Below the pieces are notes generated by a model, which searched no databases, was not told where the DNA came from, and saw nothing but the letters and a program-made list of their open reading frames with translations. A stretch of 64,000 nt of DNA, taken from assembly GCF_030268205.1 (NCBI RefSeq), contig NZ_BSQF01000004.1, positions 1 through 64,000 of the forward strand, written 5' to 3'. Positions 1-64,000 of the stretch are shown piece by piece (position 1 is the stretch's first letter; the number at the start of each line of letters is the position of its first letter). The stretch is from Allomuricauda sp. NBRC 101325. GTDB lineage: Bacteria; Bacteroidota; Bacteroidia; Flavobacteriales; Flavobacteriaceae. The position numbers were made by a program, and so were the translations under genes.

Positions 1-62
1 CCATTGTCGAACTCCTTTAAAATCTTTGCGATCTGTGTTGGTGAAAATTTGCTCTTCCTCAT
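1..62 (-). CDS. IS3-family transposase OrfA, N-terminal fragment
   Basis: Reading from the ATG at 62 gives MRKSKFSPTQIAKILKEFDN and runs off the window start. This matches the usual opening of IS3-family OrfA proteins (M-K-S-K-F-T-x-x-Q-I-x-x-I-L-K-E), which form the helix-turn-helix part of the transposase and bind the element's ends. Only 20 codons are visible, so completeness and activity cannot be judged. OrfB would lie further to the left of the window. Confidence 0.6.
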   Translation of the reverse strand, partial: MRKSKFSPTQIAKILKEFDN

Positions 63-127
63 AATGCTGTTTAAAATTAAGATTATTATTCTACTTTTAA
101 ACAGTTCGGTTTTAAGGGTAGCTTACA
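1..127 (-). mobile_element. Right edge of an IS3-family-like insertion sequence (partial)
   Basis: The first 62 bases, read on the minus strand, encode the start of an IS3-type OrfA. The element would end near 127, where the minus strand begins TGTAAGCTACCC, a plausible terminal inverted repeat starting with TG as in IS3-family ends. It lies inside what looks like another coding sequence (128-246). The rest of the element is outside the window, so the other end and the target duplication cannot be seen. The family call rests on a short peptide and is moderately sure; the exact edge is inferred. Confidence 0.55.
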
Positions 128-246
128 CTTCCACCCGAAGCATTGTCATATCTATTCCTTATGGAAACGTCGTCAGAATCCCATGTGGCTTCACCCCATT
201 CAATGGAATGAATGGCGGATGTTTTAATTTTATCGGTTACTTTCAT
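128..246 (-). pseudogene. Small gene interrupted by the insertion sequence
   Basis: From an ATG at 246 the minus strand reads MKVTDKIKTSAIHSIEWGEA and continues with a hydrophilic, normal-looking composition (SIRNRYDNASGGS near the end) until it meets the putative IS edge at 127, after which the frame runs into IS sequence and stops at 112. This looks like the first 39 codons of a real gene cut by the insertion. No function is recognised. An alternative is that it is a chance frame. Confidence 0.35.
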
Positions 247-380
247 ATGTGATATTAGTATGTGGTTTGTGCAAGGTGAATAGGATATTGTCATATTTTA
301 AGGTGTCCAAGCGATAGAAACTCGAATTAGTATTCAGAAGTGGGGGTATACTATTACTTTTAGCCTTCTTATGCACCGTT

Positions 381-1250
381 TTATTTTATAAATTCCTTTA
401 ACTCAAAGTCAGTTTGCCCATTTTTAACTGTACAATTTTTTAAATTTTCAAGTAGAAAATTATTTTCACCATCCTCTCTTTGTGTTTTAGTCAATTTACA
501 TTGCAAAACATAATTCAATCGCATTTTTTGAACTGCATTTGGGTGGATTGCAACACAAAGTCCATAGCCACTTGACTGAACACTGGGATAAATTACGCCA
601 TCATATTTTCCGGAATTCACGAATAGTTCAGTGTACTTTGCCGATATTAAGTAATCGTGATTATTTCCATTTGCCACTTTTTTAGAAAATTCAACAGATA
701 AAAATTCTAACCATTTAATGGTATTTTCCTTTATGTCTTCTGGTACTTGTTCAAGAAATTTAAGGTATCTATCCTTTAAATTATTCAAATATGGATGTTC
801 ATGTTCTTTGGATGGGTCAATAATTGTTGCTAAAGAAATTGTGTCGTCAACTATCCAACTGCCGAAGGTTATTCTACTCCAACCTTCCAATATTTCTGAA
901 TTTCTCATTAATGTGGATACTTCAGTTGAACCAATGATACGTTCGTATTTCATTTGTTCTTCTGTTATTTCATCATCATCAGAGAATGTTGAACCATAAA
1001 ACATGGTATTATTTGGAGTGCTCGCTCTCATATAATTATGATTATATTCTGAGGGCTTAAATGATATTCTAGAAACTTTATTGAATTCAGGCTCTTCTTT
1101 ACTATTGTTAACTGCTCTTTCAATTCGTTTGTTTTTAGGCAAGTCAGTCAACATAATGCATATTTTACTGGTTTTGGTCAGCAAACTGTCCAATTGAGCA
1201 ATTGGATATTCTGCTAAATTTAGGTTCTTTATTTGGTCGATTATTTCCAT
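381..1250 (-). CDS. RES-domain family protein (toxin-like ADP-ribosyltransferase fold)
   Basis: A 289-residue protein with features of the RES family, named for conserved Arg, Glu and Ser. Visible matches are YMRASTPNNTMFYGS (Arg and the aromatic-Gly-Ser turn, about residues 73-87), a Glu in IIGSTEVSTLM (about 105-115) and YDGVIYPSVQSSGYGLCVAI (about 216-235, Ser). RES toxins act in the cytoplasm on NAD+ and are normally paired with an Xre/MbcA-type antitoxin. Here the gene is preceded by a decayed P-loop gene (10-bp overlap with its frame) and, 440 bp upstream, by a lone XRE regulator on the same strand. It is longer than typical RES toxins (about 150-230 residues), so it may belong to a non-toxin branch. 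Moderate confidence. Confidence 0.55.
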   Translation of the reverse strand: MEIIDQIKNLNLAEYPIAQLDSLLTKTSKICIMLTDLPKNKRIERAVNNSKEEPEFNKVSRISFKPSEYNHNYMRASTPNNTMFYGSTFSDDDEITEEQMKYERIIGSTEVSTLMRNSEILEGWSRITFGSWIVDDTISLATIIDPSKEHEHPYLNNLKDRYLKFLEQVPEDIKENTIKWLEFLSVEFSKKVANGNNHDYLISAKYTELFVNSGKYDGVIYPSVQSSGYGLCVAIHPNAVQKMRLNYVLQCKLTKTQREDGENNFLLENLKNCTVKNGQTDFELKEFIK

Positions 1251-1459
1251 TGTTGGATTTTAAACTGTCCTAATTTTGGAGAAGGCTTCAAAAGGGGTAA
1301 GGCTACAATTTCAGGATGAATTATATTAAATTCAATATTCACTGGCAGGCGGCCATATGAATGACTGCATAACTTTTCTATTAATAATTTCTGAAGAGTT
1401 GTTTTACCTGTTCGGTCATCTCCAATCAAAATGAAAAGCATTTTTGTTTTAATTGTCAT
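1241..1459 (-). pseudogene. P-loop kinase/NTPase gene with internal deletion or frameshift
   Basis: The first part is a clear P-loop opening: MLFILIGDDRTGKTTLQKLL, with Walker A GDDRTGKT, then a normal stretch up to about residue 45 (IIHPEI). After that the frame becomes proline- and lysine-rich and ends at 72 residues, far too short for a P-loop domain. In another frame the DNA just before the RES gene encodes SLTPFEAFSKIRTV followed by a stop, which looks like a natural C-terminus. I infer that the middle of the gene was lost. The ATG at 1459 is chosen over the one at 1483, which lies inside the palindrome at 1480-1540. Confidence 0.45.
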
Positions 1460-1479
1460 AGTTGTCTTTTTTAGCTGAC

Positions 1480-1540
1480 GCATAACTAGCTTATATCCCC
1501 AACTTTGCTAAGCAGACACAGCAAAAAGAGTAGGCTATGC
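1480..1540 (-). repeat. attC-like imperfect palindrome
   Basis: Arms GCATA (1480-1484) and TATGC (1536-1540) enclose a second stem AACTTTGCT (1501-1509) against AGCAAAAAG (1520-1528) with a 10-base loop. On the minus strand it ends in GTTATGC, close to the integron simple site GTTRRRY, and the next gene starts 21 bases further on. This is the arrangement of a cassette recombination site, but no integron integrase is in the window and one base departs from the consensus. Confidence 0.35.
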
Positions 1541-1687
1541 CCAGATTTTGCATTTGAATGCAACACATATTTGCTAGTATTCAATAAGTTTTTGGGGAGA
1601 GTATAAAAACTAAATGTAAGTAATTTCTAGAAAAGTAAAATACGAAAATCCGTAGGGAAATTACAACAGAAGATAAAGTTGAAGAAA

Positions 1688-1948
1688 TTATCTCCTACTT
1701 TTTTTAATCTTTAATTTGGGATTGATTTCCTCTAATTTTTGATAAAATTCAGAAAGTGGAATTTTGAAATATTTGCACAACTCAAAAATTGTACTGGAAG
1801 AGGGATCGTTGGTTGTAGTTTCTATTCTTCCGAGATGTATTCCGGTATCATCTTTGACATTTTGCTGAGTCAATCCCTCTTTGGCTCGAAGTTCTTTGAA
1901 GGCCAATGAAATAGCAGTAAGCAGCTCTTTGTCTTTTAATTTCTTCAT
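1688..1948 (-). CDS. XRE-family helix-turn-helix transcriptional regulator
   Basis: An 86-residue protein that is essentially one Cro/C1-type helix-turn-helix: LLTAISLAFKELRAKEGLTQ opens the domain (about residues 8-27), followed by the recognition region DDTGIHLGRIETTTNDPSSSTIFELCKYF and a short basic tail. It should bind DNA as a dimer. The ATG at 1948 is preferred because the 13 codons before it encode a hydrophobic, unconserved stretch. It stands alone on the minus strand upstream of the decayed P-loop gene and the RES-domain gene; it could be an antitoxin-like regulator of the latter but the 440-bp distance makes direct pairing doubtful. Confidence 0.8.
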   Translation of the reverse strand: MKKLKDKELLTAISLAFKELRAKEGLTQQNVKDDTGIHLGRIETTTNDPSSSTIFELCKYFKIPLSEFYQKLEEINPKLKIKKSRR

Positions 1949-2093
1949 GTTAGATTCAAAAAGAATCAGAAAAAAATCCAACACCAATCACATATATGTG
2001 ATTATTTTCCTATATTCGAACCATTCAACAAGAAATTGTTGATATTTTTGCGATTCTTCGTTTAGAACATATTTGAAGCTTTCGCTTGGAGTC

Positions 2094-2200
2094 TCAATCT
2101 GAAAACTGGTAATTTTTGCAACGAGACAATAAGCAGATTGCTCACGACCCGGGGCGTGGGCTCTCTTATCGTTGCACGGTATACCAGTACCTCAGATTGA
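2094..2200. repeat. Large imperfect inverted repeat (about 107 bp)
   Basis: Nested complementary arms are visible: CAATCTGA against TCAGATTG at the outer ends, then ACTGGTA against TACCAGT, then GCAACGA against TCGTTGC, and an inner GCTCACG against CGTGGGC around a GC-rich centre. Three or four ordered stems make chance unlikely. It could be a structured RNA, a REP-like element or the end structure of a hairpin-transposing element. No flanking gene explains it. Confidence 0.5.
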
Positions 2201-2660
2201 TAAGTTGAGTTCCGCGCCTTATTTTTGATGTTCGGTTTTTTCTTCAACTTTTTTCTTAGCGTTTGGTTTCTTTTAGTTTTTCGAGGTATCGCCCAACCAA
2301 TGGGTTATGGGAAACATTTGGCAACTTTTTTATGTAGGGTTCACACCGTGTTATTGTCCTGTTTTTGGGACATCACATTCGGTGTTCGATATCCTGTTTC
2401 GTAAAAAGCCAAAGAATCCCATTTGATTCTTGACTATGGTTATGGGATATACGCTGCACTTTTCGGTTTGTTATTATCCTTTTGTCCCATAACTGACGCA
2501 TTCACCTTGGGTTATCCGGCCCCATTTTAATTTCATAGTCCATTTCATTAAGGAATCCTTTCTCCAAGTGCCTTTTTCGCTTGGACAGGGTGGCCTTTGT
2601 CTTAACCTTGATGCTCTAGGTAAGTTACGGTTTTGTAGTGACTTGTGGGCAGTATGAAGT

Positions 2661-2700
2661 AAAAACCTCCAGACAGGGTAGTAGGTTCCCGGAGGTCTTT
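2661..2700. terminator. Hairpin with flanking A and T runs before SusC
   Basis: ACCTCC (2665-2670) pairs with GGAGGT (2691-2696) and an inner GGG pairs with CCC. On the minus strand the stem is followed by TTTTT, the form of an intrinsic terminator; on the plus strand it lies 39 bases before the SusC start and could also act in the leader. No minus-strand gene runs into it. Confidence 0.4.
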
Positions 2701-2738
2701 CAATTTACAGTTAATGATTATATAACTAACACAAAATT

Positions 2739-5700
2739 ATGAAGAAATTATCTTTTTACGTGGGCAAATTGCATTTGTCCTTGCTCTTTAATCTGTTGTC
2801 CTTATTGATTTCAGGGCAACTAATGGCCTTGGTGCCCATCCAAGCCAATGTCAGTGGTAAGGTGACCGATACCCAAGGCTTGCCCTTGGCAGGTGTCAAT
2901 ATTGTGGTGGAATCTACCAATAGGGGCACCATTTCCGATTTGGATGGCACCTTCAGGATCCAAGCCGGTCCTGCCGATGTCCTTGTATTTTCCATGGTGG
3001 GCTTTACATCCCTTGCCGTTCCAGTTGCTGGTCTGCAGGAGGTGATGGTGCAAATGGAAGAGGATGTGACCCAATTGGGGGAAGTGGTGCTCAACGCGGG
3101 TTACTATAAGGTATCCGAGCGTGAGCGGACCGGCAGTATAGCAAAGGTGTCCGCCGTGGATATCGAAAGGCAGCCCATTTCCAATCCCTTGGCCGCATTG
3201 CAAGGTAGGGTGGCAGGTGTCGATATCCACCAAAACTCGGGTATTGCCGGTGCCAATTTCTCCATTCAGATCAGAGGGCGGAACAGTATTCGCAGAGAAG
3301 GGAACGAACCCCTTTACATTGTGGACGGGGTACCCTTTTCCACCAGCAGCCTAGGGGAGCAACAGGCTTCGGCTTCCATTTTGCCAGGAGGTGCTGTCAG
3401 TCCCTTGAACATTCTCAATCCCACAGATATCGAGAGCATAGAGATCTTAAAGGATGCGGATGCCACGGCCATTTATGGCTCCCGTGGTGCCAATGGGGTG
3501 GTACTGATAACTACCAAGAAAGGGAAGGTAGGCCATACCCAGGTACAGTTCAATATCCTTTCAGGGCTTGGACAGGTCAACAATACCTTGGACTTGATGG
3601 GCACGTCGGAGTATGTGGCCATGCGCAGGGAAGCCTTTGCCAATGATGGCATCGACCCCATTCCCGCCAATGCCTATGACATCAATGGTACCTGGGACTT
3701 GGACAGGGAGACCGATTGGCAAAAGGTGTTGTTCGGGAAAACTGCATACCTGACCAATATACAGGGCTCCTTGTCGGGCGGTAGTGCCCAGACGCAATTT
3801 TTGGTCAGTGGCAATTACCATCGCCAGACCAATGTGCTTATAGGGGATTACCACAATGACAAGCTTTCCGCAATGGCAAACCTGAACCATAGGTCGGACA
3901 ATGACCGCTTAAGTTTTCAGTTATCCGCCAACTTCTCGTCCACACGAAACAATTTGCCTGCTGTGGACCTGGTGCTTGCAGGGACTTCCTTGCCGCCCAA
4001 TGCCCCCGAACTCTATGACGAGGACGGAAATATCAATTGGGAGAATAGGACATGGCTCAATCCCTTGGCAAACCTAGAGGGGACATACCGTTCCAAGGCC
4101 TCCAATTTGGTAGGGAACGCTCGTATGGGATACCGGTTACTGGAAGATTTGGAGGTGTCCGCCAATCTGGGCTATACGGAGACCCATATCAAGGAAATCA
4201 ACACATTGCCCTCCACGAGGTATGCCCCGCCCTTTGGTGACAACACCAATTTTTCATCCGCCAGGCACAATTTGGGACAGCGAACCTCGTGGGTCCTGGA
4301 GCCACAGTTGTCCTGGTCCCCCAAACTTGGGGACACCCGATTCAATGTACTGTTGGGGATGACATTTCAAGGTCAGGAGGATGCACGGGTATCGGAGTCG
4401 GCCAGTGCCTTTGCCACGAACAGCTTGATTGAGAACAGGGCGGCGGCATCGTTCCTCTCCATTATTGCGGATATCTATGAGGAGTACAGGTACCAGGCCG
4501 TATATAGCAGGCTCAACCTTAACCATAAGGGGAAGTATATCCTCAATTTGACTGGAAGGCGGGACGGTTCTTCCCGTTTCGGCCCCAGCAAACGGTTTTC
4601 CAATTTTGGGGCCGTTGGGGCCGCATGGGTTTTTTCCAATGAACATTTTGTGGCCAATGGGCTGCCCTGGCTAAGTTTTGGGAAACTCAGGGCCAGTTAT
4701 GGGACATCGGGGAACGACCAGATCGGAAACTACCAATACCTGGATACCTATTCCTTTGGTAGCAACCAATATAACAATGTGGTAGGGCTGTATCCGACCC
4801 GTTTGTTCAACCCTGATTTTAGTTGGGAATCCAACAAAAAGCTTGAGTTTGCCCTGGATCTTGGTCTTTTCAATGACCGTGTGATTCTCAATGGGGCTCA
4901 TTACCGTAATCGTTCCTCCAATCAATTGGTGGGTATTCCCCTGCCCGCCACAACCGGTTTTTCCAGTGTCAATGCCAATTTGGACGCCACGGTGGAGAAC
5001 ACCGGTTGGGAATTGGGGCTGCATACCATCAATGTTCGTTCGGATACATTCCAATGGTCCACCTCCCTGAACCTTACCTTTCCCAAGAACAAATTGGTGG
5101 CCTTCCCCGATCTTGAAGGCTCCACCTATGCCAATCAATATGTGATCGGACAGCCCTTGGGTATTACCAAGGTCTATCAAATGGAACGGGTCAACCCGGA
5201 AACGGGACTCTATGAATTCACAGATTTCAACGGGGATGGGAGTATCTCCAGTTTGGAGGACAAACAAGTGCTTCGTGACCTTTCCCCTAAATATTATGGT
5301 GGGCTGACCAATAATTTGGTGTACCGTAAGTTTTCCCTGGACATTTTTTTTCAGTTCACCAAGCAGTTGGGCTATAACCTTTGGGCCAGGGGAATCATGC
5401 CAGGGGACATGCTCAACCAACCTAGGGAAGTCCAGCAACGTTGGCAGACCATTGGGGATCAAGTGGATGTGCAACGTTATGCCACATCCAGCTCACAGGA
5501 GGCCAGAACGGACAATACGCTACATAGCCAAAGTGATGCGGCCATATCGGATGCTTCGTTCATTCGCCTAAGGAACCTGTCCATTTCCTATCAATTGTCC
5601 ACGAAACAGGATAATAGGGTCGGGTGCCTTTTGTTCCTAAGGGGACAAAACCTACTGACCATAACCAGGTACAATGGTTTAGATCCGGAAATCTTATCAA

Positions 5701-5756
5701 ATAGTACTGTTCCGGCCTTGAGGTTCATTACCCTGGGTACACAATTAACCTTTTAA
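2739..5756 (+). CDS. SusC/RagA-family TonB-linked outer membrane protein
   Basis: A 1005-residue outer-membrane transporter. It starts with a signal peptide (about 1-36), then a carboxypeptidase-regulatory-like domain opening with VSGKVTDTQGLPLAGVNIVV, then the plug with the SusC hallmarks LQGRVAGVDI, RGRNS, PLYIVDGVPF and DATAIYGSRGANGVVLITTK (about 150-260), and a long beta-barrel ending in phenylalanine. It imports an oligomeric nutrient with the SusD lipoprotein encoded 3 bases downstream, powered by TonB. The third gene of the operon is a secreted metalloprotease and no glycoside hydrolase is near, so peptide rather than sugar uptake is the more natural guess. It lacks an extra N-terminal STN domain, so anti-sigma signalling is unlikely. 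Confidence 0.95.
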   Translation: MKKLSFYVGKLHLSLLFNLLSLLISGQLMALVPIQANVSGKVTDTQGLPLAGVNIVVESTNRGTISDLDGTFRIQAGPADVLVFSMVGFTSLAVPVAGLQEVMVQMEEDVTQLGEVVLNAGYYKVSERERTGSIAKVSAVDIERQPISNPLAALQGRVAGVDIHQNSGIAGANFSIQIRGRNSIRREGNEPLYIVDGVPFSTSSLGEQQASASILPGGAVSPLNILNPTDIESIEILKDADATAIYGSRGANGVVLITTKKGKVGHTQVQFNILSGLGQVNNTLDLMGTSEYVAMRREAFANDGIDPIPANAYDINGTWDLDRETDWQKVLFGKTAYLTNIQGSLSGGSAQTQFLVSGNYHRQTNVLIGDYHNDKLSAMANLNHRSDNDRLSFQLSANFSSTRNNLPAVDLVLAGTSLPPNAPELYDEDGNINWENRTWLNPLANLEGTYRSKASNLVGNARMGYRLLEDLEVSANLGYTETHIKEINTLPSTRYAPPFGDNTNFSSARHNLGQRTSWVLEPQLSWSPKLGDTRFNVLLGMTFQGQEDARVSESASAFATNSLIENRAAASFLSIIADIYEEYRYQAVYSRLNLNHKGKYILNLTGRRDGSSRFGPSKRFSNFGAVGAAWVFSNEHFVANGLPWLSFGKLRASYGTSGNDQIGNYQYLDTYSFGSNQYNNVVGLYPTRLFNPDFSWESNKKLEFALDLGLFNDRVILNGAHYRNRSSNQLVGIPLPATTGFSSVNANLDATVENTGWELGLHTINVRSDTFQWSTSLNLTFPKNKLVAFPDLEGSTYANQYVIGQPLGITKVYQMERVNPETGLYEFTDFNGDGSISSLEDKQVLRDLSPKYYGGLTNNLVYRKFSLDIFFQFTKQLGYNLWARGIMPGDMLNQPREVQQRWQTIGDQVDVQRYATSSSQEARTDNTLHSQSDAAISDASFIRLRNLSISYQLSTKQDNRVGCLLFLRGQNLLTITRYNGLDPEILSNSTVPALRFITLGTQLTF

Positions 5757-5759
5757 AAA

Positions 5760-7166
5760 ATGACGATCATGAAACTAAGAAATCTTAAAAAAGTTAAGTC
5801 AATTCCCCAGATATGCACAAAATGTTTGCTACTGATAGTGCTGTTATGGGGCTGTGAGGATTTTGTTGAAGTCGATCTACCGAATAACCAATTGACGGGT
5901 GGACTGGTTTTTCAGAATCTATCCACCGTGGATGCCGCCTTGGCCAATATCTATGCGGAATTGAGGGAGGAATCTCCCTTGAAGGGCAATATAGATGGGA
6001 TGTCCTATCTATTGGGGCATTATGCGGATGAACTCGATCTTTATAATCCCAATTTATTGAATGTAGGACACTTCTATGAGAACAATGTATTGGCAACGGA
6101 TACCAACGTTGGGAATTGGTGGACTGATTCCTATACCTTGTTATATGCAGTCAATCGAATCATCGAGGGGGTCATGGCATCGGATTCTTTATTGGATGCC
6201 GATAGAGATCGTTTTTTGGGGGAGGCCTATTTTCTAAGGGCCCTGTTCCATTTCTATCTGTACCAGCTTTATGGTAAGGTACCCTTTGTGGATAGTTCCG
6301 ACTACGCAAGGAACTCCAATATACAGCGGGATGAAATTCCCTATGTCCATCAGCGGGTGGTGGAAGACCTTGAACGTGCGAAGGAACTATTGTCCATCGA
6401 AACAGGTGACAGATTGCGTCCCAATTATTGGGTGGCTGTCGCATTGCTAGCCCGTGCCCATCTCTATCAAGGGGAATGGGAACTGGCCGAGACAGAGGCC
6501 GTCGACCTGATCGCCCATGGAGGATATCCTTTGGCCATGGATGTCGGTGAGGTGTTTCTTGGGGACAGTCCAGAAACCTTATGGCAATTGGGGCCGATAT
6601 CGCAAGGTATCAATACCCGAGAGGCATTTACCTTCGTATTTGAGACAGCACCCCCACCTAATTCCGCGCTATCGCCCATGTTGGTGGCCGATTTTGAGGA
6701 GAATGATGCCCGATTCAGTGCCTGGGTGGGATCGGTCAATGATGGTGGGGATACGTGGTATTATCCCTATAAATACAAGGAAACGGCCCCAACGGCTCAA
6801 ACAGTGGAATATTCCATATTGTTGCGAATGGGAGAGGTATACCTGATAGCTGCGGAAGCATCCATACGGTTGGACAAGCTTTCAGAAGGGTTGTATTACC
6901 TCAATGCCCTTAGGTCCCGGGCAGGTTTGGCCCCATTGGCCGGGGGGAATAAGAACAGCTTGCTGGCCGCCGTTGAACACGAGCGTCGGGTTGAGCTTTT
7001 TTCAGAACAAGGGCATCGTTTTTTTGATCTCAAAAGAACAGGAAGGGCCACCGAAGTCCTAGGTCCCTTGAAGGGCAATTGGGAGCAGACCGATGTTATT
7101 CTGCCCATTCCCGAATCCGAACTTTTGTTGAACCCCGACCTAGGCCCTCAAAATGATGGTTATTGA
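5760..7166 (+). CDS. RagB/SusD-family nutrient-binding outer membrane lipoprotein
   Basis: A 468-residue surface lipoprotein. The N-terminus has a hydrophobic stretch ending in LLIVLLWGC, giving a lipid-modified Cys near residue 32. SusD features follow: the TPR-like region with YFLRALFHFYLYQLYGKVPF (about 157-176) and the C-terminal block ERRVELFSEQGHRFFDLKRTG (about 405-425) ending DVILPIPESELLLNPDLGPQ. It lies 3 bases after SusC and overlaps the next gene by 14 bases, so the three are one operon. It would cap the SusC barrel and bind the substrate. A second in-frame ATG nine bases in is an equally possible start. Confidence 0.93.
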   Translation: MTIMKLRNLKKVKSIPQICTKCLLLIVLLWGCEDFVEVDLPNNQLTGGLVFQNLSTVDAALANIYAELREESPLKGNIDGMSYLLGHYADELDLYNPNLLNVGHFYENNVLATDTNVGNWWTDSYTLLYAVNRIIEGVMASDSLLDADRDRFLGEAYFLRALFHFYLYQLYGKVPFVDSSDYARNSNIQRDEIPYVHQRVVEDLERAKELLSIETGDRLRPNYWVAVALLARAHLYQGEWELAETEAVDLIAHGGYPLAMDVGEVFLGDSPETLWQLGPISQGINTREAFTFVFETAPPPNSALSPMLVADFEENDARFSAWVGSVNDGGDTWYYPYKYKETAPTAQTVEYSILLRMGEVYLIAAEASIRLDKLSEGLYYLNALRSRAGLAPLAGGNKNSLLAAVEHERRVELFSEQGHRFFDLKRTGRATEVLGPLKGNWEQTDVILPIPESELLLNPDLGPQNDGY

Positions 7167-9417
7167 AGTTAAGATATTCCCTGTGATGACGAAAAGGCGT
7201 GCGAACTTAAGGATGCCGTTCTTGATTGTTATTTTTGTTTTAGTCAGTGCCTGCTCCCTTAGGGGGCAGGCTAAACCATGGGACATCCGAAAGGATGGTG
7301 ATCGATTGCTGCTCCATTTGGAGGAAGGTATATTGGACAGTCCCATGTACCACATCCGTCATGGCATGGATGGGATACATGTGAATTGGAAACGTCGCGA
7401 TGATCGGCTCATCCTACAAGCAATACCCGTTAGATCGCTCACTGGAGTGGTGATTCCTGCCCAAGGTAAAAATGGAATCGCACCGCAGGTGTTGGGTGTC
7501 TTTCCGATATTGGATATCCCAGGCCAACAGAAGGGGCCTACCATTGACATATCCGGGTTTTTGTTGAGCGGTCAATCCTATTTGAGACAGTTCGGCAATG
7601 AGGACGTAGTCTGGGGAAAATCCTATATCGATCGGTTCAGTGCTACAACAGATGAAATACTTGTCCGTACCCAACTCGTGGTACGGGATGGGGGTAAGGA
7701 AATGACCAAAACCGTGGATTTCAGCTTTTATCTACTGCCTGAACCCATGCGAGCAAGATGGTATGACAAGCGTATGGGATTTCATTATGAGGAACATGCT
7801 GGCAACTATATTCCAGGAAAGGGGAGTATTATGCGTTGGCGACTCAAAAAAAAATATCCTGACCAAAGGATGAGCGATCCCGTCGATCCCATTGTATTTT
7901 ATCTGGATCCGAAGATGCCCGATGTTTGGAAACCCTATGTCACCGCAGGTGTCCTGGAATGGTTGCCCGCTTTTGAAGCGGCCGGATTTACCAATGCCAT
8001 CCAAATCAGGGAATTTGATCGGGAAAAGGGGAGCCGCGATCCCATCGGGATGAAGTATTCCACGATAAAATGGAACAACAATATCGGAGTGAGGGGAAAA
8101 GAGCTACAATCTGGTTCAACTGTTAATTTGGTTGTGGACCAGCGTTCAGGGGAAATACTCAAATGTGATATCGTTATCAATGATTTTATGTCCCTGTTTG
8201 AACAATACTATGTAAGATGTGCCGCTTTGGATATGCGGGCAAGGGAAAAACATATCCCGGACGGGCTGATGGGAGAACTGCTCCAAAGTGTGACGGCCCA
8301 TGAAGCTGGGCATGCCTTCGGAATCAGAGATGCGAATTTTGGGGAGTATGCCTACCCCTTTGAAAAAATGCGTGATCTTGATTGGCTGAAGCATATGGGA
8401 CATACGCCAAGTGTAATGACATATGCCCGACAAAATTACCTGGTACAGCCTACCGATGGAATTCCCCCTAAATGGCTTCATCAAAAGGTCGGGCCTACGG
8501 ATAGATACTATATTGAATGGGGGTACCGCGAGTTCCCTGAGGCCAAAACCCCTGAAGAGGAGCTGCCCTTTTTGGAAAGCATGATACGCCAACAGGATAC
8601 CGTTCCATGGTACCGGTATACCCTTGTTGGGGCAGAGATTTTTGGTCCTGGCCAGACCAATGAAGTGGTAGATAACAACGATCCAATTGCAAGTACCCGT
8701 TTGGGACTACAAAATATTAGACGGGTTTTGGATATCTTATACGAAGATAGGGGTGCTATTTTGGACACTGAAACAGTGTTGCGCCGATATGAAAATGTAT
8801 TGGATCTGTGGTATGGGCAAATGCGGCATGTCATGACCTTGGTGGGCGGATACATGGAACTGAACCATGGCGGTTCAATTGAAGGGAAGGTCTATCGGAG
8901 CGTTCCTATGGAACAACAGGAAGATGCCCTGCAATTTTTGTTGGACCATGCCTTTTCACCGCCCCATTGGTTGGTAGATCCCAAATGCTTGGAAGGGATA
9001 GTATATTCCACAAATCAGGATGTGATCGGAGAGTACCAGAAAAAACTCCTCGAAGAACTATTGGATTCTTATCGAATGAAACGATTGGAAAAGCTAGAGG
9101 ACATTACGGGTAATACTTCATTGGTGGAATCCATGCTGGATCGGGTTCAACAAGTACTGTTTTCTGAAGGATCGGAGAGAGACCGCAGTGGACAACAGCT
9201 TCAAAAAGCCTATGTCCAAACTATCATGCAGGCCCTAGGTCAAAAACAGGTGGATGGTAGATATATGTGGTATTATCATAGCGAATTGACCAAGGATGTT
9301 TTTGAGGCCCAACGCTATGAACTACTACAGTTGTTCCGAAGAAAATTACGAAAAAGTGATGTCCGATCCATGGGTCATTTATTGCGTTGTGTCCAAATAC
9401 TGGAAGAGGGGATTTGA
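7153..9417 (+). CDS. Secreted zinc-dependent metalloprotease (DUF5117/DUF4953-like)
   Basis: A 754-residue protein with an N-terminal signal ending in VLVSACSLRG, which fits a lipobox (Cys about 34). The catalytic helix is HEAGHAFGIRD (residues 383-393), followed by a Met-turn-like SVMTYARQNY about 35 residues later, the layout of Bacteroidota metzincin-like proteases of the DUF5117/5118/4953 group. The third zinc ligand, usually His in HExxHxxGxxH, is Asp here, as in snapalysin-type enzymes. It overlaps SusD by 14 bases and ends the operon; an internal ATG at 7186 is a likely alternative start. Its likely job is to cut proteins outside the cell or in the periplasm for uptake through SusC/SusD. 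Confidence 0.8.
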   Translation: MMVIEVKIFPVMTKRRANLRMPFLIVIFVLVSACSLRGQAKPWDIRKDGDRLLLHLEEGILDSPMYHIRHGMDGIHVNWKRRDDRLILQAIPVRSLTGVVIPAQGKNGIAPQVLGVFPILDIPGQQKGPTIDISGFLLSGQSYLRQFGNEDVVWGKSYIDRFSATTDEILVRTQLVVRDGGKEMTKTVDFSFYLLPEPMRARWYDKRMGFHYEEHAGNYIPGKGSIMRWRLKKKYPDQRMSDPVDPIVFYLDPKMPDVWKPYVTAGVLEWLPAFEAAGFTNAIQIREFDREKGSRDPIGMKYSTIKWNNNIGVRGKELQSGSTVNLVVDQRSGEILKCDIVINDFMSLFEQYYVRCAALDMRAREKHIPDGLMGELLQSVTAHEAGHAFGIRDANFGEYAYPFEKMRDLDWLKHMGHTPSVMTYARQNYLVQPTDGIPPKWLHQKVGPTDRYYIEWGYREFPEAKTPEEELPFLESMIRQQDTVPWYRYTLVGAEIFGPGQTNEVVDNNDPIASTRLGLQNIRRVLDILYEDRGAILDTETVLRRYENVLDLWYGQMRHVMTLVGGYMELNHGGSIEGKVYRSVPMEQQEDALQFLLDHAFSPPHWLVDPKCLEGIVYSTNQDVIGEYQKKLLEELLDSYRMKRLEKLEDITGNTSLVESMLDRVQQVLFSEGSERDRSGQQLQKAYVQTIMQALGQKQVDGRYMWYYHSELTKDVFEAQRYELLQLFRRKLRKSDVRSMGHLLRCVQILEEGI

Positions 9418-9431
9418 TGGCAATTGAAAAA

Positions 9432-9455
9432 GGAAAGGGAGCGCGCTCCCTTTCC
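9432..9455 (-). terminator. Intrinsic terminator with a 24-base perfect palindrome
   Basis: GGAAAGGGAGCG pairs perfectly with CGCTCCCTTTCC. On the minus strand it is followed by TTTTTC and lies 13 bases after the stop of the DUF6520 gene, so it should end that transcript; it also sits just beyond the metalloprotease stop on the plus strand. Confidence 0.85.
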
Positions 9456-9468
9456 ATGGCTTCATAAA

Positions 9469-9741
9469 TCAGGAATTGATTTTGTACAATGGTACATCGC
9501 ACGCAGTTCCAAAACTGTTCCAATCATAAACAAGTTTGTTGTCTGCTTCACATTGTACTGTACCTTGGTACTGACAATCAACTTGGATGTCCTGGCAGGG
9601 ATTGGAGGTTGTCTGAATATATCCCGTTATGGTAGTTCCATCCTTGGCTTCGGAGGAGTTCAAGGAGGTAAAGGCGCTAGTGGCAATGGCAAATACGATG
9701 GCCAAGGCCGGAATTACGAATTTAATTGCTTTTGTTTTCAT
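9469..9741 (-). CDS. DUF6520 family small secreted protein
   Basis: A 90-residue protein with a signal peptide (MKTKAIKFVIPALAIVFAIA, then a TSAF cleavage region near 25) and a short mature part holding four cysteines (PCQDI, VDCQY, VQCEA, TACDV), probably two disulfides. This is the form of DUF6520 proteins, which in flavobacteria sit beside MauE/DoxX-type membrane proteins as here. The function is unknown; the cysteines and the redox-linked neighbour suggest an exported protein whose disulfides depend on that system. It has its own strong terminator. Confidence 0.8.
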   Translation of the reverse strand: MKTKAIKFVIPALAIVFAIATSAFTSLNSSEAKDGTTITGYIQTTSNPCQDIQVDCQYQGTVQCEADNKLVYDWNSFGTACDVPLYKINS

Positions 9742-9818
9742 ATTTGAAAAGATTTAAATGATGATCTACTCTGTTTTATGGGTTTTCGATCTTCCCCCGC
9801 TACTGGCCAGTAGTATGT

Positions 9819-10919
9819 TTAAGGTATTTGGCGCTTCATTTCTAAGGATGGTGTGGTATTGAAATAACGATTGCTCATTTGGTAAACCGAGAGTTGGTCG
9901 TCAATCAAAGCGATGATCAGATTTTGACTGACCGTAAATTCCCGTACCTTGTGCTTATGTATATCGTACAGGTAAAAGCTAAATTCATAGGTGTTCTTGT
10001 TATGGTCGTATACATCAATAATGGACGCCTGTCCCAATAGTTCCCTGCTTTCATTTTTGCCCAAACGATGGGACAGTACTAGCATGAATTGCTTTGACAT
10101 GGCGGCCGCTAGGTTGATGTATAGTGGTGGGGCGGCAAGGGTGGTACGATTACTCTTTCCCTTGGAAGCAATTGTTAATTGGGCCCTTTGTACCGTATCA
10201 ATGGTATGCTGGCGAAAAAGGGAGCCCAGCGAATTATCCATGGTAAAAAATTGGTTTCGGTAATAATACACATATCCCAAGATTGCGCCAGATGCATCTT
10301 TTGCCAATAGGCCGTCCACGTCAAAGACACCGTCAATCTGCATTTGTAAAAGGGTAGTATCCAATTGCACTTCGATAGGTCCCTGTTTTTTGTAGATCAA
10401 TCCCAAAGCTGACCGGTGGGTGATTGCATGGGTGGTCCTGATATAGATGGTATTGCTATCAAGGGGCATGGCTTTATTGAAATACACATGTTCTGTCATC
10501 CAAGGATCCGCCAACCACTCCCCAATTTTTCCCCGAAGGATGAAGGGCATAGTGCCATCCATAATGAAAAAATAAGGGGGCAATACTTCGACTTTGATGC
10601 CCCGATAATCCAACTTTCGGGATCGCGGAGCCAACTCGATATGGGAGGTGTCTTTGGTTTTTAAGTTTACCTGTAGCAAGTGCCAAGGAGAGGTCCTATT
10701 GCCCAGATATAGCATATCCTTACCAAGGCCTGCAATATAGTAGGAATTGTACCCAAGGTCAAGTTCATATTGTTTGATGACCGGATGGGGAGGGTACCTT
10801 CTTGTAAATGCATTGTTTCTGTGTACCTGTTCTTCGGAGGTTAGAAAAAGTATGACCACCAAACCTATACTTAGACTTATAGTTCCCAATTGTTTTATGT
10901 AGACATTGTTCACCATCAT
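9819..10919 (-). CDS. Membrane-anchored protein with a propeller-like C-terminal domain, unknown function
   Basis: A 366-residue protein starting MMVNNVYIKQLGTISLSIGL, with one N-terminal membrane segment (about 10-28) and then a beta-rich region of repeats such as YIAGLGKDMLYLGNRTSPWH and LGYVYYYRNQFFTMDNSLG that resembles a six-bladed propeller. I do not recognise a named family. The ATG at 10919 overlaps the stop of the MauE/DoxX gene in an ATGATGA arrangement, so the two are translationally coupled; the longer frame upstream is just the antisense of that gene. With DUF6520 and MauE it forms a set that recurs in flavobacteria. Confidence 0.65.
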   Translation of the reverse strand: MMVNNVYIKQLGTISLSIGLVVILFLTSEEQVHRNNAFTRRYPPHPVIKQYELDLGYNSYYIAGLGKDMLYLGNRTSPWHLLQVNLKTKDTSHIELAPRSRKLDYRGIKVEVLPPYFFIMDGTMPFILRGKIGEWLADPWMTEHVYFNKAMPLDSNTIYIRTTHAITHRSALGLIYKKQGPIEVQLDTTLLQMQIDGVFDVDGLLAKDASGAILGYVYYYRNQFFTMDNSLGSLFRQHTIDTVQRAQLTIASKGKSNRTTLAAPPLYINLAAAMSKQFMLVLSHRLGKNESRELLGQASIIDVYDHNKNTYEFSFYLYDIHKHKVREFTVSQNLIIALIDDQLSVYQMSNRYFNTTPSLEMKRQIP

Positions 10920-11362
10920 GATTGGAGGGGTTTGTACATTGTTTTTGATTCCAATTGGACTATGGCCATTATCGAAATGATGATGAAAAGGGTATTGAAA
11001 ATGACATGTTCCGTCCATCCCAAGTTCTCCAGCACACCACCGCACGAACAAGGGATGTAATCACTGAAATTGAGTACGAGGATAATATAGGTAGTGAACA
11101 TGGTCATCAGACCCAATGTGACATATAAGGCAATAAGACGGTATCTATCCAGAAGCAAAAGGAATGCGATGATATATTCACTGACCGGTACCACCCATGC
11201 GATCCAATTCGCATAGGCCGTTAAGATGGGCGACTGGCCCAATTGCACCTTGAACTGTTGGAAATCCCATAGCTTGCTTGTGGCTGCATAGATGAACAAA
11301 ATGGAGCATAGTATACTAACAGTGTATGGCAACCAGATCTTGATGTTTTTTGAACCTTTCAT
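10916..11362 (-). CDS. MauE/DoxX-family redox-associated membrane protein
   Basis: A 148-residue protein with four predicted membrane helices (about 9-27, 46-67, 74-96, 115-135) and a Cys pair in YIPCSCGGVLENLGW between helices three and four, which is the typical MauE-like signature. The family supports disulfide formation or electron transfer across the inner membrane. It is the first gene of an operon with the propeller-like protein, and the box I direct repeat (11402-11438) lies 40-76 bases before its start, so the AraC protein encoded next door probably controls it. Confidence 0.85.
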   Translation of the reverse strand: MKGSKNIKIWLPYTVSILCSILFIYAATSKLWDFQQFKVQLGQSPILTAYANWIAWVVPVSEYIIAFLLLLDRYRLIALYVTLGLMTMFTTYIILVLNFSDYIPCSCGGVLENLGWTEHVIFNTLFIIISIMAIVQLESKTMYKPLQS

Positions 11363-11401
11363 ATCCTTTGGATTGATATGACAAAGTTCGGGAGTCTGAT
11401 G

Positions 11402-11438
11402 TATCTCTAAGGGAGTATTTGTTATCTGATACGGAGTA
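11402..11438 (+). promoter_or_regulatory. Box I operator, copy a (AraC-type 21-bp direct repeat)
   Basis: TATCT-N5-GGAGTA occurs at 11402-11417 and again at 11423-11438, exactly 21 bases apart; a further GGAGT sits at 11391, also in the 21-base register. It lies between the AraC gene and the divergent-facing MauE operon start. Copy b is at 12881. Confidence 0.7.
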
Positions 11439-11458
11439 AATACATGATTATGAGTTTT

Positions 11459-12412
11459 TTATGACCTTAAATCCGTTGGGGATATGCCATATTTATCCTT
11501 GAATGCCCTCGAAAAATGGGTTTTGCTCTTGAACCCGGTCATTTGGATGATCTGCTTTATGGTCAAGGTACTGTGCTTGATCAGGGTCTTTGCCATTCTG
11601 AGACGTTCCCTGGTCAGAAATCTAAAAATGGTTGTACCGTAGATCTGTTTGAAACCATATTTGAGTTTGTACTCATTGGTGCCCATCTGTCGTGCAAGGT
11701 CATTCAACCTTGGAAGGTCTTTTTCCAGATTATTGATGATCATATCATGGACATCCCTGATGATCTGGATATCCTCTGGGGTCAAGGTGACCTTGTGTTC
11801 CTTGATTCCCTTGGTCACTTTGAGCGTTTTTTTGGGAAGTCCAGTGTCAAAGGGTTCCCCTTTGGAAAAGAAGACGGAGTTCAAAAGGAATTTTTGACCG
11901 CTGCCATCCAGGGCTTTGTAAACCGATAGTTGACAATCCTTGGCCAGTACAAGACCATCGTTCGTTACGAATTCCAAGAACAATACCGTTTCTGATCGCT
12001 CCCTTTTCAAATGTTTGGCCATCTTCTTGGTCCATTTTTTTCCAGACTTTTCACTTAGGAATTCAGTGATATGTTTTCCGATAAGATCTTTTGGGAGATA
12101 AGACATTAAAGAGCAGGTTCCGTTGGTGACCAATTCTATTTGACCCTGCGCATCTAGGATAAGGGACAGTTGGATGACACACTGTGGGGTGTGGTGCGCA
12201 TTGGCAAAACCCTGATGGATAAAGGCAGCACCTATTTCCTCATTGACCATGTTCAGCAGGACCACCAAGGAAGCGATATTGTCATTTTTATCCGAAGGTT
12301 CAATGGAATAAAAGAAATTGCCCTTGGCCATTTCCAAGAGCATCTTTTGGATTCGTTTCACCCTAAAGTCATCACTGTTCGGCATATTCCTTTTATAATG
12401 GTTAGTTTCCAT
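11459..12412 (-). CDS. AraC-family transcriptional regulator with PAS-like sensor domain
   Basis: A 317-residue regulator. Residues about 75-185 resemble a PAS domain (CVIQLSLILDAQGQIELVTN, then GKHITEFLSEKSGKKW) and may sense a small ligand or redox state. The C-terminus (about 220-317) is the double helix-turn-helix of AraC proteins: LNDLARQMGTNEYKLKYGFK for the first and IIQMTGFKSKTHFSRAFKDK for the second, ending YGISPTDLRS. It overlaps the DUF7793-like gene by 11 bases and is co-transcribed with it. The box I repeats on both sides of this operon are the likely binding sites, giving control of the MauE operon, the PLP fusion gene and itself. Confidence 0.9.
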   Translation of the reverse strand: METNHYKRNMPNSDDFRVKRIQKMLLEMAKGNFFYSIEPSDKNDNIASLVVLLNMVNEEIGAAFIHQGFANAHHTPQCVIQLSLILDAQGQIELVTNGTCSLMSYLPKDLIGKHITEFLSEKSGKKWTKKMAKHLKRERSETVLFLEFVTNDGLVLAKDCQLSVYKALDGSGQKFLLNSVFFSKGEPFDTGLPKKTLKVTKGIKEHKVTLTPEDIQIIRDVHDMIINNLEKDLPRLNDLARQMGTNEYKLKYGFKQIYGTTIFRFLTRERLRMAKTLIKHSTLTIKQIIQMTGFKSKTHFSRAFKDKYGISPTDLRS

Positions 12413-12788
12413 CCTTTTCTTCTATGCCCAAAAAGACCAAGGCCTCCGATTTATTGGCAAAGGATCGTGTAGGTACCTTTTGGGCATGGGTGTCCAAATA
12501 AATGGAACTGATCATGTCCGTAACCGGGAGATCGATCAAAAAGGCCAGTTTCTCTATCCAAAGGGATCCTTCCAAGGCAAGGTAATCTCTGGCCGCTTTA
12601 TTGATATTGCGTACCTCACGGATGTCACAGAGTACGGGCATTACTCTTCCTTCCTGTAATTGCATTCTGTCCATTACAATGACCTGGGCCGCCTTGAGGT
12701 CTATACAAGGTGCTTTCTTGTAAATGATATGTATAAGGTGATCGGTCAATAGATAAACGGCATAGGTGTTTTCATGTGTTTTTTTCAT
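12402..12788 (-). CDS. STAS/SpoIIAA-like protein (DUF7793 type)
   Basis: A 128-residue soluble protein of alternating strands and helices (HLIHIIYKKAPCIDLKAAQV, then VMPVLCDIREVRNINKAARD) that resembles SpoIIAA/STAS-like folds annotated as DUF7793 in Bacteroidota. Such proteins usually act as small regulatory partners. It is the first gene of the AraC operon and overlaps it by 11 bases, so it may modulate that regulator. No catalytic residues are evident. Confidence 0.65.
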   Translation of the reverse strand: MKKTHENTYAVYLLTDHLIHIIYKKAPCIDLKAAQVIVMDRMQLQEGRVMPVLCDIREVRNINKAARDYLALEGSLWIEKLAFLIDLPVTDMISSIYLDTHAQKVPTRSFANKSEALVFLGIEEKDGN

Positions 12789-12880
12789 AGCTGAAAACTG
12801 GTTAGTGCGAGTAATTTACAAAATTATTGTAATTGAGTTGTTCGCTTAGGTGCCATTGACCTTAATAAAAGGATTACAGT

Positions 12881-12917
12881 TATCTGAAAAGGAGTATATG
12901 TTATCTAAAAAGGATTA
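12881..12917 (+). promoter_or_regulatory. Box I operator, copy b
   Basis: TATCT-N5-GGAGTA at 12881-12896 and TATCT-N5-GGATTA at 12902-12917, again a 21-base period, with an extra GGATTA at 12871. It lies in the divergent promoter region between the DUF7793/AraC operon (minus) and the PLP fusion gene (plus, 69 bases downstream), placed to control both. Confidence 0.72.
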
Positions 12918-12985
12918 AATAATAGATATACTGTCTATTAACTGACAAAAACCGTTTCTTTTTATGACAAATTAAACCAAACATT

Positions 12986-15388
12986 ATGGCCAAGATAAAA
13001 CACCACAATTTTTTGAACACCGTGCATGAAGTGTTCACTGATGCAAAACAGGCTGGGGTATTGCACCTCTATGCTGGGGGCAGTTCCTTTTCTGGAAGGA
13101 CCATTGAAGTCGAGGGGAGGGAACTCTACCATTTTGGGACAACGGGTTATTTGGGCTTGGAACAAGATCCCAGATTGAAGAAAGCCGCAATGGATGCCAT
13201 AGCTAAATATGGGACCCAGTTTCCCTTGTCAAAGTCCTATATCTCCAATCCACTGTACGAGGAACTGGAAGCGTCCATTGGGAAAATGTATGGGTATCCC
13301 ATCGTCATAACCAAGAACAGTACATTGGGACATTTGGGGGTAATACCCAGTGCCGTTGATGACGACGATGTGATCATCTTGGACCATCAAGTCCATTGGA
13401 GTGTCCAGAATGCTGCCAAAATGTTGAAAACACGCAGTGTTCCCATTGAACTGATACGCCACAATAATCTGGAGATGTTGGAGGATAAGATAAAGAAGTA
13501 CCGACATTCCAAAAGGCATATCTGGTACATGGCCGATGGAATTTATTCCATGTACGGGGACTATGCGCCCGTAAAGGAATTAATGGCACTTTCTGAAAAA
13601 TATCCACAATTGCATTTTTATTTTGATGATGTGCACGGGATGAGTTGGGTGGGCCGAAACGGGACGGGCTATGTGTTGGACCAATTGGGAGAGCTGCCCG
13701 AAAATGTGCTTTTGTTTGGTACCTTGAGCAAGACCTTTGGTGCCAGTGGTGCCGTATTGGCCTGTTCCAATGCCAAAATGTACGACAAGATCAAGACTTT
13801 TGGTGGGCCATTGACGTTTTCGGCCCAATTGGAACCGGCCTCGGTGGCTGCTGCCATTGCTTCGGCAGGGGTTCATTTATCCGATGAGATCTATGAATTG
13901 CAAGGGGAGTTGCGGGAACAGATCGATTATTTCAATGCCTGCCTATCGGATACCGAACTTCCGTTGATCGACCAAAATACTTCTCCTGTTTTTTATATCG
14001 GTACCGGAATGCCCAAGACAGGGTACAACTTTGTCAACCGATTGATGCAGGAAGGGTTTTATGTGAACCTCGGTATTTTTCCCGCTGTACCGGTAAAGAA
14101 TACAGGGGTGCGTATTACAATCTCAAGACATAATCAAAAGGATGAAATTAAAGCCTTGGTGGAGGCCATGGCCCATCATTTTCCCAAAGCATTGGAAGAA
14201 ACAGGTACGAATGCCCAGCGGGTATTCCATGCCTTTAAATTGGAATACAAAAAAGAGCAGACACAGAAATCTTTTGAAGGATTGACAATTAAAGTGGTGG
14301 AGTCCATCGATCAGGTGGACAGGGAAGTATGGAACGTATACATGGGGGGACAAGGGGTCTATGACTGGGATGGACTCCAATTTCTTGAATCGGTGTTCCA
14401 AGGTAATACTCAAAAGGAACATAATTGGACTTTCCAATACGTTATTATTTCGGATGACAATGATATCCCTGTACTTATGACCTTTATGGCTCTGGGACTT
14501 TGGAAGGATGATATGTTGGCCGATGCCAAGGTTTCCGCAGCCATTGAGGAAGAACGCAAGTTGGAACCTTATAAACTTTCATCCATGGTGCTGTCCATGG
14601 GATGTCTGTTCACCGAAGGAGATCATCTGTATTGGAATGCTGAACATCCATTGGCAGATAAGGCAAGGAACTTCTTATTGGAGTTTATGGAACAACAGGA
14701 GCGGGCCCTTGGAGCTAAAATGACAGTACTAAGGGATTTTCCTAAAGAATCCCTGTGGAACAATGAACTGTATGGACAGGGGTTTCTTCGTGTCCAAATG
14801 CCCAATTCCTGTATGGTGGATCTTAATGGAGCGGTTCGTATTGAAACCTATGTGGAGCAACTCTCATCGAGGAACCGACGCCATTTCAGAACCGATATCC
14901 AACCCTTTTTGGATTTGGTGGATTGTCAAGTGCATTCAAGTCTTTCCGCATTACAATTAGCACAAGTAAGGACACTTTTCGGTAAGGTGCAGGCAAGAAA
15001 CTTGGGGCTCAATACATTTTCATTTCCAAAGGGGCTATTTGAACGCATGAACGAAAACCCATTATGGGAATTCATTGTTCTGTGTCCTAAAAATGAACCA
15101 AATCGAATAGTTGGTGTCATGTTCTGCTATAACAATGGTGGCCAGGTATATGTACCCGCTTTTGTTGGGATGGACTATAATGTTTTTGAAAAGTTTTCCA
15201 CATACAGGCAATTGCTCTATATAACTATTGACAGAGCTATTGCTTTGAAAATCCCTAAGATTGATTTTGGGATGACAGCTTCTTTTGAAAAACGGAAGCT
15301 TGGGGCAGAAGTGCATGAAAAATATGCCTATCTGCATACACGTGATAATTTTATCCTGGAGCTATTGGGAGTCATGGAAGGACAGTAA
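12986..15388 (+). CDS. Fusion of a PLP-dependent alpha-oxoamine synthase-like domain with a GNAT-like acyltransferase
   Basis: An 800-residue two-domain enzyme. Residues about 1-400 are a fold-type I PLP enzyme of the alpha-oxoamine synthase group (relatives: KBL, BioF, serine palmitoyltransferase): YLGLEQDPRL, FDDVHGMSWVG (cofactor Asp/His) and FGTLSKTFGASGA with the Schiff-base lysine at about K249. Residues about 430-800 resemble a GNAT/FemAB-like transferase (IVGVMFCYNNGGQVYVPAFV, IPKIDFGMTASFEKRKLGA). The combination suggests that an amino acid and an acyl-CoA are condensed and the product is then N-acylated, as in sphingoid or sulfonolipid-like lipids, but the product is inferred. Single gene under the box I operator, 15 bases before RteC. 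Confidence 0.8.
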   Translation: MAKIKHHNFLNTVHEVFTDAKQAGVLHLYAGGSSFSGRTIEVEGRELYHFGTTGYLGLEQDPRLKKAAMDAIAKYGTQFPLSKSYISNPLYEELEASIGKMYGYPIVITKNSTLGHLGVIPSAVDDDDVIILDHQVHWSVQNAAKMLKTRSVPIELIRHNNLEMLEDKIKKYRHSKRHIWYMADGIYSMYGDYAPVKELMALSEKYPQLHFYFDDVHGMSWVGRNGTGYVLDQLGELPENVLLFGTLSKTFGASGAVLACSNAKMYDKIKTFGGPLTFSAQLEPASVAAAIASAGVHLSDEIYELQGELREQIDYFNACLSDTELPLIDQNTSPVFYIGTGMPKTGYNFVNRLMQEGFYVNLGIFPAVPVKNTGVRITISRHNQKDEIKALVEAMAHHFPKALEETGTNAQRVFHAFKLEYKKEQTQKSFEGLTIKVVESIDQVDREVWNVYMGGQGVYDWDGLQFLESVFQGNTQKEHNWTFQYVIISDDNDIPVLMTFMALGLWKDDMLADAKVSAAIEEERKLEPYKLSSMVLSMGCLFTEGDHLYWNAEHPLADKARNFLLEFMEQQERALGAKMTVLRDFPKESLWNNELYGQGFLRVQMPNSCMVDLNGAVRIETYVEQLSSRNRRHFRTDIQPFLDLVDCQVHSSLSALQLAQVRTLFGKVQARNLGLNTFSFPKGLFERMNENPLWEFIVLCPKNEPNRIVGVMFCYNNGGQVYVPAFVGMDYNVFEKFSTYRQLLYITIDRAIALKIPKIDFGMTASFEKRKLGAEVHEKYAYLHTRDNFILELLGVMEGQ

Positions 15389-15403
15389 TAAATATGGATT
15401 ACC

Positions 15404-16243
15404 ATGAAATATCAAAAGCTGCTATCGGAATTTGAGGGGCAATTGGATACTTTGGAGAGCGGGAACGGGGACGTGCTCTTCAAAGCGGAAAAAGGCATAG
15501 CCCTGGTGGAAAAAAGCATCCGTAAACTTCAAAAACAGATAACGGGGAAACCTTTTGCCACCCAAGCGGATGAGATTTATTTCTTTAAACATGTCAAGCC
15601 TCAGATCTTTAGCAAGTTGATTTATTATGTTCGCCTTTTTAACATCGAGAGTAAACGGCCCAGGGGGAACAATGCTGCCCAGATCAAATACCTGCAGCAC
15701 CAAATCGATAAGTTCCAGACCTTTTTTAACGATAACCTTGAATTTTATAACTATTACCGCAGAGGGGCGATGTCCCTCGATGAACAATATTTTGTAAGGG
15801 GCAACAGAGACCTACGATTACCTTTGGAATCATTTCATTTCCTTATCGATGACCAGTTCTCCACCTGTCAGGATGGGACTGTGGCCATCATCATGGCCTA
15901 TGATATGCTCATTGTGTACCTCAGAAAGGAAGTGGATGACCTGCAAAACAATTTGGAACCCCAAAAGAACACTATTATGGAAAAACCTTCAAAATTATTT
16001 TGGACCGGTAGCAAGACCGATCTCATTGAATTGTTATACGCCCTACATTCTAGTAAGTGCATCAATAGTGGGACAGTTGATATCAAAGAACTGGCATCCC
16101 ATTTCGAGCATTTTTACAATGTGGACCTGGGCAATTACTACCATACCTTTATTGATATCCGATCTCGAAAGAGCAGTCGCACACGGTTTTTGGAAAGGCT
16201 TATCGAGAAGCTCAATGAGCGAATGGAATCCCTCGAAGAATAG
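15404..16243 (+). CDS. rteC: RteC-domain protein (conjugative transposon regulator)
   Basis: A 279-residue protein with the RteC pattern: an alpha-helical N-terminal half containing SLDEQYFVRGN (about 121-131) and the C-terminal block KLFWTGSKTDLIELLYALHS (about 196-215) followed by GNYYHTFIDIRSRKSSRTRF. In CTnDOT-type elements RteC turns on excision genes by binding upstream of the excision operon. Here it heads a group of element genes (excisionase-like HTH, winged-helix, ATPase). Immediately after it lies a perfect palindrome that can act as terminator or binding site. It begins the mobile-element region. Confidence 0.85.
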   Translation: MKYQKLLSEFEGQLDTLESGNGDVLFKAEKGIALVEKSIRKLQKQITGKPFATQADEIYFFKHVKPQIFSKLIYYVRLFNIESKRPRGNNAAQIKYLQHQIDKFQTFFNDNLEFYNYYRRGAMSLDEQYFVRGNRDLRLPLESFHFLIDDQFSTCQDGTVAIIMAYDMLIVYLRKEVDDLQNNLEPQKNTIMEKPSKLFWTGSKTDLIELLYALHSSKCINSGTVDIKELASHFEHFYNVDLGNYYHTFIDIRSRKSSRTRFLERLIEKLNERMESLEE

Positions 16244-16255
16244 GATTTGTTTTTT

Positions 16256-16277
16256 CCCAAGTTGGTACCAACTTGGG
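16256..16277. terminator. 22-base perfect palindrome with T-rich tail
   Basis: CCCAAGTTGGT pairs perfectly with ACCAACTTGGG, followed by AATTTTTG and preceded by TTTTTT on the other side. It lies 12 bases after the rteC stop, so an intrinsic terminator is the simplest reading; a near copy at 16391-16414 suggests it may also be a protein-binding site. Confidence 0.65.
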
Positions 16278-16390
16278 AATTTTTGTTTTCAGGTCTTTCG
16301 AGGAATCATTTTGCCCATTTTCAAGAAATTTCAATGATTCCAATAGTCCAATTGGCATCAATACAATCTAAATTTTATTAAAAAAAAATC

Positions 16391-16414
16391 GTTACCAAGT
16401 TGGTAACAACTTGG
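16391..16414. repeat. Second copy of the rteC-side palindrome, with two overlapping pairings
   Basis: CCAAGTTG (16395-16402) pairs with CAACTTGG (16407-16414), and GTTACCAA (16391-16398) pairs with TTGGTAAC (16400-16407). The two structures share bases and exclude each other. The core CCAAGTTGGTA is shared with the palindrome at 16256. Confidence 0.5.
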
Positions 16415-16520
16415 GAATTTTTTCCAAAAAGCTTCTTCAGTTTTGTCCATGAAAGTCAAATCGAAGATTCACGAACACCTATGTATGAAATCATAAAGTT
16501 CGTGAGCTAAATCAGTGGAA

Positions 16521-16563
16521 GGGCCACCAAATTGAATGAACCCATGGCGGTGGTCCTTTTTTT
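16521..16563 (+). terminator. Terminator-like hairpin in the leader of the HTH gene
   Basis: GGGCCACC/GGTGGTCC stem with a 20-base loop and a run of seven T, ending 15 bases before the start of the excisionase-like gene. Placed here it could stop read-through from rteC or act as an attenuator for the following operon. Confidence 0.65.
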
Positions 16564-16578
16564 AAAAACTTAAGAAGT

Positions 16579-16857
16579 ATGGGAGCGACCATTATTACAT
16601 CGGAGGACCTCATGGAGTTCAAGATCGAACTGCTTGAGGACATCAAGGAACTATTACAGAACAGCCAGACCCAGTCGGGAAAAAAGTGGCTCAAATCCAA
16701 TGAGGTCAGGGACCTATTGGGCATCTCACCCGGAACACTGCAAAACTTGAGAGTCAATGGGACACTGCCCTATACCAGGATCGGTGGTGTATTGTACTAC
16801 GAATTCCATGAAATCATGGAGGTACTGGAAAAGAACAAGATCCAAAACCGAATCTAA
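16579..16857 (+). CDS. Excisionase-like helix-turn-helix protein
   Basis: A 92-residue protein: a helical N-terminus (about 9-32) and a MerR/Xis-type winged helix-turn-helix from about 36 on, KWLKSNEVRDLLGISPGTLQ then LRVNGTLPYTRIGGVLYYEF. This form is typical of small DNA-binding proteins of Bacteroidota mobile elements that act in excision or copy control. It is followed after 3 bases by the winged-helix protein, so they are one operon. Confidence 0.8.
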   Translation: MGATIITSEDLMEFKIELLEDIKELLQNSQTQSGKKWLKSNEVRDLLGISPGTLQNLRVNGTLPYTRIGGVLYYEFHEIMEVLEKNKIQNRI

Positions 16858-16860
16858 ATC

Positions 16861-17400
16861 TTGGAAGAAATCAACTATATCAAACACCTGAACGGGGTCT
16901 TCGGTCAGTTTACCAAGGATGGCCGTTTGAACCCGACCCACATAAGTCTGTATATGGCCCTGTTCCAATTGTGGAACTATAAACTGTTTCGGGAATGGTT
17001 CCATATCGACAGGGAAGATGCCATGATCTTGGCCAAGATAGGTTCCAAGTCCACGTATCATCGATGTATCAAGGAATTGGCACATTGGGGATATATCTAC
17101 TATGACCCATCACACAATCCGTTCAAGGGCAGTAGGATCAAGATGTTCAATTTTGAGACAAGTGATGGACAAGTAATGTACCTAAGCCGTGCCAAAAATG
17201 GGACAAGCCTTGGACAAGCAGTGGTACGTAACAACAAACCTATACAAACCCCAAAAAACAATGAAAACCCCAACAAACAGAAAAAAAACAAAAGATCAAA
17301 AAATAAGCCTTTTGAAAACGGTGACAAACAAGGGGGCACTGTCCCAAATGGGGACAACCTTCGAACCAGTAGGGATAAGAATTACAATGAACCACTTTGA
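16861..17400 (+). CDS. Winged-helix-like protein of conjugative elements, unknown function
   Basis: A 179-residue protein. The only start that keeps the conserved beginning (EEINYIKHLNGVFGQFTKDG) is TTG at 16861; the first ATG is 31 codons in. Residues about 20-100 look like a winged helix (LNPTHISLYMALFQLWNYKL, KIGSKSTYHRCIKELAHWGY), followed by a long Lys/Asn-rich tail. Similar proteins are frequent in flavobacterial mobile elements beside an ATPase gene, as here. A role in replication or regulation of the element is possible but not shown. Confidence 0.6.
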   Translation: MEEINYIKHLNGVFGQFTKDGRLNPTHISLYMALFQLWNYKLFREWFHIDREDAMILAKIGSKSTYHRCIKELAHWGYIYYDPSHNPFKGSRIKMFNFETSDGQVMYLSRAKNGTSLGQAVVRNNKPIQTPKNNENPNKQKKNKRSKNKPFENGDKQGGTVPNGDNLRTSRDKNYNEPL

Positions 17401-18059
17401 ATTACCATGCACCACATATCATCACGGAAAACAATGTTAAGTATGAACTTGGAACATTGTGTGGCCGGGAGATCCAATACGAATTCAAAAAAATGCTGGT
17501 CTATCTCGAAGTGAAGGGGAAAATATTGTTTGGACAAAAATTCAAGATTTACAGGGAGGATAGGGAAATCATTTATAAGCTTTGTCTTTATTTTATCAGG
17601 GATAAGGAACGCTGTGACCAATTGGGCATCGATGTCAACAAGGGAATTCTTTTATCAGGTCCAGTGGGCTGTGGCAAGACCTGCTTGATGAAACTGCTCA
17701 AGTTTATGGTGCCCCATCAACGACCCTACGCAGTAATTCCAAGCCGTAATATCGTGTACGCATTTAACCATGTGGGCTATAAAATCATTGGTGACTATGG
17801 TGATTCCCAGTCCTTTTGCTTCGATGATCTTGGTGTGGAACCTTCCGGGGTGTATTTTGGGAAGGAGTGTAATGTGATCGGGGAAATTTTATTGTCCAGA
17901 TATGAACTGTTCATGGATCATAGGCTAAAGACACATGCAACGACAAATCTGAATGCCAAAGAGCTGGAAGATCGTTATGGCAACCGTGTTCGGTCAAGGA
18001 TGAGGGAACTCTTTAATTTGATTGGTTTTGATAGACGCAGCAAGGATAAAAGGACCTGA
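17397..18059 (+). CDS. DnaC/IstB-like AAA+ ATPase of the mobile element
   Basis: A 220-residue ATPase with Walker A GPVGCGKT (about 86-93) and Walker B SFCFDDLGVE (about 138-147), then a sensor-like HATTNLNAKELEDRYGNRVR and RMRELFNLIGFDRRS. The layout matches DnaC/IstB-type helicase-loader relatives. The start is TTG, overlapping the stop of the previous gene (TTGA), so it is translationally coupled; both genes using TTG is notable. It probably helps load a helicase for replication of the excised element, although no replication initiator is seen. Confidence 0.7.
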   Translation: MNYHAPHIITENNVKYELGTLCGREIQYEFKKMLVYLEVKGKILFGQKFKIYREDREIIYKLCLYFIRDKERCDQLGIDVNKGILLSGPVGCGKTCLMKLLKFMVPHQRPYAVIPSRNIVYAFNHVGYKIIGDYGDSQSFCFDDLGVEPSGVYFGKECNVIGEILLSRYELFMDHRLKTHATTNLNAKELEDRYGNRVRSRMRELFNLIGFDRRSKDKRT

Positions 18060-18278
18060 ATGACATTACTTTTGTTTTGATTCTTTGCATACAAGAATTA
18101 GAAGTGTTGAGGGGAATTAAAACGTGTTTTTAAGTTCGGTAGCGCCTTTGGTTCATTTATATTTTTGATGAATTCCATCCAAGCGAAATGCTTTTTGTTG
18201 AAAACCTTGTACAATTGGGTATTTGGCTTTCTTTTTGAAAAAAATACAGTTTTATGTCCATTTCAAAATGGGGCAACA

Positions 18279-18301
18279 CTTCCTTTTCGTTTAAAAGGAA
18301 G
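18279..18301. terminator. Hairpin between convergent genes
   Basis: CTTCCTTTT pairs with AAAAGGAAG around a 5-base loop in the gap between the ATPase gene (plus) and the LytTR regulator (minus). It has no clear T run, so termination is likely but unproven. Confidence 0.4.
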
Positions 18302-18317
18302 CCGAATATATTCGATT

Positions 18318-19022
18318 TTATTGATTGAATAGATGAGCCACACGTTCACGATAGGTTTCTCCAATAGATAGTTCCTTGTCCCCTAAAAAAATGCTGTTTT
18401 TTCGAATGGCAGTAATGGCATCAATAGCTACGGCATACGATTTGTGGATACGCAGAAACATATTTTGGGGTAAATCTTGTTCCAATTCCTTAAAACTGGT
18501 ACGCACCACCAACGGGTATTCGGTACTTTTTAAATGGAATTTGATATAATCCCCATACCCTTTCATCCATATGATATCCGTAAACTTGACCTTGATTTGA
18601 CTGTAGTTTGCGTTGACGAAGAAATAATCCTTGGTAGGTCTTGGACTTTTTTCATCACTGGTCTTGGCTTTGTGAAGCTCCTGTGCACGGTGACAGGCCC
18701 TTATGAACCGATCCAGTGCCACCGGTTTTACAAGATAGTCGACCACATCAAGATCATAGCTTTCCACAGCATACTCCTTATAAGCGGTGACAAAGATGAC
18801 CAAGGGCTTGTTTTGCAAACTGGAAACAAGTTGCAAGCCTGTCAGACCAGGCATTTGGATGTCTATGAAAATAAGGTCTATTGTTTCCCTTTGCAATACC
18901 TCGATTGCTTCAAAGGCATTGTTGCAGGTAGCCACCAAATGTAAAAAGGAAATCCTATCAATATTGTCTTGCAATAGAGCAAGGGCCAAGGGTTCATCAT
19001 CTATGGCAATGCATTTGATCAT
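18318..19022 (-). CDS. LytTR-type response regulator
   Basis: A 234-residue two-domain regulator. The receiver (about 1-118) has IKCIAIDDEPLAL, the phosphoacceptor in TIDLIFIDIQMPGLTGLQLV (Asp about 54) and VDYLVKPVALDRFIRA. The C-terminal LytTR DNA-binding domain (about 135-234) includes IIWMKGYGDYIKFHLKS and FLRIHKSYAVAI. It overlaps the sensor kinase gene by 4 bases (ATGA) and works with it. It sits between two blocks of conjugation genes, so it may be cargo of the element. Confidence 0.93.
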   Translation of the reverse strand: MIKCIAIDDEPLALALLQDNIDRISFLHLVATCNNAFEAIEVLQRETIDLIFIDIQMPGLTGLQLVSSLQNKPLVIFVTAYKEYAVESYDLDVVDYLVKPVALDRFIRACHRAQELHKAKTSDEKSPRPTKDYFFVNANYSQIKVKFTDIIWMKGYGDYIKFHLKSTEYPLVVRTSFKELEQDLPQNMFLRIHKSYAVAIDAITAIRKNSIFLGDKELSIGETYRERVAHLFNQ

Positions 19023-20059
19023 GGTTCCAAAGTTAGGTCAAGGAAAACGGAATACCACCCATTTTCATCGGTTATGCGAAGGTCCTTGTTTTTGCCATAA
19101 AGCAAGTCCAACCTTCTTTCCACATTGGCAAGACCGATGCCCCGTGCATGGTCTTTGGCCGTGTCATCGGGCACATATTTATTTTTTACCACAAAGGATA
19201 GGTGGTTGTCCTTGACCTGTAATTGGATGTCTATGATGGGTTTTTCCAACATTCCTGTCCCATGTTTAAAGGCATTTTCAACAAAGGGAATCAACAACAT
19301 GGGTTCAATAACATGCCAATCTTCTTTTATTGCCAAATCCACATGCAACTCCAATCGGTCTCCGAACCGCATTTTTTGTAGTTCAATATAACTGTTCAAA
19401 TAATCGACCTCACTGCGTAATAAAACTTTTTCATCGTTGGTTTCATATAACATATACTGCAATATGGACGACAACCTCAAAACTGTGGGTTCCAACTTAT
19501 CACTTTTTAAACGAATTAAGGCTACCATACTATTGAGGACATTGAGCAAAAAGTGTGGGCTGATCTGGGATCTTAAAAAAGCAAGCTCGGTCTTTAAATT
19601 TTCACTTTCACGTTCCTTGGCCTTTTGTTCCAGTTCCAAACGATCACTGACCGATTTAAATGCAATCGCAATCAATACAAAAAAGGTAAAGGGTACTGCA
19701 TTGTGTAAAAGGGCCGTACTTATGAAATAAGGATGGTCAAATTGCAGCCAAACAAAAATCAATCGGTTGATCAGGAGGATTCCGAAAAGGAGCGCAATGT
19801 TCACCACAACATAGCTCAAAATGTTTTTTCGAAAAAGAATACCGGGAATCAAAATATAGGTGTTCAAATAGAAGGTCCCCACCCAAAAGAAGTTCATCAC
19901 CACATTTAAAATAAAAATCCTACGGGCATATGCTGCGGGCATTCGGCCATCTTCCCATTGAAGGGAAAAAATATAGGGCAATGAAAAAACAAAGGCCCAA
20001 ACCAGTAGGTGGATGATTATGGTCTGATATGTTTTAAAGGATTTGAATGGAAACTTCAT
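19019..20059 (-). CDS. LytS/YehU-type sensor histidine kinase
   Basis: A 346-residue membrane kinase. Four membrane helices occupy about 12-135 with no extracytoplasmic sensor domain. After a short coiled stretch (LELEQKAKERESENLKTELA) comes the histidine block FLRSQISPHFLLNVLNSMVA with the phosphorylated His, and the ATPase region with LIPFVENAFKHGTG (N box) and ARGIGLANVERRLDLLYG (G box). It should phosphorylate the LytTR regulator encoded in overlap with it. The signal is unknown, and could be membrane state or a hydrophobic molecule. Confidence 0.92.
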   Translation of the reverse strand: MKFPFKSFKTYQTIIIHLLVWAFVFSLPYIFSLQWEDGRMPAAYARRIFILNVVMNFFWVGTFYLNTYILIPGILFRKNILSYVVVNIALLFGILLINRLIFVWLQFDHPYFISTALLHNAVPFTFFVLIAIAFKSVSDRLELEQKAKERESENLKTELAFLRSQISPHFLLNVLNSMVALIRLKSDKLEPTVLRLSSILQYMLYETNDEKVLLRSEVDYLNSYIELQKMRFGDRLELHVDLAIKEDWHVIEPMLLIPFVENAFKHGTGMLEKPIIDIQLQVKDNHLSFVVKNKYVPDDTAKDHARGIGLANVERRLDLLYGKNKDLRITDENGWYSVFLDLTLEP

Positions 20060-20130
20060 AGGGGTCGATCTTATGCACTACCAATATAGTTAAACTGGGC
20101 AATACTGTTTCAGTGTGAAATTTGAAATAA

Positions 20131-20166
20131 AAAAACGACCTTTAATTGGTTTCAAAGGCCGTTTTG
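20131..20166. terminator. Bidirectional intrinsic terminator
   Basis: AAACGACCTTT pairs with AAAGGCCGTTTT, with A and T runs on both sides. It lies 27 bases after the stop of the secreted-protein gene on the minus strand. Confidence 0.8.
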
Positions 20167-20192
20167 TTCAAGCATTTCAACTGGATGAAGAA

Positions 20193-20780
20193 TTATTGGA
20201 CGGATATGGTTTTACGGTATTCGTGCTTGCCATCTTCGACAATCACGGTATAATCTCCAGTATATGCACCCTGAAAATTGAATACTTTTCCCAAAGTCAA
20301 TTCCCCATTGAATACCTGACTATCTATTTCTTCATTATTGCCATTTCTAATCTTAACTTTTACCAAACCTTGGTCTTCATTAAATAGGTTAAAGTACACT
20401 TTGTCCCCAGATATTCTCAACACAGGGGATTCCATGTTTGTATTCTTGGCAATTTTGTTTATCCCCTTATCATCCAACACAATCGAATAGGTCACCTCTG
20501 AATCTCGGTTGTTCACTTTGAAAAAGTAAGTTCCAACTTGAAGGTTTTTTAGATTGTATCTTTTTTGATAATTGCCTTCCCCAATCTTATCAAAATGGAT
20601 GATTTCTTCTTTGGAATCCATTAAGCTGATTTGGGTGTCTTCCAGATTCTCTGAAGTTGCAAACAACAAAGTCCTTGGGTCGTTTCCTACGCTTAAATCG
20701 ATTACTGGTCCATTGGCGAACGCCGAAGTTCCAATTAATGTGATCGCTAGTACTGCAATGTTTCTTAGGATTGTTTTCAT
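20193..20780 (-). CDS. Secreted beta-rich protein of unknown function
   Basis: A 195-residue protein with a signal peptide (MKTILRNIAVLAITLIGTSA, cleavage after AFA near 22) and a mature part built of repeated strands with two similar halves (EGNYQKRYNLKNLQVGTYFF and GKVFNFQGAYTGDYTVIVED), resembling the C-terminal sorting-type beta-sandwich in which GxYxxxV occurs. I do not recognise a named family. It has its own terminator and lies next to the LytS/LytR pair, which may control it. Confidence 0.6.
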   Translation of the reverse strand: MKTILRNIAVLAITLIGTSAFANGPVIDLSVGNDPRTLLFATSENLEDTQISLMDSKEEIIHFDKIGEGNYQKRYNLKNLQVGTYFFKVNNRDSEVTYSIVLDDKGINKIAKNTNMESPVLRISGDKVYFNLFNEDQGLVKVKIRNGNNEEIDSQVFNGELTLGKVFNFQGAYTGDYTVIVEDGKHEYRKTISVQ

Positions 20781-21257
20781 AGTGTTTAATTTTTTAAATG
20801 ATGAATAAATAATTTTTATAACACCACAAACTTAATGTGTAAATGACTGATATATTGGTAAATGGGATGAACCGGAAAAAGTCTGCGATGAACCCTGAAA
20901 TAATTTTGGTGAACCTTTGTGGCGGTTTAGATCAAAGCTTGAATTTGGTTCGGTTTATGACAATGGCATACAAGAAAGCATTCCAGAAAACAAATTTTAA
21001 GCACTTGAAGTCCCTTTTTTTAAGTTGCCGATAAAGCGAAAATGATATTTTGCATGGGACTTGATGAATTCTCAAAATGCGGTTATCAACAATCACCTAC
21101 CCATTGTTCATTTGATTTTATGTTATTTAAATTGAAATGTGCATCATTGACTTTAGATATAATGTTGTTCACAATTTACTGATATTCAGTTAATTGAATT
21201 AATATTCATACTACTTTTCAAATATCAATAATCGTCTAATCCTTAAACGTTTACGAT
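20781..21257. other. Intergenic region before the tra operon
   Basis: 477 bases, AT-rich, between the divergent secreted-protein gene and traE. A 63-codon frame at 20843-21034 has poor coding character and no recognisable similarity. The last 150 bases are very AT-rich and probably carry the tra promoter. No repeat or operator was recognised. Confidence 0.4.
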
Positions 21258-21545
21258 ATGCGAAAATCATTCTTCATTACTCTTTTATTGCTATTTGCCT
21301 CCAGTGCCCTTTCGGCCCAGATCGGGGGCATCGAGGATTCGGTCAATGACATTTCCGATACCATTCGGGCCATCTTCCCAATTATTCTTGGAGTTATCTT
21401 TTTGGTGGGCTTCCTTTTTAACGCGGGTCACTTCTTTGGGGAGAACGCCGATCTGAAAAGAGGGATTACCCGAGTTTTGGTCTTTGTCCTTATTGCAGGG
21501 GCCGTTGTTGGCATCTTTACCTATCTCATCGGAATCGTGGTCTGA
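21258..21545 (+). CDS. traE: TraE-like conjugative transfer membrane protein (DUF4134 type)
   Basis: A 95-residue protein with a signal-like first helix (MRKSFFITLLLLFASSALSA) and two further membrane segments (about 39-58 and 72-93). Size, topology and position as first gene before a DUF4133-like protein and the TraG ATPase fit the Bacteroidota TraE (DUF4134), a VirB2-pilin-like subunit. Identity is mainly from context. The next gene starts on its last base. Confidence 0.65.
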   Translation: MRKSFFITLLLLFASSALSAQIGGIEDSVNDISDTIRAIFPIILGVIFLVGFLFNAGHFFGENADLKRGITRVLVFVLIAGAVVGIFTYLIGIVV

Positions 21546-21823
21546 TGAAACAGTTCGAGGTCTATAAAAATATACGAAAGCGGGCGATGATCATGGGGCT
21601 GTCCATTTCATTGTTTGCCCTGATGATGGTTGCTGTCATTGGTTCGCTTTTGATCATCATTTTTTCATTCAGTTTTAGTTTCATCGTGGGCCTGCTGCTC
21701 TTCAATGCCCTGCTCTATGGGGCATTGGTGCGGTGGGTTAGGAAACCCTTCGAATTAAAAGTGGAACAAACCTTTCCCAAGACCATCAGCCTCAAACAAT
21801 TGAATCCCATTGACTATGTCTAA
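21545..21823 (+). CDS. traF: TraF-like conjugative transfer membrane protein (DUF4133 type)
   Basis: A 92-residue protein with a short cytoplasmic start (FEVYKNIRKRAMIMG), two close membrane segments (about 17-40 and 41-62) and a basic tail. This is the VirB3-like layout of TraF/DUF4133, which joins the TraG ATPase to the membrane channel. It overlaps traG by 8 bases. Sequence similarity to known TraF is weak, so the call leans on topology and gene order. Confidence 0.65.
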   Translation: MKQFEVYKNIRKRAMIMGLSISLFALMMVAVIGSLLIIIFSFSFSFIVGLLLFNALLYGALVRWVRKPFELKVEQTFPKTISLKQLNPIDYV

Positions 21824-24227
21824 GCTCAATTTCAATGCATATCATCCGATTCTGGATATCCAGAACCATGTGGTTTTTGGGAGCAACGGCAATGTGGTTT
21901 TGTGTTATCAAGTGGAACTGCCCGAGATATATTCCCTCTCAGAAATGGATTTTGAAGCACTGCACAGTATGTGGTTCCAGGCTTTTAAATCCTTGCCTGT
22001 TAGTGCTGTAGTCCATAAACAGGATGTCTACCAGAAGAAAGGCTATGATGCTAATGGTTTGCCTAGGGGTACTTTTTTGGCCAAGGCCACCCATGATTAT
22101 TTTATGGGTAGGGAACAATTGGTCCATCACAGTTATCTCTTCTTTATTCTTCCCTTGGACAAGGTTTTAAATGCCACCAAATATGTCACCCCCTTTCGCA
22201 AGGTGGAGAAGGGGCTGCATCGAAAATTGGATGTGCAGGTAGCAGAATTTATTACTTCGGTAAACGATGCGGTTTCCTATGTCAACAATTCCAAGATCGT
22301 GTCCCTGATGTCCATGGAACCTGATGCCATATTAAAGCATACCCATGATTATTTCAATGGTTTCAATGTGGATTATGATACGAACATCCAGTTTGGAAAA
22401 GGTTCAATAGAAATTGGTGACCATTATTTCGATGTGATGGCCATCAATAATGAAGGTTGTTTTGGTAAAACTGTGCAGAGTAGTATGCCCAACGGGAAGT
22501 TCAGTTCGGACGGGTTCGGTTTTCACAAGGGTTTTATGGATGGCCTGGGATTGGAACTGGGGGTAAACCATATGGTCAACCAAATCCTTTATCTGGATGA
22601 TACCCATCAATGGCGCAGACAATTGGACAAGAAAATAGAGGAACTCTCCAAGAGCTCCAATTTTGGATCACAGAACAAGGTGGTTCGTACTAAAATTGAG
22701 GATATATTGAATAAGATCAATGGAGATGAGACTTCACGGATCGTACGTGGCCATGTAAATATTGTTTTTTGGCACACAGAGTCAGGCGTGTTGAAGCGCA
22801 TTGCTTCTGGCATTAAGGCGCAATTGAAGGAACTGGACATACGACCCTATCATCCCAATGGGGAAGAGCGCACCCATTATTTTCTGAACTCCTATCCCTG
22901 CCATGCTACCAACTTCTCGAATGAAGATCTTTTTGTGATGGATCTCAAGGCTGCCCTTTGTCTGTATACCAACAATACCAATTATCGTTCTGATGAAACA
23001 GGAATTGTCTTTAATGATAGACAATATAATGTGCCCGTACGCAAGGATGTGTGGGATGAAGAGAAGAAGCGCATCAAGGCGCGGAACTTTGCCATATTTG
23101 CCCCGACAGGGGAAGGCAAATCCTTTTTGGCCAATAATATCCTACGTCAATATTTTGAAAGTGGGGTCCGGCTGGTCGTTATCGACCTAGGGGGTTCCTA
23201 TGCCAAATTCGCCCAATTGTATCCCGATGACCATGTCATCTTGCGATACGAACAGGGGAAGAATCTAGGTATCAATCCCTTTTATATTTCAGAACAGTCC
23301 GATCTGACCCCTGAACGATTGGAAGATCTGGCCCTGTTTCTTTTAGAACTCTTGGCTGAAACCCAAGTGACCAAATCCAAGGAGGTGGCTTTGAAAAAGG
23401 TGTTGTTGTACTACTATGACAAGGTCAGGGATGGGCATTCCTTGGCTTCCCTATATCAGTTTGTGGATCGGCACAAGGATACGTTGATCGAGGAGACCCG
23501 AGTCCGGGAATCCGATTTCAATGTGTATGGCTTTTTACACATCCTTTCTGAATATGTGGAGGGAGGACTTTATAGTTTTCTGTTTCATGTGGAGGAGGAC
23601 CAGACCTATAGAATAGAGGACAAACTCTTAATCGTTTTTGAACTGGATGAGGTAAGGGACAACAAGGAAATCCTGTCCGTAATGCTCAAATTGATCAAAT
23701 CGGCCATACAACGTACCATTTGGCGAAACCGTTCGGAGCGGGGCATTATCCTGTTCGATGAATTTGCCAAGCAGTTAAAATTCCCAAATGTATTGGAGAG
23801 TGTAGAGTTTTACTATCAGGCCATCCGTAAACAGAACGGAGCCATTGGCATCATTTTGCAATCCATCAACCAATTACCGGAAAATGCCACCTCGGCCAGT
23901 ATTCTGGAGAATACACAGGTCATATACAGCTTGCGGAACGAAAAGGGCTATGATGAACTGGCAAGGCGGTTGCACCTCTCCAACCATGACCTGAACCAAC
24001 TTCGGTCTATTCGCAATAACCTGGTCGGGGAACGCAAATACACCGAATTTTTTATCAAGATAGGGAAAGAAAGCAATGTCTTTCGTTTAGAAGTGCCCCC
24101 AGAGGTGTATGCCGCCTATCTCACCGATGGGGTGGAACATGGCCAGATCATGGTACTCTATGAGCAGTTTGGGAATATGGAGCTTGCCATTACTGAATTT
24201 ATAAACGACAAAAGAAAAATGATATGA
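21816..24227 (+). CDS. traG: TraG-family conjugation ATPase (VirB4-like)
   Basis: An 803-residue ATPase that powers the conjugative type IV secretion channel. The N-terminal third (KLNFNAYHPILDIQNHVVFG) is the VirB4 membrane-docking region. The ATPase part has Walker A APTGEGKSFLANNIL at about 427-441, Walker B GIILFDEFAKQLKF at about 643-656, and GIILQSINQLPENATSASIL further on. The ATG at 21816 is chosen; a TTG six bases earlier is possible. Complete in length for the family. It overlaps traF and the next gene, showing one operon. Confidence 0.93.
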   Translation: MSKLNFNAYHPILDIQNHVVFGSNGNVVLCYQVELPEIYSLSEMDFEALHSMWFQAFKSLPVSAVVHKQDVYQKKGYDANGLPRGTFLAKATHDYFMGREQLVHHSYLFFILPLDKVLNATKYVTPFRKVEKGLHRKLDVQVAEFITSVNDAVSYVNNSKIVSLMSMEPDAILKHTHDYFNGFNVDYDTNIQFGKGSIEIGDHYFDVMAINNEGCFGKTVQSSMPNGKFSSDGFGFHKGFMDGLGLELGVNHMVNQILYLDDTHQWRRQLDKKIEELSKSSNFGSQNKVVRTKIEDILNKINGDETSRIVRGHVNIVFWHTESGVLKRIASGIKAQLKELDIRPYHPNGEERTHYFLNSYPCHATNFSNEDLFVMDLKAALCLYTNNTNYRSDETGIVFNDRQYNVPVRKDVWDEEKKRIKARNFAIFAPTGEGKSFLANNILRQYFESGVRLVVIDLGGSYAKFAQLYPDDHVILRYEQGKNLGINPFYISEQSDLTPERLEDLALFLLELLAETQVTKSKEVALKKVLLYYYDKVRDGHSLASLYQFVDRHKDTLIEETRVRESDFNVYGFLHILSEYVEGGLYSFLFHVEEDQTYRIEDKLLIVFELDEVRDNKEILSVMLKLIKSAIQRTIWRNRSERGIILFDEFAKQLKFPNVLESVEFYYQAIRKQNGAIGIILQSINQLPENATSASILENTQVIYSLRNEKGYDELARRLHLSNHDLNQLRSIRNNLVGERKYTEFFIKIGKESNVFRLEVPPEVYAAYLTDGVEHGQIMVLYEQFGNMELAITEFINDKRKMI

Positions 24228-24829
24228 GAATAGATTGGAAACAACCCCTTAGTAAGAACCCCAAGACTTTGATACTTACTTTGATCTTGGCCATTTCCTT
24301 GCCCGGCCGTGCTACGGCCCAGGGAATGCCGGTGTATGACAATACCAATTTTATCAGTATGACCAAGTCCCTGTTGGAATCGGCAAAGCAGACTTCGGAA
24401 CTGTTGAAGACCGTGGAGTTTTTAAAGGAACAGAAGGAGAACATTGACAAGGTGAACAACACCATCAAGCAATTGAAGGCAGTTCGGGAACTGGCACGGA
24501 ACAACGAGATTTTGTTTCAAATAGTGCAGAGCGATCTAAATGATATTTTGAACTCTCCTTATATCAAGGCAGGGGAGGTGGAACAAGTATCCCAGGCCTT
24601 TGAACAAATCATGGACACAGCCATTGATGATCTGGATTTTGTGAACCAGATCTTGTCCAGTGATTTGTTGAAGATGACCGATGCGGAACGAACGGCCATT
24701 TTGATGGAAAAGAAAGTACAGTCCCAGGAAATGGTGGCAGAATTGGAGATCAAGGTAAAGCGCTATCGGGAGATTATCTCCTTTCGCAGGATGCAGGATA
24801 GTATCAATAACCGGGAAACGCAGTACTGA
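24224..24829 (+). CDS. TraI-like conjugal transfer protein (VirB5/TrbJ-like)
   Basis: A 201-residue secreted protein: signal peptide about 1-33 (LILAISLPGRATAQG) and then long helices with coiled-coil character (LLESAKQTSELLKTVEFLKE, NTIKQLKAVRELARNNEILF). Position between traG and traJ and the all-helical exported form fit the TraI/VirB5-type pilus-tip or channel protein. It overlaps traG by 4 bases and ends on the base where traJ begins. Confidence 0.65.
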   Translation: MRIDWKQPLSKNPKTLILTLILAISLPGRATAQGMPVYDNTNFISMTKSLLESAKQTSELLKTVEFLKEQKENIDKVNNTIKQLKAVRELARNNEILFQIVQSDLNDILNSPYIKAGEVEQVSQAFEQIMDTAIDDLDFVNQILSSDLLKMTDAERTAILMEKKVQSQEMVAELEIKVKRYREIISFRRMQDSINNRETQY

Positions 24830-25668
24830 TGGCTGGGTTCTTTTTGGGCATAGGGTTGGAATATGTGGACGCGGTCTTCCAGACCATCAAGGACAGTGAT
24901 TTTTCACAGTATACGATGGTGGGAATGAAAGCTTTGGCCGTGCTGTTCTTTTTGATCAATGTGTTGAAGAAATACAATGAGGGCATTGCCACCACCGATG
25001 GACATACTTGGGGGTTGACCCCTACGGAACTGGCCAAGAATTTCTTGGTGGTGCTCTTGGTCATTTTCTCCACAGAGGTATTGGGAGTATTCGATGGTAT
25101 CCTAGTGGCCATTGAAACGGAATATAGGGATACGGCTCCGGCACTCCTCCCATTACAGCTGCAGGATGTGGACCTGGAACGGGATGTGGGTGCCTTGGAA
25201 GCCGCCAAGAAAGCCATGGCACTGTTGTACGAGGCTTTGGTCACCCCCTTGTATGGATTGAAGGTCTTGGCCTTTATCATTGGGGTGGGATTGTGGTTGT
25301 TGGATCTTTTTATCTATCCCCTCTTTTTGGCGGAGCGTTATTTTTTGTTGGGGATTTTGCAGGCCTTTTTTCCCTTGGTCATCAGCTTGGCCGTCTTTGA
25401 GAAGTTCCGTCCCTTGGCCTATCAGTTCTTTAAGCTGTATGCCGCAGTTTACATGCTGGTGCCCGCTTTCTTTTTGGTCAATGTGTTCGTGAACAACCTT
25501 TACACGGAAATCAGCACCAATTTCTGGGGGAACCTGTTCGGTTTTGATTTTGGGAGTGAATTCTTTGCTTCCATCATAGAAATCGGGACCATTGGCTTTA
25601 TCGTCCTGCTCAAATTTAAATTGTATCGAAGGGCAACCAGTTTTACCCTTCGATTGTTTACCGGTTAA
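24829..25668 (+). CDS. traJ: TraJ-like conjugative transfer membrane protein (VirB6/TrbL-like)
   Basis: A 279-residue polytopic inner-membrane protein with about five or six membrane segments (for example AVLFFLINVL, NFLVVLLVIF, VLAFIIGVGLWLLDLFIYPLF, AAVYMLVPAFFLVNVFV, IGTIGFIVLLKFKL). The pattern and the place between a VirB5-like gene and traK fit TraJ of Bacteroidota conjugative elements, which forms part of the inner-membrane channel. Start overlaps the previous stop by one base. Confidence 0.75.
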   Translation: MAGFFLGIGLEYVDAVFQTIKDSDFSQYTMVGMKALAVLFFLINVLKKYNEGIATTDGHTWGLTPTELAKNFLVVLLVIFSTEVLGVFDGILVAIETEYRDTAPALLPLQLQDVDLERDVGALEAAKKAMALLYEALVTPLYGLKVLAFIIGVGLWLLDLFIYPLFLAERYFLLGILQAFFPLVISLAVFEKFRPLAYQFFKLYAAVYMLVPAFFLVNVFVNNLYTEISTNFWGNLFGFDFGSEFFASIIEIGTIGFIVLLKFKLYRRATSFTLRLFTG

Positions 25669-25669
25669 A

Positions 25670-26305
25670 ATGAATTTTATGAAAACACCATTTAAAAATA
25701 TAGTGCAGGTATTACGGTTGAATCGTTGGGTGGTCCTTTCTGTGGTCATGGTATCGGGTTTGGTAAGCATGGTTTCAATATTTCTAGTTGCCAAGATGCA
25801 TAGAGAAAGCTTGGACCATGCCTTTGTGGTCAATGGGGAAGGGGAGGTTATTCCTATAGCGTGGGAACACCAGCGTCAAAATCTTGAGGTGGAGGCCTTG
25901 GCCCATTTGGAACGGTTCCACCAATGGTTCTATGGTGTCGATGCAGGGAGCTATGAAAACCATATGGAAAAGGTGCTGTGGTTGGGCGATGCCAGTGTGG
26001 CGGAAGTCTACCAACAGAAAAAAGCGGATGGCTTTTACAATCGATTGCTGCAGTATTCCTTAGTGCAACAAGTGGAGCGCATTGATTCTAAAATTGTAAT
26101 CGGTAAGGAGTATTTGGAGTTTCAGACCCTGACGCTCGTTCAGATCCGTAGAGGTTCCGCTTTAGATAGCTATGAATTGGTCACTTCGGGCCATTTGATA
26201 CAAGTGGAACGGAACTTTCCACACAATCCACATGGGTTGTTGATCACTGATTTTTTTGAAAACTCACTTCGTAAAATTCAAATTCATGAAAGCACAGAAA
26301 AATAA
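25670..26305 (+). CDS. traK: TraK-like conjugative transfer protein (VirB8-like)
   Basis: A 211-residue protein with a short cytoplasmic N-terminus, one membrane helix (WVVLSVVMVSGLVSMVSIFL, about 19-38) and a periplasmic domain with the TraK/VirB8-type run of HLERFHQWFYGVDAGSYENH and YQQKKADGFYNRLLQYSLVQ. VirB8-like proteins scaffold the periplasmic channel. The ATG at 25670, two bases after the traJ stop, is chosen over a longer frame that overlaps traJ; an ATG three codons on is also possible. Confidence 0.82.
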   Translation: MNFMKTPFKNIVQVLRLNRWVVLSVVMVSGLVSMVSIFLVAKMHRESLDHAFVVNGEGEVIPIAWEHQRQNLEVEALAHLERFHQWFYGVDAGSYENHMEKVLWLGDASVAEVYQQKKADGFYNRLLQYSLVQQVERIDSKIVIGKEYLEFQTLTLVQIRRGSALDSYELVTSGHLIQVERNFPHNPHGLLITDFFENSLRKIQIHESTEK

Positions 26306-27200
26306 AATCGTATTCGTCCTGGTGATGGTATGTGTGGTTCTGTTCTTGACCATCTATAGCATCATGACCTTTGGAAAGGACGAGGAAACCGAATTGGATC
26401 CCGAACGGATCCCCATTCCCGATCTGGAGGATAACCAATTTGAGTTTGAAAGTAAACTTGAGGCCTTGGAAGCCATTAAAGAGGAACGGGAGACTCCGGC
26501 ACCTCCCATGTATCCCGATCATATGGTCGATGACAAAGGCTATTTCAATCCTGATTATATGGAATATGAGAAACAACGCATTATTGATAGCGTTTTTCAA
26601 TCGAGTAACTTGGAAGAAATTGCCCCATCAATAAAAAAGATGGAGGAGGAGATGCCTAACCAGTTGCAATCAGACTCTCTCGAAACTGATATGGCCAGTT
26701 TGGATGTTTCCAATCCCATTTTCATGCAAGAACGGGCACTTGAACATCAGTTGTTTTTTGCATCACGACCTGCTTTGGACGTAGGTTTGGGCGGATTGGC
26801 CCACGTGGACGGGAACCAAATTGTAAAGGATGGCCATCGGTTGATGCTTCGATTGGATACCGATATGTATTTGGATGGACGTCAACTTCCTAAAGGTTCC
26901 CCAATCTATGGGTTTGTAAAGATAAGGCCGAACCGTGTTTTGTTGGACATTGTAAAAATTGGGGAATACCAAGTAAAGTTGAAAGCGGTTGATCTTCAGG
27001 ATGGGGAGGACGGCATCTATGTGGAAAACCAACTGAGGGGCGAGGTGATTGAAAGTGGTGTGGATGCTGCCCTTGGGGATGTCAATATTCCGGGAGTTCC
27101 ACAGCTGGGTGGTATCAAACACATCTTTCAACGGAACAACCGCTCCATTAAGGTGGCCATCCAACATCATTATCAAATCAAAGTAATACCAGTACCATGA
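26286..27200 (+). CDS. traM: TraM-like conjugative transfer protein (VirB10-like)
   Basis: A 304-residue protein: one N-terminal membrane helix (IVFVLVMVCVVLFLTIYSIM), an acidic, proline-containing linker (about 30-145) and a C-terminal beta domain (LFFASRPALDVGLGGLAHVD to the end, with GSPIYGFVKIRPNRVLLDIV), which is the VirB10-type layout of Bacteroidota TraM. It spans the envelope and gates the channel. The ATG at 26286 overlaps traK by 20 bases, and traN starts 4 bases before its stop. Confidence 0.85.
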   Translation: MKAQKNKIVFVLVMVCVVLFLTIYSIMTFGKDEETELDPERIPIPDLEDNQFEFESKLEALEAIKEERETPAPPMYPDHMVDDKGYFNPDYMEYEKQRIIDSVFQSSNLEEIAPSIKKMEEEMPNQLQSDSLETDMASLDVSNPIFMQERALEHQLFFASRPALDVGLGGLAHVDGNQIVKDGHRLMLRLDTDMYLDGRQLPKGSPIYGFVKIRPNRVLLDIVKIGEYQVKLKAVDLQDGEDGIYVENQLRGEVIESGVDAALGDVNIPGVPQLGGIKHIFQRNNRSIKVAIQHHYQIKVIPVP

Positions 27201-27985
27201 AAACAGTTACGATTCTTTTTGTTGTTTGGATAAGTTTGGGCATACAAGGTATGTTTGGACAGCGAGAGTTGGATACCATCTATGCCAATGAGCACCAGGC
27301 AGTGGCCCTATTTTTTCCCAGTCCCATACGTCAGGCCGTTACTGGGGATCAACAATTTGTTTTTTCCTATGATAGGGAAAGGGCCGGACATCTTGGGTTG
27401 TTGCAAGGTGTGGATGGTGTGATAAGCAATCTGTTGGTCATCACCACCGATGGAAAGGTCTATGCCTATATCCTTATATATGCGAAATCGCTGCCCCAAA
27501 TGAACTACTTTTTTGATGAAAAGGCTAGTGTTGGAGTGGAACGGCCCGAAGGGAAATTGCGAGGAAAGGACAACTTGGGGAAAGTGCGAAATCCTTATGA
27601 AGGAATATGTAAACTGCTTTTGGGTAGAGCACCCAAGAAGTTGGGCACAGCACATAATCGGGGGTTACGGCTTCGATTGGAAGAGTTGGTCTACGATGGG
27701 GATAAGGTTTACCTTTTAGTCGGTATTAGAAACCGGTCCAAAATCGATTTTGAAATGGAACGTTTGGATTTCTATCAAGTCAGTGCGAACAAGAAACGAA
27801 GGTCATCTCGTCAAGAAATCACACTTCAACCCTTGTATACCTGTACTGCGTCAACATTGATCAAAAGTGGGAAGGAGATTCGATTGGCCTATGTGTTGTC
27901 CAAGTTTGTGTTGGGGAAAGGGGAGTCCATGAAATTGATTCTTGAGGAGGCCGATGGAAATAGACGGGTCGTACTTAAGAAATGA
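27197..27985 (+). CDS. traN: TraN-like conjugative transfer protein (DUF4138, VirB9-like)
   Basis: A 262-residue exported protein: signal peptide about 1-21, then the DUF4138 pattern with LDTIYANEHQAVALFFPSPI and, in the C-terminal half, LRLRLEELVYDGDKVYLLVG followed by IRNRSKIDFEMERLDFYQVS. It is the VirB9-like outer-membrane-complex partner of TraM. It is the last visible tra gene; traO, traP and traQ, which usually follow, are missing and a chromosomal DJ-1 gene comes next on the other strand. Confidence 0.85.
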   Translation: MKTVTILFVVWISLGIQGMFGQRELDTIYANEHQAVALFFPSPIRQAVTGDQQFVFSYDRERAGHLGLLQGVDGVISNLLVITTDGKVYAYILIYAKSLPQMNYFFDEKASVGVERPEGKLRGKDNLGKVRNPYEGICKLLLGRAPKKLGTAHNRGLRLRLEELVYDGDKVYLLVGIRNRSKIDFEMERLDFYQVSANKKRRSSRQEITLQPLYTCTASTLIKSGKEIRLAYVLSKFVLGKGESMKLILEEADGNRRVVLKK

Positions 27986-28023
27986 GGAGATTTATGTTCT
28001 TGAAGGCCTATTAACTATCCAAA

Positions 28024-28066
28024 TAAAAAAAGCAAGAATATCCCAAATCAGGATACTCTTGCTTTA
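28024..28066. terminator. Intrinsic terminator between traN and the DJ-1 gene
   Basis: AAAGCAAGA-N-TATCC pairs with GGATA-N-TCTTGCTTT around a short loop. A run of A on the left gives TTTTTT after the stem on the minus strand, so it ends the DJ-1 transcript and probably also stops traN read-through. It also marks the right edge of the conjugation block. Confidence 0.85.
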
Positions 28067-28097
28067 AACAACCCAAAAATTGGTTGACTATGACTGC

Positions 28098-28673
28098 TTA
28101 TATTGAAATAACAGCCCCCATTAATTTTAAAAACTCCTGAATCATGGCAGGGTGTCCTGGCCACGCTGGAGAGGTCACTAAATTTCCATCCACAAAAGCT
28201 GCGTTAACAGGTATATCTTGGTATTCGCCACCTGCTTGGGTTACTTCTGGTCCTACAGCAGGATAAGCGGTTAATTTTTTACCTTTTACCACACCGGCAG
28301 CGGTCAAAATTTGAATACCGTGGCACACGGCTGCAACAGGTTTGTTGGTGTCAAAAAAATGTTTGGTGATTTCCAATACTTTTTGGTTTAATCTGAGATA
28401 TTCAGGAGCACGACCTCCAGCAATAACCAAACCGTCATAATCAGCGGCATTTACGTCGGCAAAACTATAGTTCAATGCAAAATTGTGTCCAGGCTTTTCG
28501 GTATAGGTTTGATCCCCTTCAAAATCGTGAATGGCTGTTTTAATGGTGTCTCCCCTCTTTTTATCAGGGCATACAGCATGAACTTCATAGCCTACCATCA
28601 ATAACATTTGGAAAGGGACCATGGTTTCATAGTCTTCGGCGAAGTCACCTGTTAGAAATAGAATTTTTTTCAT
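28098..28673 (-). CDS. DJ-1/PfpI family protein
   Basis: A 191-residue protein with the DJ-1/PfpI fold: [20 protein letters not shown] with the conserved Glu (about 16), [16 protein letters not shown] (about 79-94) and the nucleophile elbow [17 protein letters not shown] with Cys117-His118. Members act as glyoxalase-III-like or deglycase-like enzymes or stress chaperones in the cytoplasm. It is encoded beside an AraC regulator and a series of aldo/keto reductases, which supports a role in handling reactive carbonyls such as methylglyoxal. No box II site is obvious upstream. Confidence 0.9.
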
Positions 28674-28786
28674 GATATCAATTGTTGGTGAATTGTAATT
28701 GGATGAAAATGCTTTCTTAAAGATAGGAGCAATATATTTTTAAAGGTGTTAACTTATCCTAAAGTTTATGCTAAACAATAGCTGTT

Positions 28787-29677
28787 TTAATTCATGGAAC
28801 GATAGGCGTTTGGAGACATCCCTACTTTCTGCTTAAACAGTCTGGTAAAGTGTTGCGGATATTTAAAACCCAATTCATAGGCAACCTGACTCAGGGATTT
28901 GTCATAATCAAAAATGCGTTCCTTAGCAATATTGATCACTTTGGTCTGGATCTGTTCCTGGGCGGTTATCCCAGTTTCTTTTTTTATGAGATCCCCAAAA
29001 TAATTTGGGGAAAGATGGAGCTCGTCTGCACAGTAGGCGACGGAAGGTAACCCCAACAATTGCGGCATATCCGAACTGTAATAACTTTTCAATACATTTT
29101 CAAAACGTTCCAAAACACCTCTGTTAACTGTATCTCTTGTAATAAATTGACGGTCATAGAATCGCGTACAGTAATTCAAAAAGAGCTCGATATTGGAGGC
29201 AATCAATTTCTTACTGTGCTTATCAATGGATTGCTCGAGTTCAAATTCAATCTTGGAAAAACTGTCCAATACCATTTTCTTTTCCCTTTCAGATAGGTGC
29301 AACGCTTCATTGGTATTATAGGAAAAGAAGTTGTATTCGTCCATTTTGTGGCCAAGGGGCGTATTGTTCAATAGGTCGGGATGAAAGACAAGAACCGTAC
29401 CATGGGGTTGGTAAAAATCATCACTCATGACCTCGACGACCTGACCCGGACCAAAAAATACAAGCGTGCCTTCCTGATAATCGTACAGGCTATTTCCGTA
29501 TTTGATATCCCCACATTGGGTTTGCTTCAAAACAATACAGTACAAATTGAATATCATCTTGTAATTCTTACGTGGGGCAGCCTTTGAAAGATCTACGATA
29601 CTGACCAAAGGATTCAATGTCTCGTTGTTGTTGAAGGTATTATAATCGTTTACACTATTGAAGGTAATGTTATCCAT
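28787..29677 (-). CDS. AraC-family regulator, probable box II reader (paralogue of 58920-59813)
   Basis: A 296-residue AraC protein with a cupin-like N-terminal sensing domain (about 20-180; GDIKYGNSLYDYQEGTLVFF) and the C-terminal double helix-turn-helix (about 205-296; LSPNYFGDLIKKETG and GFKYPQHFTRLFKQKVGMSP). The reading helices are almost the same as in the AraC gene at 58.9 kb, and both lie beside box II repeats. Box II copy A is in the divergent region between this gene and the first aldo/keto reductase, so it can control both. The likely signal is an aldehyde or aromatic, inferred from the target genes only. Confidence 0.92.
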   Translation of the reverse strand: MDNITFNSVNDYNTFNNNETLNPLVSIVDLSKAAPRKNYKMIFNLYCIVLKQTQCGDIKYGNSLYDYQEGTLVFFGPGQVVEVMSDDFYQPHGTVLVFHPDLLNNTPLGHKMDEYNFFSYNTNEALHLSEREKKMVLDSFSKIEFELEQSIDKHSKKLIASNIELFLNYCTRFYDRQFITRDTVNRGVLERFENVLKSYYSSDMPQLLGLPSVAYCADELHLSPNYFGDLIKKETGITAQEQIQTKVINIAKERIFDYDKSLSQVAYELGFKYPQHFTRLFKQKVGMSPNAYRSMN

Positions 29678-29742
29678 AGCTTTTAATTTTCATATCAAAA
29701 GTACATGATATTTAGGCCCAAAATTCAAAAGTGGTTTCAAAT

Positions 29743-29778
29743 CAGTAATAATGGTAAGTAAAACCGTAATCTATATAA
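29743..29778 (+). promoter_or_regulatory. Box II operator, copy A
   Basis: CAGTAATAATGGTAAGTA at 29743 is followed exactly 21 bases later by CCGTAATCTATATAA. It lies 61 bases before the Tat-type aldo/keto reductase and in the divergent region shared with the AraC gene ending the other way. Five further copies are listed. Confidence 0.78.
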
Positions 29779-29839
29779 TTACTTCGGGTTTTATGGGGCT
29801 AATTTTATAACTTTCAAATACTTATAAAATAAAAATGTC

Positions 29840-30967
29840 ATGGCAAATAACGGGAATAAAAGGTTGGATCGAAGAAAATTTATATCAAAATCGGCAATGA
29901 CCGGGATTGGTATAGGGGTAGGTATTCCGAGTATTTTAAAGGCTGCGGAAAGTAGTCATAATTATGCTGGTCCGCTGACCACAAATATGTCCGAAAAAAG
30001 AAAGTTGGGAACATTGGAGGTGAGTCCAATTGGACTGGGGTGTATGAGTATGACAAGTGGATCGTATAATCCTCCTAGAAAAATGGAAGACATGGTGCCC
30101 GTGATTCAAGGCGCTTTTGATATGGGAGTGACTTTTTTCGATACGGCAGAAGTGTATGGCCCTTTTACGGATGAGGAAATTGTTGGTGAAGCTTTGCAGC
30201 CCATTAGAAATGAGGTGGTCATAGCCAGTAAGCTTGGTTTTAAGTTCGTAAACGGACAACGTGCGGGACGAGATAGCAGACCTGAGAACATTAAAAAAGC
30301 AGTTGAGGGCATGCTCAAGCGCTTGAAGACGGATAGAATAGACCTTTTGTATTTGCACCGAGCCGACCCCAATGTTCCCATTGAAGAGGTTGCTGGGGCG
30401 GTCAAAGATTTGATCAAGGAAGGAAAGGTGGTACATTTTGGACTTTCTGAAGTTTCCCCGGATACCATACGAAAAGCGCATGCTGAACAAACCGTTTCTG
30501 CATTACAAAGTGAATACTCCGTTATTGAAAGGGTAATGGAATATAAAATATTGGATACTTGTGAAGAACTGGGAATTGGTTTCGTGCCATGGGGACCCGT
30601 TGTTCGTGGTTTTATGGGAGATCGTTTTAATGAATTTACACGTTTCTCCGATGATTCAAGATTTAATTCTGTTCACTACTTTACCCCGGAAGCCATTCAA
30701 CAACATATGAAAGTATTGGACTTGGTCAGAAAATGGGGAGATAGCAAAGGATTGTCACCGGCACAATTTGCCTTGGCATGGCTATTGGCCCAAAAACCAT
30801 TTATCGTACCCATTCCAGGAACCACGCGTCTACACCACATGCGAGAGAATTGGGGAGCAACTGCTGCCACCTTTACGACATCAGAATTGAAAGAATTTAG
30901 GGAAGAACTCGAAAAGATTGATTTGATAGGTGTGCGCACCCCCGATACGGTTTTGACCGATAGATAA
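29840..30967 (+). CDS. Aldo/keto reductase with Tat signal
   Basis: A 375-residue protein. The start carries a twin-arginine signal (RRKFISKSAM at 11-20, then a hydrophobic run to LKAAES). The aldo/keto reductase barrel begins near 52 (KRKLGTLEVSPIGLGCMSM) and shows the catalytic set Asp/Tyr in [11 protein letters not shown], Lys in IASKLGFKF and His in LLYLHRADPN, with the late cofactor-binding stretch FIVPIPGTTRLHHMREN. It should reduce carbonyls with NADPH, but export of such an enzyme to the periplasm is unusual since free NADPH is absent there; folding with bound cofactor before export is possible. First gene controlled by box II. Confidence 0.92.
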   Translation: MANNGNKRLDRRKFISKSAMTGIGIGVGIPSILKAAESSHNYAGPLTTNMSEKRKLGTLEVSPIGLGCMSMTSGSYNPPRKMEDMVPVIQGAFDMGVTFFDTAEVYGPFTDEEIVGEALQPIRNEVVIASKLGFKFVNGQRAGRDSRPENIKKAVEGMLKRLKTDRIDLLYLHRADPNVPIEEVAGAVKDLIKEGKVVHFGLSEVSPDTIRKAHAEQTVSALQSEYSVIERVMEYKILDTCEELGIGFVPWGPVVRGFMGDRFNEFTRFSDDSRFNSVHYFTPEAIQQHMKVLDLVRKWGDSKGLSPAQFALAWLLAQKPFIVPIPGTTRLHHMRENWGATAATFTTSELKEFREELEKIDLIGVRTPDTVLTDR

Positions 30968-31006
30968 TATCTTTTAGATTCTGGATGAAAGGAGTTTAGG
31001 TTAAAA

Positions 31007-31041
31007 CCGTAAAAATGGTAAGTATGGCAGTAATCCATATA
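31007..31041 (+). promoter_or_regulatory. Box II operator, copy B
   Basis: CCGTAAAAATGGTAAGTA at 31007 and CAGTAATCCATATAC at 31028, a 21-base period. It lies 50 bases before the MFS transporter gene. Confidence 0.78.
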
Positions 31042-31091
31042 CCATGATCCTGATTTCATGACTTTACCTTTGTCCCATAAAAGTTAGGGTT

Positions 31092-32315
31092 ATGAAATCA
31101 ATTAGTGCAAACATAGAAAGCCAAGATAAAACTGGAAGTAAATACCTTTTGGTAATTCTTGGCGCCTTGATGGCCATTACTTCTTTGTCAACAGACATTT
31201 ATTTGCCGGCAATGCCACAAATGGGGCTTGATTTGAAGGGGGATATTGAACTTACCATTACAGGATTTTTGATTGGGTTTTCCATCGCACAGATCGTATG
31301 GGGGCCCATCAGTGATAAATACGGTAGAAAAACTCCCCTTGTTTTAGGGATGGTCCTTTTTATTATAGGTTCCATTGGGTGCGCTATGTCAGAGACCATT
31401 GTACAAATAATGATTTGGAGGGTTGTTCAAGCTTTCGGGGCCTGTACGGGACCCATGTTGTCGAGGGCCATGGTCAGGGATTTGTTTGGGAGGACCAAAT
31501 CTGCTGAAATGCTTTCCACCCTGATGATTTTAATGGCCATCGCGCCTATTGTTGGTCCACTTTTTGGAGGTCAATTATTAAAGTTCAGTTCTTGGCATAG
31601 CATATTTTGGGCCTTGTCCGTCATTGGGGTATTGATGTTATTGAGCACTTTTATACTAAAGGAAACCTTGCCCCAAGAAAGACGTGCAGATACCTCTTTG
31701 AGAGAGGCCTTTAAAAAATATAAAATATTATTGGCCCATTCATCTTTCATGAAATATACGTTGTGTGTAACCTTTTACTATGTTGGGGCATATGCCTTCA
31801 TTGCTGGATCTCCACTGGTTTACATTGAACACTTTGGTGTTGCACCACAAAATTATGGCTGGTTGTTCGCTGTAAATATTGTGGGGATTATGGGGTTTAG
31901 TTTTGTCAATAGAATACTGATCAGACGTTTCAACCTAGATAAGCTATTACGTTACGCAACTTTTATAGCCATGATAGCTGGTATTGTCCTTCTGATTGAC
32001 GCCAAAATTGAATTGGGTGGAATTTATGGAGTTGCCATTCCTATTTTCTTTTATTTTTCTATGAATGGTATCATTGCAGCAAACAGTACTGCTGGAGCCT
32101 TACACGATGTTCCGGAAATGGCAGGGGCAGCCTCGGCACTTTTGGGTTCACTTCAATATGGTAGTGGCATATTATCCTCACTCATTTTGGCCACTTTGGC
32201 CGATAGTACCCCTTGGACCATGAGCGTGATCATTGCATTTTTCGGCATTGCAGCCGCATTTATGATGTTCATCAACCTAAGATTTCCTTATACATTGAAA
32301 TTAGGTAAAAGCTAA
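31092..32315 (+). CDS. Bcr/CflA-family MFS drug exporter
   Basis: A 407-residue transporter with twelve predicted membrane helices. It has the drug:H+ antiporter-1 signs: TSLSTDIYLPAMPQMGLDLK in the first helix region, WGPISDKYGRKTPLVLG (loop 2-3, about 71-87) and AFGACTGPMLSRAMVRDLFG (about 114-133). Bcr/CflA proteins export small toxic molecules with proton influx across the inner membrane. Placed among carbonyl reductases under the same operator (copy B), it probably pumps out the inducing compound or its reduced product. It is a single-gene unit. Confidence 0.93.
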   Translation: MKSISANIESQDKTGSKYLLVILGALMAITSLSTDIYLPAMPQMGLDLKGDIELTITGFLIGFSIAQIVWGPISDKYGRKTPLVLGMVLFIIGSIGCAMSETIVQIMIWRVVQAFGACTGPMLSRAMVRDLFGRTKSAEMLSTLMILMAIAPIVGPLFGGQLLKFSSWHSIFWALSVIGVLMLLSTFILKETLPQERRADTSLREAFKKYKILLAHSSFMKYTLCVTFYYVGAYAFIAGSPLVYIEHFGVAPQNYGWLFAVNIVGIMGFSFVNRILIRRFNLDKLLRYATFIAMIAGIVLLIDAKIELGGIYGVAIPIFFYFSMNGIIAANSTAGALHDVPEMAGAASALLGSLQYGSGILSSLILATLADSTPWTMSVIIAFFGIAAAFMMFINLRFPYTLKLGKS

Positions 32316-32334
32316 AGGGGGATTAGAAATCGAA

Positions 32335-32370
32335 CTGTAAAACTGGTAAGTATTTCAGTAATCCGTACAA
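32335..32370 (+). promoter_or_regulatory. Box II operator, copy C
   Basis: CTGTAAAACTGGTAAGTA at 32335 and CAGTAATCCGTACAA at 32356, a 21-base period, 89 bases before the second aldo/keto reductase and 20 bases after the MFS stop. Confidence 0.78.
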
Positions 32371-32444
32371 CTTTTAACATGTTGGTGGTCAATACTTTTA
32401 TGGTGTAAATCAAAGAGAAAAATTTGATTTCCAAATACGATTAA

Positions 32445-33452
<1,008 letters not shown>

Positions 33453-33477
33453 GATATTCAAATCGAAATAATGTCGG

Positions 33478-33511
33478 AAAGCGCCGCAAGTTGAACTTGT
33501 GGTGCTTTTTT
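33478..33511 (+). terminator. Intrinsic terminator after the aldo/keto reductase
   Basis: AAAGCGCC-N-CAAGT pairs with ACTTG-N-GGTGCTTT around TGA, followed by TTTT. It ends 8 bases before box II copy D and separates the two units. Confidence 0.82.
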
Positions 33512-33519
33512 GTTGCCAT

Positions 33520-33555
33520 CTGTAAAAATGGTTACAACAACCGTAATCTGTATAA
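33520..33555 (+). promoter_or_regulatory. Box II operator, copy D
   Basis: CTGTAAAAATGGTTACAA at 33520 and CCGTAATCTGTATAA at 33541, a 21-base period, upstream of the NTF2-like gene. Confidence 0.75.
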
Positions 33556-33663
33556 AATTCAAAGCGCTGGTTGTCAATAATTTTGAATGAAAATTAAGAG
33601 GTGGATAGTTGACATTACATCTAAAGCTTTGGTAAGGAAGAATATAATTAGAAGTGCATTCTT

Positions 33664-34086
33664 TTGGTTGGTATCATGGCTAGTGCTCAAAACAATACAG
33701 ACAAAATGGAAAATGATTTTTCCAAGGCAGAAAGGGAAGTTCTGGAGGTTGCCAGAGAACTAACTAGATTGATGATTGCCCGTGATATCGAGGGCATGAA
33801 TGCAATAGTCGATAAAGATTTTACACTTACCCATATTACCGGTTATGTACAACCTAAAAAAGAATGGTTCAAAGAAGTTGAAACAGAGAGCATGAAATAT
33901 TATGCTGCAAAAGTGGTGAAAAATGTTATTGAGGTTGAGGGGAATAAAGCACAATTCATTGGCCAAAATATTTTGGATGCCCGAATATGGGGTACTCGAA
34001 ACCATTGGCGATTACAACAGACCATGCAATTGGAAAAGCGAAACGGAACATGGATTATTCTGAACTCAGTAGCTAAAACATTTTAA
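33664..34086 (+). CDS. NTF2-like (SnoaL/DUF4440-type) protein, start uncertain
   Basis: About 126-140 residues of an NTF2-like cone fold: helix EREVLEVARELTRLMIARDI, then DKDFTLTHITGYVQPKKEWF and strands ending WRLQQTMQLEKRNGTWIILN. Such domains bind small hydrophobic molecules or act as isomerases/dehydratases. The start is odd: the reading frame before it (LVGIMASAQNN) looks like the end of a signal peptide, but the only starts are TTG at 33664 or ATG at 33676 and 33706; an ATG at 33587 in another frame gives a hydrophobic stretch leading to the same place. A one- or two-base change may have broken a longer signal peptide. Controlled by box II copy D. Confidence 0.75.
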   Translation: MVGIMASAQNNTDKMENDFSKAEREVLEVARELTRLMIARDIEGMNAIVDKDFTLTHITGYVQPKKEWFKEVETESMKYYAAKVVKNVIEVEGNKAQFIGQNILDARIWGTRNHWRLQQTMQLEKRNGTWIILNSVAKTF

Positions 34087-34265
34087 AACAGAAGTTGTGA
34101 AACGAGACACTACAACTCATAGGTTGCCCATTTTTATCACCTCAGGTTTTGGGGTTGACATGGGTAATTCCCATCCAAAAACAAGTAGGGAAAAGATAAA
34201 GGAATACTCGGAACACTCCATTTTTGGATTGGGCCTACTGCGTTAATTGTTAAAATATTCCCAAT

Positions 34266-34301
34266 CCGTAATAATGGTAACTACCTCAGTAATCTGTATA
34301 A
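34266..34301 (+). promoter_or_regulatory. Box II operator, copy E
   Basis: CCGTAATAATGGTAACTA at 34266 and CAGTAATCTGTATAA at 34287, a 21-base period, 58 bases before the five-gene operon at 34360-38520. Confidence 0.78.
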
Positions 34302-34341
34302 CAACCCAATCAGGGGAATGTAGGAACTTTGGAATGAATAA

Positions 34342-35343
<1,002 letters not shown>

Positions 35344-35344
35344 A

Positions 35345-35980
35345 ATGAAGATGGCAACTGCAGTTTCCCATAAGGACTTAGTCCAAACCACAAGGATGTT
35401 TTTACTGAGCGGATTACTGCTGTTGAGTTCTTGTATGTATTCTTTGATCGATGAAGTTGAGGGGCGCGTGTTGATTGTTTATTTGACGAGGACAAACAAC
35501 ACTGAGGCTATGGCCAGAATCATAAAAGAACAGGTAGGTGGGGATTTGGTGGAAATTGAATTGGTCAATCCGTACCCAGAAGATTATCAAGCCCATGTGG
35601 ATCAGGTTGTGGAAGAAAATAATAGAGGTTTTTTACCACCCTTAAAAACCAAAATAAATATGGATGATTACGATGTGGTCTTTGTAGGGTTTCCAACATG
35701 GGGGATGCAATTGCCTCCTCCAATGAAAACCTTTTTATCTGAAAATGATTTCAGTGGAAAAAGGGTGATCCCCTTTAATACCAATGCAGGATTTGGAGTG
35801 GGGAGCGGCTTTCGCAAGGTAAAGGAACTATGTCCCGACGCTCAAGTTTTGGAGGGCCTATCCTTGGAGGGCGGATATGAAAAGCAAGGCGTGTTTTTAA
35901 CCATAAAAGGTGAAAGAGCTCGCGAGGTAAAGAAAGAGGTAGAGACATGGTTGCAAAAGATCAACATAATTAAGGAATAA
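35345..35980 (+). CDS. Flavodoxin-like lipoprotein
   Basis: A 211-residue protein. A hydrophobic start ends in LLLLSSC (Cys about 30), a good lipobox, so it should be anchored in the envelope. The rest is a flavodoxin fold: RVLIVYLTRTNNTEAMARII (phosphate loop), DYDVVFVGFPTWGMQLPPPM (second FMN loop) and PFNTNAGFGVGSGFRKVKEL. It would bind FMN and carry electrons or reduce quinones outside the cytoplasm, near the exported reductases. It starts two bases after the reductase stop. Confidence 0.88.
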   Translation: MKMATAVSHKDLVQTTRMFLLSGLLLLSSCMYSLIDEVEGRVLIVYLTRTNNTEAMARIIKEQVGGDLVEIELVNPYPEDYQAHVDQVVEENNRGFLPPLKTKINMDDYDVVFVGFPTWGMQLPPPMKTFLSENDFSGKRVIPFNTNAGFGVGSGFRKVKELCPDAQVLEGLSLEGGYEKQGVFLTIKGERAREVKKEVETWLQKINIIKE

Positions 35981-35987
35981 AATTGCT

Positions 35988-36560
35988 ATGAAAAAGATAT
36001 TGATTATTGGAGCCAGTGGAAGTTTGGCGTCATATGTCATTCGTGCCCTGGAAGAACAAGAGGACGTTGAGCTGGCCTTATTTGTAAGAAATCAAAGTAG
36101 GCTCTCCGATCTTGTTGTATCAAAATACAAAGTGGTGGAGGGCGATGCCATGGATTACAATCAAGTTTTGTCAGCTGTGACAGGACAAGATTTGGTGTAT
36201 GTAAACCTTGCAGGTAATTTGGGTGATATGGCCCAAAACATCACCAATGCCATGAAAGAAGCTGGTGTAAAAAGAATTGTGGCCATCAGCTCCATCGGAA
36301 TTTATGAAACACCCTTAAAGTCGGTATTGAAGCCGTATCGGGCATTGGCCGATGTAATCGAAGCATCAGGATTGGAGTATACCATTTTGAGACCCGATTG
36401 GTTTACAAGTGCCAATGAGGTAGATTATCAAATTACCTACAAAGGGGAACCCGAAATAGGTTCCGCAATTTCCAGAAAAAGTATTGCGGCATTTGTGGCC
36501 GAAATGGTAAAGGACCCCGAAGCATATGTGAATGAAAATTTAGGAATCAGTAAACCATAA
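35988..36560 (+). CDS. NAD(P)-binding atypical short-chain reductase-like protein
   Basis: A 190-residue Rossmann protein: KKILIIGASGSLASYVIRAL with GASGSLAS (nucleotide loop), VVEGDAMDYNQVLSAV, and VAISSIGIYETP then YTILRPDWFTSANEVDYQ. The small size and the missing YxxxK point to the NmrA/SDR_a5-type group, which sense redox state or reduce quinones and flavins. It lies seven bases after the flavodoxin gene in the same operon. Confidence 0.88.
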   Translation: MKKILIIGASGSLASYVIRALEEQEDVELALFVRNQSRLSDLVVSKYKVVEGDAMDYNQVLSAVTGQDLVYVNLAGNLGDMAQNITNAMKEAGVKRIVAISSIGIYETPLKSVLKPYRALADVIEASGLEYTILRPDWFTSANEVDYQITYKGEPEIGSAISRKSIAAFVAEMVKDPEAYVNENLGISKP

Positions 36561-36590
36561 CGTGGATTAAGATTCCAAAATAGAGCAACT

Positions 36591-37436
36591 ATGAAGTATG
36601 TAAAATTCAATAACGGGGTAACAATGCCCATTTTGGGATTTGGTGTTTATCAAATTCCTGAATATGATGCTTGTAAAAAAAGCGTGTTGACAGCATTGGA
36701 AGCTGGGTATCGCCATATAGATACCGCATCGGCCTATCGGAATGAAGAAGCGGTGGGGGATGCCATCAAAGAAAGTGGCATACCAAGGGAGCAAATTTTT
36801 GTGACCACTAAGTTATGGATTACGGATAATGGTTATGAAAAAACCAAAAAGGCGATTGAAACCTCATTGAAAAAATTGGGATTGGCCTATCTGGACCTCT
36901 ATCTGATTCATCAACCCTATGGCGATGTCCATGGTTCTTGGAGAGCCATGGAAGAATATTATGAAGCAGGCTTAATTCGTGCTTTGGGAGTGAGTAATTT
37001 TCATCCAGACAGGGTAATGGACCTTATGGTGAACAATAAGGTCAAACCTGTGATCAATCAAATTGAAACCCATGTTTTTTACCAAAGGGAAGAGGACCAT
37101 CAGTTTTTAAGTGACTATGATATCGTTCACGAATCTTGGGCACCCTACGCAGAAGGGCGCAATGACTTTTTTGGCAATGAAATATTAAAGAACATTGGCG
37201 AAAAATACGGGAAGTCGGTGGCTCAAGTGGCCTTAAGATGGATGATCCAAAGAGATGTGGTCGTAATCCCAAAATCAGTTACAAAAGCACGGATCATTGA
37301 AAATTTTGATGTGTTCGATTTTGAACTAAGTGCAGAGGATATGGAGGCAATCAAGCAATTGGACACTAAAGAAAGTCTGTTTTTCAGTCATCGTGACCCA
37401 AAAATAATCGAATGGTTTTCAACCATGATCAATTAA
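36591..37436 (+). CDS. Aldo/keto reductase of the 2,5-diketogluconate reductase type
   Basis: A 281-residue reductase of the shorter AKR5-like branch (related to DkgA): NGVTMPILGFGVYQIPEYDA start, Asp/Tyr in RHIDTASAYRNEEAVG (about 44-59), Lys in VTTKLWITD, His in LYLIHQPYGDVHGSWRAMEE, and the cofactor region VVVIPKSVTKARIIENFDVF. DkgA-type enzymes reduce methylglyoxal, furfural and other small aldehydes. In E. coli dkgA lies beside an alcohol dehydrogenase (yqhD) and an AraC gene (yqhC), a set paralleled here. Confidence 0.94.
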   Translation: MKYVKFNNGVTMPILGFGVYQIPEYDACKKSVLTALEAGYRHIDTASAYRNEEAVGDAIKESGIPREQIFVTTKLWITDNGYEKTKKAIETSLKKLGLAYLDLYLIHQPYGDVHGSWRAMEEYYEAGLIRALGVSNFHPDRVMDLMVNNKVKPVINQIETHVFYQREEDHQFLSDYDIVHESWAPYAEGRNDFFGNEILKNIGEKYGKSVAQVALRWMIQRDVVVIPKSVTKARIIENFDVFDFELSAEDMEAIKQLDTKESLFFSHRDPKIIEWFSTMIN

Positions 37437-37464
37437 ACCTAGAATACTAGAATAAATTAAAGCT

Positions 37465-38520
37465 ATGAGTACAACAACAGTTAAGGCATATGGAACGGAA
37501 GCTGCCGATAAGCCCTTAAAGGAAATGAATATTGAACGTCGTGAGCTTCAACCGCACGATGTGGAATTTGAGGTTTTATACTGTGGAATCTGTCATTCCG
37601 ATCTACACCAGATCCATAACGATTTTGGTCATACCGCATTCCCAATCGTACCTGGACACGAAATTGTGGGTAGGGTAACCAAAGTAGGGAGCGATGTAAC
37701 TGATTTCAAAGCAGGGGACTTGGCAGCTGTTGGATGTATTGTGGATTCTTGTCAACATTGCCAACATTGTGAAGAGGGACAAGAGCAATATTGCGATGAG
37801 TTTCCAACATTTTCATTCAATTCTCCGGACAAATATTTGGAAGGTAAAATGACCTATGGTGGGTTCTCAAAAACCTATGTGTGTGAAGACAAATATGTGT
37901 TGCACATGCCAGCATTTGAAGATTTGGCCTCTGCAGCACCTTTGTTGTGTGCAGGGATCACCGTGTACTCTCCGTTGCGATATTGGAATGCAGGTCCAGG
38001 CAAAAAAGTAGGCGTTTTGGGTATTGGAGGTTTAGGTCACTTGGCGATAAAAATTGCTAAAGCCATGGGCGCCGAAGTTACCGTTTTTACCACTTCTCCT
38101 GAAAAAGTGGAAGATGCCAAAAGATTGGGGGCTGATAATGCTGTGCTAAGTAAAGACCCAGAGCTAATGAAAGCTTATATGGGGACACAAGACTTTATCA
38201 TTGATACGGTTTCCGCCAAACACGATGTAAACACCTATTTAGGCATTTTAAAGATTGAGGGTACTTTGGTGCTGGTTGGATTGCCACCTGAACCCTTGGA
38301 AGTTGGAGCTTTTAATGTGGTGATGGGAAGAAGAAGTTTTGCAGGATCCAATATAGGAGGTATCAAGGAAACCCAGGAAATGCTTGATTTCTGTTTTGAA
38401 CACAACATTGTGGCAGAGTCTGAGATTATAAGCATGCAACAAGTCAATGAAGCCTTTGAGCGCTTGGAAAAAGGGGATGTAAAATATCGTTTTGTGATTG
38501 ATATGAACACCTTGAACTAA
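37465..38520 (+). CDS. Zinc NAD(P)-dependent alcohol dehydrogenase (YahK/CAD-like)
   Basis: A 351-residue medium-chain dehydrogenase. Catalytic zinc ligands are in YCGICHSDLHQ (Cys43) and PGHEIVGRV (His65/Glu66), structural zinc ligands in CIVDSCQHCQHC and QYCDE, and the Rossmann loop is VGVLGIGGLGHLAIKIAKAM (about 182-201). This is the cinnamyl-alcohol-dehydrogenase/YahK type, which reduces aldehydes with NADPH. It is the last gene of the operon, followed by a terminator. Confidence 0.95.
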   Translation: MSTTTVKAYGTEAADKPLKEMNIERRELQPHDVEFEVLYCGICHSDLHQIHNDFGHTAFPIVPGHEIVGRVTKVGSDVTDFKAGDLAAVGCIVDSCQHCQHCEEGQEQYCDEFPTFSFNSPDKYLEGKMTYGGFSKTYVCEDKYVLHMPAFEDLASAAPLLCAGITVYSPLRYWNAGPGKKVGVLGIGGLGHLAIKIAKAMGAEVTVFTTSPEKVEDAKRLGADNAVLSKDPELMKAYMGTQDFIIDTVSAKHDVNTYLGILKIEGTLVLVGLPPEPLEVGAFNVVMGRRSFAGSNIGGIKETQEMLDFCFEHNIVAESEIISMQQVNEAFERLEKGDVKYRFVIDMNTLN

Positions 38521-38535
38521 CTCAGCAAGGTGATG

Positions 38536-38564
38536 GGGTCATCCAGCATGGATGGCCCTTTTTT
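38536..38564 (+). terminator. Intrinsic terminator of the five-gene operon
   Basis: GGGTCATCC pairs with GGATGGCCC around AGCAT, followed by six T. It lies 15 bases after the alcohol dehydrogenase stop. Confidence 0.85.
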
Positions 38565-38597
38565 ATTGTATTAAAGAATAACCAACTATGCATTTGA

Positions 38598-39494
38598 ATG
38601 GAATCACTTAAAGACTTCTATAAAAATAAATTCAATACCATCCCCGCAGATCTTGAAGACGGAAAGGGCCATTTCAATGTTTTTGATCTTAAACCCTATG
38701 TGGGACCTTGTGCCAACAGTATACCCTATACGGTCAGGGACTTTTATAAGATCATGTTGGTCAAAGGGAAAGGAGAGGTGCATTATGCAGACCGAGTGAA
38801 TAAGTTAGATGGAATTGCCTTATCCTTTTCCAACCCTCAAATTCCATATGCTTGGGTGCGTACCGATGAAATTACGGGAGGCGTATTTTGCATATTTGAC
38901 AAGCAATTTATTGAAGGGTTCAAGAGTATTTCTGATTATGAAGTTTTTCAGCCTAATGGAGAGCATATTTTTGAATTGCGTGAATTTCAAGCTCAAACCG
39001 TCGAGCAAATTTTCGAAAGGATGTTGAATGAGTTGGAATCGGATTACCAACACAAGAATGACGTAATACGCAACTTGATTCAGGAACTTATCCATTTTGC
39101 GCTCAAATCCGATTTAGGGGCAGTCAATACTCCTAAAGAACATAATGCCTCGCAGCGAATTTCCAGCATGTTTATGGAACTTCTGGAACGTCAATTCCCT
39201 ATAGATGATGACCATCATCAAATGCTACTTCGCACTCCTTCCGATTTTGCTACCCATTTGAATGTGCATGTCAACCATTTGAATAGGACCATGAAGAAAA
39301 CTTTCGGTAAAACAACCACTACCTTGATCATGGATAGGTTGTTGAAAGAGGCCATGAGTTTACTGCGATTGAGCGATTGGAGTATCATGGATATTTCCAT
39401 TGCCTTGGGATTCAAAGAACCTACCCATTTCACCAACTTTTTTAAAAAACGTACAGGGGTAAACCCCACACAATATAAAAATGGAGACGCTTAA
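38598..39494 (+). CDS. AraC-family regulator, probable box III reader (paralogue of 46141-47040)
   Basis: A 298-residue regulator: N-terminal cupin-like sensing domain (about 15-165; RDFYKIMLVKGKGEVHYADR and IALSFSNPQIPYAW) and C-terminal helix-turn-helix pair (about 210-298; LNVHVNHLNRTMKKTFGKTT and ALGFKEPTHFTNFFKKRTGV). The reading helices (VHVNHLNR, EPTHF-x-NF) are shared with the AraC protein at 46.1 kb, suggesting a common operator. It lies immediately before the first molybdenum hydroxylase pair, whose upstream region carries box III copy G. Confidence 0.92.
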   Translation: MESLKDFYKNKFNTIPADLEDGKGHFNVFDLKPYVGPCANSIPYTVRDFYKIMLVKGKGEVHYADRVNKLDGIALSFSNPQIPYAWVRTDEITGGVFCIFDKQFIEGFKSISDYEVFQPNGEHIFELREFQAQTVEQIFERMLNELESDYQHKNDVIRNLIQELIHFALKSDLGAVNTPKEHNASQRISSMFMELLERQFPIDDDHHQMLLRTPSDFATHLNVHVNHLNRTMKKTFGKTTTTLIMDRLLKEAMSLLRLSDWSIMDISIALGFKEPTHFTNFFKKRTGVNPTQYKNGDA

Positions 39495-39568
39495 CTGCTG
39501 ATTTTTAGTTTTTTAATGACAGAAACTAGCCGATGGATATCTTAAAAAACTGTTAATAAAATAAAATA

Positions 39569-39585
39569 TGTTTGAATATTGTAAG
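39569..39585 (+). promoter_or_regulatory. Box III operator, copy G (one strong half)
   Basis: TGTTTGAATATTGTAAG lies 46 bases before the 2Fe-2S subunit gene. The position 21 bases later (TTTAACCATTCAT) is only weakly similar, so this copy has one clear half-site. Confidence 0.5.
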
Positions 39586-39631
39586 CTTCTTTTAACCATT
39601 CATCAATAACTTCACGGCAAGAACTAAAATT

Positions 39632-40096
39632 ATGGCAACTTTTAACTTAAAAATTAACGGAAAAGAGAGTCAGGTTGATGTTGATCCTTCAACTCCTATG
39701 CTCTGGGTCCTACGGGATCATTTAAACTTGGTGGGCACCAAATATGGATGTGGAATTGCACAATGTGGAGCATGCACCGTTCACTTGGATGGCACGGCAA
39801 CCAGATCTTGTATGCTGACTGTTTCTATGGTAGGCAACTCAGAGATTACAACCATCGAAGGACTTTCGGATACTGGAGATCATCCTGTTCAAAAAGCTTG
39901 GGTAGAAGTAGATGTGCCACAATGTGGGTACTGTCAAGCCGGTCAGATCATGACCGCTTCCGCTTTTTTGGAAAAGAATCCAAATCCATCTGACGAAGAA
40001 ATTGAGATGGCAATGAACGGAAACATTTGCCGTTGTGGAACCTACACACGCATTAAAAAGGCGGTAAAATTGGCTGCAGAAAGCAAACAAGCATAA
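39632..40096 (+). CDS. (2Fe-2S) subunit of a molybdenum hydroxylase (IorA-like)
   Basis: A 154-residue protein with two iron-sulfur clusters. The plant-ferredoxin-type domain has [20 protein letters not shown] (about 36-55) and a further Cys in TRSCMLTV; the helical domain has [18 protein letters not shown] and [15 protein letters not shown]. It moves electrons from the molybdenum site of the large subunit encoded 26 bases downstream. No FAD subunit is encoded, as in isoquinoline oxidoreductase (IorAB), so electrons go to a cytochrome or another external acceptor. No signal peptide of its own: it would be carried out with the Tat-type large subunit. Confidence 0.95.
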
Positions 40097-40122
40097 CTAA
40101 CTTAAATTGAAAAGCACAAATT

Positions 40123-42390
40123 ATGGACCAAATTAATAATTCAATTGGACGTAGGGCCTTTCTTAGGAATTCAAGTCTTGCCAGTGGCGGATTGATTCTT
40201 GGGTTTAGTTGGTTAAATTCCTGTAAGCCTAAAGTAGTGGCTGCGGAAGAAGTTGTTGCTCTGGAAATGCCAAAAACATGGTCTGAACTGAACAGCTATA
40301 TAAAGATAGGGGACAACGGGGTGGTGACTTTAATAGCTCCCAACCCAGAGTTCGGTTCCAATGTGAAAACATCATTGCCTATGATCTTGGCTGAAGAGCT
40401 GGACATAGATTGGGAAATGGTGATTATTGAACAAGCCAATTTCCACCCAGAAAAATACGATAGACAGTTTACCGGAGGAAGTCAGGGTATTCGAAGAGGA
40501 TGGCCTGGATTACGAGTTGCCGGTGCAACGGCACGTCAGATGTTGTTAACCGCTGCAGCCCAACAATGGGGTGTTGCTATTTCCGAATTGACCACAGAAA
40601 ATGGTATTGTTTACCATAAGGCATCAGGTCAAGAAATCGGATATGGTGAATTGGCCGTTTTGGCACAAGGTATTGAAGTGCCAGAGGATGTGCCATTAAA
40701 AGAAATTAAGGATTTTAAAATCGTGGGTCATTCCAAAAAGAATGTGGATACCAAAAACATAGTTACTGGCAAGCCATTGTTCGCTATGGATCACAAGGAA
40801 GATGGAATGTTGATTGCCATGATCGCCCATCCCCCCTTTGGAAAGAAAATCAAATCCTTGGATGGCTCAACCGCTAAATCCATGCCAGGGATTAAAGATG
40901 TATTTACCATCACCACCTTGCAGGATGATTATGAGCGAAATGGTTTTGATACCACGACCCATACTGAACTTGCAGTAGTGGTTGGTAACAGCACTTGGGA
41001 AGTAATGCAGGCCAAGAAAGCCCTACAAATGGAATTGGAGAATATATCCGATTCTGAGTTTGTGATGAACGGTTGGGGAGGTAAGTCCACCGTAAAAGTT
41101 CCGGCCGGTTTGGAAAGCTCTGAAAACCATTTAAAGAAAATGGAGGAGATGGGTCGCAAAAAGGCTACTGTATTGCGTAAAGATGGTAATCCAGAAAAGG
41201 CATTTGCCGAGGCCGATAAAATCTTGGAGCGCACCTATACAGCGCCGTTTTTGGCCCACAACTGTATGGAACCTGTGAATTGTTTTGCAAATGTAACTGC
41301 TGACGAAGCGGTTTTGTATGCACCGATCCAGGCTCCAGAAATGATTACAGGAACCATTGCTGCCCGCATAGGTCTTCCAGCTGAAAAAATCCACATCAAC
41401 CTATCCAGAATGGGGGGCGGATTTGGTCAAAGAGCCTATGGACATCACTTGGTTGAGGCGGCCGCGATTTCACAAAAAGTAAATGCACCAATAAAAATGG
41501 TATATACCAGGGAAGATGATATGACCTATGGCATATACCGTCCCACCTATACAGCGACCTATAGAGCCGCTTTGGACAAGGATAATAATTTAATCGGTTT
41601 TCACGTAAAAGGTGGAGGTATTCCTGAACACCCAGTTGCAGCAAACCGTTTCCCTGCTGGAGCCATAGATAATTATTTGGCTGAGGGATGGGCATTGGAG
41701 TCGAATATCACTATTGGGGCATTCCGTGCACCAAGATCTAACTTTATTGCAGGGGCTGAGCAGGCCTTTTTGGATGAGTTGGCAGAAACGATGGGCAAAG
41801 ATCCAATTGATTTCAGATTGGAAATGTTGGAAAGAGCCATCACTAAACCTGTCGGAGAGAACAACGATTATGAAGCGGAACGATATGCTGGCGTGCTTAA
41901 ATTGGTACGGGAAAAATCTGGATGGGACAATAGTTCCCCATCTGGAATCTTTAAAGGAGTTTCTGCTTATTTCTGTCACAACAGTTATGTGGCGCAGGTA
42001 TTGGAACTTTCCATGGATGGGGATATGCCAAAGATGGAAAAGGTTACGGCTGCTATTGACTGTGGAGTTGTCATCAACCCAGATTTTGCCAGTAATATGG
42101 CAGAGGGGGGTATTGTTGATGGTATCGGTAATGCCATGTTTGGGGAAATGTCCTTTAAGGAAGGAGTGCCGGACCACAAGAACTTTGATACTTACAGAAT
42201 GATACGTCATACAGAGGCCCCTAAGTCCATTGATGTTCATTTTGTGGAAAGCGAAGTGGATCCAACAGGTATGGGTGAGCCTCCATTTCCACCGGTATTT
42301 GGTGCAGTGGCCAATGCTTTGTACAAAGCCACGGGTCGAAGGTTTACAAAGCAGCCGTTTATCACAGATAAACCGCCTTTGGTAGGATAA
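40123..42390 (+). CDS. Molybdopterin-binding subunit of xanthine dehydrogenase-family hydroxylase (IorB-like)
   Basis: A 755-residue catalytic subunit with a Tat signal (GRRAFLRNSSLASGG, RR at 10-11) that ends in SWLNSC, a possible lipobox. The cofactor regions include FTGGSQGIRRGW (about 124-135), NCMEPVNCFA, SRMGGGFGQRAYGHHLVEAA and the end motif GMGEPPFPPVFGAVANALYK with the catalytic Glu. The family hydroxylates aldehydes or N-heterocycles with water as oxygen source. With the 2Fe-2S partner it forms a periplasmic enzyme; substrate unknown. It is followed by a strong bidirectional terminator. Confidence 0.94.
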   Translation: MDQINNSIGRRAFLRNSSLASGGLILGFSWLNSCKPKVVAAEEVVALEMPKTWSELNSYIKIGDNGVVTLIAPNPEFGSNVKTSLPMILAEELDIDWEMVIIEQANFHPEKYDRQFTGGSQGIRRGWPGLRVAGATARQMLLTAAAQQWGVAISELTTENGIVYHKASGQEIGYGELAVLAQGIEVPEDVPLKEIKDFKIVGHSKKNVDTKNIVTGKPLFAMDHKEDGMLIAMIAHPPFGKKIKSLDGSTAKSMPGIKDVFTITTLQDDYERNGFDTTTHTELAVVVGNSTWEVMQAKKALQMELENISDSEFVMNGWGGKSTVKVPAGLESSENHLKKMEEMGRKKATVLRKDGNPEKAFAEADKILERTYTAPFLAHNCMEPVNCFANVTADEAVLYAPIQAPEMITGTIAARIGLPAEKIHINLSRMGGGFGQRAYGHHLVEAAAISQKVNAPIKMVYTREDDMTYGIYRPTYTATYRAALDKDNNLIGFHVKGGGIPEHPVAANRFPAGAIDNYLAEGWALESNITIGAFRAPRSNFIAGAEQAFLDELAETMGKDPIDFRLEMLERAITKPVGENNDYEAERYAGVLKLVREKSGWDNSSPSGIFKGVSAYFCHNSYVAQVLELSMDGDMPKMEKVTAAIDCGVVINPDFASNMAEGGIVDGIGNAMFGEMSFKEGVPDHKNFDTYRMIRHTEAPKSIDVHFVESEVDPTGMGEPPFPPVFGAVANALYKATGRRFTKQPFITDKPPLVG

Positions 42391-42409
42391 TGAATTGATC
42401 ATAGATAGT

Positions 42410-42443
42410 AAAAAGGGCCCTGAATTATTCAGGGCCCTTTTTT
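42410..42443. terminator. Bidirectional terminator between convergent hydroxylase genes
   Basis: AAAAAGGGCCCTGAAT pairs with ATTCAGGGCCCTTTTTT in the 75-base gap between the two convergent molybdenum-subunit genes. Confidence 0.95.
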
Positions 42444-42465
42444 ATTCTTGTTAGAATTTCTACTA

Positions 42466-44634
42466 TTAAACTACCTCATTCAATTTGAAAGGAAGATTAT
42501 AGATTCTCTTTCCTGTTAAATTGTAGATTGCATTAGCTAGGGCAGGTGCAAAAGGAGGTAGTCCAGGTTCACCAACACCACCAGCATTTTCTTCATTATC
42601 CATAATGAAAACCTCAATTTCCGGGGTGTCACTTATTCTTGGAAGTGGGTAACTATCAAAGTTACTTTGCATGGCCTGTCCGGCCTCAAAAGTGATTTCA
42701 TGTGATGTAGCAGCTCCCATGGCCATGATTATAGCTCCTTCCACTTGCGCTTTAATGATATTGGGATTCACATACCAACCACAATCCACAACCACCCAAA
42801 CATGGTCTATTTGAACCCCATTGCCATTGGCTTTTTTGGAAACTTTGACCACTTGACCAACCGTGGTTCGGAAACATTCTGTGATACCTACCCCGTATCC
42901 CTTACCTCTGTTTTTCCATCCTGAAACCTTTTCCAGTTTATCAATGAGTTTTTGGCTTCGATCGTCTTTCATGTATTTTCTTCTAAAATCCATGGGGTCT
43001 GTTTTGGATTCGGTAGCAAGTACATCCAAGAAACCATCATATGCAAACCCATTGGTGGAAGCATAGACCGAGCGCCACCACATAATGGGAACGGTGGGCA
43101 ATTCGAAAGGCACATCATAAAAGCTAATGTTCTCAATACTATCATAATAAGGTTTTGGGAACCCTTCGGAAGTTCCCCAGTTCGCCCTCGTTCTATCGGC
43201 ATTTTCAGCCCGACGCATATGATCTTCATTCTGACCAACAAATCGCACGCGCATCGCCTTGATGTCACTATTTTCCAGTACGGCTTCGCAACGGTAGGCA
43301 ATTCCAGGTCGCCATGGCCCTTGTGTCATTTCATCCTCTCTGGTCCATACCACCTGTACGGGCCCACCGATATGTTTGGAGATAACGGTAGCTTCATGCG
43401 GATAGTCCATAAAGGCCTTTCTTCCAAAACCACCTCCTAAAAAGGTCATGTTCACAATGATCTTTTCACGTTCAATGCCCATTTCGGTGCTGATGTAATC
43501 CTGCACCCATTCAGGTGCTTGTATCGGTCCCCAAATTTCAACCTTGTCTTCCTGATAGTGCGCCACACAATTCAACGGCTCAATGGGACTATGGGATTGA
43601 AATGGGGTGTGATAGGTGATATCGATTTTATCTTCAGCGTTATCAATAATCGAATCGGCATCACCTTGTTTCTTTTGAACGAGACCCTTGTTTTTTAGAA
43701 GTGTCCCATCCATCTTTTTACGTATATCTTCTGAGTTTAATTGCTCGAATCCAGAATCATCCCATTCAATTGTAAGGGCACGTTTCCCTTGGAGAGCAGC
43801 CCAAGTGTTATCGGCAACAACGGCAACACCCTCTCGATACAGGGTGAAAACCCCCATTTTTACTTTAAATACATCTTTTACACCAGGGATTTTCCTGGCC
43901 TCTGTATCGTCAAATGTTTTGATTTTCCCATGTAATTTTGGGCTCCGTTCCACCATGGCATACATCATTCCAGGGAGGGCTTTGTCCAATCCAAAAACCG
44001 CAGTGCCGTTAACTTTCAAGGGGATATCCTGTCTGGGCATTGATTTTCCAATCAATTTGTACTCAGAACGAGATTTTAAGACAATGTCGGATGGAGGGTC
44101 CAATTGAGCTGCCTCTTCCACCAATTCTCCATAATGGAATTTGTTCTCAGATGGTTTATGGATCACATGTCCTGCTTCGGCATAACATTCAGAAGCAGGA
44201 ACATTCCATTTTGCAGCTGCAGCCATAATTAGCATGGTACGAGCTGTAGCGCCCAGCTTTAACAGATTCTTGTATGAACCTCTTACCGTAGAGCTTCCTC
44301 CCGTAACCTGACTTCCATATTTTTTATTGTCGCCTTTGGCAAATACAATATTTACATCGTCTAAACTGACCTCCAACTCCTCGCACACGATTTGTGGAAT
44401 AGCTTGATAAACACCCTGTCCCATCTCGGCTCTATGGCTAAAAATGGTCACTTTTCCATCCATATTGATATGCACCCAGGCATTTAATTCTACCCCAAAA
44501 CTTTCAGGGTCGGATGCCTTTATGATTTTAGCAGCATGGAGTGAGGTTGGCACATATAAGCCTAAAATCAAGGAGCCAGTTCCGGCCCCGGATAGCTTAA
44601 CAAAGTTTCTTCTTGAAATTTGATTCGTTTTCAT
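42466..44634 (-). CDS. Molybdopterin-binding subunit of a second hydroxylase
   Basis: A 722-residue catalytic subunit with a Tat signal (SRRNFVKLSGAGTGSLILG, RR at 8-9, cleavage near LHAAK). Cofactor-binding features are VTGGSSTVRGSYKNL (about 109-123), SPIEPLNCVAHY, NMTFLGGGFGRKAF, WWRSVYASTNGFAYDGFLD and the final GVGEPGLPPFAPALANAIYN with the catalytic Glu. It is closer to the 53.3-kb protein than to the 40.1-kb one (the latter lacks the WWRS motif). Third gene of an operon with cytochrome c and a 2Fe-2S subunit, so electrons can pass to the cytochrome. Confidence 0.94.
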   Translation of the reverse strand: MKTNQISRRNFVKLSGAGTGSLILGLYVPTSLHAAKIIKASDPESFGVELNAWVHINMDGKVTIFSHRAEMGQGVYQAIPQIVCEELEVSLDDVNIVFAKGDNKKYGSQVTGGSSTVRGSYKNLLKLGATARTMLIMAAAAKWNVPASECYAEAGHVIHKPSENKFHYGELVEEAAQLDPPSDIVLKSRSEYKLIGKSMPRQDIPLKVNGTAVFGLDKALPGMMYAMVERSPKLHGKIKTFDDTEARKIPGVKDVFKVKMGVFTLYREGVAVVADNTWAALQGKRALTIEWDDSGFEQLNSEDIRKKMDGTLLKNKGLVQKKQGDADSIIDNAEDKIDITYHTPFQSHSPIEPLNCVAHYQEDKVEIWGPIQAPEWVQDYISTEMGIEREKIIVNMTFLGGGFGRKAFMDYPHEATVISKHIGGPVQVVWTREDEMTQGPWRPGIAYRCEAVLENSDIKAMRVRFVGQNEDHMRRAENADRTRANWGTSEGFPKPYYDSIENISFYDVPFELPTVPIMWWRSVYASTNGFAYDGFLDVLATESKTDPMDFRRKYMKDDRSQKLIDKLEKVSGWKNRGKGYGVGITECFRTTVGQVVKVSKKANGNGVQIDHVWVVVDCGWYVNPNIIKAQVEGAIIMAMGAATSHEITFEAGQAMQSNFDSYPLPRISDTPEIEVFIMDNEENAGGVGEPGLPPFAPALANAIYNLTGKRIYNLPFKLNEVV

Positions 44635-44652
44635 TTGGTTTTGGCTTACTGG

Positions 44653-45132
44653 TTATCCTTTTGCTTTTTCAATAGTGCCATTCACAGATTTAATGGCTTT
44701 TTTAATTCGTGGGTATGTTCCACAACGACAAAGATTTCCTTGCATAGCGCTATCAATCTCAGCATCCGATGGAGCGGTATTGTTTTGCAACAGGGCAGCA
44801 GCTGACATAATTTGACCGGATTGACAATAGCCACATTGCGGAACCTGTTCCTCTATCCATGTTTGCTGTACAGGATGTAAGTCTTGTCCTGGTTTTGACA
44901 AACCCTCAATAGTTGTTATTTCCATATCGGTCATTGCCATGACAGGCATGGAACAGGAACGAACTGCTTGCCCATTTAAATGGACGGTGCAAGCACCGCA
45001 TTGCCCAATGCCACAGCCATACTTGGTCCCTTTTAACCCGATTAAATCCCTTAGAGCCCATAAAAGGGGCATTTGTGGGTCTGCCTCTATGGAATAGGTT
45101 TCTCCATTGACTTTTAGTTGAATTGCAGCCAT
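44653..45132 (-). CDS. (2Fe-2S) subunit of the second hydroxylase
   Basis: A 159-residue protein with both cluster motifs: [20 protein letters not shown] (about 36-55), [26 protein letters not shown] and [18 protein letters not shown]. It pairs with the large subunit encoded 18 bases downstream and follows the cytochrome c gene by 33 bases. No FAD-binding partner is present. Confidence 0.95.
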
Positions 45133-45165
45133 GATATCTGTTTTATTCTTGGTTTGGTTATTGAA

Positions 45166-45597
45166 TCAATCCTTTAGTAGTTCAGGAAGGTCTTTCGTTT
45201 GCACTGGTCCATACGAATTGCCCCAGGAGTTGCGGATGTAATTCATCACATCGGAAATTTGCTGATCGGAAAGGTTCATGGCCAACATGCTTGAATTGTA
45301 GGTTACTCCCTTTACTTTTATGGGTCCGCTCATCCCATTTTTAATGGTTTTTGCCACATAGGAGGCATCTTTCAGGTTTTCAGAACTTTCCAAGGGCGGA
45401 AATACGCGGTTTACTCCAGTACCCTCAGCCATGTGGCAAGAAGCACACAAGGTCTGATATACCCCCTTTCCTTTTTCCATACTTGCTTTTAGGTCAAACT
45501 CCTGTGTGTTCACATAAGTTTCTGAGGGAGTCCAACGGAAGTCTGTAGATGCGAGGGATAGACTCACAAACAACACATAATAAATTGTAGATTTCAT
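45166..45597 (-). CDS. Periplasmic monohaem cytochrome c
   Basis: A 143-residue exported cytochrome: signal peptide about 1-17 (MKSTIYYVLFVSLSLA), haem attachment CASCHMAEGTGVNRVFPPLE (CxxCH) and a likely axial Met in YNSSMLAMNLSDQQISDVMN. The ATG at 45597 is chosen because it gives a clean signal peptide; a frame extending 54 codons further has none. As the first gene of the operon with the 2Fe-2S and molybdenum subunits, it is the natural electron acceptor for that enzyme, as in cytochrome-linked aldehyde dehydrogenases. Confidence 0.9.
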   Translation of the reverse strand: MKSTIYYVLFVSLSLASTDFRWTPSETYVNTQEFDLKASMEKGKGVYQTLCASCHMAEGTGVNRVFPPLESSENLKDASYVAKTIKNGMSGPIKVKGVTYNSSMLAMNLSDQQISDVMNYIRNSWGNSYGPVQTKDLPELLKD

Positions 45598-45907
45598 GTA
45601 ATAAATTTTGCGGCCGGTAGGCCATGGAAAATGAATTTTATCGATTGTTTGTTTGGAGTTTTTATGTCCTTGAAAACTGATTAAGGGAGGCAGCGGTAGC
45701 TGTATCATCCATGCTTTTTCATAGCCAACTATTCTTAAAACCGTGGATTGAATTTCCACACCCTATTTTTGGAATTAGCAACATCGATCCTCCACATCAC
45801 CATATAAACAAACCTTATCCATGAAAAGGGATATGTCATGGAGAATAAGACCTCCCTAAACCAGCAAATCAAGACTAGTGGTAAAAGTATCCAGATGCTT
45901 TGAAAAG

Positions 45908-45948
45908 TCGATTACTCAATTCAAACACAATCATACAATAATCAAACA
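45908..45948 (-). promoter_or_regulatory. Box III operator, copy H
   Basis: On the minus strand TGTTTGATTATTGTATG is followed 21 bases later by TTTGAATTGAGTAAT (first T of each TTTG at 45946 and 45925). It faces the cytochrome c-2Fe-2S-hydroxylase operon, about 310 bases before its ATG, implying a long leader. Confidence 0.68.
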
Positions 45949-46032
45949 ATTAATACTTTTTGTAAAAAGATTAACACAATAGAATCCTTTCTGCGAACCA
46001 TAGGGTATTTTATTGGAGAACGATTGGCCAAA

Positions 46033-46072
46033 TGTTTGTATTTCGTAAGTATCACTTTGATTTTTGTAAAAT
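46033..46072 (+). promoter_or_regulatory. Box III operator, copy I
   Basis: TGTTTGTATTTCGTAAG (TTTG at 46035) and TTTGATTTTTGTAAA (at 46056), a 21-base period. It lies 69 bases before the AraC gene start at 46141 and so predicts autoregulation; it also argues against the earlier ATG at 46087, only 15 bases from it. Confidence 0.75.
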
Positions 46073-46140
46073 AGGACCTAAAAAGGATGGGTACATTTGT
46101 TCAAAGAGGAATTGTAAAAGATTTTTTTGTAAATTTTAGA

Positions 46141-47040
46141 ATGCAATTGGTGGAAAATTTAGAAGATTTTTATAAAAGAAAGTTTGATTGGATTCCGGAT
46201 AACCTAAAAAATGAGATAGGTCATTTCAATATTTTCAATCTGGAAACCTACGCAGGTAAAAATGCCCGTCCCATTCCATACAAAAGACGGGACTTTTATA
46301 AAATAATGTTGGTCAAGGGTAGTGGCACGGTCCACTACGCCGATAAAGTGCTGGAGGTACAAAAACAGGCTTTAAGTTTCTCAAATCCCCATATTCCCTA
46401 CAAATGGGAAAGCACGGAAAATATATGGGGAGGTGTCTATTGTATTTTTGACCGTCATTTTTTTAAGGATTTTGGTTCGGTGGACCGCTATGAGGTTTTT
46501 CAACCACAAGGTGAACATATTTTTGAATTATCCGATATTCAATTGGTTGAGGTGGAGAAAATTTTTGACACCATGATCAAGGAAATCCAATCCGATTATG
46601 CCCATAAATATGATGTGCTTCGGAATTTGGTGTACGAGTTGATTCACTATGCCATGAAGATTCAACCAGTCCAAAATAGAATAGTCAAAAGTCCAAGTGC
46701 TTCCACAAGGATAGCCTCTTTATTCATGGAATTGTTGGAAAGACAATTTCCAGTGGATGAAGACCATCGGCAAATTAACTTGAGAACGGCTTCTGATTTT
46801 GCACAACAGCTCAATGTACATGTGAATCATTTAAATAGAGCGGTAAAAGAACACACCCAAAAAACTACTACTTCCATTATTAAGGAACGAATCCTCAAAG
46901 AATCAAAATTGCTTTTGCGTAAGAGTCATTGGGATATAGCAGAGATAGCCTACGCCTTGGATTTTAAAGAACCAACGCACTTTAGTAATTTTATTAAAAA
47001 GCACCTCCAGGTTAGCCCTACCCAGTTTCGCAATAATTAG
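46141..47040 (+). CDS. AraC-family regulator, probable box III reader (paralogue of 38598-39494)
   Basis: A 299-residue AraC protein aligned along its length with the one at 38.6 kb (NLEDFYKRKFDWIPDNLKNE, RRDFYKIMLVKGSGTVHYAD). The C-terminal helix-turn-helix pair includes LNVHVNHLNRAVKEHTQKTT and ALDFKEPTHFSNFIKKHLQV. The start at 46141 is set by this alignment; an ATG 18 codons earlier is possible. It sits between box III copies H/I and J and is the best candidate for controlling the hydroxylase operon, itself and the DUF5916 gene. Confidence 0.92.
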   Translation: MQLVENLEDFYKRKFDWIPDNLKNEIGHFNIFNLETYAGKNARPIPYKRRDFYKIMLVKGSGTVHYADKVLEVQKQALSFSNPHIPYKWESTENIWGGVYCIFDRHFFKDFGSVDRYEVFQPQGEHIFELSDIQLVEVEKIFDTMIKEIQSDYAHKYDVLRNLVYELIHYAMKIQPVQNRIVKSPSASTRIASLFMELLERQFPVDEDHRQINLRTASDFAQQLNVHVNHLNRAVKEHTQKTTTSIIKERILKESKLLLRKSHWDIAEIAYALDFKEPTHFSNFIKKHLQVSPTQFRNN

Positions 47041-47049
47041 AGTATTTTA

Positions 47050-47088
47050 TGTTTGAATTTTGTATGTTTTGGTTTGATGGTTGTATTT
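47050..47088 (+). promoter_or_regulatory. Box III operator, copy J
   Basis: TGTTTGAATTTTGTATG (TTTG at 47052) and TTTGATGGTTGTATT (at 47073), a 21-base period, 73 bases before the DUF5916 gene. A further half-like TTTGATATTTGTATGG starts at 47105, off register. Confidence 0.75.
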
Positions 47089-47160
47089 GAACCAACCATT
47101 TGAGTTTGATATTTGTATGGATTGAAATGCACATCAATTCGTCAAAGCAAACTAACACAC

Positions 47161-49372
47161 ATGAAACCGAACCACAAACGCATTTTATGCAATATCCTGG
47201 GCATTTTATGTCTTGGTACAACTTTTGTCCTTGCGCAAAATACCTCAAAACAAGTTCAGGCCAAATACATTCAAGAGTCCATAATTTTGGATGGTACTTT
47301 GGATGAGCCCATTTGGCAATCTGCAGATGTTGCAGGTGATTTCCAACAATTCTTTCCCTCTGATCAAGTAAAGGCGGAATATGTAACCGAGGTCAAGGTT
47401 TTATTTTCGGATACACATCTTTATGTTGGTATTTATGCGGAAAAAGAGCCAGGGGATTATGTGGTGTCCACTTTGAGACGTGATTTTGGGGCATCCACCA
47501 ACGACAACATTTCTTTATTGTTTGATACCTTCAGTGATGGAACCACAGCCTATTTTTTTGGGATTACCCCCTACGGAGTTCAAAGAGAGGGTTTGGTGTC
47601 CGAAGGTGGGGCTGCCTTTAATAATACCTGGGATATAAAATGGCAAGCTGAGGCCACTCGTTTTGATGACCATTTTGTCATTGAATTGGCCATTCCGTTC
47701 ACTTCGGTAAAGTTTCCTGAGGGGACCACATCCTGGAGATTTCGACCCTATCGATGGAACAACCAAGTGAATCAACAAGATACGTGGGTAAAGGTGCCAC
47801 AGCAGCAAATTCTTTCGAGTTTGGCCGATATGGGAGAGATCGTTTTTGAAAAACCTTTGGGTGAATCCCGTATGCCAATCGCATTGATTCCATATATCAA
47901 TGTATTGGCCGATAAAGATTATACTACAGATAATACAAACACCAAGTTCAAGACCGGTGGGGATGCCAAAATTTCCATTGGTAATGGAATGAACTTGGAT
48001 TTGACCCTAAATCCAGATTTTTCGAACGTGGAGGTGGATGATATTTTCACCAATTTGACCCGGTTTGAAGGTTCGACTGCCTGAAAAAAGACAGTTTTTC
48101 ATCGATAACAGTGACCTTTTTGAAAATTTCGGCAATTCATTCAACGAGGCAAAACCTTTCTTTTCGAGACGAATTGGATTGGCGCGTGATACCTTGGGCA
48201 ACTTGATTCAGAACGATATTATTGGAGGGGTACGCTTAAGTGGAAAACTCAATAAGGATTGGCGGCTTGGTGTTTTGAATATTCAAACGGCCAAGGATGA
48301 GGCGAATGAAATTGCATCCAATAACAATATGATGTTGGCCGTTCAAAGGAAAATTGGTAGTAGATCTAATATCGGGGCCTTTTTGGTAAATCGACAAGCT
48401 ATTGGCGATGAGGCATACATCACTCCAGAAGAACAATATAATCGTGTTGTTGGCCTTGATTATAATTTGGCATCGGCCGATAATATATGGAACGGAAAAT
48501 TCTATGTACACAAATCCTTTCAACCCAATGATAAAAAAGGAAACCTTTCGTCTCAAGCGACCTTCACCTATAACCCACGTAGATGGCGTATCGTTCAAGA
48601 TTTAGTATATATCGATCAGGATTTTAGAGCAGATTTGGGATTTGTTCCTAGGACAGATGTATTAAAATGGGGAAATGGAATCCAACACATTTTTTATCCT
48701 TCCACTGGAATGGTAAATACCCATGCTCCAAGGCTTTTGTCCGTTATTTATTGGAGACCATCGTTGGATTACAAAAAGACCGACCACCGCTATAGTGCCA
48801 GTTGGGAGACCGCATTTAAAAACTCATCCACCGCAGAGGCCGTTTTCACGAACAATTTTATTTACCTGACCAGGCCCTTTGATCCAACACGAACCGAGGG
48901 AGCTACTCCCTTGCCTGGAGATCAAGGGTATCATTTTAACCAATTGGAATTGGCGTACAATTCAAATACGAGTAAAAGATTCACCTACAACGCCACGGCA
49001 ACCATAGGTCATTTTTTTAATGGAGAGATTACCGCCCTTGGTGCAGGGTTGGGGCTACGGGTACAACCCAAGGCACAATTGACCGTTGGGTTGGATTACA
49101 ATGGTATTCGATTGCCGGACCCATTTGCTGATGCAGATATCTTCTTTGCTACATTTAAAGCTGATATTACGTTCAGCAAAAGTGTTTTTTGGTCCACTTT
49201 GGCCCAATATAGCAACAAGCAGGAGAATTTGGGCATCAATTCAAGGTTACAATGGCGATTTGCCCCACTTTCTGATCTTTATTTGGTGTATAACGATAAC
49301 TATTTTACGGGAACTTTCGGACCACGCTTCCGCTCTATAAATTTAAAACTGACATATTGGTTGAATTTATAG
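47161..49372 (+). pseudogene. DUF5916 outer-membrane protein with a single-base frameshift
   Basis: The gene encodes a signal peptide (about 1-26), a CBM9-like N-terminal domain (IILDGTLDEPIWQSADVAGD to about 210) and a beta-barrel-like DUF5916 part ending LKLTYWLNL. The frame breaks at 48070: upstream it reads NPDFSNVEVDDIFTNLTRFE then meets a stop at 48084, while the next frame continues VRLPEKRQFFIDNSDLFENF. The family has NLTRFE directly joined to PEKRQFF, so one extra G at 48070-48071 accounts for the break; removing it gives 736 residues. It may be a real mutation or a sequencing error. It follows box III copy J and would be an outer-membrane partner of the regulon. Confidence 0.88.
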
Positions 49373-49461
49373 GTTAATGGCTGCCCCATGCAAACTACGT
49401 TTCCATACCAATTTTAAATTAAGTATTGGACTGAATCAAATAATTAGTAATAAACAAAAAA

Positions 49462-50541
49462 ATGAATGTATTGCAATCAATTTCTACTAGAAGATTTTTA
49501 GGTATTTTGATCTTATTATGTACTATCACAACTTGGAAAGGTAATGCCCAGGACTTTACAGATTTGATTATCCCCGAATCACCGTTGATCCTAAGGGCCC
49601 AAGGAAGTTTTTATTCCGGGGGCGAAGTACAATCACAAAGCTTTGATGAACTGGGTAGTTTTGGTCCTGGCCAGTCGATTTCCGTAAATCAAATGTATGT
49701 GCGATATATGATACCACAAACGGTAGAAGGAGTCTATCCCATAGTTATGATTCATGGTATGGCACTTACTGGAAAAACATGGGAGACCACTCCTGATGGA
49801 AGAATGGGGTGGGATGAATATTTTGTTCGCCAGGGTTATCCAGTGTACGTGGTCGATCAAGTAGCACGTGGTCGATCAGGATTCAATCAGCGTCTGTTAA
49901 ACCGAGTACGCACTGGTATAGATGCTCCACAACAACTTGCGCCAGCACGTAGATTTTCCGATGAATTTGTCTGGCGTAATTTTAGGATAGGAATGGAAAA
50001 GGACCAACCCTTTGACATAACATTATATCCAGTGGATTATCTCGATGAATTTTCCAAACAAGGGGTCCCCGACCTTAGTGGATATATTTCGGATTATGGA
50101 CCAAATTATTCCGCTTTGTCTGAGTTGGCGTCGAATTTGGAAGGGGCCATTTTGATGAGTCATTCACAATCCGGATTTTTCCCAATGGAAGTTGCATTGC
50201 TCAATCAAAATAATGTCACAGGAATCATTGCAGTGGAACCAGGTGCATGTGCCACTTCTTTAAATGAAGAACAGTTGAGGATATTGGCACAGATGTCTAC
50301 CTTGATCGTTTTTGGGGATTATCTGGAGGTTCCAACCGGAATTGACCATTCCTGGAAAGTGGCCTGTGAACAATGTGAAACCTATGCCAGCCAAGTTAAT
50401 GGAGTGGGGGGTAATGTGAAAGTGATCAAATTGGCGGAGTCCGGAATCAAGGGGAACAGTCATATGTTGATGCAGGATACCAATCATATTGAACTTGCGG
50501 ACTCCATTATTCAATGGGTTAAGGACAATATCAAAAAATGA
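49462..50541 (+). CDS. Secreted alpha/beta-hydrolase
   Basis: A 359-residue exported hydrolase: signal peptide about 1-29 (GILILLCTITTWKGNAQ), oxyanion region PIVMIHGMALTGKTWETTPD, nucleophile elbow AILMSHSQSGFFPMEV with Ser in SHSQS, an acid in FGDYLEVPTGIDH and His in MLMQDTNHIELADSI. It resembles esterase-type hydrolases that often stand near oxidoreductases of aromatic or ester degradation. It begins 90 bases after the DUF5916 gene and may be read from the same promoter. Confidence 0.88.
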   Translation: MNVLQSISTRRFLGILILLCTITTWKGNAQDFTDLIIPESPLILRAQGSFYSGGEVQSQSFDELGSFGPGQSISVNQMYVRYMIPQTVEGVYPIVMIHGMALTGKTWETTPDGRMGWDEYFVRQGYPVYVVDQVARGRSGFNQRLLNRVRTGIDAPQQLAPARRFSDEFVWRNFRIGMEKDQPFDITLYPVDYLDEFSKQGVPDLSGYISDYGPNYSALSELASNLEGAILMSHSQSGFFPMEVALLNQNNVTGIIAVEPGACATSLNEEQLRILAQMSTLIVFGDYLEVPTGIDHSWKVACEQCETYASQVNGVGGNVKVIKLAESGIKGNSHMLMQDTNHIELADSIIQWVKDNIKK

Positions 50542-50684
50542 TGGGCACTGTATAGAAGCCAAGAGACTTAGCGTATTTTAATAAATGATTCCAATCTGTG
50601 TTTTGCTTGAAAACCATTGGCTAAATCAGCGACTGATTTCAAAAGGGATAATCAGGCCAGGGATGGAAAATCATTTTCGTTGTT

Positions 50685-50723
50685 TGTTTGATTTTTGTAC
50701 GAATTCGGTTGATTTTTGTTATC
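50685..50723 (+). promoter_or_regulatory. Box III operator, copy K
   Basis: TGTTTGATTTTTGTACG (TTTG at 50687) and GTTGATTTTTGTTAT at 50708, a 21-base period, 71 bases before the Tat-type aldo/keto reductase at 50794. Confidence 0.75.
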
Positions 50724-50793
50724 TGTAAGCTTAGTATCTATCGAACTTTGTAGTGTAGTTTCACTGAAACTTTAAAGAGTTAAAAATTACATT

Positions 50794-51990
50794 ATGAAAA
50801 GTTTTAACAACAAAAAAATAAGCCGTAGGACGTTTGCCGTACAATCGTCACTAGCAGGGCTTGGACTGGCTTTGGGAGCCAATCAACTGCATGCAATGAC
50901 CAAGCGTTCTTTGAATATAGGAAATGCCAATTTGAATAGTATGGATGTAAAAAAGAGAAAATTGGGTTCCTTGGAAGTATATCCAGTGGGCATTGGATGT
51001 ATGAATGCTGCATGGGGATTCGGAGATCCCATGTCAAAAGCTGAAGCCGCGAATTTGTTTAGGGCCGCAGCTGATTATGGACAAAATTTCTTTGATACTG
51101 CAGAAGTATATGGAGCCTGGACCAGTGAAGAAATGGTAGGTAAGGGCCTAAAAGGAATTCGAAAAGATGTTATTGTGGCAAGTAAATTTGGATTCGCCAT
51201 TGATGATAAGGGAGGTATCAGTGGTTTGAACAGTAGACCGGAAAACATTAGAAAAGCCACGGAGGGATCTCTAAAAAGATTGCAAACGGATTATATCGAT
51301 TTGTTGTATCAACACCGCGTTGATCCGGAAGTTCCCATTGAAGATGTTGCTGGAACTGTGAAGGACTTGATCAAAGAGGGAAAGGTTCGTGAATTTGGTT
51401 TATCTGGAGTGGGTGCTGCAACAGTGAAAAGAGCCCATAAGGAACAAGCTGTTGCTGCCATTCAAAATGAATATTCCGTATGGACCCGGGACCCTGAAGG
51501 TGAAATTTTGGATGTTTGTGAAGAATTGGGCATTGCATTGGTTCCTTGGGCACCTATGGGAAAAGGGTATTTGGCCGGCACTTTGAAACCAGGAATGCAA
51601 TTTGCATCCAATGATAGGAGAAGTACCATGCCCAGGTTTACAAAGGAAGCCATGGAGCACAATTGGGCCATCATTGAACTTTTATCCAAAATAGGTGAAA
51701 AATATGATGCTACTCCAGGTCAAATCAACCTTGCATGGTTATTGCACAAAAAGCCTTTTATTGCTCCGATTCCAGGTACCACGAAGTTGGAGCATTTAAA
51801 AGAAAACATGAAGGCAGCTACCATACAATTAACTTCTGACGATATGAAAACATTGGAAGATGGCCTGGCCCAAATAAATATTATGGGGGAAAGAGCTGCT
51901 GCAGGAGTTTTGAATTTATTGGATATTGGAAATAGGGGTATGGAAAGCTCGGAAGGAACCCATGGGCTTTCACCGCTGCGAAAATCATAA
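50794..51990 (+). CDS. Aldo/keto reductase with Tat signal
   Basis: A 398-residue exported aldo/keto reductase. The Tat signal is SRRTFAVQSSLAGLGLALG (RR at 11-12). The barrel starts near 52 (KRKLGSLEVYPVGIGCMNAA) and has Asp/Tyr in [11 protein letters not shown], Lys in VASKFGFAI and His in [20 protein letters not shown]; the cofactor end is [20 protein letters not shown]. It resembles the Tat-type enzyme at 29840 but is under box III instead of box II, so each regulon has an exported reductase. Own terminator. Confidence 0.93.
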   Translation: MKSFNNKKISRRTFAVQSSLAGLGLALGANQLHAMTKRSLNIGNANLNSMDVKKRKLGSLEVYPVGIGCMNAAWGFGDPMSKAEAANLFRAAADYGQNFFDTAEVYGAWTSEEMVGKGLKGIRKDVIVASKFGFAIDDKGGISGLNSRPENIRKATEGSLKRLQTDYIDLLYQHRVDPEVPIEDVAGTVKDLIKEGKVREFGLSGVGAATVKRAHKEQAVAAIQNEYSVWTRDPEGEILDVCEELGIALVPWAPMGKGYLAGTLKPGMQFASNDRRSTMPRFTKEAMEHNWAIIELLSKIGEKYDATPGQINLAWLLHKKPFIAPIPGTTKLEHLKENMKAATIQLTSDDMKTLEDGLAQINIMGERAAAGVLNLLDIGNRGMESSEGTHGLSPLRKS

Positions 51991-52007
51991 AAGAACATTT
52001 AACTTAA

Positions 52008-52031
52008 GGGGGCTTTGCCCTCTTTTTTTTT
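52008..52031 (+). terminator. Intrinsic terminator after the aldo/keto reductase
   Basis: AGGGGGC and GCCCTCT pair around TTT and are followed by eight or nine T, 18 bases after the stop codon. Confidence 0.88.
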
Positions 52032-52055
52032 GCCCAATAAACGCTATTTTCATTG

Positions 52056-52093
52056 TGTTTGAAAATCGTAAGCATACCTTCAAACGAATTGAG
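52056..52093 (+). promoter_or_regulatory. Box III operator, copy L (second half degenerate)
   Basis: TGTTTGAAAATCGTAAG (TTTG at 52058) is followed at the 21-base position by TTCAAACGAATTGAG, which no longer matches. It lies in front of the truncated hydroxylase gene, consistent with decay of the whole unit. Confidence 0.55.
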
Positions 52094-52152
52094 TAATTTC
52101 AAAGAATCACTTTTAGGGCGAAAAGATTCGTCCTAATCAATTGAATAGGACC

Positions 52153-52584
52153 ATGAGCAACACCGAACTAGCCCAACTTAGTAGACGTACCTTTTTAAAA
52201 TCATCCTCCCTGGCAGGGGGAGGGCTGTTATTGGGTTTTAGCTGGATGATGTCTTGCAAGGACAATGCAACGGCAGACCAGGACAATCTTCCGAAAGAAT
52301 GGATCAAAGTAAGCGGCTTTATAAAAATTGCTACTGATGGTACCATTACAATTATGTCACCAAATCCAGAGGGAGGACAAAATGTAAAAACATCCATGCC
52401 CATGATCATTGCGGAAGAGCTCGATGCTCAATGGAAGAATGTGGTAGTGGTACAGGCACCCTTGGATACCGAAAATTTTACGCGACAATTTATTGGGGGT
52501 AGCCAAGCCATTCGTCAAGGTTGGGGAAGTCTTCGAATTGCTGGTGCAACCGTAAAACAAATGAATATATTGAACCTTTCGTAA
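52153..52584 (+). pseudogene. Truncated molybdenum-hydroxylase large subunit
   Basis: About 143 residues matching the start of the large subunit at 40.1 kb: Tat signal SRRTFLKSSSLAGGGLLLG, then SWMMSC, the block ITIMSPNPEGGQNVKTSMPM and FIGGSQAIRQGWGSLRIAGA. The similarity stops at GATVKQM, where the intact protein continues with the molybdenum-binding regions; eight codons later the frame ends. All catalytic parts and a 2Fe-2S partner are missing, so it is a remnant. The ATG at 52153 is chosen by alignment. Confidence 0.9.
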
Positions 52585-52737
52585 AGTTAATGGAATGTGA
52601 AGGATTGAAAGGGAGTTCGGTTGCAATATTCATATCCAGATAAAGATAGATTTTACTTAAATACCCAAACAACAATTTTTTATGATTGTGAAGATAAATC
52701 CACTTCAGAACAAGGGATTGGACTAGTTGATAAGTGA
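52565..52737 (+). pseudogene. C-terminal remnant of an unrecognised gene fused to the truncated hydroxylase
   Basis: Directly at the break point another frame reads EYIEPFVKLMECEGLKG and, after a one-base shift near 52612, continues LQYSYPDKDRFYLNTQTTIF and about 20 more residues to a stop at 52737. The composition is that of normal coding DNA, not chance sequence. It looks like the tail of a different gene joined to the hydroxylase by a deletion. Family not recognised. Confidence 0.35.
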
Positions 52738-52816
52738 TTTGGCTTTTATAAGGTTTACGTTCTTATCACTTCAATTGGAATTTTTTTCTTTAAATTATCA
52801 AATGAGATTACCTTTT

Positions 52817-53281
52817 TCAATTCACATAAACCCTATTGGTTACTCTTCCTCTCCAAACTGCATTGCCTTTTTCAGTATTCGGGAGAACCACAATATGGGT
52901 CATGGCCTGATCCCATGAGCCTCCATGCCAATGATTGGTATGGGGAGGGCATTTAATGATATCTCCTTTTTGGATAACCTGTTTGGGTGTACCTTCCAAT
53001 TGATGGTAGCCCACACCGTCGGTGACCAGGATCAACTGTCCATTGGGATGGGAATGCCAATTGGTACGTGCCCCGGGCTCAAAGGTGACACTAGCGACCA
53101 CAGTTTGGTAAATGCTATCATTGGTAACCAATGAGGTAACCCAGACCTGTCCAATGAAGTTTTCTTTGGGGGCAAGTTTCCCTTTGGGAAAAATAGGCGT
53201 GTCATTTTGCTGAGCGGAGGCAAGTATTCCTATGATAAGAAACATTGGAAAGAGTATTTTAAGCCTGATATTTTTTTTCAT
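52817..53281 (-). CDS. Secreted cupin protein
   Basis: A 154-residue protein with a signal peptide (about 1-23, ending GILASAQ) and a single cupin barrel: metal ligands in TNWHSHPNGQLILVTDGVGY (His, His, Glu/Gln position) and PPHTNHWHGGSWDQAMTHIV. Such small cupins resemble the carboxymuconolactone-linked cupins (YqjF/DUF4437-like) and could bind a metal and a small acid or quinone. It is the last gene of the operon that also encodes a carboxymuconolactone-decarboxylase protein. Confidence 0.88.
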   Translation of the reverse strand: MKKNIRLKILFPMFLIIGILASAQQNDTPIFPKGKLAPKENFIGQVWVTSLVTNDSIYQTVVASVTFEPGARTNWHSHPNGQLILVTDGVGYHQLEGTPKQVIQKGDIIKCPPHTNHWHGGSWDQAMTHIVVLPNTEKGNAVWRGRVTNRVYVN

Positions 53282-53300
53282 GGGTATCTTTTTTATGAAT

Positions 53301-55451
53301 TTATAATATCAAATGAGTCATGACGGGCAATGTTCTTATACGGGTCCCCGTTGCAGCAAAAATGGCATTGGTCAGGGCAGGGGCTACCGGGGGTACACAA
53401 GGTTCCCCTGCTCCTCCCATCTGTTCCTCGCTGTCCACAATGAAAACCTCTATTTTAGGGGCATCCGACATACGTACCATTTGATAGTCATGGAAATTGC
53501 TTTGGACCGCACTTCCATTGTCCATCGTGATTTCCCCATAAAGGGCGGCAGACAACCCGAAAATAATACCTCCTTCCATTTGTGCCTTGACCCCATCAGG
53601 GTTTACGGCCAATCCACAATCAATCGCACAGGTCACCTTTTGAACCTTGGGCTTTCCATTTTCCAAGGACACTTCTACAACATGAGCCACATAGCTCCTG
53701 AAGGATTCGTGTACCGCGATGCCCTGATAATGGCCATCGGGAAGTCGTTTGCCCCATCCTGATTTTTCCGCTGCTAGGTTAAGGGTGGCCAAATGTCGTT
53801 TACTGTCCAATAATTCACGACGATAGGCCACAGGATCCTTTCCAGCGGCATGGGCCAATTCATCAATGGCGGATTCCATGGCAAAGGCAATATGGGAGTG
53901 CCCCACCGAACGCCACCATAAAACAGGTACTTCGTTCTTGGTGGAATGGAGCTCTATACTGATATGGGGCGTATGGTCCAAATACCTGGAATTACGGGCC
54001 CCTTCTACGGAGGTGCCATCAATACCATTTTTTACAAAGGCAGAAAATGGGGTGCCCTGTTCATGGATGGACTGTCCCACGACACGATGTTGCCATGCCT
54101 GTGGATGCCCATTTTTATCTAGGCCCACCTTGACATCGTGTAGAAAAGCAGCCCTGTAATATCCGGCTCTCATATCATCTTCACGTGTCCATACCAACTT
54201 AATGGGCTTGCGAACGGTTTTGGCGATATGTGCGGCCTCTACAACAAAATCCGAGTCAAAGGTGGTCCTGCGACCAAAGGCTCCACCCATAAATAGGGTA
54301 TGCAGTTGGATTTGACCTTCCGGTATTCCCAAAACCTCAGATGCTTTTTTTCGATCTTCCATGGGCATTTGGACACCGGCCCAGATCTCTGCTTGTTGTC
54401 CATCAAAATCGATGGTACAGTTCATAGGCTCCATACAGGCATGGGCAAGATAGGGTAGGCAATATTCCATTTCGAGCTTGGTATTTGATGTGGCCAATCC
54501 TTCGCTCACATTCCCGGATTCCTGGGTCACAATTCCTTTGGACTTTGCAAGGTTTCTGTATGCCTCGAATTGTGTGGTGGTGGTTACACTGTTAACGGGT
54601 AGGTCCCATTCGACTTGGAGAACATCCCTTCCCTTTTTGGCCGACCAAAAGTTGGTGGCCAGGACGGCTAAACCCGTTGGGATTTGTACGACCTGTGAAA
54701 CGCCGTTTATGGAAAGGCACTCCGTGGCATCATAGGAAATTACTTTGGCACCAAAGAACGGCGGGTGGGCCACCACGGCAATTTGGAGGCCAGGAAGGTC
54801 CTTGTCCAAGCCGTATTCCGCCTGACCATTGATCTTGACTTTTCCATCGAGACGTTTCATGGAGGTACCAATGTATTTCCAATCTTTTGGATCCTTCAAG
54901 GAAACCTGTTCTGGCGCGGTCAGTTTTCCGGCGTCTTCCACCAATTCCCCATACACTATTTTGCGGTCCCCTGCGAGTACATGGCCCGAATCGGTGGTGC
55001 AATTGGAAGGGTCTATGCCCAGCCTTGTTGCCGCGGCTGAAATCAACATGGCTCTAGCCGTGGCACCTGCCATGCGATACCGGTCAAATTCGGAATAGGT
55101 ACTACTGGAGGAACCGGTCATTTGTACCCCGTAAGAGGTGTGGATATAGGGTTCCCCTGGAGGGGCATGGGTAACGATTATCTTTTTCCAATCACAGTCC
55201 AATTCTTCTGCAATTAGCATGGGGAGTGTGGTCCATATACCCTGACCCATTTCCACATGGGACAATATGACTCTAACGGTCCCATCTTTACCAATGCCCA
55301 AATAGGCATTGAAATCCTGAATTTCCCTACTTCCCCCTAGCTTCCTTGAACAGGCTGTGGGTATGCTAAAAGTCAATAGTAGCCCTGCAGTGCCCAACCC
55401 ACTGCTGATCAAAAAATTTCTTCTGCTCTGTTGGTTCGTTTTCATAATCAT
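53301..55451 (-). CDS. Molybdopterin-binding subunit of a third hydroxylase
   Basis: A 716-residue catalytic subunit. Tat signal [20 protein letters not shown] (RR at 10-11) ends in IPTACS, a possible lipobox. Cofactor-binding regions are [20 protein letters not shown] (about 111-130), [50 protein letters not shown] and [20 protein letters not shown] with the catalytic Glu. The start overlaps the 2Fe-2S gene by four bases (ATGA); a second ATG two codons on is possible. It is paired with that subunit and lies in a six-gene operon with reductase and hydrolase genes. Confidence 0.94.
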
Positions 55452-55909
55452 ACGTCTTTGTTAAGGGGTTGTCCAGCCATATGTATGGCTTTGCGGATTC
55501 TTTCATAGGTGCCACAACGGCATATGTTTCCACTCATGGCCGCATCGATTGCCGCATCATCAGGATGGGGATTTTTTTCCAAAAGGGCAGCAGCAGTCAT
55601 GATCTGTCCCGACTGACAGTAACCACATTGTGGGACATCCACTTCGAGCCAAGCCTGTTGAACCGGATGATCGGTGTTTTCTGACAATCCTTCGATGGTG
55701 GTGATCTTTGCTTCACCAATGGCCTGAACCGGGGTGACACAGGACCGAATGGGATTGCCATCCAGATGGACCGTACAGGCACCACACTGGGCTATACCGC
55801 AGCCATATTTGGTTCCGGTAAGTTTTAGAACATCCCGCAACGCCCAAAGCAAAGGCATATCTGGATCCACATCTAAATCGTATGATTTGTTGTTGACTGT
55901 TAATTTCAT
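55448..55909 (-). CDS. (2Fe-2S) subunit of the third hydroxylase
   Basis: A 153-residue protein with [20 protein letters not shown] (about 34-53), [26 protein letters not shown] and [18 protein letters not shown], the four-cysteine sets for both clusters. It passes electrons from the molybdenum subunit with which it overlaps by four bases. No cytochrome gene is in this operon, so the final acceptor may be the cytochrome at 45.2 kb or another carrier. Confidence 0.95.
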
Positions 55910-55912
55910 GTT

Positions 55913-56839
55913 TTAGTGTTTTTTAAGTGGCTGAAGTACATAGGGTTCACCAGGAGCCAAAACCACAATTCGTTCCGGATTGACGATCTTGTCATAAAGG
56001 TCTTTGGGATTCCCGTTGAACGGTGCAAAGTCTGGAGCGTCCACGGAACCCCAATGGTGCAACAACAATTTGCTATCGGGATAGGTATTGGCTAATTTAA
56101 TGGCACCTTCCAAAGTAAAATGCCACTCACTGTCCGAGAAGTCAAAGAGGATGGCATCTGGGGTGGGCATATGGAGATGTTCCTCCATTAAGCGGGAATC
56201 ACCTGTGGCCCAAATGGAACCATCCGCGGTCTCGATCCAAAACCCACAGGAATCTTTATCTTTGAAAATACGTTCGCTAGCCCCGGGATAGGCATTTTGC
56301 CAGGCATGGTCCACAGGGGTAATCGTAATTTTTGTTGCTCCTATTTCGAACATGTCTCCGATTTTGTGCCCATGAGCGGGAAAGCCCTCATTTTGCATCA
56401 GGGAGTCCACATATAAAGTGGAGTGGAATCCAGTGGTCACCGACTGTAATGCCCTGTTGGTGGGAATACTGAAATGATCATTGTCACTATGGGTGACCAA
56501 TACCCCGTCCACTTTGGGGACATCTTTTGTTTTTATGGGAAAGTCGATCATAATGGGCATATCAAAATCCTGAAGTAAGGGATCGACCATAAGAATGGTG
56601 CCCCGGCTATTGATCATAAAGCCTGCCATTCCCATCCAATGCAGGGTGGTCTTGGATGAAGGTCCAAAATCTTGGGCATCCATCGGTTGGGTCGGACCTG
56701 GTTTGGCTTGAAATTTTTTTTGGGATTCATCCGTACTGGTTTGGGAGAAGCCATTGGTCGTCACTATGACCCAAAGGGCCAATACAAGTAGAAATCTTCC
56801 ATGGAAAGATCTTTGATGAATTGTTTGTTTATTTTTCAT
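55913..56839 (-). CDS. Secreted metallo-beta-lactamase-fold hydrolase (UlaG-like)
   Basis: A 308-residue protein with a signal peptide (about 1-32) and an MBL fold: LHWMGMAGFMINSRGTILMV, the metal motif VLVTHSDNDHFSIPTNRAL (HxDxDH type), ITPVDHAWQNAYPG, WATGDSRLMEEHLH and LLLHHWGSVDAPDFAPF. This is the UlaG/YtnP-like group, some of which open lactone rings. Its place three bases before the 2Fe-2S gene suggests that it hydrolyses a product of the pathway. Confidence 0.88.
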   Translation of the reverse strand: MKNKQTIHQRSFHGRFLLVLALWVIVTTNGFSQTSTDESQKKFQAKPGPTQPMDAQDFGPSSKTTLHWMGMAGFMINSRGTILMVDPLLQDFDMPIMIDFPIKTKDVPKVDGVLVTHSDNDHFSIPTNRALQSVTTGFHSTLYVDSLMQNEGFPAHGHKIGDMFEIGATKITITPVDHAWQNAYPGASERIFKDKDSCGFWIETADGSIWATGDSRLMEEHLHMPTPDAILFDFSDSEWHFTLEGAIKLANTYPDSKLLLHHWGSVDAPDFAPFNGNPKDLYDKIVNPERIVVLAPGEPYVLQPLKKH

Positions 56840-56849
56840 AAAATGTGCT

Positions 56850-57866
<1,017 letters not shown>

Positions 57867-58706
57867 TTAGTGTTCCTCGATCGTTTTGACCCAATTGATG
57901 GCATTGATGCTCAACGGAAAACCAACATAGGGCAGGCACTGTACAATAGCCGCTATCAAGGTTTCCTTGCTATTGCCGGCCTTGATATTTCCTGCAGCAT
58001 GGGCCTTGATCTGAAATTCAGTACCCAAGGTGACCAATACAGAAAAGACCAATAGCTCCCTTGTTTTTACATCTAGACCGCCCCGGGTATAATAATCCCC
58101 GAAACAGGCTTCGGTCAAAAATCGGGGTACATCATCCTTAAAGTTACCGGGAAGCATGCTCATGAACTCCTTGATTTCGTTGCCATAGAGCGGGTCTTGA
58201 ATGGCAAGTCCCTTTGCATATCTATCTTCATCGGTTACCGTACCTTGGGCTTCCAAGGGTAATGTAATGCCCCGTTCCGTGAAAACCTCGTTGATAATCC
58301 CAACTGCATTGAGCGTCTTGGGATATCCAATAAAGGGCGCACATTGATATACGGCCTCCCTAATCTCGATGGGCTTGATACCAATGTTCAGGGCTGCCAT
58401 GGTGTGAGCCCTTAACTGTGGCAAAGTCTGTTGCGTGGTCAAGGTAACAATGGTAATGAGTTCCCTTTGTTTGTTGTCCAATACCCCGGTATGGAATACT
58501 TCGCCAAAAATAAACTTTTGAAGTATGGCCATAAGTTCCGGGTCATTCCCCTGACCAGTGAGGGCTTCGCCACCAAAAAGTTGATTGTAGGTGGATTGGG
58601 TCAATGCGGTTCTATTCATTTCTTGTGGATTATTTGTTTGTGTTTGGGCCCATCCATTCAATGTGGCCAATAGGGTGATGCAAAGGGCTAGTGTTGTTGA
58701 TTTCAT
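57867..58706 (-). CDS. Carboxymuconolactone decarboxylase-family protein, two tandem domains, secreted
   Basis: A 279-residue exported protein (signal about 1-20, ending LNGWAQ) with two CMD repeats: ITIVTLTTQQTLPQLRAHTM through YQCAPFIGYPKTLNAVGIIN and VFSVLVTLGTEFQIKAHAAG through QCLPYVGFPLSINAINWVKT. The AhpD CxxC motif is absent, so a peroxidase role is unlikely; decarboxylase- or isomerase-like activity on a ring-opened aromatic is closer to the family. First gene of the operon read from box II copy F. Confidence 0.9.
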   Translation of the reverse strand: MKSTTLALCITLLATLNGWAQTQTNNPQEMNRTALTQSTYNQLFGGEALTGQGNDPELMAILQKFIFGEVFHTGVLDNKQRELITIVTLTTQQTLPQLRAHTMAALNIGIKPIEIREAVYQCAPFIGYPKTLNAVGIINEVFTERGITLPLEAQGTVTDEDRYAKGLAIQDPLYGNEIKEFMSMLPGNFKDDVPRFLTEACFGDYYTRGGLDVKTRELLVFSVLVTLGTEFQIKAHAAGNIKAGNSKETLIAAIVQCLPYVGFPLSINAINWVKTIEEH

Positions 58707-58815
58707 CGTTTATAGATTTATTGCCTGTTCCAAAGTTTCCTAACCTTTTTAAGACTATGGGAGGCTTTGTTCCCGTAATTTGGTGACAAATTTCCTGGTT
58801 TTTACACTGGGTAAA

Positions 58816-58851
58816 TGATATGGTTCACGGAAATACTTACCATTTTTACCG
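58816..58851 (-). promoter_or_regulatory. Box II operator, copy F
   Basis: On the minus strand CGGTAAAAATGGTAAGTA (from 58851) is followed 21 bases later by CCGTGAACCATATCA (from 58830). It faces the six-gene operon at 52.8-58.7 kb and lies in the divergent region with the AraC gene at 58920. The first half is nearly identical to copies A-C although 25-29 kb away. Confidence 0.76.
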
Positions 58852-58919
58852 ATTTCGACCTTTCCCTTAAATTATTGATTTTAATTGGGTTAATTTTGAT
58901 TTTAACTAAGTTTTCGGGT

Positions 58920-59813
58920 ATGGCTATCAAAAAGTTTGAAACAGTGGCACAATACAATGACCACATGGGTGTGGATACCTTACACCCCTTGGTCAGCATG
59001 GTGGATTTCAATAAAATTGAATCCATTCAACATGTGCGGAGATATATGGGAGTCTATGTCGTTTACCTTAAGGACATCAAGTGTGGGGATTTGAGGTATG
59101 GATGCCAGTCCTATGATTATGAAGCAGGGACCCTCGTTTTTGTGGCTCCAGGGCAGGTATACGGTTTTGAAGATGAAGGGGGTTTTACAAAACCTTCGGG
59201 TTATGGGTTGGTATTTCATCCCGATTTGATTTTAGGCACCCCTTTGGGACAACAGATCAAACAATATACCTTTTTCTCCTATGAGGTGAACGAAGCTTTG
59301 CACCTTTCCAAAAGGGAGCGTGAAGCGATCGTCGACTGCTTTGAAAAGGTGGGCAAGGAACTGGAGCGTGAAATCGACCAACACAGCAAAACCTTTATCG
59401 TTTCCTATATAGAAATGCTTTTGAATCTCTCCAAGCGTTTTTATGACCGGCAATTCATTACCCGTAACCATGTCAATTCAGGTCTATTGTCTAAGTTCGA
59501 ATTTTTGATGGAGGAATATTTGGAAACCCAAAAGGCCAGAGAGGAAGGATTGCCGTCTGTTCGCTACTTTGCGGAACGGATGAACCTGTCAGCAAATTAC
59601 TTTGGGGATTTGGTCAAACAGGAAACAGGAAAGACGGCACATGAGTATATTCAGGTCAAGGTGATCGATCATGCCAAGAGAATGGTTTTGGATTTCAATA
59701 GGCCCATTTCTGATATTGCCTATGAACTAGGTTTTAAATATCCACAACATTTCACCCGTTTGTTCAAACAACAGGTTGGACAGACCCCTAGGGAATTTAG
59801 ACAACTCAATTGA
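58920..59813 (+). CDS. AraC-family regulator, probable box II reader (paralogue of 28787-29677)
   Basis: A 297-residue AraC protein. N-terminal cupin-like sensing domain (about 18-180; CGDLRYGCQSYDYEAGTLVF) and C-terminal helix-turn-helix pair (about 205-297; LSANYFGDLVKQETGKTAHE and GFKYPQHFTRLFKQQVGQTP). The ATG at 58920 is chosen by alignment with the 28.8-kb paralogue; an earlier frame adds 35 hydrophobic residues and overlaps box II copy F. It faces away from the operon it probably controls. Confidence 0.92.
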   Translation: MAIKKFETVAQYNDHMGVDTLHPLVSMVDFNKIESIQHVRRYMGVYVVYLKDIKCGDLRYGCQSYDYEAGTLVFVAPGQVYGFEDEGGFTKPSGYGLVFHPDLILGTPLGQQIKQYTFFSYEVNEALHLSKREREAIVDCFEKVGKELEREIDQHSKTFIVSYIEMLLNLSKRFYDRQFITRNHVNSGLLSKFEFLMEEYLETQKAREEGLPSVRYFAERMNLSANYFGDLVKQETGKTAHEYIQVKVIDHAKRMVLDFNRPISDIAYELGFKYPQHFTRLFKQQVGQTPREFRQLN

Positions 59814-60002
59814 GCTCCCGTGAGCTTCCTCAAAAGGTTATAATTAATGGGCTTACAGCTCTATTTACATTGTGTAAACCTAAACCAATGGTACCCATTG
59901 AATGCAAGCTTTTTGGTCAAAAAATGAACAATATCATCCTGAAAATAGGGCTTAAGAATTCCTAAAGATTTGAAATCTATTTTTATAACCTAAATTTAGG
60001 AT

Positions 60003-60677
60003 ATGAAAATCTTGATCGCAGAGGATGAGCTTGAACTCCAGGATTCCATTGCCACCTATTTGGAACGGGATGGCAATGTATGTGAGCGGGCATCCAATTA
60101 TGATGAGGCCCTTTACAAGATCGATCTGTATGAATATGATCTAATGGTGCTCGATATCAACCTGATCACTGGAAGTGGGTTGGATATCCTCAAGCAATTG
60201 AAGAAACAAAGATCGGAAACGCCCACCATAATTATTTCTGCCAACAATTCCTTGGATGATAAGCTGGAAGGGTTGGATTTGGGAGCGGATGATTACCTGA
60301 CCAAACCCTTTCATTTGGCGGAGCTCAATTCCCGTATCAAGGCCGTACTGAGACGTGGTAAGTTCGGGGGTACCGAGATGATCGAATTCAATGAAATTTC
60401 CATTGATACCAATTCGAGAACTGCCTACATTGAAGGAACGGAAATGTCCCTTACCCGGAAGGAATACGATTTGCTATTGTTCTTTATCACCAATAAAGGA
60501 AGGGTGCTTTCCAAAGAGATCATCGCGGAACATCTTTGGGGCGATCATAGTGATCTGGCCGATAATTTTGATTTTATTTATGTACACATCAATAACCTAA
60601 GAAAAAAGCTGACCAATGCCGGAGCCAAATATATTCGCACCGCCTATGGTAGTGGATACAAGTTTATCGAAGATTGA
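60003..60677 (+). CDS. OmpR/PhoB-type response regulator
   Basis: A 224-residue two-domain regulator: receiver about 1-118 (MKILIAEDELELQD, phosphoacceptor Asp in YDLMVLDINLITGSGLDILK, DDYLTKPFHLAELNSRI) and a winged-helix DNA-binding domain about 128-224 (MSLTRKEYDLLLFFITNKGR, HINNLRKKLTNAGAKYIRTA). It works with the sensor kinase encoded three bases downstream and probably controls the TonB-dependent receptor after it. Confidence 0.95.
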   Translation: MKILIAEDELELQDSIATYLERDGNVCERASNYDEALYKIDLYEYDLMVLDINLITGSGLDILKQLKKQRSETPTIIISANNSLDDKLEGLDLGADDYLTKPFHLAELNSRIKAVLRRGKFGGTEMIEFNEISIDTNSRTAYIEGTEMSLTRKEYDLLLFFITNKGRVLSKEIIAEHLWGDHSDLADNFDFIYVHINNLRKKLTNAGAKYIRTAYGSGYKFIED

Positions 60678-60680
60678 AAT

Positions 60681-61940
60681 ATGACCAAATCCCCAAAAAA
60701 AATTAGATTGGTCCAAAAGACCTCAAAAACGTTCTTGTGGATCAGTGTGGCATTGATGCTCGGGAGCAGTATTGTTTTATATTTCTACTTAAAGACTCTG
60801 TTGCAGGGTGAAGTGGAAGAAGAACTGCGTTCGACCGAAGCACGTATAGAAAGTTCCTTGCACGATCAGTCCGGGGTGTATCAGTTACCTCCCGTAGTGG
60901 AAATTGAAAAAGTCCCCCTATTACAATCTGAAATACTGAAGGATACCGTCATATATGATCCTTCCCAGGACGAAATGGAAGAATTCCGGGAATTGTCCAC
61001 CTATGCCCAAATCGATGGGGAAAACTACCGTATTACGGTGCGGTCCCTGGTCGTGGAATCCGAGAACATTCTTGTGGCAGTGATCATCTCCTATCTGATC
61101 ATCACACTTTTGGTATTCATTTTTCTCTATTATTTCAATAGAAACAGCAATCAAAAATTGTGGAGCCCCTTTTTTAATAATTTGGAACAGATGAAGACCT
61201 TTTCGGTCATGTCTGAATCCCCCTTACATTTAATGGATAGTGAGATTCTGGAATTTTCAGAGCTGAAAACGGAAATTCTAGCCCTTACGGATAAAGTGCG
61301 TTCCGATTATAAGAACTTAAAGCATTATACCGAGGATGTTTCCCATGAAATGCAGACACCGCTGGCAATTATCCAAGCCAAGATCGAAAACTTGATCAAT
61401 TCAGAGAATCTCGATGAGCAACAGTTTTCCCAATTTACCTCCATTCAAAAGGATATCCATAGACTGAGCCAATTGACCAAAAGACTTACATTGCTGACCA
61501 AAATAGACAACAATCAATTCGGGAATATAGCCTCTTTGGATATTGTGCAAGTCATGGAGGATACCGTGCTGGGCTTTAGTGAGATATCCAATAGTCCCTT
61601 GGTGATCGATACGGCAGCGCCCATAACCGTCAAAATGGATCCTTTTTTGGCTCAGGTACTTTGTACTAATTTGGTTTCCAATGCGATTAAATACAGTAGT
61701 GGTAAAAATGCCATTTTGGTCACTTCAGGTCCCATGGAAATATCCATTTCCAATCCAGGGCACCAGGCCCTGAGGCGGCCCGAACAACTTTACGATCGTT
61801 TTTATAGGGAAGTGGAAGGCGCAAAGGCCACAGGATTGGGATTGGCACTGGTCAAAAAAATCTGTGACCTTTATAAGATTGGGATCGAGTATCATTTTGA
61901 AAAGGAGAGGCACATTTTTACCCTGAATTTCCAGCGTTGA
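60681..61940 (+). CDS. Sensor histidine kinase
   Basis: A 419-residue membrane kinase: two membrane helices (about 15-38 and 133-154) flank a periplasmic domain of about 95 residues. The dimerisation and phosphoacceptor block is YTEDVSHEMQTPLAIIQAKI (His in SHE), and the ATPase has LVSNAIKYSSGKNAI (N box) and GLGLALVKKICDLYKIG (G box). No HAMP domain is obvious. The CusS/KdpD-like pairing with an OmpR-type regulator and a TonB-dependent receptor is common in flavobacteria; the signal is unknown. Confidence 0.93.
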   Translation: MTKSPKKIRLVQKTSKTFLWISVALMLGSSIVLYFYLKTLLQGEVEEELRSTEARIESSLHDQSGVYQLPPVVEIEKVPLLQSEILKDTVIYDPSQDEMEEFRELSTYAQIDGENYRITVRSLVVESENILVAVIISYLIITLLVFIFLYYFNRNSNQKLWSPFFNNLEQMKTFSVMSESPLHLMDSEILEFSELKTEILALTDKVRSDYKNLKHYTEDVSHEMQTPLAIIQAKIENLINSENLDEQQFSQFTSIQKDIHRLSQLTKRLTLLTKIDNNQFGNIASLDIVQVMEDTVLGFSEISNSPLVIDTAAPITVKMDPFLAQVLCTNLVSNAIKYSSGKNAILVTSGPMEISISNPGHQALRRPEQLYDRFYREVEGAKATGLGLALVKKICDLYKIGIEYHFEKERHIFTLNFQR

Positions 61941-62008
61941 TGCATCGGCTTTAAATTCCCTTTAGTTTTGAGGTTTAGTTTCGGGACCAGAATTTAAAAA
62001 TTGAATCC

Positions 62009-64000
62009 ATGAATAAGTCTTTACTGTTATTTTTTATGGCCATAAATGCCATGTTTTCCCAAGAAAGCATTACCATAACCGGTCAATTGCTTGATACTGA
62101 AAACAAAGAATCCCTTGCTTTTGCCAATGTATCGGTATTTAAGGAAGGGGAAGGGACCTTGGTGACCGGAGCGATTACAGACGAGAATGGACGTTTCAAT
62201 ATCCTTGGATTGCCCCTTGGGTCGTATACGCTAAATTTTTCCTTTATTGGGTATACCACCGAGGAACGCAAAATTGAGGCCGGCGGCCTGAATACGGTAT
62301 TTGACCTGGGAGAAATAGCGCTTGTGCCCAATGCCCAATCCTTGGAAGAGGTCGAGGTGGTCGGTAGACAGGCCACCACCAACGCAGCCCTGGACAAAAA
62401 GTCCTTTAACCTTGAAAATAACATCGCGCAATCGGGAGGCTCGGTCATGGATGCCATGAAGACCTTGCCTGGGGTCACCTTCGATCAGGATGGCAAGGTC
62501 ATCTTGAGGGGAAGTGATAAAGTAGTAGTCCTTATCGATGGCAAACAAAGCAGCCTCACAGGGTTTGGCAATCAAAAGGGATTGGCCAATATTCCTGCGT
62601 CCAATATTGAAAAAATCGAGATCATCAACAATCCCTCGGCCAAATATGACGCCAATGGATTTGCCGGTATTGTCAATATCGTTTATAAGAAGGAAAAGCA
62701 AACAGGATTTAATGGGGATATAGGCCTTTCCTTTGGTTTGGGGGCCCTTGGAAAAAGAAGGGCGGATACCCCTACGGAGCTAGGAAGCTTTTCGGTGAAC
62801 CCAAAACTGATCCCGAGCCTTAGCTTAAATTATAGGAAAGATAAGGTCAATTACTTTCTGCAGTCTGAATTCATAGTTCAAGAGGCATTGCCCAACAATG
62901 AATTTACCACCCGTAACTATAATGACGGGAGGAACATTCTTTCGCAAGTACCGGAGAACAGAAAACAGTTCCGGTCCATCATCAATGGTGGGATAGACTA
63001 TGAGCTTGATGATAAAAACAGTTTTACCTTCTCGGGCCTTTACGATCGGGAAAGGCACATCGATTCGGCACAGGTCGCCTTTATCGATCAAGATGTAAAC
63101 ACCAGAAATCGTTTTTATAGTTGGCAAGAGGAGGAAATAACCCGTTTTATCAATGCCACGGTACATTACCGGCATAAGTTTGAGCAGCCGGGCCATACCC
63201 TGAGCGCAAGTGCTCAATATACCCAAGGGCTGGAAGATGAAACCTATTCCCTCAATGATAGTTCCTCGGTGCGTATCGGTACCGACAAAACCAATATCAG
63301 GGCCATAGAGAACACCACATCCCTTTCTTCGGACTATGTTCGTCCCTTGAAATCGGGGCGATTGGAGTTGGGGGCAAAACTCAGGATCAGGAGATTGCCC
63401 GTCGATTACACCATAACACCGGGCAACCAATCGATCATCTATCCTGACCTGGGTACCTTTTCCGATTGGGGTGAAAATCTGTATGCCGGTTATGTCAACT
63501 ATGTGCTGGAGAAAAAATACTATGATGTGGAAGCAGGTCTCCGGGCGGAACAGACCAATGTTTTCTATGACCTGGACCCTGCCAATGGGTATTACCCCAA
63601 TAATGACAAATATGATTATTTTGAACTTTTCCCCAATCTACGCTTTACCTATAAGCTCAATGCGCAAAACAAGATATCTGCCTTTTACAATCGTAGGATC
63701 GATAGGCCGGGTGAGCCAGAGCTTAGGGTGTTTCCCAAATATGACGATCCGGAACTCTTAAAGGTCGGAAACCCATATTTGAGGCCCCAGTTTACCGACG
63801 CTGTCGAACTGGCCCATAAGTATAGCTGGGGGAGTGGGTCTTTGTATTCGGCCCTATACCATCGCATGATCCAGGATCAATATATGCGGATATACAGTAT
63901 AGACAACTCCAATCCCGATTATGACATTGTGAACCGGATCTATCAAAATACCGGTAAGGCCACCAATACGGGTATCGAGCTATTATTGGGCCAGGACATT
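62009..64000 (+). CDS. TonB-dependent receptor of the outer-membrane beta-barrel family, C-terminus beyond window
   Basis: At least 664 residues from the ATG at 62009, open to the end of the window. Signal peptide about 1-17, carboxypeptidase-regulatory-like domain about 20-110 (TITGQLLDTENKESLAFANV), plug domain with MDAMKTLPGVTFDQDGKVIL, VVVLIDGKQSSLTG and IEKIEIINNPSAKYDANGFA (about 148-225), then barrel strands. It lacks the SusC motif and has no SusD in view, which fits the non-SusC receptor class that takes up siderophores, metals or peptides. Preceded by a two-component system that probably regulates it. Confidence 0.92.
   Translation, partial: MNKSLLLFFMAINAMFSQESITITGQLLDTENKESLAFANVSVFKEGEGTLVTGAITDENGRFNILGLPLGSYTLNFSFIGYTTEERKIEAGGLNTVFDLGEIALVPNAQSLEEVEVVGRQATTNAALDKKSFNLENNIAQSGGSVMDAMKTLPGVTFDQDGKVILRGSDKVVVLIDGKQSSLTGFGNQKGLANIPASNIEKIEIINNPSAKYDANGFAGIVNIVYKKEKQTGFNGDIGLSFGLGALGKRRADTPTELGSFSVNPKLIPSLSLNYRKDKVNYFLQSEFIVQEALPNNEFTTRNYNDGRNILSQVPENRKQFRSIINGGIDYELDDKNSFTFSGLYDRERHIDSAQVAFIDQDVNTRNRFYSWQEEEITRFINATVHYRHKFEQPGHTLSASAQYTQGLEDETYSLNDSSSVRIGTDKTNIRAIENTTSLSSDYVRPLKSGRLELGAKLRIRRLPVDYTITPGNQSIIYPDLGTFSDWGENLYAGYVNYVLEKKYYDVEAGLRAEQTNVFYDLDPANGYYPNNDKYDYFELFPNLRFTYKLNAQNKISAFYNRRIDRPGEPELRVFPKYDDPELLKVGNPYLRPQFTDAVELAHKYSWGSGSLYSALYHRMIQDQYMRIYSIDNSNPDYDIVNRIYQNTGKATNTGIELLLGQDI

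Follow-up and report, generated by a model that had tools for sequence, protein, structure and literature searches.

A pair of tandem repeats with a period of 21 bp flanks the gene of an AraC-family regulator with a PAS domain (AraC-PAS) in the 64-kb stretch of DNA from Allomuricauda sp. NBRC 101325 analyzed here (hereafter, the window), and these sites recur with the same period, strand and spacing in related loci. The repeats have the makings of AraC-family operators, and the AraC-PAS protein encoded between them likely reads both, judging from sequence. Very probably, the operators control three units, that is, the mauE group, the DUF7793-araC pair and a PLP-GNAT-rteC group. They would thereby probably couple the mobility of a conjugative element, together with its cargo, to a signal.

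The first of these sites, operator D (GTATCTCTAAGGGAGTATTTGTTATCTGATACGGAGTA; the first letter is G), is located in the gap between mauE and araC, and the second, operator U (TTATCTGAAAAGGAGTATATGTTATCTAAAAAGGATTA), in the gap between the DUF7793 gene and the divergent PLP-GNAT fusion gene (Table 1). In both operators the boxes are 11 bp apart and the halves 21 bp apart. The initial annotation of this DNA had reported a 21-base tandem of TATCT-N5-GGAGTA at 11402 and 12881, before the mauE operon and before the PLP fusion gene and the AraC operon, respectively. Both tandems are present and the gene positions agree, although the last box reads GGATTA and not GGAGTA. An additional upstream half had been assigned to each tandem as well (GGAGT and GGATTA, respectively); the letters exist, but the second is out of register and neither is conserved in relatives. 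Specifically, an exact GGAKTA upstream of operator U was found at -20 in 0/70 and at -21 in 3/70 of the related loci, while a GGAKTA 21 bp upstream of the mauE-side operator was exact in 1/47 and within one mismatch in 15/47, and no conserved extra half-site was detected within 26 bp upstream of the operators across the relatives' loci. Since the extra halves are rarely present in relatives, they are no general part of the operator, and we rejected them as a third operator copy.

Table 1. Coordinates of the operators, candidate promoter elements and genes in the window.
Feature	Position	Strand	Remarks
DUF6520 small protein (PF20130)	9469-9741	-	last gene of the mauE group
mauE partner, 366 aa	9819-10919	-	uncharacterized; overlaps mauE by 4 bases
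MauE-family membrane protein (PF07291)	10916-11362	-	
Candidate -7 element, mauE promoter	11382-11389	-	GAACTTTG; 11 bp from operator D
Extra half GGAGT	11391-11395	+	between candidate mauE promoter element and operator D; weakly conserved
Operator D	11401-11438	+	two [K]TATCT-N5-GGAGTA copies, 21-bp spacing; upstream of leftward mauE
AraC-family regulator	11459-12412	-	helical hairpin at the N terminus (weakly HAMP-like), then PAS and a DNA-binding domain with two HTHs
DUF7793 protein (PF25056)	12402-12788	-	first gene of the araC operon; relative in 79/79 fetched araC loci
Candidate -7 element, DUF7793-araC promoter	12819-12826	-	TAATTTTG; 53 bp from operator U
Extra half GGATTA	12871-12876	+	20 bp to next box, out of register; not conserved
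Operator U	12880-12917	+	two TTATCT-N5-GGAKTA copies, 21-bp spacing; DUF7793-araC to the left, PLP-GNAT-rteC to the right
Candidate -7-like element, PLP-GNAT-rteC promoter	12956-12963	+	TTCTTTTT; 38 bp from operator U; poor match in the window
PLP-GNAT fusion, 800 aa	12986-15388	+	alpha-oxoamine synthase-like PLP domain; C-terminal half with weak Acetyltransf_6 (GNAT) match below Pfam cut-off
RteC homologue (PF09357, 279 bits)	15404-16243	+	15 bp after the PLP fusion gene
HTH_17 protein, 179-aa protein, DnaC/DnaI-like ATPase	16579-18059	+	after rteC in a conserved block
LytTR response regulator	18318-19022		
Conjugation-gene stretch	21810-27985	+	TraG-type ATPase 21810-24227, TraM 26256-27200, DUF4138 27197-27985

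A scan of the 3.69-Mb genome for the tandem, using a pattern of 18 specified positions (two of them two-fold) and period 21, returned 18 matches at up to three mismatches: the two operators, which are the only perfect matches, and 16 others, all with three mismatches. The reversed pattern gave 2 matches in the same scan. Within the window, a looser definition (at most one mismatch across all GGAKTA boxes, and partner boxes differing at no more than two of six positions) recovered operators D and U alone at period 21 and one match at period 14, and nothing at the 18 remaining periods in the range 12-31; in 60 first-order Markov versions of the window, the loose tandem occurred 0.07 times on average and once at most.

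We then turned to 79 named loci from Muricauda/Flagellimonas, Maribacter, Arenibacter, Algibacter, Winogradskyella, Cellulophaga, Flavivirga and others, nearly all Flavobacteriaceae ('Cytophaga sp. FL35' being the one of 68 tree rows placed outside this family). Among the 77 loci with the HTH located, the GGAKTA tandem at the strict limit was found with period 21 on the strand opposite to araC in 62, versus 2 on the same strand as araC, and 17 other periods (15 to 32) gave 0-1 each. At the loose limit, the DUF7793/PLP side carries period 21 in 70/77 loci, every other period reaching four at most, and a rescan of 11 loci (L179, L190 and the nine in which no site had been found) provided seven new sites, mostly with longer gaps, for a total of 77/79. 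The DUF7793/PLP-side operator was absent from L173 and L177 even after the rescan, and L190, which is counted among the 70 at the loose limit, had no match at the stricter limit of the rescan. The mauE-side operator was found in 20/77 loci at total distance 3 and in 47/77 at the loosest limit, where a few may be chance since other periods reach 7 on this side. Non-conservation of the motif in orthologous intergenic regions, which the initial annotation had named as a refutation, was thus not observed: the motif is conserved on both sides, with a looser limit on the araC/mauE side. Information amounts to 1.62 bits at GGAKTA versus 0.29 and 0.55 in the flanks; it is important to note, however, that the scans fix GGAKTA and therefore the constancy and high information of this box are partly built in, which does not apply to the results on period, strand and spacing. 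The loci are also related to one another, with an effective number of 36.6 of 68.

At the genus level, regulator homologues (E <=1e-30) were found in 24 of 99 genomes, all of the same genus as the window's genome; this search took in 60 genomes of the genus, including the window's own. Scanning 71 genus genomes for the tandem at up to one mismatch gave 52 sites in 27 genomes (reversed control, 1), and a TTGAYT form at up to two mismatches gave 16 sites in 14 genomes (control, 0). The 24 gene-bearing genomes are all accounted for: 18 match the tandem scan, 4 more match the TTGAYT scan, and the remaining two (G033 and G010) have two-mismatch sites in the gene's locus (L044, L047). Four of the 36 genus members without a homologue match one or both scans (G021, G045, G051, G057). 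The 68 genus sites led to 45 new loci which, when compared against three AraC homologues, consist of 33 with araC in the stretch and 12 without. The latter comprise six GGATCT-like sites without an adjacent araC (L071, L072, L075, L091, L093, L097), two additional sites on a contig that also carries the regulator gene (L113, L114), one case truncated by the end of its contig (L084), and three isolated sites (L082, L100, L106).

A few individual genomes deserve mention. L093 and L198 near 10373, as well as L071, L072, L075, L091 and L097, hold two to three GGATCT/TATCT-N5-GGAKTA copies, which in L093 are found upstream of a MauE-partner fusion gene. L194 (G053:C16) has two further TTGACT-type operators at 13512-13549 and 18234-18271, at distances of 11-16 kb from the araC gene of that contig, and one of them precedes a small lipoprotein-like gene (18339-18704) by about 70 bp; it is possible that these two operators mark extra regulon members in this one genome. 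G017 has four regulator copies (L200, L201, L202 and a match at C1:2330227), each with an adjoining site, two with TTATCT/TTATCC-type boxes and two with the ATCT/GGCTCT form. Finally, in L043, L074 and L096 (G049:C17) a stop codon interrupts araC within the first recognition helix, although both operators are retained.

The regulator itself belongs to the AraC/XylS family, with two HTH motifs and an HTH_18 match at E 1.5e-20. In 40 AraC homologues (E up to 1), HTH_18/HTH_AraC was matched in 40, PAS_9 in 38 and HAMP in 4 (best E 0.003), while the window protein's own PAS_9 match is below the Pfam cut-off (21.6 vs 27 bits). In its predicted structure (mean pLDDT 74.7), a helical hairpin at the N terminus is followed by a PAS-like fold and a domain with two HTHs; given a pTM of 0.41, the model is read as a fold per domain only and not for the relative arrangement of the domains. 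The best Foldseek matches of this model are the sensor-kinase model 9a5d, the AraC-type domain 6swi, and a large number of PAS domains, such as 3bwl, with 3lsg and 3oio also matching the AraC-type DNA-binding fold. The protein is not of the arabinose type, scoring 50.5 against a cut-off of 208 bits with the NCBIfam AraC model and having a PAS domain and helical hairpin but no cupin. Operators of AraC/XylS proteins are generally direct-repeat half-sites with two boxes about one turn apart, and both window tandems follow this general pattern. Most close homologues begin at residue 10 of the listed araC ORF, which makes 12385 a possible true start instead of 12412.

How the two boxes relate to the two recognition helices can be examined across relatives. 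The first helix, TNE[YF]KLK, is present in 29 of 30 aligned homologues that were not selected by peptide (the 30th is broken there), and the adjoining GGA boxes are kept; among the 79 loci the constancy of helix 1 is partly selected because GTNE[YF]KLK was one of the two search peptides, and it was also used to locate the HTH. The second helix varies together with the other box: FKSKTHFSRAF pairs with TTATCT or TTATCC, FKSAAHFSRAF or FKSPAHFSRAF with TTGA(C/T)T or TTGCCT, FKSHAHFTRTF with TTGACT, FKSFPHFSWAF with ATACGT and, in homologues 33% identical, FKKGNHLAREF with GGCTCT. Across 68 loci, a T at position +5 of the second helix is paired with TTA in 13/13 first and 13/13 second boxes, an A is paired with TTG in 14/14 first and 13/14 second boxes, and P or S is found with both TTA and TTG. 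These 68 loci, used for both covariation and tree, exclude 11 (L136, L173, L175, L177, L183, L184, L185, L188, L189, L191, L192) in which the HTH was not located, the protein was broken or short, or the scanned zone was without a site.

Among 293 protein columns, the pairing of helix position +5 with base 3 of the second box is the top-ranked one for this box. Other columns outrank the helix when the first box, or the sum of both boxes, is considered (for the sum, +9 is at rank 16 and +5 at rank 19 of 293), and we consequently rejected the summed mutual information as statistical proof of the link, the helix not being singled out over the family background. On a tree that leaves the helix out, 4 changes apiece are required for A and for T at +5, and well-supported branches provide 2 (A vs T) or 4 (A vs all others) independent pairs, in which the box either changes in the same direction or stays as it is, and never changes in the opposite direction. 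With 2-4 independent pairs being too few for significance, the data suggest, at the sequence level, that the variable box follows the second recognition helix of AraC.

The operators are embedded in a conserved gene neighborhood. Matches in the 79 fetched stretches were found for DUF7793 (79), PLP (74), MauE (70), RteC (69) and HTH_17 (65), and the order RteC-GNAT-PLP / DUF7793-AraC-MauE is unbroken in 62/79 loci, in most cases flanked by HTH_17 and the ATPase on the RteC side and by SusD/SusC on the MauE side. RteC had no match in 10/79 stretches (one of which, L171, is cut by a contig end) and PLP in 5/79. In loci that lack PLP or retain a remnant of it (L141, L176, L187, L193; also L196 and L202), RteC comes directly after the operator; where RteC has no match, in the Flavivirga group, PLP keeps the operator (in L190 at the looser limit only). 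The window's RteC is a clear family member (PF09357, E 2.8e-83, residues 59-276 of 279). The 366-aa mauE partner had no match in Pfam and NCBIfam at E 0.01. Conjugation genes in the window include TraG, which is also in many relatives' loci, TraM and a DUF4138 protein that we take to be TraN-type. Between the DnaC-like gene and the tra genes, 2-4 kb beyond rteC, a LytTR response regulator and sensor kinase pair occupies 18318-20059. Beyond the tra genes (28787-51990) there are a second AraC gene (28787-29677), an MFS transporter, three aldo/keto reductases and two molybdopterin-binding oxidoreductase subunits. The initial annotation had predicted one AraC control circuit comprising a redox membrane protein, a DUF7793 protein and a lipid-like synthase, and the conserved tandem and the covariation of the second box with helix 2 are in line with such a circuit; it had made no mention of RteC, the DUF6520 gene or the setting in a conjugative element, and these give the circuit another purpose.

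Candidate promoter elements stand at fixed distances from the operators. The -7 consensus of Bacteroidota is TAnnTTTG. With this consensus, a TAnnTTTG toward DUF7793 is present in 38 of the 70 loci examined, and in 34 of these 38 its distance to the operator is 53-54 bp; TAnnTTT toward PLP is 38 bp from the operator in 36 of 42 (70 examined), and a looser element toward mauE is 11 bp from the mauE-side operator in 26 of 27 (47 examined). The PLP element reads TACTTTTT or TAAATTTT in many relatives, and a TCnTACAAATnCC-like stretch about 15 bp before it is conserved in many loci. At 11 bp from the candidate mauE element, operator D would cover the place of the -33 element, in the same manner that araI2 covers the -35 of araBAD.

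We favor the following model. One AraC monomer would occupy each 17-bp half (TTATCT-N5-GGAKTA), with its first HTH reading GGAKTA and its second reading TTATCT; the 11 bp between boxes correspond to one turn and the 21 bp between halves to two turns, so that the two halves could hold an AraC dimer as a direct repeat. The units under control would be mauE-(partner)-DUF6520, DUF7793-araC (by autoregulation) and PLP-GNAT-rteC. At mauE the operator takes the position expected of a -33 element, which makes direct activation the most likely mode there. Signal input probably falls to the PAS domain and the DUF7793 partner. The excision and transfer genes of CTnDOT are controlled by RteC, which in turn is activated by RteA/RteB (PMC1976400). 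Since the CTnDOT RteC switches on such genes, the circuit probably joins the mobility of the conjugative element and the neighboring MauE/SusCD cargo under one signal. The sites, with their conservation, period, strand and spacing, are observed in the sequences, whereas we infer binding and activation by AraC-PAS, the signal, and a CTnDOT-like action of this RteC.

Alternatively, the same operators and regulator might work mainly by repression, that is, AraC-PAS might repress PLP-rteC and itself until a ligand or DUF7793 releases it, with activation only at mauE. Silence by default is usual for conjugative elements, and the half-sites of operator U point away from the PLP promoter, the operator ending 38 bp from its -7-like element, all of which would suit repression. 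However, the operator covers neither the candidate PLP nor the candidate araC -7 element, and the relatives lack a conserved extra half-site in the 26 bp upstream; hence, we regard predominant repression as rather unlikely, albeit deserving serious consideration.

It is also conceivable that the repeats are bound by another local protein, such as RteC, the HTH_17 protein or the LytTR regulator, or that they are not promoter operators at all. LytTR-type regulators bind direct repeats spaced about 21 bp, similar to the period here, but no LytTR or kinase match was found in any of the 79 related stretches (up to 10 kb on each side). Relatives of RteC and HTH_17 are indeed frequent there (69/79 and 65/79), yet both are missing where the operator stays (L179, L190; Flavivirga group). 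Furthermore, two boxes per 21 bp fit a protein with two HTHs, and changes in the variable box tend to go along with those in the AraC helix, making a reader other than AraC-PAS very unlikely. As for iterons or another replication/transfer signal, direct repeats of about 21 bp and a nearby DnaC/DnaI-like gene are in their favor; however, just two copies are present per place, the two places are separate intergenic regions that both serve promoters, the distance to the candidate promoter elements is fixed, and the repeats occur in loci without an rteC-repA match (L179, L183-L185, L188, L189, L191), so that we give this possibility almost no credence. Thus, operators read by AraC-PAS remain our preferred interpretation.

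The gene between operator U and rteC raises the question of the signal. By both sequence and fold, its PLP domain is an alpha-oxoamine synthase, aligning over about residues 36-395, and the nearest solved chains are 8xha/8i7u/8xhd (Alb29) and 8guh/3a2b (serine palmitoyltransferase). It falls below every listed curated NCBIfam cut-off (SerpalmtaseCFB, 154.6 vs 640 bits; bioF, 170 vs 426), including the CqsA-type autoinducer synthase model (74 vs 428 bits). The C-terminal half of the fusion had no match among PDB sequences at E 1, and the 50 fold matches listed for the whole model are all on the PLP part. The lipid-like synthase of the initial annotation is one option among several, and a lipid is not supported over other products. 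One speculative scenario, to which we assign a low probability, is that the fusion makes an acylated aminoketone signal that is bound by the PAS domain of AraC, creating a self-inducing loop that raises rteC. If true, a synthase and its receptor would share one operator, and excision and transfer would be set by the density of element-bearing cells, in Bacteroidota.

Our literature search, which covered openly accessible papers, found nothing published on this operator/regulator system. The sites would represent a concrete and testable control point for a conjugative-element family in many marine Flavobacteriaceae, and the operator logic makes the regulon readable in other genomes. The variable box and its helix offer a natural series for studying the DNA specificity of the AraC family, and an orphan alpha-oxoamine synthase tied to element mobility hints at where to seek the signal.

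Several known systems resemble parts of the proposed circuit. The PLP domain aligns with alpha-oxoamine synthases (BioF, serine palmitoyltransferase, cysteate acyltransferase, CqsA) but, unlike these, is fused to a C-terminal half and scores below the curated cut-offs; the likeness to LuxI/LuxR or CqsA-like synthase/receptor pairs is confined to gene order and the shared operator. To our knowledge, the CTnDOT cascade of Bacteroides (RteA/RteB-RteC) is the only worked model for the control of rteC. As in that cascade, rteC in the window is found beside tra genes and would be under another regulator; in contrast to it, an alpha-oxoamine synthase gene lies between the operator and rteC, and a one-component AraC-PAS/DUF7793 pair would take the place of the RteA/RteB two-component system described in PMC1976400. 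A parallel in operator architecture is E. coli AraC, whose araI1-araI2 site has a 21-bp period as well. Occupancy of the adjacent I1/I2 half-sites by AraC is described in PMC4486848. The window's regulator shares with E. coli AraC the two-HTH domain and, by inference, adjacent direct half-sites for a dimer and a promoter (here, mauE) that is activated from an operator at -35/-33, but it has a PAS domain and a helical hairpin in place of the arabinose-binding cupin, is accompanied by a DUF7793 partner, and would act on Bacteroidota promoters.
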